DNA from: a virus | Virus record (IMG/VR): IMGVR_UViG_3300021364_000097 | Span: 1 to 32,706 of that record | Length of the DNA stretch: 32,706 bases | Direction: 5' to 3' (one strand) | Part shown: positions 1 through 32,706 of the stretch, one piece after another | How positions within the stretch are numbered: position 1 is the first letter of the stretch | How the letters are laid out: every line of letters begins with the position of its first letter | Notes under the pieces: model-generated | Databases searched by the model: none | What the model was told of the DNA's origin: nothing | The model's input: the letters and a program-made list of their open reading frames with translations, nothing else | Position numbers and translations under genes: made by a program

Positions 1-8
1 CCCGCTCG

Positions 9-29
9 CATAAGTGTTAAATACTTATG
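9..29 (+). promoter_or_regulatory. Late-promoter-like TTAAATAC inside a short inverted repeat
   Basis: The bases GTTAAATAC at 16-24 resemble the T4-type late promoter (TATAAATA core) and lie about 25 bases before the first start codon. They sit inside a 7-base inverted repeat, CATAAGT (9-15) and ACTTATG (23-29). The promoter reading rests on similarity to the motifs at 2736 and 24497. It could also be the hairpin end of an upstream transcript. Confidence 0.4.
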
Positions 30-48
30 TGTAAATGCAAACAAAGGC

Positions 49-327
49 ATGTCTTTCAAAGGGTATGAGCTAGAGACAAAATATTGCTGGGTAGACAATA
101 CACCAGTCAAGATGTATTTTATTGCTGGTATGCCCTTTACATTCGATTCATTAGAAAAAGAAGACAAAGAGAATCAGTGGATACTAGCAGAATGTGCTAC
201 AAATCCAGAATTTACTCTAGATTATGTCTACTCAGCGTCTGATTATTTGATCATGGAAGAAGCACACCCATTATTGTTCAATGTACCTGTATTGAATCCT
301 GAGTTGATGCCCGATGAAACCGTTTGA
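49..327 (+). CDS. Conserved-looking hypothetical phage protein, 92 aa
   Basis: I do not recognise this 92-residue acidic protein. It is soluble, with no signal peptide or membrane segment, and has several aromatic residues (for example KYCW near residue 13 and MYF near residue 22). The ATG at 49 follows an AT-rich leader containing a late-promoter-like TTAAATAC. Its last codons overlap the start of the CpeT-like gene at 314 by 14 bases, so the two are probably translated from one message. A role linked to CpeT is possible only by position. Confidence 0.75.
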   Translation: MSFKGYELETKYCWVDNTPVKMYFIAGMPFTFDSLEKEDKENQWILAECATNPEFTLDYVYSASDYLIMEEAHPLLFNVPVLNPELMPDETV

Positions 328-841
328 AGATTGTCTGGAAGGACGTTTTAGTAATAAGTATCAAGCGATGAAGCAACCTACTAGGTATGCACACATCAAT
401 ATTGCACATGTTAGACTAGGTGATCATTTGTTTTATGGTGAGCAAGCATATGATTATAATCCTAGGCAACCATATCGTCAGTTCATTCTAAAAATACTCC
501 CTATCGGAGATGACTACATAGTACAGAACTACGAAGTTCAGGATCCTGAACAACACGTTGGTTGCAAGAATCTAGATATTCTTCGCGAAAAACCCTTGCA
601 AAGACGACTGGGTTGTGATATACTTTTTAAGTTGGACGGCGAGATGTACAAAGGTTCTCTCGCAGGCAAGGAATGTATAGTTCCATGGAGAGGTAAACAA
701 ACCTATCTCAAGAACCAAGTTGAACTCGGTGATGATTATTACTGGGTTTTAGATCAGGGATTCGACTTTGAAACCGATCGACAAGTTTGGGGAAGTGAGT
801 GGGGATTCTTGAAATTCTACCGAGAACGTGGTATAATTTGA
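314..841 (+). CDS. cpeT: CpeT-like phycobiliprotein lyase homologue (auxiliary metabolic gene)
   Basis: This 175-residue protein resembles CpeT/CpcT, bilin lyases that attach phycobilins to phycobiliprotein cysteines in cyanobacteria. Recognisable family features run in order: FSNKYQAM near residue 12, YAHINIAHVRL near 25, an EQAYDY motif near 43 followed by PYRQ, the GCD..F segment near 99, the TYLKNQVEL segment near 130, and the late D.GFD..T...VWGS.WG motif near 147-165. Length is close to that of the host family. Phage versions are known auxiliary metabolic genes, but their substrate is generally unproven, so lyase activity is inferred. The stop codon at 839-841 abuts the acceptor part of the tmRNA, so cpeT and the RNA block may share a transcript. 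Confidence 0.85.
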   Translation: MKPFEDCLEGRFSNKYQAMKQPTRYAHINIAHVRLGDHLFYGEQAYDYNPRQPYRQFILKILPIGDDYIVQNYEVQDPEQHVGCKNLDILREKPLQRRLGCDILFKLDGEMYKGSLAGKECIVPWRGKQTYLKNQVELGDDYYWVLDQGFDFETDRQVWGSEWGFLKFYRERGII

Positions 842-1019
842 GCATAGTCCTGATGGATGACTCTAAAAGACATGTAGGTGACGCCACCGACATTTCGGAC
901 AGGGGTTCGATTCCCCTCACTTCCACTTCATGGGGGTGCCATGGTCTCGACGGGGTATACGGAGCGTGACTGAAACCTGCTTGGATAAGCAACCAATAGA
1001 TGCAAAAACATCTGATGTC

Positions 1020-1073
1020 GCAGCGAACAATATCGTTGCATTCTCCCGCACTCGCGACCTCGCGACTGCCTGA
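1020..1073 (+). other. tmRNA proteolysis-tag reading frame (AANNIVAFSRTRDLATA)
   Basis: The resume codon is most likely GCA at 1020, preceded by GATGTC, much as GCA follows TAGTC in the E. coli tmRNA. Seventeen codons give AANNIVAFSRTRDLATA and then TGA at 1071. The core ANNIV.FSR matches marine Synechococcus and Prochlorococcus tags (ANNIVRFSR.. and ANKIVSFSR.. types), which supports both the RNA assignment and the host group. The C-terminus is odd: host tags end in hydrophobic-Ala-Ala (such as -VAA), whereas this ends in -LATA. Which of the two leading Ala codons is decoded first cannot be settled from sequence alone. Confidence 0.8.
1051..1066 (+). repeat. 8-base tandem duplication in the tmRNA tag frame
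   Basis: CTCGCGAC occurs twice back to back (1051-1058 and 1059-1066). Eight is not a multiple of three, so the duplication changes the reading frame of everything after it and determines the unusual -RDLATA ending of the tag. Confidence 0.9.
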
Positions 1074-1118
1074 ACGGAGATCGGGGTTAGGTTAGCCTTG
1101 TTACCCAAATAACCTATT

Positions 1119-1135
1119 GGGGGTGGGATACCCCC
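1119..1135 (+). other. Strong hairpin between tmRNA and tRNA-Thr
   Basis: GGGGGT (1119-1124) and ACCCCC (1130-1135) form a six-pair hairpin with loop GGGAT. No T tract follows and tRNA-Thr starts seven bases later, so this is more likely part of the tmRNA end or an RNA-processing signal than a terminator. Confidence 0.6.
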
Positions 1136-1141
1136 TCCCTC

Positions 1142-1213
1142 GCCCTTGTAGCTCAGTGGTAGAGCAGCTGTCTTGTAAACAGCAGGTCGTCTGTTCAAAT
1201 CAGATCGGGGGCT
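1142..1213 (+). tRNA. tRNA-Thr (anticodon UGU)
   Basis: A full cloverleaf folds by eye. Acceptor GCCCTTG pairs with CGGGGGC, the D arm is GCTC/GAGC, the anticodon stem is GCTGT/ACAGC with loop CTTGTAA (TGT), and the T arm is GTCTG/CAGAT with loop TTCAAAT. The discriminator is T1213 and no CCA is encoded. It reads ACA (and other ACN) codons, which are common in the AT-rich phage genes. It is the first of three tRNAs directly after the tmRNA. Confidence 0.95.
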
Positions 1214-1215
1214 TT

Positions 1216-1289
1216 GGGGAATTAGCTCAGTCTGGTAGAGCGCCTGCTTTGCAAGCAGGATGTCAGGAGTTCGAGTCTCCTATTCTCCA
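1216..1289 (+). tRNA. tRNA-Ala (anticodon UGC)
   Basis: Acceptor GGGGAAT pairs with ATTCTCC. The anticodon stem CCTGC/GCAGG carries loop TTTGCAA (TGC), and the T arm contains GGAGTTCGAGTCTCC. The discriminator is A1289 and no CCA is encoded. Only two bases separate it from tRNA-Thr. Alanine is also the amino acid charged on tmRNA, though that uses the tmRNA's own G.U-containing acceptor stem. Confidence 0.96.
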
Positions 1290-1312
1290 TTCGCTATTTG
1301 CGAATAGCGAAT
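1289..1312 (+). other. Perfect 10-bp hairpin between tRNA-Ala and tRNA-Asn
   Basis: ATTCGCTATT (1289-1298) and AATAGCGAAT (1303-1312) are exact reverse complements around the tetraloop TGCG. The first base is the discriminator of tRNA-Ala, so the hairpin starts where that tRNA ends. No T tract follows and another tRNA starts five bases later. An RNA-processing signal is more likely than a terminator. Confidence 0.75.
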
Positions 1313-1316
1313 ACAT

Positions 1317-1389
1317 TCCTCTATAGCTCAGTCGGTAGAGCGTCTGACTGTTAATCAGAATGTCCCTGGTTCGAGCCCAGGTGGAGGAG
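1317..1389 (+). tRNA. tRNA-Asn (anticodon GUU)
   Basis: Acceptor TCCTCTA pairs with TGGAGGA. The D arm is GCTC/GAGC, the anticodon stem TCTGA/TCAGA carries loop CTGTTAA (GTT), and the T arm is CCTGG/CCAGG with loop TTCGAGC. The discriminator is G1389 and no CCA is encoded. The next gene starts only two bases downstream, at 1392. Confidence 0.95.
1383..1387 (+). promoter_or_regulatory. Ribosome-binding site inside the tRNA-Asn acceptor stem
   Basis: GGAGG at 1383-1387 is a full Shine-Dalgarno match four bases before the ATG at 1392, and it also forms the 3' acceptor strand of tRNA-Asn. In the folded tRNA it is paired with TCCTC, and 3' processing of the tRNA would cut it from the message. Confidence 0.65.
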
Positions 1390-1391
1390 TT

Positions 1392-1823
1392 ATGAAAATA
1401 ATCAGAAATCACGTAAAATCTAGAGTCACTTGGGATGACGTGATTAAAAAAATTGATCTAGATTCAAGTCAAGACAGTAATACTCCACTTGTGTTGATAA
1501 TTAGTGATGATAGCATGTTGCCTTCACTTCAATTGAAGCATGGCGATCTTTCTAGTTTTCCTGGTAGTCTTCAAGATGCACTAGACGAATTAAATCCTGA
1601 AACTATGGATGTCTACGTCTCGTTTTCAAAAGTTTCTAAAATATTTCCTTTGCATACTGACCCATATGATGTTATAATAACTCAGATGCTAGGAGAAATT
1701 TCTTATGCATTTGAAGACCAATCTATACATACATTATATCCAGGTGATTCTATCTTCATCCCAGCTTTTGTACCACATAAGGCAGTTTTACATGGACCTA
1801 GAATTACACTAAGTTGTACTTAA
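1392..1823 (+). CDS. Cupin / JmjC-like protein, putative Fe(II) oxygenase
   Basis: This 143-residue protein has a cupin-type second half: LHTDPYD around residues 87-93 gives an HxD pair (H88, D90), followed by YPGDSIFIPAFVPHK with a distal histidine (H129). This resembles the iron site of cupin/JmjC-type oxygenases such as the cupin_4 (ROXA-like) group. The domain is short for that family, and no clear 2-oxoglutarate-binding residue stands out, so catalysis is inferred. The first 70 residues are polar and unassigned. It starts two bases after tRNA-Asn and its ribosome-binding site overlaps that tRNA. It could add to the many 2OG-Fe(II) oxygenases found later in the window. Confidence 0.6.
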   Translation: MKIIRNHVKSRVTWDDVIKKIDLDSSQDSNTPLVLIISDDSMLPSLQLKHGDLSSFPGSLQDALDELNPETMDVYVSFSKVSKIFPLHTDPYDVIITQMLGEISYAFEDQSIHTLYPGDSIFIPAFVPHKAVLHGPRITLSCT

Positions 1824-1829
1824 TTTATT

Positions 1830-2027
1830 ATGAACTACAAACCTTACAGTCAAGAGTGGCATAGATACAGGTATCTCAAGGAAGCAATCGATAAATACCT
1901 AGAAGATGGTATCGATCCCACTTTTATTATGGATGACCTTCGTGATATCCTTCACATTCGCTCTGAAGCAGCATATGCTGAGTTCCAACGGATCAACCAA
2001 CTAGAGCACTATCTCTCGGAAGAATAA
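1830..2027 (+). CDS. Hypothetical protein, 65 aa
   Basis: This is a small, charged, probably helical protein (MNYKPYSQEWHRYRYLKEA at the start) rich in Glu, Tyr and Arg. There is no signal peptide or metal-binding motif. It lies six bases after the cupin-like gene and one base before the next gene, so it is almost certainly co-transcribed with both. I do not recognise the family. Confidence 0.75.
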   Translation: MNYKPYSQEWHRYRYLKEAIDKYLEDGIDPTFIMDDLRDILHIRSEAAYAEFQRINQLEHYLSEE

Positions 2028-2028
2028 T

Positions 2029-2343
2029 ATGCTATCTACCAAATACAGACTAAGACTAGAATTTATCTGTAAAAAGATCGCAAACAAGGAGGAAGTCCAA
2101 TTAGAAGACATGATTTGGGCAGAAAAAATTGCTAAGTCATACACTACTGCTAGAGACTGGTTGAACAAAGCACGTCGTCAAGCTGCTCAAGATATTCAAG
2201 AGGGCAGTATGGATGATTTTATGAATAAGATGGGACTAGGAGACCCCGACCCATCTAATTACAAAACGGGGTTCAGCGGTGCAGATGAAATTGTAGATTG
2301 GTTCAAGCAAGATAAACCTGACGACTGGAGGCAACGTGACTGA
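2029..2343 (+). CDS. Hypothetical protein, 104 aa
   Basis: The N-terminal two thirds are helical and basic (YRLRLEFICKKIA; ARDWLNKARRQAA near residues 41-53). The C-terminal tail is acidic and contains GADEIVDWFKQD. I do not recognise a named family. The end of the gene overlaps the GTG start of the glutaredoxin-like gene by eight bases and supplies that gene's GGAGG ribosome-binding site, so the two are translationally coupled. Confidence 0.75.
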   Translation: MLSTKYRLRLEFICKKIANKEEVQLEDMIWAEKIAKSYTTARDWLNKARRQAAQDIQEGSMDDFMNKMGLGDPDPSNYKTGFSGADEIVDWFKQDKPDDWRQRD

Positions 2344-2578
2344 TACTGTCGTAATTTATAGTAATGGTAGTCAAGAGTGTGAACGCATGGGAATGCTTCT
2401 TAAATCTCTTGGTGGCGAGTACCATGAATATCATGTAGGAAAACATTTCACTCAGCATCAATTTGAATGTGAGTTTGGGAAAGAGGCAACATATCCACAA
2501 TGCGCTATCGGTAGACAACATATCGGTAGCATGAAAGAAACACTACAATACATGTCTAAAAAAGGATTATTCTTATGA
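2336..2578 (+). CDS. Glutaredoxin-like protein with a single active-site cysteine
   Basis: This 80-residue protein has a glutaredoxin/thioredoxin-fold layout: a starting strand VVIYSN, the active-site turn GSQEC at about residues 11-15, a helix, a TYPQCAIG segment near 53-60 where the cis-proline loop belongs, and a final IGSMKETLQYM helix. The usual CxxC is SxxC here because the first cysteine is replaced by serine. If it is active it would be a monothiol or non-canonical enzyme. The start is GTG at 2336, chosen because GGAGG lies just upstream. Glutaredoxin-like genes are common in T4-type cyanophages, where reduction of ribonucleotide reductase is the usual suggestion. That role is doubtful with one cysteine. 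Confidence 0.78.
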   Translation: MTDTVVIYSNGSQECERMGMLLKSLGGEYHEYHVGKHFTQHQFECEFGKEATYPQCAIGRQHIGSMKETLQYMSKKGLFL

Positions 2579-2730
2579 GCAAAACAATTAAACGTCAATT
2601 TGTAACCAAGTCTGGTGATACCTGGGAGTGGGAAGAGACTGAAGAAACTCGTAAAGCAGTAGCGAAACTGCATCAAACTATTCAATCTAATCTAGAGTCA
2701 ACTGCATCCGACTATGGAGTCGGTAAATAA
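2575..2730 (+). CDS. Hypothetical protein, 51 aa
   Basis: This short gene starts at the ATG overlapping the glutaredoxin-like stop (ATGA). The product begins MSKTIKRQFV and carries a GDTWEWEETEET stretch followed by an amphipathic helix. It has no membrane segment or cysteines. The ATGA overlap and unbroken frame support it as a real coupled gene. Function is unknown. Confidence 0.6.
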   Translation: MSKTIKRQFVTKSGDTWEWEETEETRKAVAKLHQTIQSNLESTASDYGVGK

Positions 2731-2735
2731 CTCTG

Positions 2736-2743
2736 ATAAATAA
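2736..2743 (+). promoter_or_regulatory. T4-late-like promoter ATAAATAA
   Basis: GATAAATAA lies about 40 bases before the giant structural gene, in the only intergenic gap in this stretch. It matches the core of T4-type late promoters (TATAAATA), recognised in T4 by gp55 with gp33 and the sliding clamp. A second, weaker GTAAATAA lies at 2723-2730. The position fits late expression of the virion genes that follow. Confidence 0.55.
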
Positions 2744-2782
2744 TCCGAGGACTAACAACACCAGTATTGGTAACACTGAATT

Positions 2783-5700
2783 ATGCCGCTAACTAGACTA
2801 GATAACCTGATTTCCAGTAAGACAGGTCGCTATCTCTACGTCTCTCCAGACGACTTTAATGCTAGTGATGAGCTAGACAATAGAGGTAACTCTCCAAATC
2901 GTCCATTCAAGACAATTCAGAGAGCATTTATTGAGGTAGCACGTTACTCGTACCTGCCTGGTATTGATAACGATAGATTCGATGAGTTCACCATCATGCT
3001 GATGCCTGGTGATCACTACATCGATAACCGTCCTGGTCCAGCGAATAATTCGACAACACCAGTATTCAGCTTTGATCAGTCAAACAATGCTTGGACAGAT
3101 TCTTCCCTCCTAGATCTATCTAATCCTAACAACGTTCTCTATCAGTTTAACGGCACTGAAGGTGGTTGTGTAGTTCCTCGTGGTTGTTCACTGGTTGGTT
3201 ATGACCTCCGTCGTACAATCATTCGTCCTCTATATGTTCCTGATCCTGCAGACAAAGAGCAGGCAAGAACATCAATGTTCAATGTAACTGGTGGCGCATA
3301 CATTTGGCAGTTCACAATCAAGGATGGAGATCTCACTACCAAGTCTCCTCTATATGATTCAAACACTGGTGTTGGTAAGGTTTACTATCGTAAAAATGAT
3401 AGTGCTAACCTAGCAATTCCTGAGTTCTCTCACCACAAGATCACTGTATTTGAGTACGCTCAAAAGACTGAACTTGAGATCTATTACGAGAAGATTGCTA
3501 AAGCATTTGCTGAGTATCAACCAACGATTGATGATGCAAATGAGTTTGGTGCAAAGATTCAAGAGACCAGAATCGTTGGTCCTTTGTCTGACCTCAGAAC
3601 GATTGATTCGATCAGAGTTACTGATTCCTCACCAGCAGGAACTGTTACTGTTCAGGTAACAACTAAGATTGCTCACGGTTACATTGAAGGACAGTACGTT
3701 GCTATTCAGGAAAATGGTCTAGATGACGCACTGAATGGTACGTTTGATGTTACTTCTCTCGACACCACTAACCGTAGAGTCTTTGAATTTGAATTAACAG
3801 GAACTGTTGCTGGTCTGGGTCTACAAAATAACCAGACATATACTACAGGTAATGGTCTATCGACCAACGCATATGTTCAGGCAGAAGTTGACTCTGTTGA
3901 GTCTGCATCTCCTTACATGTTTAACCTGTCGATTCGTTCGACTTGGGGTATCTGTGGTCTGTGGGCGAATGGTGCAAAAGCATCTGGATTTAAGTCCATG
4001 GTTTGCGCTCAGTATACGGGTGTTTCGTTGCAGAAAGACGACAGAGCATTCATTCGTTATGATAGATTCACTAACACATGGAACCAGGCATCTCTAAGTG
4101 ATGCTTTCGCAACCACACCTTATCATACTAAGGGTGATGCATACTGGAAGGATGACTGGAGAAACTTCCACATTCGTGCATCGAATGATTCATTTGTTCA
4201 GTGTGTTTCGATCTTCGCTGTTGGTTTCGCTGACCACTTCTTGATGGAGTCTGGTGGTGATATGTCCATCACCAACTCTAACTCTAACTTCGGTAACACA
4301 TCACTTCATGCTATCGGACACAAGGGTTACTCCTTCAATCAGGATAAGGGTGGATACATTTCAGATATTATCCCACCAGAAAGATTGATCGAATCTTCTG
4401 CTAACGAAGAAGAAGTTGATTACTATACCTGGGATGTTCAGGCATCTCGTGGTACAAATACCAAACTATATTTTGCAGGAACAGGAATCACAGATCCTAA
4501 GAAGCGTCCTGCTGCTACCATTAACGGATATAGAATTGGTGCAAAGTCTAATGATAAGATCTACGTTGAACTAGATCCTTATGCAGCAGGTTCGGGTAGA
4601 ACTACACCAACTGATGCTGTCTTTAATGCAACTCTGAGTCCATCAGGTTTCATCTCATATCCATCTTCGATGCAGATCCTCAACCCCACTACGGTGGTTG
4701 TTGATAACAAGAACCAGGATGCTGCTAACAGAATTGAAGACAACAAAGATCTGATTGCAGAAGAAGCATATGGATACATTACTACAAAGTATCCTGCACT
4801 TCTAACCAAGAATATCACCATCACTAAGTGTAAGCGAGATATTGGATATCTCCTTGATGCTATCATTGGTGACTTGAGACTTGGTGGTAACATCAATACT
4901 GTTCAGGCTGCTGAAGCATACTTCACTGGCGGACAACTCAACTACATTGATGGTGAGAAGTTTGAGACTATTGAAGGTTTTGAATATGCTCGTGACCTAG
5001 CAATCGCAGCGATGCGTAACTGGGACTTCCTACAAACAGGATGTACAGTTACTAATGGTTCTGCATATGTTACTGTTCCAACTACTGTCGGTCTATCAAT
5101 CGGCATGAAGGTTGAGGAATATACTGTAGTCAACTCTAACAACACAACTGTTGATACTAACAGTCTGACTACATCAAATATTCCTGCTAACACTTACATC
5201 AGAAACATTGTTAACTCAACAACTATCGAACTTGGTAGTGTTGTAAATGGTGTGAGAGCATACTTGACCACTGGTCAGGCAGTTAATGCGATTGGAACCA
5301 ATAGTAATGCGAAAATCCTCTTCAAGCTAGAAGATGATAATGGCGACCGTAAGGGTATTTGGTCAAGCGAAGAGGGTACAGTAGATACAACTATCACTCA
5401 AGACACAGTTTATCCTGAGTGTGCTACTACTGCATCTGCAATTCAATCTCTATTCGGTCAAGTTAAGACCATCCTTAACAATGGTATCAACCCTGTTGGT
5501 GATCGTTTTGCTGACGCATCTGATCTACTCCTAGCAAATAAAAACTACATCGCTGATGTAGCAGTTAAGGATATGGAAATCCAGTATCCTAACTTCAATG
5601 TTCCTGGTGGTAGCGTCAACTGTTTCGATGACGTTGTTGATGTTGTTGAAACAATTGCATATAATGTTAAGTATGGTTCAAACAACCAAGTATATGATGC

Positions 5701-8700
5701 TGCTAATCTCTATGTAACTGGTGCTCACGTTGCTGGTGAGGAAGAGCAATCAGTATATGTCTTCGATAAGGCACTGGAGATTGCTACAGCAGTTATCCAG
5801 AACATTGTATATAACCCTCGTGCTGGTCTCACCACCACTTACACACAGACTAGAGATCTAACAATTACTGTTGATCCTAATCCTGTTGGTGGACAGTATT
5901 GTGCTGATGTTATCTCAGCAATGACCACTTTGTTCAACTTGATCGAAGCTGGTATTGATAACGCTGGTACTGTATATCCTGCAAATGCTGGTGTATTTGC
6001 TGCAGCAACTAAGACATCACCACAGCAGACAGTAGTTGCTCGTCAGAATCCAACGACATCTACATCACAGTTTGCTAACCGCGCAACACTATTCACTGTT
6101 AATGCTGGTGGTACTAATCCTCACCGCTTTGAAACTGGAACTCCAGTTCGTCTGGTTGCTAGAGCAAAAGCAGGAACAACTCCTGATGAAAGAGATATCC
6201 GTCTACCAGTTGGATTCCAACCAAACAGAACTTACTTTGTAATTGCTCCTGGTAGAGATACTCAACCATTCAACTATAACCAAGCAAGTGTTTATAGTGG
6301 TATCTTTGATGGTGGCGATCAGACCAAACTGATGCTCGCTAACACCAAAGAGAACGCTGCAGCAGGTATCTACATCTATTCACCTGAAACTGAGGCGATT
6401 GATGATGATGTTGAGATCTTAATCCAACAGTATGTTCTAGATGAAACATACAATCTTCACGAGTATCGTGTTACTTTCGATGGTAGCAGCGGTACAGTAT
6501 TGAAGACGGATGTTGCACACATCTTCGACAAACCAACAACAGGATTGGGTGCTGATTATATTCAGAAGGTATTCTTCAGAGCAGAAGGTTCTGATGGTCA
6601 GGTAGGTACTCTACCCACACTGTCTGGTATTGGCGGTACACAAATCTCTGGTACAACTGAGTATTATGTACGCTACAATAGCGATGATACCTTTAAGATC
6701 TTTGCTACGGCACAAGATGCAATTACTGGTGCGCCAGAAGTAACACTAGTCAACAGCACGACTCAGTTCTGGTATGTTTTCGCTAACAAGCGTGTGTCTC
6801 CAATGAGATTCGATCCAACGTTTGTTGATACAAGTGCATCTAGATCACCTGCAATCACTGATGGTCTCTGGTATCTAAATCTTAAAGATGAGACTTCCAA
6901 CGACGATAACATCCTAGGAAGATTCAGTGAGAGTGACTATGATTCTGCTTCTGGTCAGGTTCAGACAACTGACTCTTTCTACACACGTCTTGAAGATAAG
7001 CGTGATAAAGATGATAGAATCTATCGTTTGCGTTATGTCCAACCAAAAGACTTCCCTGGTGCTGTAAGAAAACCAAACAATGGTTTTGTTATCAAGATTC
7101 GTACTGATACGAAGAGAAATCTTCTACCTCAGAAAATCGTACTCGAACCTATTGGAGGTGCTCCCGCATTAGCAGAGTTCCGTAACCCAGATACAACCAA
7201 TGCCGCTGAGGTTATTGGTATGTCTGTTAATCAGTTTGATTCTGCAGTTCAGGCTGGTACTCTAGATAAGGACAATATCTATGATCCAGATAACAATCCA
7301 GTTATTGTTAACACAGATAACTTCCTACGTTTCAGCATCCGCTCTGCTAGAACGGTCACAATTAACTCTCAACCACTGTTAGAAGTTACCGCGTTTGATC
7401 ATACTGTTGATGATACAAATGCACCACAACTTAAGAACACAGTCTTCCATACTGTAGAGATTAATGCACCTCAAGCAGGTACATTTACTGTAAGTAAGAC
7501 AACATCCACAGTATCCAATAGAGTTGAGTGGACTGGTGGTTCTAGTGGTTTTGGTTACATTCATGCTTACTTTAACGTTGGTGCTAAGCATTTCATCATT
7601 CTGAAAGATGTTAGTGCTCGTCCAACATATGATCCATTGGTCAACACAAGATTTGATCAAAATGGTGTCTATGCTGATCAACAGGCAGATGTAAATGGTG
7701 GTAGAGATCTAACTTCTAAGTATCTCTATGTTGTACAGGGTGCTAACGTATTCACTTTAACTCCTGGTGATACAGTAGATGACTCTGTTGGTAATACCTA
7801 TAAGGTTCTTTCTGTTGAAGATGAAAATGATATCGACGATACTTTCTACATCTTTGATGCCGAAGAAATTCAAGAGCGTGTATCTGGTCAGCAAGATGGT
7901 ATTTACTATCTAACTGCTGTTCGTGGTAACGTCACTCCACTACCTCGTGGTGCTGGTGTTGCTAACAACTTCCAGAACTTTAAGTTCTCTCAACCTATTT
8001 CATCACTGTATCCTCTAGACTACAAGAACGATCCAACTTGGTATCAGGTTATCGATAACAATGGTACTAAGGATACTCTAATCAAAGATCCACAGGCATC
8101 TAGTTCTTTTGCTGATAACTATACTCATGGTCTAGTTTACGTCAACGACTACAAGCGTTCAATGACGAAAGAGGCAGTTGTTGATCTAACTGAAAGTGCA
8201 TACTTTGAAGATTACACCTACACTGGTGCTAACTCAATTGCTGCACAAGATGGTAATGCAACATCTGGTTCCGAGCAAAGAAAGATTCCTATTGCTGGTG
8301 ATACTGCATCGGTTCACGATCAGAAAGTTTATGTTGAACTACGTAGACCATCTATCGCAAGATCTGGTAACCACACGTTTGAATACCTTGGTTTCGGTCC
8401 TGGTAACTACTCCACAGGTCTCCCAGCACGTCAGGAAGTCATTCTAACTGAGTTCCAAGACTACTATGCTCAAGCGAAGCGCCAAGACGGCGGTATCGTC
8501 TTCTACACGGGTCTAAACTCCAACGGTGACCTCTATATCGGTAACCGTAAGATTGACGCTATTACAGGCGAAGAGGAGTTCCTTGAGAGAGCAGTTCTAG
8601 CTGAGTCTGAGGATGATTCTGATCCTATTGAGTCACTGGTCACATCATTTGATACTCCAGTTACATTTAAGGATAAGATCACTGTTGAAGGTATTTCTTA

Positions 8701-11700
8701 CCTCAACAACAGAGTCATCATCAATACTCAACCACCTTCAGAATCACCAGCACTGGTCATTCAATCAAACCCAAGAAATGATGGTGGTAACGAAGATAAT
8801 ACTCTAACAAGAGGCAATTTCGCTAACCGAAGTGATGGCGACATTACCATTGATCGCAATAAAATTTCCGCGGCTATTTTTGAGACAAAAGGTCGCGGTA
8901 CAGTCTCCTTCCCTGGACAGAAGTATAGTCAGAGAACTCACTATTCATACTCTGAGCAGATCCCAACTAACAGAACTCCTGATCAAAGTTCAACATTCTC
9001 ATCTGACCAGTTTGTAAGATATTATCAATCTACAGATGTAGATGCGAATCCACAACCAGGAGATATGTTGCTAAAGGGCAATTCTATCCAAAACTCTGGT
9101 TCTCTTGGATGGATCTATGCGAACTATTATCAAGAGATCCCTGCTGGTAGCATTCTTGATCTTGTAACCAATGGTTCTGCAACTGTTAGAATTAACTGGA
9201 GTGGTGTTCTAACGAACGCAGACACCAGCATTAAGATGAGTGTTGGTAAGACAATCCGCATTCAAGGATTCTCTCAACCACTGATCAACGGTCTATGGAC
9301 AGTTACAAGAGCAGATCAAACAGGTGCTGATAATGACTTTATTGAATTTGTTGTTGCTAATGCGATCACTGGTGCAACTTACACTTGGGATCCAACAAAT
9401 CAACCAACCGCAGTTCTAGAGCGTTCTGAAGAATCGTGGAAAGAATTTGGTGTTCTTGGTTCTGAAGCACTTAGAACTGATACTGATGCTATCGGTGAGT
9501 ATAAGTTGGGTGTTAACACACTTGCTCGTACTGCACATGCTGCACACGAATTTGGATTCCTAACATATTCTGCTGGTGGAACAACATATGATCAGCAAGA
9601 ACCAAGAGCAAACTTGGATGTTGTTGGTAATGCATTCATTAGTGGTAGAACAATCACTAATTCTCAGTACATGGCTGGTACTGGAACTGCAAAGGGTGAG
9701 ACGAATGTTCATGAAGCATTCCTAGTTGGCGGTGACTCTGCTTCACCACAATCTACAGCACTGTTTAGAGTTGATACAGTCAACAATCGTGTTGGTATTA
9801 ACCTATCCAGAAGTGATTTAAGTGATACTTTAACAATTAATGGTACACTTAAACTACTTGGTGCAAATGCTGATGTAGATATTGACGGCGATCTCAATGT
9901 TGATGGTGGAGACATCACAACAAATGAATCGACATTCAATCTACTGAATGATAATGCACTCACAGTAAATGCATTTGGTGATGCTACTGCACTTAACATT
10001 GCTGATGATGCAACATCAGATCAAACTATCAATATTGGTACATCTGCTGCAGGACTTGGTACTCTCAATATTCATACCAGTCTAGACAGATCGGTTATTA
10101 ACATTGGTACAACACCAAATAATAATCCTACATCAACGTCTGTTATTACAATTGGTGGTGGATTCCAGAATACTGCTAACTCCACACTGACTGTTAAGAA
10201 CGCTCAGACAATTCTTGATGGTGATCTAGATATTAATGGTGGTGATATTCAGTCTAATTCTTCTACTATTAATCTCTTTACGAGATCTGGTGCTGGTAAC
10301 ATCGTCAACTTTGCATCGAGAGCGTCACAGTTCACTCTTGGTGGTGTTGCTGGAACAACAACAATTAGAAACTCTCTGATTGTTAACGGCGATACAGACA
10401 TGATGGGTGATGTCACCATGAATGGTGGATCAAACAGTGGTACTGTTACTGTTACTAGAGCATCACTGAATACCAGTAAGATTGCACACTCTGCTGGTTC
10501 ACTTTCAAATCTGAATGTTGACTTCTATGAGTTCATCGCTGATATTGATGGTGCTGAAATTATTACCAGTGTAAATGGTAGCAACGGTCAAATGGTTGTT
10601 GCAGATAACTATTTCCTCGATGGTAACACAGTTAGATTCAGTGATACCACTGGTCTTTCTAACAACATAAACACCACTACAACATACTTCGTCGTTAATA
10701 GTTCTGCTGCTAATGGAACACTTCAGATTGCTGCTACTGAGGGTGGTACTCCTATTGTTTTCTCTGGTACTCCTGGTACTTCAACTGGCATCACACTTCA
10801 GAACACGTTGGTTGATACTGGATCAGGCACTAACGCTTGGACTGGTAATTCTTCTGATGCTGAGTATACTAGACTTCCTGTTAATAACGTTGAGGGTATT
10901 GAGATCGGTGATATTCTAATCATCGGTAATGAACTAGTTGAGGTTATCTCTCCTGGTCCAGATGCTAATACTAGAATCGTTCCTGTTAACAGAGGTGTTG
11001 ATTGTACAGACATTCCAACCAACACAGCAGACAACACAGTTATCAACAAACTTGCTAAGTCTCCTGGTGCAACATATACAGTTGGTAGAGTTCCACAGAA
11101 CGCAGCAACTCCTGCAGTATCTAATCTAAATGCAGTTGCAGATACACTTGAAGTTCCTATTGGTGAACTACAAGAAGGTGATGCAGTTTCCTTTAGTTCA
11201 ATCGGAAGCATTCAAGGTGCTATCGTACAAGGTACAACATACTTCGTAGCGAACGTTATTAACGATACTGCTAATAGCGTCACTAGATTTAACCTAGCAG
11301 CTGATCCTGGCGGTGGTGCTCTAGACATTACTGGCGGATCTACTACTGGTGCAGTCCTCAACTTCAGCGATACTTTGATTGCTCTCGCTGAGTTTGGTGG
11401 TCAGATTAAGGTTGGTGATTACCTGAGAATCAGTCCAAGTACAAGTTGCCCATCAGGTGAATTTGTAGAGGTTATCACTGTTAACACTACAAATGCTGAG
11501 AAGTTTACTGTTAATAATGGTGCAAATCAGGATAGATTCGTAATTGATTCTGTCTTTGGTGGTGTTGACTCAACCATTCTTGGTGAGCAAGACTTCAGCA
11601 TTAACCTCACTGCTGTTGCATCAACCAATGCAGATGATAACAAGTTCAGAGTTATTAATGGAACTGGTCTCAATCCAACAGAGAGATTTACAATCAATGC

Positions 11701-12586
11701 TGCTGGTACTACTGACTTTGTTGGTGATGGAACTACGGCAGATCCTAATGCTAGACTCAGATCTGATGGTATGTTCTGGTTGTCTAATATCTTCAGAATT
11801 ACCAACGGAAATGGTGATAATATTGATAGCAATAGCGAAGATCTCTCTCTATACTTCGACAACAGTAGTGGTAACCTAGATGTTCAGGGTCACATCAGAC
11901 TTGGTGATAATCTCTCCATGTTCAAAGATCATGGTAATGGTGTTGGATTCAGTCAAGGTGATCGTGTCTTCCATGTTGAAAATGCTGATGGTGATACAAC
12001 AATCGGTGAAACTGGTGGTGCATATGGTGAAGGTGATCTAACTGTTAACGGTGGTCATCTCACGTTGGTTGGTACATCAACCACAACCCCAAGTAGCACT
12101 GATTATCCACTAAGCATCACAAACATGGGTGTAAGTGGTAATAGAAACTATAGAATCCGTCGTGATGCTGCTATTGATGCATTCGGTGTTACTCAGTTCT
12201 ATAACAAGAACGGTGGTCGTAGATGGGATTACATCAACGCTAACACAACACTTGAAACTGGTAAGAACTACATCGTCGCAGTTTCTGCAGATACGGTTCT
12301 AACTCTACCATCTGACGCAGAAACAGGTGATATGATTAGATTCATCGAAGTTAGTGGTTCAATCTCATATGCACAGTCTATAATTCTTCGCGCTCCAACT
12401 GGTGTTGCTATTCAAGGTGATACCACTGGTACAAACGCTGGTGGTCTTCCTTCCGCTTATCAAGGTGGTGAGTTGATTGTCCAAACTAGAAATGCTGGTT
12501 TCGGAGTAGTCTTCATGGGATCACAAGATGGTGGTGGTCAGTCAATTCCGACTACATATAGAGGATGGTGGTTAACCGAAATTTGA
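2783..12586 (+). CDS. Giant virion structural / tail-fibre-like protein, 3267 aa
   Basis: This is the largest gene in the window. Its N-terminus (a GRYLYVSPDDFNASDELDNR segment, then NRPFKTIQRAFIEVARYS) looks like the start of a right-handed beta-helix spike or pectin-lyase-like fold. Two related helical modules follow at about residues 653-714 and 911-976, each with a C..D.....D.I..... pattern and an AA..Y ending. The middle and C-terminal parts are rich in Gly, Asn, Asp and Thr, with beta repeats such as LNVDGGDITTNES and LDINGGDIQSNSS, typical of trimeric phage fibres. There are no membrane segments. It is followed by three tail-collar genes, so a tail-fibre or baseplate-associated adhesin is likely. 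Very large proteins of this kind are usual in cyanomyoviruses. The exact position in the virion is inferred. Confidence 0.85.
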   Translation: MPLTRLDNLISSKTGRYLYVSPDDFNASDELDNRGNSPNRPFKTIQRAFIEVARYSYLPGIDNDRFDEFTIMLMPGDHYIDNRPGPANNSTTPVFSFDQSNNAWTDSSLLDLSNPNNVLYQFNGTEGGCVVPRGCSLVGYDLRRTIIRPLYVPDPADKEQARTSMFNVTGGAYIWQFTIKDGDLTTKSPLYDSNTGVGKVYYRKNDSANLAIPEFSHHKITVFEYAQKTELEIYYEKIAKAFAEYQPTIDDANEFGAKIQETRIVGPLSDLRTIDSIRVTDSSPAGTVTVQVTTKIAHGYIEGQYVAIQENGLDDALNGTFDVTSLDTTNRRVFEFELTGTVAGLGLQNNQTYTTGNGLSTNAYVQAEVDSVESASPYMFNLSIRSTWGICGLWANGAKASGFKSMVCAQYTGVSLQKDDRAFIRYDRFTNTWNQASLSDAFATTPYHTKGDAYWKDDWRNFHIRASNDSFVQCVSIFAVGFADHFLMESGGDMSITNSNSNFGNTSLHAIGHKGYSFNQDKGGYISDIIPPERLIESSANEEEVDYYTWDVQASRGTNTKLYFAGTGITDPKKRPAATINGYRIGAKSNDKIYVELDPYAAGSGRTTPTDAVFNATLSPSGFISYPSSMQILNPTTVVVDNKNQDAANRIEDNKDLIAEEAYGYITTKYPALLTKNITITKCKRDIGYLLDAIIGDLRLGGNINTVQAAEAYFTGGQLNYIDGEKFETIEGFEYARDLAIAAMRNWDFLQTGCTVTNGSAYVTVPTTVGLSIGMKVEEYTVVNSNNTTVDTNSLTTSNIPANTYIRNIVNSTTIELGSVVNGVRAYLTTGQAVNAIGTNSNAKILFKLEDDNGDRKGIWSSEEGTVDTTITQDTVYPECATTASAIQSLFGQVKTILNNGINPVGDRFADASDLLLANKNYIADVAVKDMEIQYPNFNVPGGSVNCFDDVVDVVETIAYNVKYGSNNQVYDAANLYVTGAHVAGEEEQSVYVFDKALEIATAVIQNIVYNPRAGLTTTYTQTRDLTITVDPNPVGGQYCADVISAMTTLFNLIEAGIDNAGTVYPANAGVFAAATKTSPQQTVVARQNPTTSTSQFANRATLFTVNAGGTNPHRFETGTPVRLVARAKAGTTPDERDIRLPVGFQPNRTYFVIAPGRDTQPFNYNQASVYSGIFDGGDQTKLMLANTKENAAAGIYIYSPETEAIDDDVEILIQQYVLDETYNLHEYRVTFDGSSGTVLKTDVAHIFDKPTTGLGADYIQKVFFRAEGSDGQVGTLPTLSGIGGTQISGTTEYYVRYNSDDTFKIFATAQDAITGAPEVTLVNSTTQFWYVFANKRVSPMRFDPTFVDTSASRSPAITDGLWYLNLKDETSNDDNILGRFSESDYDSASGQVQTTDSFYTRLEDKRDKDDRIYRLRYVQPKDFPGAVRKPNNGFVIKIRTDTKRNLLPQKIVLEPIGGAPALAEFRNPDTTNAAEVIGMSVNQFDSAVQAGTLDKDNIYDPDNNPVIVNTDNFLRFSIRSARTVTINSQPLLEVTAFDHTVDDTNAPQLKNTVFHTVEINAPQAGTFTVSKTTSTVSNRVEWTGGSSGFGYIHAYFNVGAKHFIILKDVSARPTYDPLVNTRFDQNGVYADQQADVNGGRDLTSKYLYVVQGANVFTLTPGDTVDDSVGNTYKVLSVEDENDIDDTFYIFDAEEIQERVSGQQDGIYYLTAVRGNVTPLPRGAGVANNFQNFKFSQPISSLYPLDYKNDPTWYQVIDNNGTKDTLIKDPQASSSFADNYTHGLVYVNDYKRSMTKEAVVDLTESAYFEDYTYTGANSIAAQDGNATSGSEQRKIPIAGDTASVHDQKVYVELRRPSIARSGNHTFEYLGFGPGNYSTGLPARQEVILTEFQDYYAQAKRQDGGIVFYTGLNSNGDLYIGNRKIDAITGEEEFLERAVLAESEDDSDPIESLVTSFDTPVTFKDKITVEGISYLNNRVIINTQPPSESPALVIQSNPRNDGGNEDNTLTRGNFANRSDGDITIDRNKISAAIFETKGRGTVSFPGQKYSQRTHYSYSEQIPTNRTPDQSSTFSSDQFVRYYQSTDVDANPQPGDMLLKGNSIQNSGSLGWIYANYYQEIPAGSILDLVTNGSATVRINWSGVLTNADTSIKMSVGKTIRIQGFSQPLINGLWTVTRADQTGADNDFIEFVVANAITGATYTWDPTNQPTAVLERSEESWKEFGVLGSEALRTDTDAIGEYKLGVNTLARTAHAAHEFGFLTYSAGGTTYDQQEPRANLDVVGNAFISGRTITNSQYMAGTGTAKGETNVHEAFLVGGDSASPQSTALFRVDTVNNRVGINLSRSDLSDTLTINGTLKLLGANADVDIDGDLNVDGGDITTNESTFNLLNDNALTVNAFGDATALNIADDATSDQTINIGTSAAGLGTLNIHTSLDRSVINIGTTPNNNPTSTSVITIGGGFQNTANSTLTVKNAQTILDGDLDINGGDIQSNSSTINLFTRSGAGNIVNFASRASQFTLGGVAGTTTIRNSLIVNGDTDMMGDVTMNGGSNSGTVTVTRASLNTSKIAHSAGSLSNLNVDFYEFIADIDGAEIITSVNGSNGQMVVADNYFLDGNTVRFSDTTGLSNNINTTTTYFVVNSSAANGTLQIAATEGGTPIVFSGTPGTSTGITLQNTLVDTGSGTNAWTGNSSDAEYTRLPVNNVEGIEIGDILIIGNELVEVISPGPDANTRIVPVNRGVDCTDIPTNTADNTVINKLAKSPGATYTVGRVPQNAATPAVSNLNAVADTLEVPIGELQEGDAVSFSSIGSIQGAIVQGTTYFVANVINDTANSVTRFNLAADPGGGALDITGGSTTGAVLNFSDTLIALAEFGGQIKVGDYLRISPSTSCPSGEFVEVITVNTTNAEKFTVNNGANQDRFVIDSVFGGVDSTILGEQDFSINLTAVASTNADDNKFRVINGTGLNPTERFTINAAGTTDFVGDGTTADPNARLRSDGMFWLSNIFRITNGNGDNIDSNSEDLSLYFDNSSGNLDVQGHIRLGDNLSMFKDHGNGVGFSQGDRVFHVENADGDTTIGETGGAYGEGDLTVNGGHLTLVGTSTTTPSSTDYPLSITNMGVSGNRNYRIRRDAAIDAFGVTQFYNKNGGRRWDYINANTTLETGKNYIVAVSADTVLTLPSDAETGDMIRFIEVSGSISYAQSIILRAPTGVAIQGDTTGTNAGGLPSAYQGGELIVQTRNAGFGVVFMGSQDGGGQSIPTTYRGWWLTEI
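4739..5716 (+). repeat. Two diverged copies of a helical module inside the giant structural gene
   Basis: The segments encoded at about 4739-4923 and 5513-5716 align by eye. Both have a helix before a K/Q-YP motif, a cysteine (TKCKRDIGYLLDAI versus VNCFDDVVDVVETI), then a GGN or GSN turn and AA..Y. They suggest an internal duplication. The copies are diverged at the DNA level. Confidence 0.5.
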
Positions 12587-12595
12587 TAACTAAAA

Positions 12596-14134
12596 ATGTC
12601 TAAAAGTTACGAAACAGAAAGGAGAATGCGTGCTGCTTCAATCGGCACCATTCTCCCTTGGACAGGAAGTGCAGGAGATAAACCTGATGGTTGGATCGAA
12701 TGCAATGGACAAACACTAGAAGCAATTGACTATCCAGTTCTTGCTTCAGTTATTGGTAACACCTATGGTCCTACTAATGGACTGAATGGTAGAGCTTATG
12801 GTGCATACATTCTTGGAGATCAGTTTAGACTACCTACACTGAATGGTAGAGTCCTTGCTGATTATGAAGCAGATTATTTGTCTATAACTGCACTGCAGAT
12901 GGGACAAAATTATGCATCTGGTGCTGTCGGTGGTATCAACATTATTCAGGGCGAGGTTGATTTACTTAGAAGTGCTACTAATCCACAAACAATTACTAAT
13001 GGAACCGCAAACTTAGCAAATGGTACTGGAGTTTCTGGTACTGGACTGCAACTTAGTGTAAGTTGCAACTCTGCTGGTAGAGTTGGTATTGATAACGTTA
13101 TTGCACCTGGATCTGGATTTGCAGCAGGAAATCAATTCACAATCCCTGCATCTTTGTTTGGTTCAAATGCTCAGGAAGATGTTGTTCTTGAAGTTCAGTG
13201 GGTTCTACCATCAGTTGCTGATGTTTTAACACCATCTGGAGCAGGAACTACACAACTTATTGCTGGTAACGGAGACACAACTACTCCACCAACATCAGCA
13301 AATGCTACAGCAGACATTAACTTTGTTGTTTCTGACTCCAGTAATCTAACCGCACAGATTAGAGATTTTAGTATCAACCCACCAGCATACTTCAAATCAT
13401 TCTATACAGTTCCTAGAAGACTTTCTAAGGATCACATGCCTTCTCATAGACATGCTAATCCCTCAGGTGAGTCTGGATATAATCGTGCTGACCCTGATGC
13501 TGGTTTCGTTGAAGGATTCCAATGTCCCTCTTTTGGATCTTCTGTAGAAGGAAATCAAAAACAAAAATCACTACAATCACCACGAGATTCTGTTCTTCCT
13601 GGAGTTGGATTTGTTACTACATTTGAGGAAGGAATAACAATTGTTTCTACAGCTGGACCTGCAAAACTAAACACTAATAGTATTGGTGGTGGTCTTGGTG
13701 TTGATCAACCTGTTTGGTCTGGTCCTCATCCTAGACCTTTGAATGGTAACTCTGGTGCTAGTGGAAACTGTAACTACAGAGAAGCAGCAGCAAGTGGATT
13801 GTTTACCAATAGAAAAAACTGGTATGGTAATCAATCAGCAAACCAAATTGCTAATGCTGGCGGTACATCTAAAACATATCCAACAACTCTAAACCACAAT
13901 GGTGAAGATCATACGGGAATTAGATCTCATAATCACTATAGTTTTGAGGTTTCTATGAACGCTGGATTCTTGAGACCACCAACAATTGTTCCTGTTAACA
14001 ACTTGCAAATTGATAGCACTTTGACTGGTGTAGCAACTAATATTGCTGCTCAAAACCTCCCTGCAGCACTAAATATCAATGTGGACGTTAAAACTCCATC
14101 ATTAACCATGATTTATCTTATCCGAGCTTTCTAA
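12596..14134 (+). CDS. Phage tail-collar domain protein 1, 512 aa
   Basis: Residues 16-58 form a phage tail-collar domain: IGTILPWTG, then KPDGWIECNGQTL, then YPVLASVIGNTYG. The domain is found in T4 gp12-type short tail fibres. A histidine-rich patch, HMPSHRHA near residue 280, could bind metal as in T4 gp12; a later HNHYSF segment is similar. The C-terminus LTMIYLIRAF resembles the ends of the next two proteins. It starts nine bases after the giant gene and its stop overlaps the next start by one base (TAATG), so the three collar genes form one translation unit. A receptor-binding or baseplate fibre role is likely. Confidence 0.85.
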   Translation: MSKSYETERRMRAASIGTILPWTGSAGDKPDGWIECNGQTLEAIDYPVLASVIGNTYGPTNGLNGRAYGAYILGDQFRLPTLNGRVLADYEADYLSITALQMGQNYASGAVGGINIIQGEVDLLRSATNPQTITNGTANLANGTGVSGTGLQLSVSCNSAGRVGIDNVIAPGSGFAAGNQFTIPASLFGSNAQEDVVLEVQWVLPSVADVLTPSGAGTTQLIAGNGDTTTPPTSANATADINFVVSDSSNLTAQIRDFSINPPAYFKSFYTVPRRLSKDHMPSHRHANPSGESGYNRADPDAGFVEGFQCPSFGSSVEGNQKQKSLQSPRDSVLPGVGFVTTFEEGITIVSTAGPAKLNTNSIGGGLGVDQPVWSGPHPRPLNGNSGASGNCNYREAAASGLFTNRKNWYGNQSANQIANAGGTSKTYPTTLNHNGEDHTGIRSHNHYSFEVSMNAGFLRPPTIVPVNNLQIDSTLTGVATNIAAQNLPAALNINVDVKTPSLTMIYLIRAF

Positions 14135-15258
14135 TGAAGTTTTTACAAAAAGAAAGAGCAAAATTAGGATCTGCTCCTGGAACGATTATCCAGTGGTCTA
14201 CTCCCGTTTTGGATAATGATCCAGATTCATCAAATAACGTCACTGATTTACCAGCTGGTTATTTGAAGTGTGATGGGTCAATCTATAGCAGCAGGCAATA
14301 TCCGTATCTAGCGCAAATTCTAGGTACTGGTGCTGGTAGTCTCTATAAAAAAGATGATCAAACTCTAGATGATGATCAGTTTCAAGTTCCAGATTTAGGA
14401 TCTAAACATATTGAGGCATCTGTTGGTGCAAACATTGGTTCATACAGAAATGATACAAAAGTAACTGGAACAGATACCGTAGTACAGAAAGCAGGTGTTG
14501 GTGTAGATATTTTCTCTAATATCGGTGATACAGCACAGGTGGGATTCAACGGTGTTTTTACTGTACCATCACAAAACTTTGCTCTAAATGGTAATGTTGG
14601 TTGGACTTTCCCAACATCATCTGAGACTGAGAGTGTTAGTGATAGAGCGATCGGTCCTCACATGCACTATTCTTCCACGGGTAGAGTTGCAGTTAAAGAG
14701 GCACCTGGATTTGGTAATACTTCTAGACCATATTATTTACGTCCAGAAGATGCTACAACGGCATCACCTGATTGCAATTCAGTTGGTGAAGCATATCATA
14801 GTCGCGAAGGTCAAGGTCCCAATTACTGTAATAACACCTGTGAGAACTTTCAGGAGTCGTTTATTGGTAACGTGCAGGGATCTTCTTCTCTGTGGGCAAC
14901 TTCTAAAACGATCTCTACCATCACTGCAGCAAACTGGCCAAACACTGCTACAATTAACGTAGGTAATTTAAGACCATTTGATACAGTACCACAAGGTGCT
15001 CAGATTGCATATGCAACTGCTAGAAACACTGAGCAGGTAGTTGAGTCTCCACCTGGAACAGATACTACTGACCTTACGTCACACTCTCATAGACTTGATA
15101 GAGATTTTACTGAAACTGATTATGAAGCGACAACTGATGTCGGAACCATCAGACCTGATGGATTGAGTGCTTCTGTTAACGTTAGAACGTCAACAGCGAC
15201 TAAATTTGATGATGTTGTCTCTCCATATATCGTTGTTGAATTTCTAATCAAATACTAA
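14134..15258 (+). CDS. Phage tail-collar domain protein 2, 374 aa
   Basis: The N-terminus PGTIIQWS, followed by LPAGYLKCDGSIY and YPYLAQILG (residues about 17-68), is a tail-collar domain. It also contains IGPHMHYSS near residue 170 and SHSHRL near 315, histidine pairs in the same relative places as in the preceding paralogue. The C-terminus YIVVEFLIKY matches the family ending. It is one of three tandem paralogues that probably arose by duplication. It is shorter than the first, mostly in the middle region. Likely a short tail fibre or fibre-tip component. Confidence 0.84.
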   Translation: MKFLQKERAKLGSAPGTIIQWSTPVLDNDPDSSNNVTDLPAGYLKCDGSIYSSRQYPYLAQILGTGAGSLYKKDDQTLDDDQFQVPDLGSKHIEASVGANIGSYRNDTKVTGTDTVVQKAGVGVDIFSNIGDTAQVGFNGVFTVPSQNFALNGNVGWTFPTSSETESVSDRAIGPHMHYSSTGRVAVKEAPGFGNTSRPYYLRPEDATTASPDCNSVGEAYHSREGQGPNYCNNTCENFQESFIGNVQGSSSLWATSKTISTITAANWPNTATINVGNLRPFDTVPQGAQIAYATARNTEQVVESPPGTDTTDLTSHSHRLDRDFTETDYEATTDVGTIRPDGLSASVNVRTSTATKFDDVVSPYIVVEFLIKY

Positions 15259-15259
15259 A

Positions 15260-16333
15260 ATGGCTGTACGATTAAAAGGTAGTTACACACATCATTATTC
15301 AGATCAGATAGGAGACTCTGGAGCTCCAATCGGTTCAATTTGTTGTGTGTTTGTAGATGCTGGTAGTGCTACATCTGCTACAACGGATGATGTTGCAGAT
15401 AATTATCCTGGTTGGTTGTACTGTAATGGTGCTTCGGTTAGTGTAGAGGATTATCCTCTATTGTTTGAAGTTCTTGGTAATAAGTATGGTGGAACAAATC
15501 CACAATCAGTGAATTTGCGCGACTGGGGAAGCACTGCAGGTAGTACAGTTAGTGCTACATTTAATCTACCTGATCTCAGAATGAAGAGATTAAATGGTCC
15601 TGGTGGTGTCGATGGTCCTGGTTCTATTACTCCTGATAATTCTCAGATGCAGGTTGGTGATACTGGTGGTGAGTGGTATATCTCTAGATCAAGACAATTA
15701 GATGAATATACTATTGGAACTGTTAGAGTAGAAGGATATGATACATGTGTTGACTTCATCGATGGATCTTTGAGTGGTAACACACAAATTACTGTTGGAC
15801 CACTACAATCTAGACCTCTAACTGGTCCACCACCACACACTCACTTGCTGCTTAATAGTGAGGGTGACCAAAGACAGGGTATGAAAAATGGTGACGCTCA
15901 TGGTGGTAACACTTATTCACCAAACTACATCTCAAACAAAGCAGCAGTCTCTCAGTTTGACCCAGCACAAGGTATTCAAGCTGAGCACAGTCACTATCTT
16001 GCTGAATATAATCCAGTTAGGATTGGATCTAATGAGCAGTATTCATATGATACAACTGTAACTTATACTAATAGTCCAACTGCATATTCAAATGTGTTTG
16101 GTGCTGATAAAGTAAATGATGGTACTACTAATGATCAAGGACAAACAGTTGATATGGAGGAACAGTTCGTTATCAACATTAACCCAACACAGGCAGGTAT
16201 CACTCTAAACTCTGGTACAATCACAATGACTGCGGCAGAACAAATTAGTGTTGTTGCATCAATTGTACCTACCACTCCTGTCCCACTTGTGCTAAAATAC
16301 TTTAGGGTCAAATATTTAATTAAAGCTTGGTGA
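15260..16333 (+). CDS. Phage tail-collar domain protein 3, 357 aa
   Basis: Third collar paralogue: GAPIGSICCVF, then YPGWLYCNGASV and YPLLFEVLGNKYGG within residues 20-80, with FNLPDLR near 98 closing the domain. A PPPHTHLL motif near residue 191 and AEHSHYL near 240 repeat the histidine-pair pattern. It ends VKYLIKAW, close to the ends of the other two. The start follows the previous stop by one base. Three different collar proteins in a row could provide alternative or layered receptor-binding tips. Confidence 0.84.
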   Translation: MAVRLKGSYTHHYSDQIGDSGAPIGSICCVFVDAGSATSATTDDVADNYPGWLYCNGASVSVEDYPLLFEVLGNKYGGTNPQSVNLRDWGSTAGSTVSATFNLPDLRMKRLNGPGGVDGPGSITPDNSQMQVGDTGGEWYISRSRQLDEYTIGTVRVEGYDTCVDFIDGSLSGNTQITVGPLQSRPLTGPPPHTHLLLNSEGDQRQGMKNGDAHGGNTYSPNYISNKAAVSQFDPAQGIQAEHSHYLAEYNPVRIGSNEQYSYDTTVTYTNSPTAYSNVFGADKVNDGTTNDQGQTVDMEEQFVININPTQAGITLNSGTITMTAAEQISVVASIVPTTPVPLVLKYFRVKYLIKAW

Positions 16334-16341
16334 AATAGATT

Positions 16342-17043
16342 ATGCCGATTACAACTCCTGGGTCATCTAATTTTAATGAGATGTTGAACCCAATCATTCC
16401 CGTCAACCTAATGGGCGGAAAGGGAAATTTTGATGATTTTGTTGGTGTTTGGGAAAACTTTGTTCCAGAATCAGTTTGTACAGAACTCATTGACTTCTTC
16501 AAATGCTGGAAAGAAAATGCAACTATTGCGAATGAAGAGCGCGACTTGAAGTTGTTGGATATCGCAGATGCATCAACTGAAGCTTCTAGTGGTCAAACAC
16601 AATTCTCTTCTGGTCATCTTGGGAGAAGAGATCTTTCTCTTATGATTGATAACATGAGTGTTCCTCTTTCAAATACTGTTAATCAGTATTTGCAGTCTTG
16701 TGTTAATCATTATTGCAGAGAATATCAGGCACTTGGATCATCGCCTATCACATCTTGGTCGATCAAGATGCAAGAAACTCCTGCAGGTGGTGGATATCAC
16801 GTTTATCACTATGAGCGTGGGTCTTTTAACGAAGCAGCACGAGAACTAGTGTGGATGATTTACTTGAATGAAGATTTTGATGGTGGTGAAACTGAATTCT
16901 TCTATCAGAGAAGACGCATCAAACCTTCTAGAGGAACTGTAGTTATTTGGCCATCTGGATTTACACATACACATCGAGGCAATCTAGTCCTCGAAGGTAC
17001 TAAATATGTTGTAACAGGATGGTATTATCAGCAACCCGTTTAA
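16342..17043 (+). CDS. Prolyl-4-hydroxylase-like 2OG-Fe(II) oxygenase
   Basis: This 233-residue enzyme shows the prolyl-4-hydroxylase pattern: YHVYHYE with iron ligands H156 and E158 (an HxE variant of HxD), then the core WMIYLNEDFDGGETEFFY (about residues 172-189), a P-RGT-VIWPSGFTHTHRG segment supplying the distal histidine (H209 or H211), and KY.VTGWYY at the end. The family uses O2 and 2-oxoglutarate to hydroxylate substrates, often proline. It lies between the collar genes and a tail-assembly-type gene, so a virion protein substrate is plausible, but nothing in the sequence fixes it. Similar genes are common in cyanomyoviruses. Confidence 0.87.
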   Translation: MPITTPGSSNFNEMLNPIIPVNLMGGKGNFDDFVGVWENFVPESVCTELIDFFKCWKENATIANEERDLKLLDIADASTEASSGQTQFSSGHLGRRDLSLMIDNMSVPLSNTVNQYLQSCVNHYCREYQALGSSPITSWSIKMQETPAGGGYHVYHYERGSFNEAARELVWMIYLNEDFDGGETEFFYQRRRIKPSRGTVVIWPSGFTHTHRGNLVLEGTKYVVTGWYYQQPV

Positions 17044-17044
17044 C

Positions 17045-17920
17045 ATGAATATCACAAATAAAACCGTTATGATTAGTGGTCCTAGTAGGACCGTACAGAG
17101 AGGAACATTGACCGTTACAGTCACTGAGTCTGACTGGGAAAGATATATTGTCCCGCTTGTCTATCCTTTGTGGGATTCAGATAAGGATGTTCTGATGTCT
17201 TTTACATATCGTGATCTACCAGAAGAACAATTCTTCTGTGAGAAGAAAAAGTATGTTCGTAATCATACAACGGGAGAATATTTCTGGAAGGATTACATCT
17301 TTAGTGAAGTTGATCTTGAGGTTGCACGTAAGTTAGCGACAGATATCAGTGAAGCAATTGACGCTATCGCATCAACAACAAAGAGAGATGTTGATGAGAT
17401 GTTTAACACCATCATGAAAAGAGAAAAGGGTCTTTCTCTTGCACGAATTAAAGCATGGAGAAACTTCTTCCTATTCTCTTCTGATTGGACTATGCTGGAA
17501 GATGCTCCAATTTCAGCAGAAGAAAAAGAACAGTGGAAACTGTATCGTCAGAAGATTCGTGCGTTGCCCGATCTATTTGATGCTGGTACTAGTGTTCTTG
17601 CTGAGGTTCATATTCCTATTGATCCAATTGTTTACAGAAAGAATTATTTGCCTTATAATGATGGGGCAACTTACCTTGGAAGCGATGATCAGTTTATCTG
17701 GTTCCCAGGTAAAGATGGACTTCCTGGTGGAGCACTAGACAGAGCAATGCATGAGTATATGCATCTTGCTATTAAGATGTCTAGACCATCCCCAATGTTT
17801 AATGTTCCTAATATCTCCCATCTTACAGATCCAATCGATGCATTGGTAGCAGAGATTGAACGTGAACAAGCACTACTTGATGAATTGAGAGCACAACAAA
17901 ATGCAGCTTCGTCGGATTAA
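17045..17920 (+). CDS. Protein with phage tail-assembly-chaperone-type domain, 291 aa
   Basis: Residues about 138-177 contain SDWTMLEDAPIS, then EQWKLYRQKIRALPD. This is the signature of the small domain found in phage tail-assembly chaperones and fibre-linked proteins (Pfam Phage_tail_APC type). The N-terminal 100 residues are beta-rich and unassigned. The C-terminal third includes GGALDRAMHEYMHLAIKM and ends in a Glu/Ala-rich helix. The EYMH run is not an HExxH. It starts one base after the oxygenase stop and overlaps the next gene by 20 bases. Role in fibre assembly or as a minor virion protein is inferred. Confidence 0.68.
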   Translation: MNITNKTVMISGPSRTVQRGTLTVTVTESDWERYIVPLVYPLWDSDKDVLMSFTYRDLPEEQFFCEKKKYVRNHTTGEYFWKDYIFSEVDLEVARKLATDISEAIDAIASTTKRDVDEMFNTIMKREKGLSLARIKAWRNFFLFSSDWTMLEDAPISAEEKEQWKLYRQKIRALPDLFDAGTSVLAEVHIPIDPIVYRKNYLPYNDGATYLGSDDQFIWFPGKDGLPGGALDRAMHEYMHLAIKMSRPSPMFNVPNISHLTDPIDALVAEIEREQALLDELRAQQNAASSD

Positions 17921-18641
17921 ATGGTTAGATGATGTGGTCTGTGATCACATCGGTAACTTTTATGATTTTTGTGAATTTAAGGATGGTTCTAACACTGGAC
18001 CAAAGAATCGAGAGATCAAAAGAAATGTAGAAATGATCGACAAAGATCTTAAAGCAACATCTTTGTTGATGGATCAATTTCACAAACATCCATTCATGCA
18101 GGCACTATCATTACGTCATGTAAGTGTGCCTTTGTTTGCAGAGTATAGATCTGAAGAGGAAGGTCACTATTCATTTCATAATGATGCTCCCATCATGCAT
18201 GACCTGAGAACTGATCATTTGTTCATTACTGCTATCAATGATGAAAGTGAGTATGAAGGTGGCGACCTAATCATTCGTTGGGGAACTGAGAACCTTTCAT
18301 TCAGACTTAAGAAGGGTGAAGGTATTTTGGTTGATCCAAATTTATGGCATACTGTAACTCCAGTCACAAAAGGCAAGCGAAGAGTTTGTATTATGTGGTA
18401 TGAGAGTTTGATTCGTGATAGCACGATGAGAGAACTATACTTTGATTATGTTGATCTTTGTTATCGAGCAATGCAATGTATTGATCTACAGAAATGGAAT
18501 GAAGTATGTGATATCGATGTGGCTACATATTTCAACGGCATCAAATATAAAATTCTAAGAGAATATGGTGATGCATACCCAGGAAAACATTCCCCTGATG
18601 GTGATGTTACTGTACAACTAGACAACAAATCCTATGAATAA
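17901..18641 (+). CDS. 2OG-Fe(II) oxygenase, PKHD-hydroxylase-like
   Basis: This 246-residue protein has the double-stranded beta-helix signature HND (H93, D95), a GGDLIIRWG strand (120-128), KGEGILVDPNLWHTVTPV with the distal iron ligand H150, and KRRVCIMW with the arginine that would hold 2-oxoglutarate (R160 or R161). The spacing is like PKHD/PiuC-type hydroxylases. A C-terminal extension of about 80 residues is unassigned. The start ATG lies 20 bases inside the preceding gene and its stop overlaps the following start by eight bases, so it belongs to the same late operon. The substrate is unknown. Confidence 0.83.
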   Translation: MQLRRIKWLDDVVCDHIGNFYDFCEFKDGSNTGPKNREIKRNVEMIDKDLKATSLLMDQFHKHPFMQALSLRHVSVPLFAEYRSEEEGHYSFHNDAPIMHDLRTDHLFITAINDESEYEGGDLIIRWGTENLSFRLKKGEGILVDPNLWHTVTPVTKGKRRVCIMWYESLIRDSTMRELYFDYVDLCYRAMQCIDLQKWNEVCDIDVATYFNGIKYKILREYGDAYPGKHSPDGDVTVQLDNKSYE

Positions 18642-19005
18642 CTTTCTCACATTACAAGAACTCATCTCTGACTACGCTGTAGCAAGAGAAAAAGTTTTAA
18701 TTTGGTTTGATGCTAAGGGCATTCGTAAACTGGAGGATGCTGGAAATGTAGATAAACTAAATCAAGTCTACACTTTCTATCGTGAATTCCTACCTGATGA
18801 TGTTTACGCTGAGTTCTTTAACTCTTCCTTCGGAACATTTGAGCGTAAAGATCCTATCGTTGCACAAGATCTGGTTGAAGATTGGTTCCCACCTGTAGAA
18901 ACTCTTCCTGACTCAGATTATTATGTTTACTCATGCGTCTTCGCTAGAAATGGTGTAGTTGCGTATGAAAATGTTACGCCAACTCGTCAGGGAGATACTG
19001 ACTGA
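18634..19005 (+). CDS. Hypothetical protein, 123 aa
   Basis: An acidic protein, partly helical (DYAVAREKVLIWFDAKGI at the start), with a C-terminal WFPPVETLP segment. No recognised domain or membrane segment. It is the last forward gene before an inverted gene: its final 32 bases overlap the 3' end of the reverse-strand oxygenase at 18974. It starts within the last eight bases of the preceding oxygenase gene. Function unknown. Confidence 0.7.
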   Translation: MNNFLTLQELISDYAVAREKVLIWFDAKGIRKLEDAGNVDKLNQVYTFYREFLPDDVYAEFFNSSFGTFERKDPIVAQDLVEDWFPPVETLPDSDYYVYSCVFARNGVVAYENVTPTRQGDTD

Positions 19006-19750
19006 CGAACCATGACGCTCCCTGTTCATTAATACCATGATATTGAACAGAGTGGTCAATACCTTCTAGTTTTACACCAAACCATCCTTGCGGTTCTTTC
19101 GTGAGTAAATCTTTATCTCTTTGAGGGGTCAGTGTTACTGATCCCTTTTTAATTTCATATGGTAGATTGTACTCAACACATGCTGGTTCATATGGTCTGG
19201 TCTTCCATATGTTGTACATCAATGTGATTCTCTTCTCACCAGGATACATCTCACCATAGTTTGAAGGAACTCCATGAAAATAAGGCATTGCCCACGTTAT
19301 ATGTTTACCTGCCTTAGGTGAACTCCAAAATGACCATGCGTCTTCACCTGTAACATAAACACCATCAGTTTTACTCCAGTCATGGTATTGATCCAACAGA
19401 ATTGTGGGTTGACCTGAGTTAGTTAAATATGTTACAGTGCAGAATGGAGCAGGATAATACACACCATCTTTGTTAAACCTATCCAGATCTCCATCTACAT
19501 GGAAATACCAATAGGAACTTAGATCATCGTGCGATCTGATCCACCATTCTGCACCAACATAACTATGATACATGTTATGTTTTCTAGCAGACTCAAAAAT
19601 ATACTGCTCGATAATATTCTCTGGGTGTCTATCAAATCCGTACCACCACGTTAGTTTTTGATCTTCATCGTGTGCTAGAATGTTATCAGCTTCCTCTTTG
19701 ATGAGAGCAGTGCTCTCTTCACTGAGATAGGTACTATATGATTCAATCAT
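18974..19750 (-). CDS. Reverse-strand 2OG-Fe(II) oxygenase, 258 aa
   Basis: This is the only convincing reverse-strand gene in the window. The protein has FHVDGD (H84, D86), APFCTVTYLT (about 101-110), AMPYFHGVPS with H159, and GEKRITLMYNIW with R174. This is a complete HxD...H...R set for a 2-oxoglutarate oxygenase. A WWYGFD and an EWWIRSHDD segment lie before it, and an unassigned 75-residue C-terminus follows. Its 3' end overlaps the converging gene by 32 bases. Its start codon shares the palindrome CATG (19748-19751) with the forward gene at 19749. No promoter is obvious because the upstream sequence is coding on the other strand. Confidence 0.82.
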   Translation of the reverse strand: MIESYSTYLSEESTALIKEEADNILAHDEDQKLTWWYGFDRHPENIIEQYIFESARKHNMYHSYVGAEWWIRSHDDLSSYWYFHVDGDLDRFNKDGVYYPAPFCTVTYLTNSGQPTILLDQYHDWSKTDGVYVTGEDAWSFWSSPKAGKHITWAMPYFHGVPSNYGEMYPGEKRITLMYNIWKTRPYEPACVEYNLPYEIKKGSVTLTPQRDKDLLTKEPQGWFGVKLEGIDHSVQYHGINEQGASWFVSQYLPDELA

Positions 19751-20441
19751 GACTAATCAAATTCTTCCACTTTTTCCTACTGTTATTTACCAATGCAAAT
19801 TAGATGGGTTTGAGGAGTGGCGCGATCTTCTTCTCTCCAAGAAAGAATACCAGTTTGATCCTAATGATGGTGATCCTCATCTGACTGGTGAGTTTAGGGA
19901 CAAATGTCTCATGCATAAAGATGAAGATCTGATGTCTTTCTTTGCTGAAGTAACTGATGGTATCTACGGATGCCTGGAAGCAGCAGGAGTCAAGAAAGAC
20001 ATGCACATTCCATACATCATGAAGTCTTGGTTTACAATCAAGGACAAGTCTGATATGCTTGGTGAACATCGTCATGCATGTTCAGATCTTTCGTTTGTAT
20101 ATTATTTGACTGGTGGTCAACTGTGCTTCAAACAAGAGTGGAACGCTAACCAATACTTTGGTGGTATGCTCGATGCTAAACCACCTGAGCGTAGTCACAT
20201 TGATAATGAAACCTTCTTCACTACTAAAGTTACTGCAACTACCGTTGCTCCTGGGGATCTACTCGTCTTCCCTAGTAATCTGCTACATTTTGTTATGCCT
20301 GAGGAAGGAACAGACACAGTAGTAAGATCTGTTGCTGGTGATATTAAACTCATGCTCACTGATGAGTATACTAATCTTGAAACTGGACTGATTCATTACA
20401 GTCACTGGAGAAAGTTCAACACTAAAGGATTGCACAAATGA
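19749..20441 (+). CDS. Putative 2OG-Fe(II) oxygenase, 230 aa
   Basis: Begins with the typical LFPTVIYQ start seen in TIGR02466-like phage oxygenases. The likely iron site is GEHRHACSDLSFVYYL (H107 and H109) with distal H180 in FPSNLLHFV, and R193 at the 2-oxoglutarate position. A VAPGDLLVFPSNLLHF strand is strongly family-like. The HxH in place of HxD is shared with several other copies here, so one metal ligand may differ from the classic triad. The start overlaps the divergent reverse gene at a CATG, and the stop overlaps the next gene by four bases. Confidence 0.75.
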   Translation: MTNQILPLFPTVIYQCKLDGFEEWRDLLLSKKEYQFDPNDGDPHLTGEFRDKCLMHKDEDLMSFFAEVTDGIYGCLEAAGVKKDMHIPYIMKSWFTIKDKSDMLGEHRHACSDLSFVYYLTGGQLCFKQEWNANQYFGGMLDAKPPERSHIDNETFFTTKVTATTVAPGDLLVFPSNLLHFVMPEEGTDTVVRSVAGDIKLMLTDEYTNLETGLIHYSHWRKFNTKGLHK

Positions 20442-21088
20442 AGTACGACTACAAAATTCCTATTTTCAAGTATTCTCTAAATGATTGGGAATCCAAAAAA
20501 ATTGAAATTCTTGAATTATTAAAAACTAAGATTAATAATCCAGAAAAATATCGTAAGGACTACAGAGATCAAATCGAAATGAGTTATGGTCTAAAAGATC
20601 AACCGACTACTGAAGTTGAAACTGACTTCTATGAAGGATATACTCAAAATTGGGAGAATACTCCCCACTACAAAGGAGATATCATTGAACTTCTTTACCC
20701 TGAGTTGCGTAAACTTGTAGAAGATAGTGGTATTCCTGCTCGTTATGATGCTACAGCAATGTGGTATGAACGTGCTAAAAAAACTGAGGTTCATGGTGTT
20801 CATGATCATGGAGCAAAAGGTATTTCTGCTGTTCTATATGTTGAACTAAATGATAATCAGAAAGGAACACAATTTTATCCTGAATGGGGTGAAGACTTCA
20901 CTCTAGATCTGGATGTTAAAGAAGGAGATATTATTTTCTTCCCCTGCTGGTTGAAACATGCTGGTTCAATGAATACTGATGATGAGATTAGAACTATTGT
21001 CTCATTTAACATGATTAGAATCAGACCAGAAGAGGATGAGTGGGAACAATCAGATTCAGACTATCAACACTTCACTGTCCATGTCTAA
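20438..21088 (+). CDS. Putative 2OG-Fe(II) oxygenase, 216 aa
   Basis: The metal-binding signature is VHGVHDHGAKGIS (H122, H124, with D123 between), then KEGDIIFFPCWLKHAG with H174, and DEIRTIVSFN with R185. About 100 N-terminal residues are helical and lysine-rich, and include YEGYTQNWENTP. The fold assignment rests on the order and spacing of these motifs. It begins in an ATGA overlap with the preceding oxygenase and overlaps the next by eight bases, forming a run of three forward oxygenases probably translated from one message. Confidence 0.78.
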   Translation: MKYDYKIPIFKYSLNDWESKKIEILELLKTKINNPEKYRKDYRDQIEMSYGLKDQPTTEVETDFYEGYTQNWENTPHYKGDIIELLYPELRKLVEDSGIPARYDATAMWYERAKKTEVHGVHDHGAKGISAVLYVELNDNQKGTQFYPEWGEDFTLDLDVKEGDIIFFPCWLKHAGSMNTDDEIRTIVSFNMIRIRPEEDEWEQSDSDYQHFTVHV

Positions 21089-21683
21089 TTTTGCATTCAT
21101 ACAACCAATTGTACAATTCGAGTCTCCCAGTGTAGACATTAAGAAAATTGTTAATCGTGTCTATGACTTTTGGGACAAAAATATTGATAACACAACCATG
21201 CAAGGTGGGTATCAACTACGCCTTGTAAATCACGAGAGTGGTAAAGTGAATGAACTTTTTGTTCCAGAGATCAATGCACTCTTGCAAGAAGGTATTACAA
21301 CTGGTGTTGAGAACTATATTGCAACATTGAATATTGATCAGAAGGAAGAGTTCTCTACTAAAATTTGGATTACTAACGTGTGGATTAACGTCGCCACGCC
21401 TGGTTCTTATCATCGAACACACATTCATGGGAATTCACACTTGAATGGTATATTCTATTTGCAAGTACCAGAGAATAGTGGTGAGACATTTGTAGTTAAT
21501 CCATATCCTACTGGTGTTGAGAGTATACTGAAAACACCAAACTCATCTATCTCATTAAGTGCGCGACAAGGTGTTGGGTACATATTCTCCTCATCTTTAG
21601 CACACTACACAGACCCAAACCATTCTGAATCTGATAGGATCTCACTAGCATTTGAGATTAAACTCGATACCATACTGAAATAA
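21081..21683 (+). CDS. Putative 2OG-Fe(II) oxygenase, TIGR02466-like, 200 aa
   Basis: Motifs are WINVATPGSYHRTHIHGNS (from residue 101; H114 and H116), GIFYLQVPENSGE (about 123-135), a distal H175 in SSSLAHYTDP and R187 in DRISLAFEI. These follow the TIGR02466 pattern of putative 2OG-Fe(II) oxygenases common in cyanophages. The ATG at 21081 is preferred over an upstream in-frame start because it gives the standard FAFIQPIVQFE beginning and a short overlap with the previous gene. The gene ends an operon, as a strong terminator lies 20 bases after the stop. Confidence 0.82.
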   Translation: MSNFAFIQPIVQFESPSVDIKKIVNRVYDFWDKNIDNTTMQGGYQLRLVNHESGKVNELFVPEINALLQEGITTGVENYIATLNIDQKEEFSTKIWITNVWINVATPGSYHRTHIHGNSHLNGIFYLQVPENSGETFVVNPYPTGVESILKTPNSSISLSARQGVGYIFSSSLAHYTDPNHSESDRISLAFEIKLDTILK

Positions 21684-21704
21684 GACAGTCAGAAAAGCGT
21701 CACA

Positions 21705-21726
21705 GGGGGGTCACACGACCCCCTTT
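21705..21726 (+). terminator. Rho-independent terminator after the oxygenase operon
   Basis: GGGGGTC (21706-21712) and GACCCCC (21717-21723) form a GC-rich seven-pair stem with loop ACAC, followed by TTT. It separates the late-type oxygenase operon from the helicase gene, which has its own promoter a few bases further on. Confidence 0.85.
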
Positions 21727-21732
21727 CTGCTG

Positions 21733-21754
21733 TATAATTGATTCATCGACGGAG
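21733..21754 (+). promoter_or_regulatory. Early-type promoter and leader of the helicase gene
   Basis: A perfect -10 box, TATAAT, at 21733-21738 lies between the terminator and the helicase start. The bases after it, TGATTCATCGACGGAGA, resemble the repeated leader at 24931 and 25224 (..GTTCATCAACG..). The -35 region is poor (GTCACA at 17 bases), so an activator or extended element may be used. Confidence 0.6.
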
Positions 21755-21766
21755 ACACCACACCAC

Positions 21767-23014
21767 ATGACCCTGACCCTGCGTCCACACCAGACTCGCG
21801 CCCTTCGTGCCCTGTCTACCGCTCCCCGTGGTCGCGTGACCATCCCTACTGGCGGTGGTAAGACCCTTGTTATGATTGAGGACGTGAAGCGCACCCTTCA
21901 GGTGTCTGATCGCCCTCGCACTGTGGTTGTGGTTGCTCCTCGTATTCTTCTCGCCAACCAACTGTGTGACGAGTTCTTCACTGCTCTCAACGGCAGTGTC
22001 GATGTTGCAGTGATGCACGTTCACAGTGGTGAGACTTCTTTCAACAGCAGCACCAAAGTTGATAACATTCGTTGTCATGATGCTGTCTGCCGTACTGCTG
22101 GTGTTCATCAACTGATCTTCACCACTTACATTTCCCTGCGTCGTATCAATGAGTCAGGCATTGATATCGACCACATTTATTTTGACGAGGCACACAACAG
22201 CACTCGTCGCGATCACTTCAAGGAGACTGCGATTGCATCTCTGACTGCTAAGACTGCATATTTCTTCACGGCGACACCTAAGTATCGCCACAATGCTCAC
22301 AACAGCATGAACAATGTTGCAGTCTATGGTCCCGAACTTATCAGCGTCCCTGCTCCTGAACTGATCGACAATGGTAGCATCATTCCCCCTACCATTCAAT
22401 CTCACTTTGTTGATGTTGAGCGTCAGAAGTCTCTGTACGCTGCTGAGAACGACCGTGAGGTGCTTCTGGACATCGTGAGCAACCTTGATGCTGACTCTGC
22501 TCAGAAGATCCTTGTCGCCGCTCCTAGCACCCGTGTGCTGTGGCGTCTGCTTTCCAACACTGACGTGATGCAGCAGTTTGCTGAGCGTGGTTATGATGTG
22601 ATGCATATTACTAGCAAGCACGGTGCATACGTCAACAAAACTAAAGTCAACCGTGAAGAGTTTTTCAACACGCTGACTGCCTGGGGCAAAGATCCTTCCC
22701 GTAAGTTTGTGCTGTTCCACTACAGCATTCTGTCTGAAGGTATGAATGTCCCTGGTCTGACTCACTGCATCCTTCTTCGCAACCTGCCCATTATTGAGAT
22801 GGCGCAGACTATCGGTCGCGTGATTCGTCTTGATCGTGATGACGCTGCTGATATTGCTGCTGGTAACATCACTCCTGGTCGCCTTGATATGTATCGCAAG
22901 TCCACTGGTTATGTGACTGTGCCTGTCTTCACCAACTATGGTAAGCAGACTGAGAAGCGTCTCCAGCGTGTTGTTGATGCTATCTTCACCAAAGGCATCG
23001 CTGCAACTGAATAA
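21767..23014 (+). CDS. Superfamily 2 DNA/RNA helicase (UvsW-like)
   Basis: This 415-residue protein has all main SF2 motifs: RPHQ (6-9), Walker A PTGGGKT (27-33), APRILLANQ (Ia), DEAH (140-143), TAT (168-170), LSEGMNVPG (motif V, about 322-330) and QTIGRVIRLDR (motif VI, 347-357). It is an ATP-driven nucleic-acid translocase. The compact two-domain form suits a phage recombination or replication helicase such as T4 UvsW, though the exact subfamily is not settled. It is a single-gene unit with its own TATAAT promoter and terminators on both sides. Codons are clearly richer in C and G at third positions than in the late genes around it, which suggests either strong expression selection or a different origin. 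Confidence 0.9.
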   Translation: MTLTLRPHQTRALRALSTAPRGRVTIPTGGGKTLVMIEDVKRTLQVSDRPRTVVVVAPRILLANQLCDEFFTALNGSVDVAVMHVHSGETSFNSSTKVDNIRCHDAVCRTAGVHQLIFTTYISLRRINESGIDIDHIYFDEAHNSTRRDHFKETAIASLTAKTAYFFTATPKYRHNAHNSMNNVAVYGPELISVPAPELIDNGSIIPPTIQSHFVDVERQKSLYAAENDREVLLDIVSNLDADSAQKILVAAPSTRVLWRLLSNTDVMQQFAERGYDVMHITSKHGAYVNKTKVNREEFFNTLTAWGKDPSRKFVLFHYSILSEGMNVPGLTHCILLRNLPIIEMAQTIGRVIRLDRDDAADIAAGNITPGRLDMYRKSTGYVTVPVFTNYGKQTEKRLQRVVDAIFTKGIAATE

Positions 23015-23020
23015 TAAAGA

Positions 23021-23043
23021 AATGCTGAGGATATCAGCATTTT
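23021..23043 (+). terminator. Rho-independent terminator after the helicase gene
   Basis: AATGCTGA (23021-23028) and TCAGCATT (23034-23041) form an eight-pair stem with loop GGATA, running into a short T tract. It begins six bases after the helicase stop. Confidence 0.8.
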
Positions 23044-23087
23044 CACACATAACAATCTAAAATACTTCTGTACTACGAGAACATCTC

Positions 23088-23291
23088 ATGGGAGAATACG
23101 ACCACTGGATCGATCAAGAGAAACACCAGAAGCGTAAAGACGCATTCAATCTCTTCTATGAGAGTGTTCTCAAACCAGACAATGAACTTCGTCAAGATGC
23201 ACATGAACAATGTTGCTATCATGAATTGATGGAGTGGCGAGGAGATATTCTCGCTTACCTTGATCACCGTCGCAATCAGGAATTTCACTAA
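23088..23291 (+). CDS. Hypothetical protein, 67 aa
   Basis: A charged helical protein (WIDQEKHQKRKDAFNLFYES near the start) with HEQCCYHE near residue 43, a Cys/His cluster that could bind a metal. It has no membrane segment. An AT-rich region with TCTAAAATACTTC lies upstream at about 23058-23070 and may hold the promoter. Its stop overlaps the next start by one base (TAATG), so both are probably translated together. Family unknown. Confidence 0.65.
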   Translation: MGEYDHWIDQEKHQKRKDAFNLFYESVLKPDNELRQDAHEQCCYHELMEWRGDILAYLDHRRNQEFH

Positions 23292-23587
23292 TGACAATTG
23301 ACCCATTTGAAGGACGCCCTGAAATCAAAGGATCCGAAGAGTTTTTGCGAAAGACTTATGAAGGACAACGTAAAGATCGTATGCAAGATTGCATCGATGA
23401 TTACCTCCAAGATGATAAAGTATCAGCACGACAAACTTATGAAGAGATGCTATCTTGCGTCAATGATGTGATTGAGTATCATCGCAAGAGCATGAACCGA
23501 GCAGTCAAACTTAAAGAACTAATGCTTGGACATCGTGATATTGATCTGCTACAATCAGAGCAGACAGATTTGTTAGAGACTCTGTGA
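23291..23587 (+). CDS. Hypothetical protein, 98 aa
   Basis: A strongly charged, mostly helical protein (EEFLRKTYEGQRKDRMQDCI; IEYHRKSMNRAVKLKELMLG), possibly with coiled-coil segments. No known motif. It sits between a small Cys/His protein and an oxygenase, overlapping the latter by four bases (GTGA), so it is part of one operon. Function unknown. Confidence 0.7.
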   Translation: MTIDPFEGRPEIKGSEEFLRKTYEGQRKDRMQDCIDDYLQDDKVSARQTYEEMLSCVNDVIEYHRKSMNRAVKLKELMLGHRDIDLLQSEQTDLLETL

Positions 23588-24204
23588 ATTATAATCTTAT
23601 CAACATTTTACCTACCTGGATCATGGAATTCGATTTCCCTGACCCAGGTTCTTTTATACCATACTTCGATGATCTTACCTATCGTGATCTAAATTCGTTC
23701 GTATCACACGAGACTGATATTTTAGATCGTGAACCATTCACCAGTATCAGAGAACTGATTCTAGAACATCTACAGATCATCATTAATGAGTGTGGTTATG
23801 AGGGTGATGTTGGTTCAAGAATCACACAGTCATGGGCAATCAAGGCAACAGGCGGAAACAATACACCACCACACGTTCATCCTAACAGTCAGTTCAGTGG
23901 TGTTTGCTATTTCAATGATAGTCCACACGCACTAGTTCTCTGTCGGGAGGATATGTGGTATGATGATAAGATGCCTATCCGCGTCTTCGACTGCATAAAT
24001 GAGCATCTGTTCTTTCAGAACACTCACAACCAGTTCAGATATGAACCAAGAGCGGGTAAGATTCTCATCTTTCCGTCTACCATGAAACATTATGTCGAAA
24101 TGATTCCGCGTGAAGTCACGGAGACACGATATTCGCTAGCATTCAATACGTTCCTGACTGGTAAAGTCTTGACGGATTCCACTCTTGCCTCTATTATACT
24201 GTGA
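23584..24204 (+). CDS. Putative 2OG-Fe(II) oxygenase, TIGR02466-like, 206 aa
   Basis: Begins at GTG 23584 inside the previous stop and opens with NLINILPTWIMEFDFPDPG, the usual N-terminal strand of this group. The metal site is TPPHVHPNSQFSGVCYF (H97, H99), with distal H169 in FPSTMKHYVE and R182 in ETRYSLAFNTF. The motifs and order match the copies at 21081 and 25701, making these the closest set of paralogues in the window. The substrate is unknown. A promoter-like TTGACG-17-TATTAT (24169-24197) lies within its last codons. Confidence 0.82.
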   Translation: MNYNLINILPTWIMEFDFPDPGSFIPYFDDLTYRDLNSFVSHETDILDREPFTSIRELILEHLQIIINECGYEGDVGSRITQSWAIKATGGNNTPPHVHPNSQFSGVCYFNDSPHALVLCREDMWYDDKMPIRVFDCINEHLFFQNTHNQFRYEPRAGKILIFPSTMKHYVEMIPREVTETRYSLAFNTFLTGKVLTDSTLASIIL

Positions 24205-24500
24205 TGGAAACACTCCCTGCCGCTTTTACTCATGAACCACCAACAGGATACAGATACGAGATTGTTCGCTTTAAAGCTACTGTTCTTGCAATTTGGCTTG
24301 TTCACATTAATGGGTTTAATTACAGTGACCACGATCCTGTTTATACAATCTGGGGATTCTACAACACAAAGAAAGAGTCATTCTTTGAACCAAAAAACTC
24401 AAAGTCAGTTGGTGCAGCAGTAGACTTTGCAGACACCACACCATATTCAGCAATGACGATCAAGCGTCCGCTCACTCCAACCATTGCTAATTTCCTCTAA
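24204..24500 (+). CDS. Hypothetical protein, 98 aa
   Basis: The product starts METLPAAFTHEPPTGYRYE and contains an aromatic-rich middle (YTIWGFYNTKKESFF near residue 48) and a TTPYSAMTIKRP segment near the end. No transmembrane helix or catalytic motif is clear. A GTG one codon upstream (24201) is an alternative start. The start overlaps the oxygenase stop. I do not know the family, though the sequence reads as a compact single domain. Confidence 0.7.
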   Translation: METLPAAFTHEPPTGYRYEIVRFKATVLAIWLVHINGFNYSDHDPVYTIWGFYNTKKESFFEPKNSKSVGAAVDFADTTPYSAMTIKRPLTPTIANFL

Positions 24501-24504
24501 ATAC
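24497..24504 (+). promoter_or_regulatory. T4-late-like promoter CTAAATAC
   Basis: CTAAATAC overlaps the stop codon of the preceding gene and lies 22 bases before the ATG at 24526. It closely matches the TTAAATAC at 17-24, so the two look like the same late-promoter element. Confidence 0.5.
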
Positions 24505-24525
24505 TATCATGAATCGAGTGTAACA

Positions 24526-24687
24526 ATGAAAGCAAAACCAGAAGTACATAGAGTCGAATTCAAGGACGATAGTCGTCCTGCTCTGCTATTTCATGGGGAC
24601 ACGAAGAATCTAAAACGTTATATTCAAGACAATAGGGATTGCATTGATGCGGTTTATCAGTTAGAATGGAGATCAATTCGCTTCTGA
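24526..24687 (+). CDS. Hypothetical protein, 53 aa
   Basis: I chose the ATG at 24526 over an in-frame upstream start at 24484, because the latter lies inside the preceding gene and before the CTAAATAC motif. The product (MKAKPEVHRVEFKDDSRPAL at the start) is charged and ends DAVYQLEWRSIRF. No domain recognised. It could be a small regulatory or host-takeover protein, as is common in such gene clusters. Confidence 0.55.
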   Translation: MKAKPEVHRVEFKDDSRPALLFHGDTKNLKRYIQDNRDCIDAVYQLEWRSIRF

Positions 24688-24729
24688 GACGCCCCTAGAA
24701 GCGCCTGTAACGCCCCTGAAACCTTTATC

Positions 24730-24930
24730 ATGACCAATCCCCCTGCCGTGGTCACTGAGGTGACTCTAGACACCCACCAGATCCAGTTCATCATGGACTT
24801 GATGATGGGATGCCCTCTAGGGTTCACCAAGGACCATGCATACCAGAATGAGATCGATGATTCCAGCCTCTACAACCACTTGGATAACTGTCTACAGGAT
24901 GCTCTCGGAGAGCTGTCTGAGGGTCTATAA
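24730..24930 (+). CDS. Hypothetical protein, 66 aa
   Basis: An acidic helical protein with LDTHQIQFIMDLMMG near residue 13 and NHLDNCLQDALGELSEGL at the end. Codon use is GC-richer than in the late genes, like the helicase and the gene at 24960. The upstream 42 bases contain ACGCCCCT twice (24689, 24710) and no clear TATAAT. Its stop codon lies within the -10 box of the following gene. Family unknown. Confidence 0.65.
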   Translation: MTNPPAVVTEVTLDTHQIQFIMDLMMGCPLGFTKDHAYQNEIDDSSLYNHLDNCLQDALGELSEGL

Positions 24931-24948
24931 TAAGTTCATCAACGCAAG
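24926..24948 (+). promoter_or_regulatory. Early-type promoter with repeated leader, copy 1
   Basis: TATAAT at 24926-24931 is followed directly by TAAGTTCATCAACGCAAG (24931-24948), which recurs exactly at 25224-25241. A GGGAGACC ribosome-binding segment and the ATG at 24960 follow. No good -35 box is seen. Confidence 0.6.
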
Positions 24949-24959
24949 GGAGACCCCCG

Positions 24960-25211
24960 ATGACCGTCCAGACCGTGAAGCACTCCTTCTACAAGATCGA
25001 GATCGACACCGTTGATGCTCCCCAGCAACCCATCGTATACTTCCGCAAGTGCGGCAAGTGTACCACTGCTAAGGGCATGGATCGTCAGCACAACCGCATC
25101 GTGAACGAGACTGTGGAGGCATGGCGTCAGTTTGAGGGTCAGATCCGTCGCTACACTGTCTCTCGTGTACCAGCTGACGTAGTGGTCGGTGGTGAGATCC
25201 GCAACGCCTGA
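24960..25211 (+). CDS. Hypothetical protein with a CxxC knuckle, 83 aa
   Basis: A basic, GC-rich-codon gene. The product has beta-like segments (SFYKIEIDTVDAPQQPIVYF) and the motif RKCGKCTTAKGM near residues 29-40, a CxxC that may form half a zinc site. No second cysteine pair is present, so binding might need a dimer. It is expressed from its own early-type promoter (24926) and is a candidate host-takeover gene by context only. Confidence 0.7.
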   Translation: MTVQTVKHSFYKIEIDTVDAPQQPIVYFRKCGKCTTAKGMDRQHNRIVNETVEAWRQFEGQIRRYTVSRVPADVVVGGEIRNA

Positions 25212-25218
25212 TCTACCC

Positions 25219-25241
25219 TATACTAAGTTCATCAACGCAAG
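25219..25241 (+). promoter_or_regulatory. Early-type promoter with repeated leader, copy 2
   Basis: TATACT at 25219-25224 followed by the same 18-base leader TAAGTTCATCAACGCAAG as at 24931, then AGAGACC and the ATG at 25247. The same -10 plus leader arrangement occurs in front of two neighbouring genes. Confidence 0.6.
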
Positions 25242-25246
25242 AGACC

Positions 25247-25408
25247 ATGACCAAGGTTCAACTGCTCAGCGTGATCAGAGAGTCTGCTAAGCAACATTCT
25301 CTCACTAAGATCGAGAAGTTTCAAGTCTTCTGTAATGTGTGTGATAATGCACTACATGCAGGACAGATCACCAAAGCACAACACACTCGCTGGACTAATG
25401 TTTTCTGA
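25247..25408 (+). CDS. Hypothetical protein, 53 aa
   Basis: This small gene starts right after the second early-type leader, which is the main reason to accept it. The product begins MTKVQLLSVIRESAKQHSL and has FCNVCDNALHAG in the middle, a CxxC that may bind metal. It is basic and soluble. Its stop overlaps the next gene's start region by 11 bases. Function unknown. Confidence 0.6.
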   Translation: MTKVQLLSVIRESAKQHSLTKIEKFQVFCNVCDNALHAGQITKAQHTRWTNVF

Positions 25409-25541
25409 TGAGCAATTATTCATCATCGCTGATGCTGTAGAGGACTTTGCTGTCCTCGCACCAGAACATATTGCTGACGATTGCGATGAGATCGTCACTA
25501 TCATTGAAGCACACTTTCACAACAAGAACAATGTTCACTAA
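25398..25541 (+). CDS. Hypothetical acidic protein, 47 aa
   Basis: I chose the ATG at 25398 rather than one at 25335, since the earlier part is the other frame of the preceding gene. The product (MFSDEQLFIIADAVEDFAVL at the start) is very acidic, with several Asp/Glu and C-terminal histidines, and no membrane span. It overlaps genes on both sides. It resembles the next protein in style (acidic, helical), and the two may be distant duplicates. Confidence 0.5.
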   Translation: MFSDEQLFIIADAVEDFAVLAPEHIADDCDEIVTIIEAHFHNKNNVH

Positions 25542-25704
25542 AGAAGATACCGACTTCGTTGACTTCCTCTTCGGCAAACTCACTGCATTTGTAGATACGG
25601 AAGAACTTGATCTTCATGATGATGATTCATGCTGTGATCATCTTGAACTCAAAGCAGCAGAACTTGAGATGACTGTGGATGAGATGCTCCACGCTGATCT
25701 ATGA
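25531..25704 (+). CDS. Hypothetical acidic protein, 57 aa
   Basis: Starts at ATG 25531 within the end of the previous gene. The product (MFTKEDTDFVDFLFGKLTAF at the start) is strongly acidic, with a DLHDDDSCCDHLE patch. It opens with MF..ED/E like its upstream neighbour. Its stop overlaps the next start in ATGATA, so translation is probably coupled to the oxygenase at 25701. Confidence 0.5.
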   Translation: MFTKEDTDFVDFLFGKLTAFVDTEELDLHDDDSCCDHLELKAAELEMTVDEMLHADL

Positions 25705-26249
25705 TATATCAAGACTTTTTTCCAACTCCAGTCATAGCAGAGCAGGTTGGACATAGAATTGATAATGATAGATTGCGTGAGAAGGTATTGAACCATGCTC
25801 AACATTCAGAATCAGTATATTTTTCTAATGTTGGTGGTGAGCAGTATCATAATTTTCGTGATCGACCTTTGTTCGATGCAATCGGTAAGGCAATTCCACA
25901 ACGTGAAGATGTAAATCAAGACATCTTTAACATCTACGCATGGATCAACATCAACACTCCTGGTGCATATAACAAGAGACACCATCACATTGATCGACAC
26001 ATTATCTTTTCAGGTACTTACTATGTTGTAGCACCAGAGAATTCTGGAGACCTTAAGTTCTATGATCCACGCGGATCAATGATTGCTGAAGATGCTGCGC
26101 TAGGGTATTTCTATCAGCAACCTACGGAATCTATCAAACCTGAGGCGGGTATGCTATGGTTATTCCCGTCTTGGTTAGAGCATGAGGTTACACCAAACAA
26201 CTCTACCGAAACTCGTATCTCTATTTCATTTAACATTTCAATCCCATGA
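25701..26249 (+). CDS. Putative 2OG-Fe(II) oxygenase, TIGR02466-like, 182 aa
   Basis: A compact member of the group: IYQDFFPTPVIAEQ at the N-terminus, then WININTPGAYNKRHHHIDRH (H94, H96 and an extra HID) at about residues 81-100, GTYYVVAPENSGDLKFYDPR (105-124), WLFPSWLEHEV with H161, and ETRISISFNI with R172. It matches the 21081 protein almost motif for motif, so recent paralogy is likely. There are two possible pairs of first-shell ligands (H94/H96 or H96/D98). AT-rich late-type codons contrast with the GC-richer genes around it. Confidence 0.83.
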   Translation: MIYQDFFPTPVIAEQVGHRIDNDRLREKVLNHAQHSESVYFSNVGGEQYHNFRDRPLFDAIGKAIPQREDVNQDIFNIYAWININTPGAYNKRHHHIDRHIIFSGTYYVVAPENSGDLKFYDPRGSMIAEDAALGYFYQQPTESIKPEAGMLWLFPSWLEHEVTPNNSTETRISISFNISIP

Positions 26250-26398
26250 ACACTTTTGACGACGTGATGCTTGACCGTGCTCTGCTGTCTCTCCTGGATG
26301 ATGCAGAGGTAGATTGGACTGATGACGTGCCTGATCTGAGCCAGGAGTGGGCAGTTGAGGAACTGACCCCCGAGGCGCTCAAGGCGATGAATTGGTAG
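26246..26398 (+). CDS. Hypothetical acidic protein, 50 aa
   Basis: Begins in an ATGA overlap with the oxygenase stop. The product is very acidic (LDDAEVDWTDDVPDLS in the middle) and ends ALKAMNW. Codons are GC-rich, as in the next gene. No cysteines or membrane span. Small acidic phage proteins sometimes mimic DNA or bind host enzymes, but nothing here shows that. Confidence 0.55.
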   Translation: MNTFDDVMLDRALLSLLDDAEVDWTDDVPDLSQEWAVEELTPEALKAMNW

Positions 26399-26404
26399 TA
26401 TGAT
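26399..26404 (+). promoter_or_regulatory. -10-like TATGAT before the 26428 gene
   Basis: TATGAT overlaps the end of the preceding stop codon, and GAGAGACAGGC with a start at 26428 follows. The layout is like the TATAAT promoters at 21733 and 24926, but the leader repeat is absent. Confidence 0.35.
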
Positions 26405-26427
26405 TACTAGGTAATCGAGAGACAGGC

Positions 26428-26829
26428 ATGACCCGCACTGAGTTCGCTGACTTCGCTGCCCAGCAAGACGCTCGCAACACCATTGAACTGAACGTCCGTA
26501 AGTACACCCTGATGCTGTGTGATGCCCTGGAGCAGAACTTCGCGTCTCGTAACCGTGGTACGGTTGGTCGCCACGAGGCACCATCCTACAAGTTTGTGAT
26601 CGAGTCTGGTCGCAAATACCACAAGATCATCATGGAGGTTCCTAACCACAATCGCCCTGCTTCCCGCAGTGTCCACGCTTTCGTGGATAAGAAGACTGGT
26701 GAAGTCTACAAGGCAGCATCCTTCAAGGCACCTGCTAAGCACGTCCGCTTCAACCTGCTGCTGATTAACGATCGTGAGTGGTTGCTGGAGAACGCTGACT
26801 GGGCAGGCGGTTATCTCTACAAGCGTTGA
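26428..26829 (+). CDS. Hypothetical basic protein, 133 aa
   Basis: The first half is helical (FADFAAQQDARNTIELNVRK). The second half has beta-like segments (SYKFVIESGRKYHKIIMEV; RSVHAFVDKKTGEVYKAASF) ending in LLENADWAGGYLYKR. The protein is basic and has no cysteine pair or membrane span. GC-rich codons and a probable own promoter suggest an early gene. I do not recognise a named family. The K/R-rich strands would suit nucleic-acid binding, which is inference. Confidence 0.75.
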   Translation: MTRTEFADFAAQQDARNTIELNVRKYTLMLCDALEQNFASRNRGTVGRHEAPSYKFVIESGRKYHKIIMEVPNHNRPASRSVHAFVDKKTGEVYKAASFKAPAKHVRFNLLLINDREWLLENADWAGGYLYKR

Positions 26830-26881
26830 CGCGCTGCCCTTTTTCTGCTAAATTACTCTGTAGTTCGTTCTTCTGACCACA

Positions 26882-27118
26882 ATGTTCTATCTTGTCGCTG
26901 CTGGTAATGGTTACGCCATGGATCACGCTGGTGATACCATGTATGGAATGACTGTGTATGAAGATAACACGGTCGATATTGACGATGCTTACGACATCGA
27001 GTATGATGCTGTTGATGAGGAGGAGCAGGAGTATCTTGCTCACATCGCTTATCACATGCAGCAAATCGCCAAATTGACCGAAGAGCACCGTAAACTTAAC
27101 GAGGTATTCATCAAATGA
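26882..27118 (+). CDS. Hypothetical acidic protein, 78 aa
   Basis: The product starts MFYLVAAGNGYAMDHAGDTM and continues with a very acidic stretch (DDAYDIEYDAVDEEEQEY around residues 34-51) and a C-terminal helix IAKLTEEHRKLNEV. The hydrophobic start is too short for a signal peptide. The 52 bases upstream are T-rich and contain TAAATTACTC, a weak promoter candidate. The stop overlaps the next start by four bases. Confidence 0.65.
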   Translation: MFYLVAAGNGYAMDHAGDTMYGMTVYEDNTVDIDDAYDIEYDAVDEEEQEYLAHIAYHMQQIAKLTEEHRKLNEVFIK

Positions 27119-27384
27119 GTATTGTGACGGATGACTTGGTGGAGAATCTCATTCAACCACCCTATGTAAATCCTTTCTATGGTACACATACTACGTCTGT
27201 TGTACCACGCACAGATCTTTCAGAGGAAGATCTCACACGCTATTGGCGCTACTTCAAACGTTTCCCGAACGAATTCGCGTCGGCAGTCAACAAACTGCTC
27301 CCAAATACGTGTACCCTTGTTTCATTCGATCACCTCAACAACGTCCTTACCTATGAACAACGAACTCGCTCTTCAAATCTCTGA
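27115..27384 (+). CDS. Hypothetical protein, 89 aa
   Basis: Begins in an ATGA overlap. The product has a proline-rich NLIQPPYVNPFYGTH segment and a helical YWRYFKRFPNEFASAVNKLL around residues 43-62. No recognised domain. Its 3' end overlaps the next gene by 32 bases in another frame, a larger overlap than usual here, so one of the two starts may be mis-set. Confidence 0.6.
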   Translation: MSIVTDDLVENLIQPPYVNPFYGTHTTSVVPRTDLSEEDLTRYWRYFKRFPNEFASAVNKLLPNTCTLVSFDHLNNVLTYEQRTRSSNL

Positions 27385-27583
27385 GCAACGTGATGATCTC
27401 TGTGAGTGGATGGTTGCTCGCTTCCGCGAACTGATGGAAGAGAATCGCATCGATGATGCTATTTGTCTTGCTGATGAGTGGTTTGAGTGGGCAGATCCCG
27501 AGAACTACATAAACGAGCAAACGCTATTCTACAACGAAGATGAGCTCCTCGCACTCTACCTCAGCCTACCAGAAGCAGATTGA
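27353..27583 (+). CDS. Hypothetical acidic protein, 76 aa
   Basis: I placed the start at ATG 27353 (MNNELALQISEQRDDLCEW) because upstream in-frame codons fall within the previous gene and give an unlikely Arg/Ser-rich sequence. The product is acidic and helical with DDAICLADEWFEWADPENY, and is reminiscent of tetratricopeptide-like helical pairs, but is too short to call. It overlaps a small gene at 27540. Confidence 0.6.
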   Translation: MNNELALQISEQRDDLCEWMVARFRELMEENRIDDAICLADEWFEWADPENYINEQTLFYNEDELLALYLSLPEAD

Positions 27584-27689
27584 AGAACTTCTGATAGATC
27601 TATGCTATGAGCATGATCCCGCTAACATGGAGATCATCAAAGAGCGAATCGAAACTATCCGTAAACTTTGCCCTGAATGTAAAGAATGA
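27540..27689 (+). CDS. Hypothetical protein ending in CPEC, 49 aa
   Basis: The ATG at 27540 lies 44 bases inside the preceding gene. The product is a helical peptide (QIEELLIDLCYEHDPANMEI in the middle) ending KLCPECKE, a single CxxC. Its stop overlaps the next start in ATGA, the usual coupling here, which supports it as real. The function is unknown. Confidence 0.5.
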   Translation: MSSSHSTSAYQKQIEELLIDLCYEHDPANMEIIKERIETIRKLCPECKE

Positions 27690-28033
27690 AAATTAACAAC
27701 GACAATGTTTCAACTACTGTATCAGTAGATGATTCAGTATCAACAAACGTCAAGTTTGATACTAGTGCTAAAGAGAACACTCGTAAAGCAGCAGATGATC
27801 ACATTCGTAACGTTGTTCAACCACGTTATGATTCATTGAGTAGTGGTTACCGAATCAAACGCACTCCTGCTACCTTCCGTCGCATTCAAACACTCAAATT
27901 GAGTGATGCTGAACTGACTGAGGTGTTGAAAACCCACAAAGGAAGGATGGATTTCGGTTATAACTACTTGGAGAAAGTTGAAGAGCATGGTATGCGTCTT
28001 CAGCAAAACATGGACGGACAACGACAGTATTGA
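27686..28033 (+). CDS. Hypothetical protein, 115 aa
   Basis: The N-terminal 30 residues are Ser/Thr/Val/Asp-rich (VSTTVSVDDSVSTNVKFDT). The rest is basic and helical (RIKRTPATFRRIQTLKLSDA near residue 56; YNYLEKVEEHGMRLQQNM). No domain recognised. It starts in an ATGA overlap and ends three bases before the next gene. The polar N-terminal tail suggests a flexible region ahead of a folded helical part. Confidence 0.7.
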   Translation: MKINNDNVSTTVSVDDSVSTNVKFDTSAKENTRKAADDHIRNVVQPRYDSLSSGYRIKRTPATFRRIQTLKLSDAELTEVLKTHKGRMDFGYNYLEKVEEHGMRLQQNMDGQRQY

Positions 28034-28036
28034 CCT

Positions 28037-28291
28037 ATGGAAAACATTTGTGCATTTAGAGCTCTAGCAGAAGACGACAGTTATGAACTCAGTGAACTAC
28101 TCGAACCAAATGTTTGGGATGATGATGGTAAGCGCATCGAAGCAAAACCAGGACGTTTTGTTGTGAAAGACACGCTGACTGGTAAAGAATACGAAATCAT
28201 TAAATCATATGATACTATGGAGGGATCACCAGAATTCTTCCGTTTGAATCAAGGAGAAGTTGAAGAAGTATCAGTTCGTATTGACCTTTGA
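28037..28291 (+). CDS. Hypothetical protein, 84 aa
   Basis: An acidic, beta-rich protein: KPGRFVVKDTLTGKEYEII in the middle and FRLNQGEVEEVSVRIDL at the end. It has no signal peptide or metal motif. It could be a small beta-barrel or SH3-like domain, but this is only from the alternating pattern. The stop overlaps the next ATG by one base. Confidence 0.65.
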   Translation: MENICAFRALAEDDSYELSELLEPNVWDDDGKRIEAKPGRFVVKDTLTGKEYEIIKSYDTMEGSPEFFRLNQGEVEEVSVRIDL

Positions 28292-28446
28292 TGCGAGTTG
28301 ATATAGAATTGGGTGAAGATCTCCAACAGGAGTACGAGTCATGGTTAGCGTGTAAAGAATCGCTAGGCATTGAACGTAGCATCAATAGTTTTTTAAATTA
28401 CATCTATCATTATGGGACTTTTCAACATCCGCGACAACCTGAGTAA
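28291..28446 (+). CDS. Hypothetical protein, 51 aa
   Basis: Starts at the ATG overlapping the previous TGA (TGATG). The product begins MRVDIELGEDLQQEYESWLA and continues IERSINSFLNYIYHYGTF. The last 35 bases overlap the secreted HEXXH gene. The middle resembles a ribbon-helix-helix or small DNA-binding peptide in length, but no clear match is seen. Confidence 0.5.
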   Translation: MRVDIELGEDLQQEYESWLACKESLGIERSINSFLNYIYHYGTFQHPRQPE

Positions 28447-29116
28447 TGCTATCATTGCTGGTGCATTGCTCGGCATGGCGCACGGTATGAGTGTGCAGGC
28501 AGGAGAAGATAAGATCACCAAGGGTTACAACTCCATGGATTCTATGGGGTGCATGTTGGTGCGTGAGTGTACCAAAGACGTGAATGAAGTTCATTCAATG
28601 CTGGACATCAGTTCACAGTATGAGAACCCAGAGCGTTACACCTTTGCTGCTCAAGAGTTCAACACTCTATTGATGACGTTGAATCAAATTGGTACGAAAG
28701 TGTACCTTGCTGATCAACGTTACTTCCCCATTGGTCACCGTGGTGTGTATCACACGGTGAGTAACAACTTCTATCTCAACAAGAGATACATGGATCGCCC
28801 ATCTTCACTGATGAGTGTAATGAGGCATGAAGGTTGGCATGCTGCTCAGGATTGCATGGCTGGTAGCATCAAGAATAACATGATCGCGATCATCATGCCT
28901 GAAGAGGCAGTGCCGATGATCTGGCGCACACTCGCAGAGCGCACCTACCCCGCCTCAGCGGTCCCCTGGGAGGCAGAAGCATCGTGGGCAGGTAGAACTG
29001 AGGGAATGACTCAGAAGGCGCTTGACGCTTGCGCTAGAGGGCAAATGTGGTTAGAATATGAACCAACCCCACTCACTCGACAATGGTTGATTGAAAATGG
29101 ACACATCAAAGACTAG
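28412..29116 (+). CDS. Secreted protein with HEXXH motif, putative metallopeptidase
   Basis: This 234-residue protein has a likely signal peptide: a short N region, a hydrophobic stretch at about residues 12-24 (NAIIAGALLGMAHG), and a VQA|GE cleavage site near residue 30. The catalytic candidate is MRHEGWHAAQD with HEGWH at 139-143, matching zincin metallopeptidases. A later EAEASWAG (about 187-194) could supply a third ligand glutamate. Cysteines at about 47, 53 and 148 fit an exported, disulphide-bearing protein. It overlaps the preceding gene by 35 bases. Acting on the periplasm or cell envelope at lysis or entry is plausible; no substrate can be named. A non-peptidase metal protein is the alternative. 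Confidence 0.65.
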   Translation: MGLFNIRDNLSNAIIAGALLGMAHGMSVQAGEDKITKGYNSMDSMGCMLVRECTKDVNEVHSMLDISSQYENPERYTFAAQEFNTLLMTLNQIGTKVYLADQRYFPIGHRGVYHTVSNNFYLNKRYMDRPSSLMSVMRHEGWHAAQDCMAGSIKNNMIAIIMPEEAVPMIWRTLAERTYPASAVPWEAEASWAGRTEGMTQKALDACARGQMWLEYEPTPLTRQWLIENGHIKD

Positions 29117-29408
29117 TTTCACCACCACCGTTCAACAGTATGACGACACGCAAGACCTCTTCATCGAAATCCCGCACTACATCCTCCAAAACCTCGACTG
29201 GAAAGAAGGAGACGAGCTCGCGTGGAGCATTAAAAGCAACCAAATCATCCTCACCAAAGTCAAGGACAGCGGCTGCGATGAAGAAGAATGTGGAGAAACT
29301 GACTTCGACACAATCTACGACAACTACATCAACCCGATCACAGAAGCAACAGAAGCAGACTACGAAGACTTCTGGTACTCGCCAGAAGAAAACGGCACCT
29401 GGGGTTAA
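29097..29408 (+). CDS. AbrB/MazE-like protein, 103 aa
   Basis: The region DLFIEIPHYILQNLDWKEGD followed by ELAWSIKSNQIILTKV (about residues 21-56) matches the swapped-hairpin AbrB/SpoVT DNA-binding fold found in antitoxins such as MazE and in transition-state regulators. An acidic C-terminal tail of about 45 residues follows. The start is taken as ATG 29097, two codons after a TTG alternative. Third codon positions are unusually C-rich compared with neighbouring genes. No toxin-like partner is adjacent, so a solitary regulator is the best reading. A second long reading frame overlaps most of this gene. Confidence 0.72.
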   Translation: MDTSKTSFTTTVQQYDDTQDLFIEIPHYILQNLDWKEGDELAWSIKSNQIILTKVKDSGCDEEECGETDFDTIYDNYINPITEATEADYEDFWYSPEENGTWG

Positions 29409-29448
29409 GCATACCAGGAGTAAAGATCTAGATCTTTTCCCACATAAT

Positions 29449-29601
29449 ATGTTCCCCTGGAGATTTGAACCACGAGGTAAATGTGATCAGAATCTCGCAT
29501 GGTTTCAATGTCTAGAGCATGTCGAAAAGCATGTCGCACGTTATCATCTTAAACCCACACAATACAAGGTAATTTGTAATGCATACGCTGTCCCATCATG
29601 A
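29449..29601 (+). CDS. Hypothetical protein, 50 aa (start uncertain, may extend to 29140)
   Basis: The part after the AbrB-like stop looks coding (MFPWRFEPRGKCDQNLAWFQ, then CLEHVEKHVARYH). The ATG at 29449 has no good ribosome-binding site; AGGAG at 29416 is 28 bases away. The same frame stays open back to ATG 29140, adding about 100 Lys/Ser/Thr-rich residues that overlap the AbrB-like gene. The short form is the cautious call. A Cys/His pattern (C, C, H, H) in the C-terminal domain could bind metal. It overlaps the next gene by 23 bases. Confidence 0.5.
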   Translation: MFPWRFEPRGKCDQNLAWFQCLEHVEKHVARYHLKPTQYKVICNAYAVPS

Positions 29602-29887
29602 GTGGAAACTAGTCTACACTGCAGTGCGTAAAGCACAGAAACGATTAAACTATGATCATCTCTCATACGCTGCTGAGTATGAAGAGTATCACCACATTCT
29701 AAACAAACTGTATCCATTAGCATATAGTGAGAGTTACGATGATAGCACTTCCATCCCTGGTAAACCAGTTTCTTCAGATGCTCAGCGGATCAATGATCGA
29801 ATCCAAGGATTTATCAATCCAGAACTCTATCGACCTCAGCTCAGTGAAGCAGAGGAGCAACGAATGCGTGATGGTGGATTCCTATGA
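29579..29887 (+). CDS. Hypothetical protein, 102 aa
   Basis: A helical, Tyr- and His-rich N-terminal half (VYTAVRKAQKRLNYDHLSYA) is followed by a polar middle, DDSTSIPGKPVSSDAQRI, and ends in LSEAEEQRMRDGGFL. No recognised motif. It overlaps genes at both ends, and the downstream one begins 17 bases before its stop. Part of the same operon run. Confidence 0.65.
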   Translation: MHTLSHHEWKLVYTAVRKAQKRLNYDHLSYAAEYEEYHHILNKLYPLAYSESYDDSTSIPGKPVSSDAQRINDRIQGFINPELYRPQLSEAEEQRMRDGGFL

Positions 29888-30092
29888 ACCACAACTAAAT
29901 GATTACGTTCAGTGGCGTAATCTAGAAGGTTGGGTGTATTTCATTTGTGAAGATTACCTCACGATTGAGATTGCTGTGCGGGATAAAGATCCTGATGATT
30001 TAGATTATGTTCCATTTCATAGGAAACATCATTGTTTGATTGTGTGCTATACTCAGTTTTGGAATGAACTAATCTATGTGAAGTCACGATGA
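29871..30092 (+). CDS. Hypothetical protein, 73 aa
   Basis: I place the start at ATG 29871, because earlier in-frame codons (from 29727) lie in the preceding gene. The product is compact and beta-rich: LNDYVQWRNLEGWVYFICED, then YLTIEIAVRDKD and HHCLIVCY. The alternating strand pattern suggests a small barrel, and similar short proteins occur in cyanomyovirus small-gene clusters. Its stop overlaps the next ATG (ATGA). Confidence 0.65.
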   Translation: MVDSYEPQLNDYVQWRNLEGWVYFICEDYLTIEIAVRDKDPDDLDYVPFHRKHHCLIVCYTQFWNELIYVKSR

Positions 30093-30634
30093 GTATTTGC
30101 ACAGTCATTGATGGTCTCTTTGATGAACTTTATGTTCAGGAACTGAGTGCTAAAGTTATGGACATTCCTGTCGCTCCCAACAACATTGCGGGGCGGCAGA
30201 CTTTTCCGTATGGGCTCACAGGTAATCATCGATTGTTTGGTGCGACATTGTTTCGTCGTGAGTCAATCAATACGATTACGAAACTCGAACCACCAGCACA
30301 GTTGTTCTTTCCAATTCTAGAACAGATTGAGCGTGTGATAGAGACTCCATTATATTGCAGAGAGATTTCACTCAACGTGCAATGTTATGGTCAGGATGGT
30401 ACTGAGCATACTGATTCATCAGATCCAAATGAATTAACCATACTACAATTCACGACAGCAAACTGGAAGTCAAGTTATGGTGGACAGTTTGAACTCTGCA
30501 CACCACATGAGGTGCATGAGTATGTGCCTGGTAGAATTGTGATCTTACCATCAAACATCCCTCATCGTGGTCTTGGTCCTACTGAACAGAATCAAATTCG
30601 TACCAGTATTGTCTATCGCGTGAGACCACTATGA
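30089..30634 (+). CDS. 2OG-Fe(II) oxygenase, 181 aa
   Basis: This is a small, classic-signature enzyme: YGQDGTEHTDSSDPNELTIL with H107 and D109 as HxD, GGQFEL (131-136) as the following strand, PGRIVILPSNIPHRG with distal H159, and IRTSIVYRVRPL with R171 at the 2-oxoglutarate position. It lacks the HxH form seen in the TIGR02466-like copies and is closer to prolyl-hydroxylase or AlkB-type spacing, though no DNA-repair-specific motif is visible. It overlaps the previous and next genes by four bases each. Confidence 0.82.
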   Translation: MSICTVIDGLFDELYVQELSAKVMDIPVAPNNIAGRQTFPYGLTGNHRLFGATLFRRESINTITKLEPPAQLFFPILEQIERVIETPLYCREISLNVQCYGQDGTEHTDSSDPNELTILQFTTANWKSSYGGQFELCTPHEVHEYVPGRIVILPSNIPHRGLGPTEQNQIRTSIVYRVRPL

Positions 30635-30789
30635 AAGATAGAATTACATTCATTCTCCCCTTTCTACAGTTCATCATTGCACTGGTAACTCTTTCTAAGA
30701 TACCAGAACCACCTCCACAATACTTTTGTGAGCAAGGTAAAGACACTTATGGTAACGCATACCCAATTATTATTTGTAACCCACAATGA
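30631..30789 (+). CDS. Small membrane-anchored protein, 52 aa
   Basis: Begins in ATGA overlap with the oxygenase stop. The N-terminus ITFILPFLQFIIALVTL (residues 5-21) is a single hydrophobic span, followed by a proline-rich KIPEPPPQ and two cysteines (FCEQG and IICN) that could form a disulphide outside the cytoplasm. This suggests a type II or uncleaved-signal membrane peptide. Small membrane proteins near lysis genes can be spanins, but no partner is identifiable here. Confidence 0.55.
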   Translation: MKDRITFILPFLQFIIALVTLSKIPEPPPQYFCEQGKDTYGNAYPIIICNPQ

Positions 30790-31136
30790 GTATTCCACAT
30801 TTCAAATCCCAACATGACTGGGAAGCATTTACCCAGATCTTTGATAGTCAGTGGCATTGTAAGAAAGCATTGCTAGATCGTGTTAAGGATGATATGCTCC
30901 CTGGATACAACTGGGATCAACTTCAACCACATACAATGGAAGTGATCAACGACATGGTGCAATCTATGCTGTATGATGTAGATCGTAAGTTCAAAGAGAC
31001 ACACCAGGACTATAAGACTGATGATGATGACATCTTCATTCCATATAAGTCATTTAAGGAGAATGTAACAGAAGCATTGCTAGAAGCAAATCAGAAGTTC
31101 TGGAATAGTGGTCTTGATTGTCCTCCCAATGAATGA
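30786..31136 (+). CDS. Hypothetical protein, 116 aa
   Basis: A helical, acidic protein with SQHDWEAFTQIFDSQWHCKK at the start and a FIPYKSFKENVTEALLEANQ segment near the end. No domain recognised. ATGA overlaps on both sides place it firmly in the operon, between a membrane peptide and an oxygenase. Function unknown. Confidence 0.68.
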   Translation: MSIPHFKSQHDWEAFTQIFDSQWHCKKALLDRVKDDMLPGYNWDQLQPHTMEVINDMVQSMLYDVDRKFKETHQDYKTDDDDIFIPYKSFKENVTEALLEANQKFWNSGLDCPPNE

Positions 31137-31609
31137 ATGTTCACATCATTGATGATTACCCACATGTTCCAGTCTCCATACCTAACATCATCTCACCCAG
31201 TCCTTTTTATAGTCATGATTTTGAACACCCTCATCAAAGTATCTGCCTTGATCTCATCAAGATCTCTCAGCACTATTTCCCAACCAAAGGATCAGGATAT
31301 GAATACCAAGTTAATTACAATTCAAGACCACCAACTTGGCATATTGACCGAGATGTAGTATACTATAACGAGACAGGTGAAAATCATTTACCCATTTGTT
31401 CTATTGTTCTATATTATGATATTCACCCTGATTTAGTCACTGGTGAATTGAATATAGATAATCAAATGTTAATTCGTCCAAAGAATCAACGTATTGTGAT
31501 CTTTGGACCAGGCATTGTGCATAAGGTAGAAGATTTTGATCTACCAAGAACTAGCATCGCTGTTTTACCATGGATCAAAAGCCCCCTATCCCGCAAATCA
31601 TCGCCTTGA
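31133..31609 (+). CDS. Small 2OG-Fe(II) oxygenase-like protein, 158 aa
   Basis: The signature is PTWHIDRDVVYYN (H70, D72 as HxD), CSIVLYYD (89-96), GELNIDNQMLIRPKNQRIVI (104-123), GPGIVHKVED with H130, and LPRTSIAVLPW with R139. Although short, the full HxD...H...R set is present in the right order, so it may be a minimal domain of the superfamily. Its C-terminus overlaps a small membrane gene by 40 bases. Specificity unknown. Confidence 0.75.
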   Translation: MNVHIIDDYPHVPVSIPNIISPSPFYSHDFEHPHQSICLDLIKISQHYFPTKGSGYEYQVNYNSRPPTWHIDRDVVYYNETGENHLPICSIVLYYDIHPDLVTGELNIDNQMLIRPKNQRIVIFGPGIVHKVEDFDLPRTSIAVLPWIKSPLSRKSSP

Positions 31610-31704
31610 TCATTACATTCCTCGCAACAATCGCAACGATCGTAGCAGGATACTTTCATGGTCATATGCACCTGATCACAACACTACAAAACGCAGTCAA
31701 ATGA
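31570..31704 (+). CDS. Small membrane protein, 44 aa
   Basis: A single hydrophobic helix (IIALIITFLATIATIVAGYF, residues 10-29) follows a short polar start, with a His-rich FHGHMHL tail after it. No signal-cleavage site. It overlaps the oxygenase by 40 bases in another frame and the next gene by four (ATGA). Size and topology fit phage inner-membrane peptides. It is too short for a family call. Confidence 0.5.
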   Translation: MDQKPPIPQIIALIITFLATIATIVAGYFHGHMHLITTLQNAVK

Positions 31705-31889
31705 ATCTTTCTATTCAAGAAGTCGATCACATTCTCAGAGCACTGGAAACCATGAGCAATCATGATGTAGCACGAGCAAGAGAAATTATCTCTAATGGTG
31801 TTACAGATCATGAAGGATTGATTCAACGACTTAAAGATTATAAACTTCGATTGACCAGTCCTGCTTACGATGCATGGAGTTTTGAATGA
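31701..31889 (+). CDS. Hypothetical protein, 62 aa
   Basis: Starts at ATG 31701 in an ATGA overlap. An upstream in-frame start at 31536 lies inside the oxygenase and gives an unlikely sequence. The product is two or three amphipathic helices (LSIQEVDHILRALETMSNHD; HEGLIQRLKDYKLRL). No motif recognised. Its stop overlaps the next start by four bases. Confidence 0.6.
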   Translation: MNLSIQEVDHILRALETMSNHDVARAREIISNGVTDHEGLIQRLKDYKLRLTSPAYDAWSFE

Positions 31890-32659
31890 GTGAATTGATT
31901 AAGAGAACATTTCATGTTGAGATTTCAAGTGATGTCTTGGAAATGATTCGTGAAATTGAACAACCTTTCTTCTCCTCTGGTGGTGCATACTATCGACTAG
32001 AGAAGTATCTGTGTGAACAAGATCATCCAGATGCACGTTTCTTTTTAAGTGATCCTACCATTTGTGAGTATGAGAAACTTTTAAAAGAGAATGGGAGAAA
32101 GTATGATTCATATGTGAGAAAAGAACTGAATAAAGCATATAAGCAACGTAATCTGAAGCGAACAGAACTACGTCGTGAAAGTGAACTTCTCACTCAGAAG
32201 TGGCGTCTGTTTCAAAAAACTGCTGCTGAAGCAACACATCTCACAAAGAAACAACGATCTAAACTTAGAATGGAGCCAGGTGGTGCTGAAGACATGAGAT
32301 TGAAAAAGAATGCGATTAATAATCTGATGCATGAAATTGAATCACCAATCATTGATTATGCTGAAGAACATTTTCGTGCTCCTGATGTTTGGGATGTGCT
32401 AAAACCACTCTTTGCTAGATCATATTGGATTCATACTTATGTCTCATATCTACCACCAATGTATCTAAACGGTAGAGTATATTCTATCGTATCAGAAGAA
32501 CCAGTTCAACAATCACCACCAGAACAACTACCACCAGAACTGCATAACTCAGTACAATGGAAGTCTCGTAATCGTGGTGGTAAAGTTACTCTATCAGGTA
32601 AAGGGTTTGATCAGGTAGCATCTAAACATTATCCACCTAATATTCCTAATCAAGCATGA
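31886..32659 (+). CDS. Hypothetical protein, 257 aa
   Basis: The central region is a long basic helix or coiled coil (RKELNKAYKQRNLKRTELRR; LTQKWRLFQKTAAEA) with high Lys/Arg/Glu content. An N-terminal segment begins RTFHVEISSDVLEMI, and the tail has a proline/glutamine run (EEPVQQSPPEQLPPELH near 206-222). There are no cysteine pairs or membrane spans. Binding to nucleic acid or a scaffold role would fit the charge pattern, but I cannot name the family. Confidence 0.72.
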   Translation: MSELIKRTFHVEISSDVLEMIREIEQPFFSSGGAYYRLEKYLCEQDHPDARFFLSDPTICEYEKLLKENGRKYDSYVRKELNKAYKQRNLKRTELRRESELLTQKWRLFQKTAAEATHLTKKQRSKLRMEPGGAEDMRLKKNAINNLMHEIESPIIDYAEEHFRAPDVWDVLKPLFARSYWIHTYVSYLPPMYLNGRVYSIVSEEPVQQSPPEQLPPELHNSVQWKSRNRGGKVTLSGKGFDQVASKHYPPNIPNQA

Positions 32660-32706
32660 CCTCAGCACTCTTTATCGCAGCATTCATCATTGGATTTCCA
32701 CTTACA
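32656..32706 (+). CDS. Partial small membrane protein (runs off the window)
   Basis: Only the first 17 codons are present (MTSALFIAAFIIGFPLT). The sequence is hydrophobic and starts in an ATGA overlap with the previous stop, as do the other coupled genes. It could be a signal peptide or a membrane anchor. Confidence 0.45.
   Translation, partial: MTSALFIAAFIIGFPLT

Follow-up and report, generated by a model that had tools for sequence, protein, structure and literature searches.

The window, meaning the whole stretch of 32,706 nucleotides that was analysed, is a 32.7-kb virus fragment from a T4-like cyanophage, and it carries a circularly permuted tmRNA gene of the cyanobacterial type (844-1135, + strand; Table 1). 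The gene very probably encodes a working phage rescue RNA of this permuted type, which would append a phage tag in infected cells. Two covariance models recognize it. RF01851 (cyano_tmRNA) matches end to end at 845-1135 (145.3 bits, E 6e-40, against a curated cut-off of 70 bits), and RF04321 (tmRNA_permuted) matches 877-1062 (84.4 bits, E 5e-15, against a curated cut-off of 47 bits). ARAGORN likewise classes the gene as a permuted tmRNA and reads its tag as AKTSDVAANNIVAFSRTRDLATA. A first-pass annotation had proposed a phage-encoded, circularly permuted tmRNA and suggested searching with Rfam covariance models; the proposal is borne out by both models, by ARAGORN, by covariation and by genomic context, and the picocyanobacterial layout that it named is the one matched by RF01851.

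The two halves of the tRNA-like domain occur in permuted order. The upstream half, or acceptor piece, contains one strand of the helix that joins the two pieces, the T arm, the 3′ strand of the acceptor stem, and the discriminator base A925; CCA is not encoded in the gene. The first-pass annotation had placed TTCGGAC, the T arm and the acceptor strand upstream of the 5′ half correctly to the base, and its six-base separation of the halves is exact. It had also paired GGGGGTG with CACTTCC in seven pairs that include G3.U70. Indeed, all seven form (7/7), with G3.U70 as G934.U922 and a second wobble at G4.U69. Its extent for the gene, 843-1117, holds for the coordinates of the halves and not for the end, as the terminal hairpin belongs to the gene. 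Spacer lengths are mostly 5-6 nt in phages and 5-18 nt in hosts; the short spacer was considered as a special feature and rejected, since 5-6 nt occurs in hosts too. In the Rfam alignment, the inter-piece helix forms 16 of 17 pairs, with one mismatch (C891/A957), and the window does not retain the 5′ hairpin present in the host model. A candidate for the upstream pseudoknot, PK1, was seen by eye in 978-995.

Table 1. Features of the window tmRNA gene and its immediate neighbors
Feature	Position	Strand	Basis or remark
cpeT (CpeT/CpcT family, phycobiliprotein lyase-like)	314..841	+	PF06206 E 7.8e-43; phrog_488
Sigma-70-like promoter TTGAAA-N17-TATAAT, extended −10 (TG)	809..837	+	11/12 consensus matches
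Whole permuted tmRNA gene (precursor)	844..1135	+	RF01851, ARAGORN
Acceptor piece, 3′ half of tRNA-like domain	844..925	+	letters and Rfam alignment
Inter-piece helix, outer parts	877-879/969-971, 881-884/964-967, 887-888/961-962	+	Rfam alignment
Inter-piece helix, P2 core	890..897 with 951-958	+	Rfam alignment, covariation of core
TTCGGAC in 3′ half	894-900	+	
T arm, loop TTCGATT	901..917 (stem 901-905/913-917)	+	covariation
Acceptor stem 3′ strand CACTTCC, U70 = 922	918..924	+	pairing and covariation
Intervening segment (spacer) CTTCAT, 6 nt	926..931	+	predicted to be excised as the RNA matures
Coding piece: acceptor 5′ strand, D-loop region, pseudoknots, tag frame	932..1135	+	Rfam, ARAGORN
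Acceptor stem 5′ strand GGGGGTG	932-938	+	pairs with CACTTCC 918-924
TCTCGACGGGG in 5′ half	about 945-955	+	
Tag frame AKTSDVAANNIVAFSRTRDLATA: resume codon GCA 1002-1004, stop TGA 1071-1073	1002..1073	+	ARAGORN, conserved A at −4
Helix-5 inner hairpin TCGCG-ACCT-CGCGA within tag frame; codons for R-D-L-A	1052..1065	+	folding, compensatory changes
Pseudoknot stem TAGGTTA 1088-1094 with TAACCTA 1110-1116	1088..1116	+	perfect 7 bp, re-paired in relatives
Terminal hairpin GGGGG...CCCCC, gene end before tRNA-Thr	1119..1135	+	Rfam alignment
tRNA-Thr(TGT), tRNA-Ala(TGC), tRNA-Asn(GTT)	1142..1390	+	ARAGORN

Has the structure been maintained in phages? Pairing was assessed over 20 pairs of the acceptor stem, the T stem and the core of the inter-piece helix in 28 distinct aligned phage sequences. 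Across these pairs, 97% of cells are paired and nine pairs are changed on both sides (56 such cells); in a control with slid partners, pairing is 43-58% and double changes occur in at most 6 cells. The T stem is 100% paired in the 28 phages, with double changes in 3 pairs, while the inter-piece helix core is paired in 92% of cells, again with double changes. Given this degree of pairing, the many double changes, and the presence of G3.U70 in all 28 sequences, function has therefore been maintained in phages. The pseudoknot stem after the stop codon is re-paired in relatives as GACTA/TAGTC, AGTCACT/AGTGACT, AGTTA/TAACT and others, and the inner hairpin of helix 5 varies within the LATA group (TCGCG/CGCGA, TCGTG/CGCGA, TGACG/CGTCA, TCGCC/GGCGA). 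At the level of sequence, the helices and the tag of the phage tmRNA are held by selection.

The same evidence bears on whether the gene could be a functionless host ssrA copy, either decaying or captured by accident. T4-like cyanophages do pick up host genes, and tmRNA genes are common integration sites. However, in a comparison with 299 genomes of the order, the closest host DNA match reaches 72% across the full RNA, and covariation among the phages is strong. Moreover, a single branch splits phage from host tmRNAs with support of 100/100, or 100/99 without the tag frame, in a tree that is unrooted, has long branches and bootstrap values that have not settled, and draws its hosts mostly from an exact T-arm pattern. 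This explanation is thus largely refuted already and is hardly credible; recent capture from a host in particular was rejected on the 72% identity and the 100/99 branch obtained with the tag removed. RF01851 scores are about 300-335 bits for hosts and 109-186 for phages, with the window, at 145, scoring half of the host values. This lower score counts against a working rescue RNA, as do the C891/A957 mismatch, the second wobble at G4.U69 and the missing 5′ hairpin. Sequence divergence suggests instead that the tmRNA lineage has long been resident in phages. Some picocyanobacterial genomes (G049, G020, G026, G027 and others) have two or three RF01851 matches, of which the additional ones may derive from phages or from contamination of the assemblies.

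The window tag differs from that of the hosts. Its frame has 23 codons, and its resume codon, GCA 1002, is secure because the A at −4 is conserved in all phages (44/44) and all hosts (115/115). This upstream A corresponds to A86 of E. coli tmRNA, a position which has been shown to be critical (PMC2481249). Resumption at the internal Ala codons at 1020 or 1023 was considered and rejected, as neither has an A at −4. Relative to the host tag, the host core is kept, AKTSDVA is added N-terminally, and RDLATA replaces RQxAPVAA, so that the window tag ends in LATA and not in the host-type [VI]AA. The first-pass suggestion that a phage might swap the tag is supported at the level of sequence, LATA standing against the host ...APVAA. 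All 116 host tags end in AA, nearly all as ...FSRQ[TA]APVAA, in a set taken from genomes by pattern, mostly the exact T-arm pattern, and parsed with ARAGORN; when the host loci nearest to the window in DNA sequence were drawn independently, all of their tags ended in PVAA (8/8). Among the cyanophage copies, 26 of 45 tags do not end in AA and 19 do. Counting distinct tags, 16 of 24 from cyanophages lack the AA end, versus 0 of 13 from hosts (Fisher P 7e-5). Cyanophage endings include LATA, LVTA, VAV, ALV, SLV, QTV and SCA, and PVAA or TVAA persists in a number of phage tags. The cultured phages Sf-FS3, S-SSM7 and S-CBWM1 have divergent tags, whereas those of S-CAM1 and S-CAM3 end in AA. Other permuted types on viral contigs have tags ending in AA in 13 of 13 cases, so within this sample only the cyanobacterial type departs from AA. 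When tags are compared within families, 31 of the 53 positions that vary fall at the third base of a codon (P 1.5e-4), a bias which argues that the tag is translated into protein. Taken by itself, the N-terminal extension was not significant as a conserved peptide (10 of 24 variable positions third, P 0.25).

What are the functional implications of the altered tag? Two explanations are compatible with a working rescue RNA. First, the RNA may serve rescue only, with divergent C-termini reflecting drift within the pairing limits of helix 5 and proteolysis being unaffected. The C-terminal codons are embedded in helix 5, which re-pairs as one unit, so residue changes could come from RNA structure alone; retention of PVAA or TVAA in some phage tags fits this explanation, and ribosome rescue is possible even with a tag that escapes degradation. 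Drift under the helix-5 constraint is therefore a serious rival to altered proteolysis, and we consider it quite plausible, if short of probable. It accounts less well for the third-position bias of the tag codons, for the Leu of LATA, which is kept through a CTC to TTG change while the hairpin re-pairs, and for the uniform AA ends of the other permuted types. Second, the host degradation tag may have been replaced, under selection, by a weak or redirected degron that host ClpXP reads poorly or that another protease reads, such that rescued peptides would be protected, diverted or degraded more slowly. We offer this only tentatively. If it is true, such selection would have left its mark in the repeated loss of AA, which is confined to phage lineages: on the tag-free tree, at least six changes between AA and other C-termini are needed, and none is needed among hosts. 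The ASV tag variant slows degradation in E. coli. Phage endings in AV, LV and TV resemble the E. coli AAV and ASV variants, and are suggestive because proteolysis of the AAV-type tag is slower (PMC9382460). However, LATA retains the final Ala and is harder to call, and the AA end is kept in a third of distinct phage tags.

A third possibility is that the RNA acts as a decoy, titrating SmpB so that host trans-translation is blocked, in the manner of the tRNA-like domain (TLD) of mycobacteriophage DS6A, which has no tag. An RNA that consists of such a TLD alone inhibits tmRNA in E. coli (PMC4131195), but the window gene retains an entire tag frame, from resume codon to stop codon, together with the conserved −4 A and a pseudoknot, which makes a decoy very improbable.

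How would the rescue RNA work during infection? By extension from known tmRNA biology, host RNA polymerase would transcribe the gene from the promoter inside cpeT, RNase P and 3′ nucleases would cut out the spacer, and CCA would then be added to the acceptor piece; bacterial precedents likewise suggest maturation into two pieces by cleavage. Host alanyl-tRNA synthetase would charge the acceptor piece via G3.U70, and host SmpB would deliver the RNA to ribosomes stalled on broken mRNAs. Translation would resume at GCA 1002 and stop at TGA 1071, joining the phage tag to stalled peptides. SmpB and ClpP were not found in 18 phage records, some of them fragmentary, in searches with positive controls; hence, host factors should serve the phage tmRNA. 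T4-like infection, with its host mRNA decay, would supply many stalled ribosomes, and the likely net effect would be ribosome recycling during host mRNA breakdown. An effect of the tag on proteolysis is conceivable as well, in that rescued peptides bearing the phage tag may be handled differently by host proteases.

The promoter sits inside the 3′ end of cpeT, with a predicted start at about 844, seven bases past the promoter; none of 200 shuffled sequences gave an equally good match. Other phages have, upstream of the tmRNA, a similar promoter at constant spacing or else a directly adjoining tRNA-Thr. The site between cpeT and a tRNA cluster, as described in the first-pass annotation, stands: the upstream gene matches PF06206 (E 8e-43; PHROG label “CpeT-like antenna protein”), and ARAGORN finds tRNA-Thr, -Ala and -Asn downstream, with tRNA-Thr starting at 1142. 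The tRNA cluster is followed by a JmjC/cupin-like gene, by genes for small phage proteins, and by a 3267-aa ORF that occupies the tail-fiber position of relatives. The JmjC/cupin-like gene (1392-1823) starts directly after tRNA-Asn, and Sf-FS3 has a JmjC-domain gene shortly 5′ of its tRNA/tmRNA cluster. Farther along, the stretch 16342-31609 has several genes of the 2OG-Fe(II) oxygenase type or of a similar, small hydroxylase-like type; Pfam confirms two (16342-17043 and 17901-18641), and the rest are so assigned by resemblance only.

Related tmRNAs occur in other cyanophages. The closest in the isolate collection belongs to Synechococcus phage Sf-FS3, with 89% identity across 90% of the RNA, followed by those of S-SSM7/S-SSM6a, S-CAM1, S-CAM3, AG-345-P14 and S-CBWM1. 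All eight isolate records checked score above the Rfam cut-off, as do all 18 related phage records tested (isolates and others). Scans of viral contigs added about thirty further cyanophage-type tmRNAs; a T4 portal search of 29 viral contigs gave support for one 148-kb contig only, most of the others being short fragments. The tmRNA lies shortly upstream of a long tail-fiber gene in the window, Sf-FS3 and S-SSM7/S-SSM6a, and near transaldolase in S-CAM1/3. The annotation tables of Sf-FS3, S-CAM1, S-CAM3, S-SSM7, S-SSM6a and S-CBWM1 contain no tmRNA feature; most of these six have overlapping “hypothetical proteins” there, or nothing, and AG-345-P14 is without any annotation. “Hypothetical protein” coding sequences run across the tmRNA in six public records, and such annotations are probably spurious. 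There are also structural variants. Several cyanophage-type tmRNAs (eight loci) lack the post-stop pseudoknot region and end in a short hairpin, with tags ending ...TAVAV, ...PSLV or ...AQTV, so reduced forms exist. In S-SSM7 and S-SSM6a (L003:1993-2344 and L252:1992-2343), the tag frame contains an insertion that itself forms a 10-bp hairpin and brings the tag to 31 residues.

How does the window gene compare with known systems? The novelty of a permuted phage tmRNA that the first-pass annotation implied was overstated: a 2022 survey included cyanophage ones among 53 two-piece tmRNAs in isolate phage genomes, 50 of them aquatic, named AG-345-P14 among tmRNA-bearing phages, and described in a tree legend cyanobacterial, gamma- and alphaproteobacterial tmRNA lineages common to hosts and their phages (PMC9004378). 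A merged permuted model and an updated tmRNA database, also run on RefSeq viruses, followed in 2025 (PMC11915505). Thus, the window gene belongs to an already known kind. A literature search of partial coverage found no published treatment of the tag divergence. Phage tmRNAs have so far been listed without explanation, and sequence comparison offers a concrete handle: in hosts the tag is almost fixed, whereas their phages have kept the RNA machine, changed the tag repeatedly, and re-paired the helix. This raises the question of whether ribosome rescue was taken over for recycling only, or for control of proteolysis too.

Compared with the cyano_tmRNA (RF01851) of Prochlorococcus/Synechococcus, the window gene has the same permuted order, tRNA-like domain, short spacer, absence of an encoded CCA, inter-piece helix, pseudoknot layout and core tag ANNIV.FSR; it differs in a re-paired acceptor stem, a helix 5 that is rebuilt and covarying, and an identity of 72% at best. 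The tmRNA of Sf-FS3, unannotated in PV340856, is 89% identical, has the same tag except for D to E, and likewise adjoins tRNA-Thr/Asn/Ala upstream of the tail-fiber gene, although it follows tRNA-Thr whereas that of the window follows cpeT. A LATA-type tag is common to the window and the two-piece tmRNA of AG-345-P14. One-piece tmRNAs of Streptomyces and Mycobacterium phages have the standard gene order. They, too, are ribosome rescue RNAs borne by a phage, and the tag of the listed Streptomyces phage ends in ALAA. The two-piece tmRNAs of the 2022 survey are the same kind of gene in marine tailed phages, although that of phage Melnitz is of the alphaproteobacterial type with a glutamine riboswitch (PMC9004378). 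Finally, the TLD-only decoy of the DS6A type lacks a tag frame, whereas the window gene has one of 23 codons.

Follow-up and report, generated by a model that had tools for sequence, protein, structure and literature searches.

A predicted -LATA tag end in a cyanophage tmRNA belongs to a recurrent, phage-specific variant of the host -VAA degron

A short reading frame in a 32.7-kb IMG/VR virus contig with T4-like cyanophage content (hereafter the window, i.e., the whole stretch of DNA analysed) resembles a cyanobacterial tmRNA tag and ends in -LATA, which raises the questions of whether this end is genuine, how widely it occurs, and what it would mean for the degradation of tagged proteins. The frame lies in a genuine, permuted, two-piece tmRNA gene of the cyanobacterial type, with the following parts:

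about 836-1141, + strand: permuted two-piece cyanobacterial-type tmRNA gene (ARAGORN and Rfam)
901-925, + strand: 3' piece of the tRNA-like domain, with T arm AGGGG-UUCGAUU-CCCCU, acceptor 3' strand CACUUCC at 918-924 and discriminator A73 at 925 (read directly and Rfam alignment)
926-931, + strand: intervening segment CUUCAU, 6 nt, to be removed in the two-piece form (read directly)
932-938, + strand: acceptor 5' strand GGGGGUG, which pairs with 918-924 and yields G3-U70 (read directly)

The Rfam model cyano_tmRNA (RF01851) matches positions 845-1135 over the full model length with 145.3 bits (E 6e-40), above its gathering cut-off of 70 and with the permuted gene order, and tmRNA_permuted (RF04321) matches the gene with 84.4 bits. 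The 3' limit given by ARAGORN (1164) is too far downstream, as it overshoots into a tRNA-Thr. Membership of RF01851 is further borne out by an alanine-accepting tRNA-like domain (7-bp acceptor stem, G3-U70, T arm), read at 901-925 and 932-938, and by an A at position -4 of the resume codon together with a terminal stop codon (AUAGAU followed by GCA at 1002; TGA at 1071-1073). G3-U70 is the identity pair for alanyl-tRNA synthetase. No CCA is encoded at the 3' end of the tRNA-like domain, which comes first in the gene and is followed by the 6-nt spacer and then by the 5' acceptor strand. This spacer is very short, and lengths of 3-6 nt are common among phages, which raises the question of how such spacers are processed; the tmRNA of Prochlorococcus was seen as two pieces on a Northern blot (PMC1242208). 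The gene is flanked by a CpeT-like gene (314-841) on one side and by tRNA-Thr, -Ala, and -Asn on the other. The former, directly upstream, matches the CpeT/CpcT family (Pfam PF06206, E 7.8e-43) and suggests a phycoerythrin-containing Synechococcus as the host. In five phage records (L002, L003, L005, L008, and L009), the tmRNA is unannotated, and short hypothetical ORFs have been laid over or partly over the gene.

The features within and around the tag are:

998-1013, + strand: hairpin AGAUG-CAAAAA-CAUCU spanning the resume codon, with phage covariation to AUCUG..CAGAU (sequence comparison and folding)
1002-1073, + strand: probable tag frame AKTSDVAANNIVAFSRTRDLATA, resume codon GCA at 1002-1004, stop TGA at 1071-1073 (ARAGORN and comparison of the A at -4)
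1020-1073, + strand: part of the tag described in the first-pass annotation, AANNIVAFSRTRDLATA, with its stop (read directly)
1048-1069, + strand: P5-type hairpin below the tag end, GCA-C-UCGCG-ACCU-CGCGA-C-UGC, which includes the Thr codon and covaries (folding and covariation)
1065-1067, + strand: penultimate codon ACT (Thr), the A of which closes the inner stem with U1052, while the C is opposite a C and the U pairs with A1050 (read and folding)

Direct reading of the + strand at 1020-1073 gives the codons GCA GCG AAC AAT ATC GTT GCA TTC TCC CGC ACT CGC GAC CTC GCG ACT GCC TGA, and the 17 residues given in the first-pass annotation, the -LATA end included, are correct letter for letter. The tag thus lacks the two terminal alanines of the canonical ssrA degron (-AA-COOH), with Thr in the penultimate position and the final Ala kept. 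A sequencing error or a frameshift can be ruled out: L097, an independent contig, shows 100% identity in the gene and 97.7% across 12.9 kb, and the same end turns up in dozens of contigs as well as in several isolates.

The start of the tag, which the first-pass annotation had placed at 1020, has to be moved. Judging by sequence comparison, the tag very probably begins 18 nt upstream, at GCA 1002-1004, and comprises 23 amino acids (AKTSDVAANNIVAFSRTRDLATA). In Escherichia coli, the resume codon is positioned by A86 at -4 (PMC2481249). Host cyanobacteria typically have GUAACU followed by GCU AAC AAC, and the phage counterpart AUAGAU precedes GCA at 1002; in both, the base at -4 is A. By the same measure, GCA 1020 (U at -4) and GCG 1023 (C rather than A) are disfavoured. 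The A at -4 of the upstream resume codon is present in 101/101 distinct viral and 97/97 host genes, a count that is partly circular because ARAGORN places the resume codon by such a motif. Independently of ARAGORN, some relatives read ANNIDTAANNIV, repeating the host start, and L342 shows a frame-preserving 3-nt difference, with a six-residue extension. The isolates Sf-FS3 and S-SSM7 have similarly extended predicted starts, A-AKTSDVAANNIV and A-AKSSDTAANNIV, respectively. The class of S-SSM7 (L008, 1675-1752, and relatives) contains an additional insert of 8 codons within the tag, forming a strong hairpin (UUCUCUCGUAUUCUUACGAGAGAA), so that the tag has 31 residues.

The hairpin spanning the resume codon was compared across phages. 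All five pairs form in each of 22 distinct sequences, and two of them differ in both bases (GC to UA, AU to CG), although the 100% pairing means little, since these sequences were hand-picked among those sharing the register of the 6-base loop and thus chosen for forming the hairpin. Across all 45 distinct sequences, five pairs with a 6-base loop are found in 37 and four pairs with a 7-base loop in 8. The double change is common to seven sequences and may represent one or a few events. Nearly all hosts make just one or two of the five pairs.

Accordingly, the phage gene differs from the two-piece tmRNA of marine Synechococcus and Prochlorococcus (RF01851, tag ANNIVRFSRQAAPVAA) in its resume-codon hairpin, in the N-terminal extension AKTSDVA of the tag, and in ending with -LATA where the host has -PVAA. 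The two share the permutation, the tRNA-like domain, the A at -4, the hairpin at the tag end, and the ANNIV.FSR core of the tag, which the first-pass annotation had rightly called host-like.

Is this end an isolated oddity? Viral loci were retrieved with three patterns, one placed in the front half of the tag (the source of most loci), one in the T arm, and one in the 5' acceptor strand, all of which leave the last residues unconstrained. The 101 distinct cyanobacterial-type viral genes with an ANNIV or ANKIV tag end in -VAA (32), -ATA (31), -VTA (15), -VAV (9), or otherwise (14). Together, -ATA and -VTA account for 46 of the 101 genes, and a penultimate Thr for 48 when -ATV is included, shares that hold for this tag family and not for all cyanophage tmRNAs, because the collection was assembled mostly by matches to the front half of the tag. 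Of the host loci, 97 in total, all but two have -VAA (95), the exceptions being one -GAA and one -ATA. The -ATA locus (L191, from the metagenome-assembled genome "Proteobacteria bacterium TMED61") is 97% identical to phage contigs over 1.3 kb and was rejected as a host gene, being misbinned cyanophage DNA. Of 46 different tags from unrelated viral tmRNAs, none has a penultimate Thr and 43 end in -AA. The non-canonical character that the first-pass annotation had ascribed to the end is thereby confirmed: neither genuine host genes nor the unrelated viral tags have it, whereas it is kept in many cyanophages. These include the isolates Sf-FS3 (-LATA), S-SSM7, and S-SSM6a (both -LVTA), as well as the single-cell virus AG-345-P14 (-LATA). 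These comparisons show the predicted -[AV]TA end to be a variant of the host -VAA degron that recurs among cyanophages. Other cyanobacterial-type viral tmRNAs likewise depart from -AA, with -VAV, -ALV, or -SLV (L085, L093, L100, L109, L288, L323, L349, and L350), and the phage ends -VLA and -VPA were also seen. A few other cyanobacteria have tags ending in -AIA or -AVA.

With the tag columns excluded, a tree inferred from 176 tmRNA genes unites the hosts in one group and places the gene of the window outside all 93 of them. Parsimony places 15 changes between Thr and other residues on this tree, at least 6 of which are forced by strongly supported branches; the exact count is unsure, since the tree is based on 196 columns and has many weak branches. 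One relative, L091, is 91% identical to positions 1-1269 of the window, yet its tag reads -STVAA. The two are 94% identical in the 170 nt that lead up to the resume codon and 92% identical in the opening 48 nt of the tag, but only 43% identical at the tag end, a pattern that would fit an exchange of tag ends between phages via recombination.

The Thr codon lies within the P5-type hairpin, with all three bases of ACU inside the covarying structure, and the hairpin might thus be what fixes Thr, the peptide end being a by-product. An alignment of 15 distinct sequences has standard pairing in 99.2% of its pair cells and double-sided changes at four pairs, and its covariation score was reached by 0/500 shuffles; the RRTELVTA class was left out of this count, as it pairs differently and 3/8 pairs fail in that register. 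Moreover, the hairpin ties the -3 residue to an upstream residue through complementarity (CGC for Arg opposite GCG for Ala, GAC for Asp opposite GUC for Val, AGC for Ser opposite GCU for Ala). Nevertheless, GCU (Ala) replaces the Thr codon in L019 and L083 via a U-G pair at a cost of approximately 0.7 kcal/mol, Thr persists in the RRTELVTA class although pairing differs there and leaves its A unpaired, and L108 has changed ACU to ACC with a compensating partner while retaining Thr. Because of the Ala in L019 and L083 and the Thr in the RRTELVTA class, Thr is not forced by the structure, and we regard a purely RNA-based constraint as very unlikely. The probability that the gene is a decaying or hitch-hiking copy is smaller still, practically negligible: the records that leave it unannotated or overlay it with short ORFs would suit such a view, but the tRNA-like domain is intact, 101 distinct genes have an open tag frame and a stop, the hairpins covary, and differences preserve the frame.

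How tagged proteins would fare depends on the host. Neither SmpB nor ClpP was found across 16 phage records, several of which are fragments, as is the window itself; a phage-encoded SmpB or ClpP matching the odd tag was therefore rejected, and the host proteins must serve. ClpX of Synechococcus WH7803 retains the pore-1 loop GYVG, the pore-2 loop SITRDV, and the RKH loop, as in the recognition complex of E. coli ClpX (6wr2/6wrf; PMC7652416). In E. coli, replacing either of the two terminal alanines increases KM but hardly alters Vmax; the text of that study does not name the residues tried (PMC7652416), so that Thr could be without effect or could inhibit strongly. In Salmonella, ClpXP is needed for the loss of reporters ending in -AAV and -ASV, which are degraded more slowly than those ending in -LVA (PMC11003136). 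A literature search for degradation data on an -ATA tag returned no source.

We consider it probable that rescue proceeds normally with host SmpB and that -LATA is a weakened but working ClpXP degron, so that tagged fragments would be degraded more slowly. The two-piece phage tmRNA would be charged with alanine inside an infected phycoerythrin-type Synechococcus, would release, together with host SmpB, ribosomes stalled on broken mRNAs, and would append the 23-residue tag ending in -LATA. While -[AV]TA retains the final Ala and, at -3, a residue that is small or hydrophobic, the swap of the penultimate Ala for Thr would lower the affinity for host ClpX (a higher KM), and degradation by host ClpXP would continue at a slower pace. 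Sequence analysis establishes the gene with its anatomy and tag end, the absence of this end from hosts, and its repeated gain and loss; expression, charging, tagging, and weaker degradation are the parts of this explanation that we infer; that ClpXP would recognise and degrade the -ATA tag is suggested by the E. coli data and by the conserved loops of WH7803 ClpX. Marine cyanobacterial ClpXP has other ClpP subunits and may work with adaptors by which the tag is read differently.

Slower degradation has to be weighed against having no effect at all. For cyanobacterial ClpX, a penultimate Thr could serve just as well as Ala in the degron, with the tag end drifting or recombining without functional consequence, since Thr is small and one base from Ala (GCU/ACU), its state flips often on the tree, phages also end in -VAV, -SLV, -VLA, and -VPA, as relaxed constraint predicts, and the -AIA and -AVA ends occur in a few other cyanobacteria. 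We hold this for a possible, if clearly less probable, reading, because the penultimate Ala is normally constrained (-VAA in 95/97 marine hosts, -AA in 43/46 unrelated viral tags), because KM of E. coli ClpX rises once it is changed (PMC7652416), and because Thr prevails among the phage replacements (48/101, -ATV included), unlike in random drift. At the opposite extreme, host proteases might miss -ATA, so that ribosomes would be freed and tagged fragments spared or left to another protease; the end is conserved and phage-only, and for phages without their own SmpB or ClpP, a change of tag would be their lever on the host pathway. This we think unlikely. The C-terminal Ala and carboxylate that ClpX contacts directly are retained, a changed penultimate Ala acts mainly on KM in E. 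coli (PMC7652416), tags such as -ASV remain ClpXP substrates in enterobacteria (PMC11003136), and the related phages L091 and L115, one of them at the same locus, use -VAA, which indicates that escape is at least not required. Thus, of the suggestion in the first-pass annotation that tagged proteins might be degraded differently or escape ClpXP, the former may well hold, given the unusual and conserved end, whereas escape is not favoured, and its further step, a separation of ribosome rescue from proteolysis, is unsupported as written. A further reading, which we hold to be improbable, would see in the tag end of marine cyanophage tmRNAs an exchangeable cassette that toggles between the host-like -VAA and the phage-only -[AV]TA and sets the speed or occurrence of fragment destruction during infection, with the virus in control of ribosome rescue and proteolysis detached from it or redirected.

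Phage two-piece tmRNAs as such are already known; within that system, sequence comparison shows the predicted tag end to be a genuine and recurring variant that is specific to phages. According to the relevant passages, 53 two-piece phage tmRNAs have been counted, 50 of them marine or aquatic (PMC9004378), and a tmRNA database of 2025 holds 79 phage sequences (PMC11915505); in those passages of the two papers, tag ends of this kind are not discussed. A literature search on tag ends of phage-encoded tmRNAs found nothing, with subscription papers outside its scope, so that an earlier mention is possible. Other cyanophage tmRNAs belong to the same family: Sf-FS3 (-RELATA), the tag of which is one residue off that of the window (D to E), and AG-345-P14 (-RQLATA). 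S-CAM1 and S-CAM3 belong to it as well but keep -VAA (-STVAA). S-SSM7 and S-SSM6a, which end in -DELVTA, are further members, the S-SSM7 tag being longer through its hairpin-forming insert. The OM43 phage Melnitz also carries a permuted tmRNA, which is described as alphaproteobacterial in type (PMC9004378). A likeness exists to the engineered E. coli ssrA tags LVA, AAV, and ASV, in which altered last residues give a graded weakening of recognition by ClpXP (PMC11003136); unlike in these artificial tags, the phage change is natural, phage-borne, and penultimate, with the final Ala kept.

Possible purposes of a phage tmRNA are the freeing of ribosomes or the recycling of amino acids from broken proteins. 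The ends -VAA, -ATA, -VTA, and -VAV form a natural allelic series, carried by almost identical RNAs and in some cases at one and the same locus. With this series, one can ask directly whether phages depend on the proteolytic half of trans-translation or on rescue only, and it would be a natural counterpart of the engineered weakened degrons of synthetic biology.

Elsewhere in the window, a 3267-codon ORF at 2783-12586, in the position where S-SSM7 carries a gene annotated as fibre, probably encodes a giant tail fibre protein. Furthermore, the region 16342-21683 contains five ORFs with matches to 2OG-Fe(II) oxygenase families, an unusually dense cluster.
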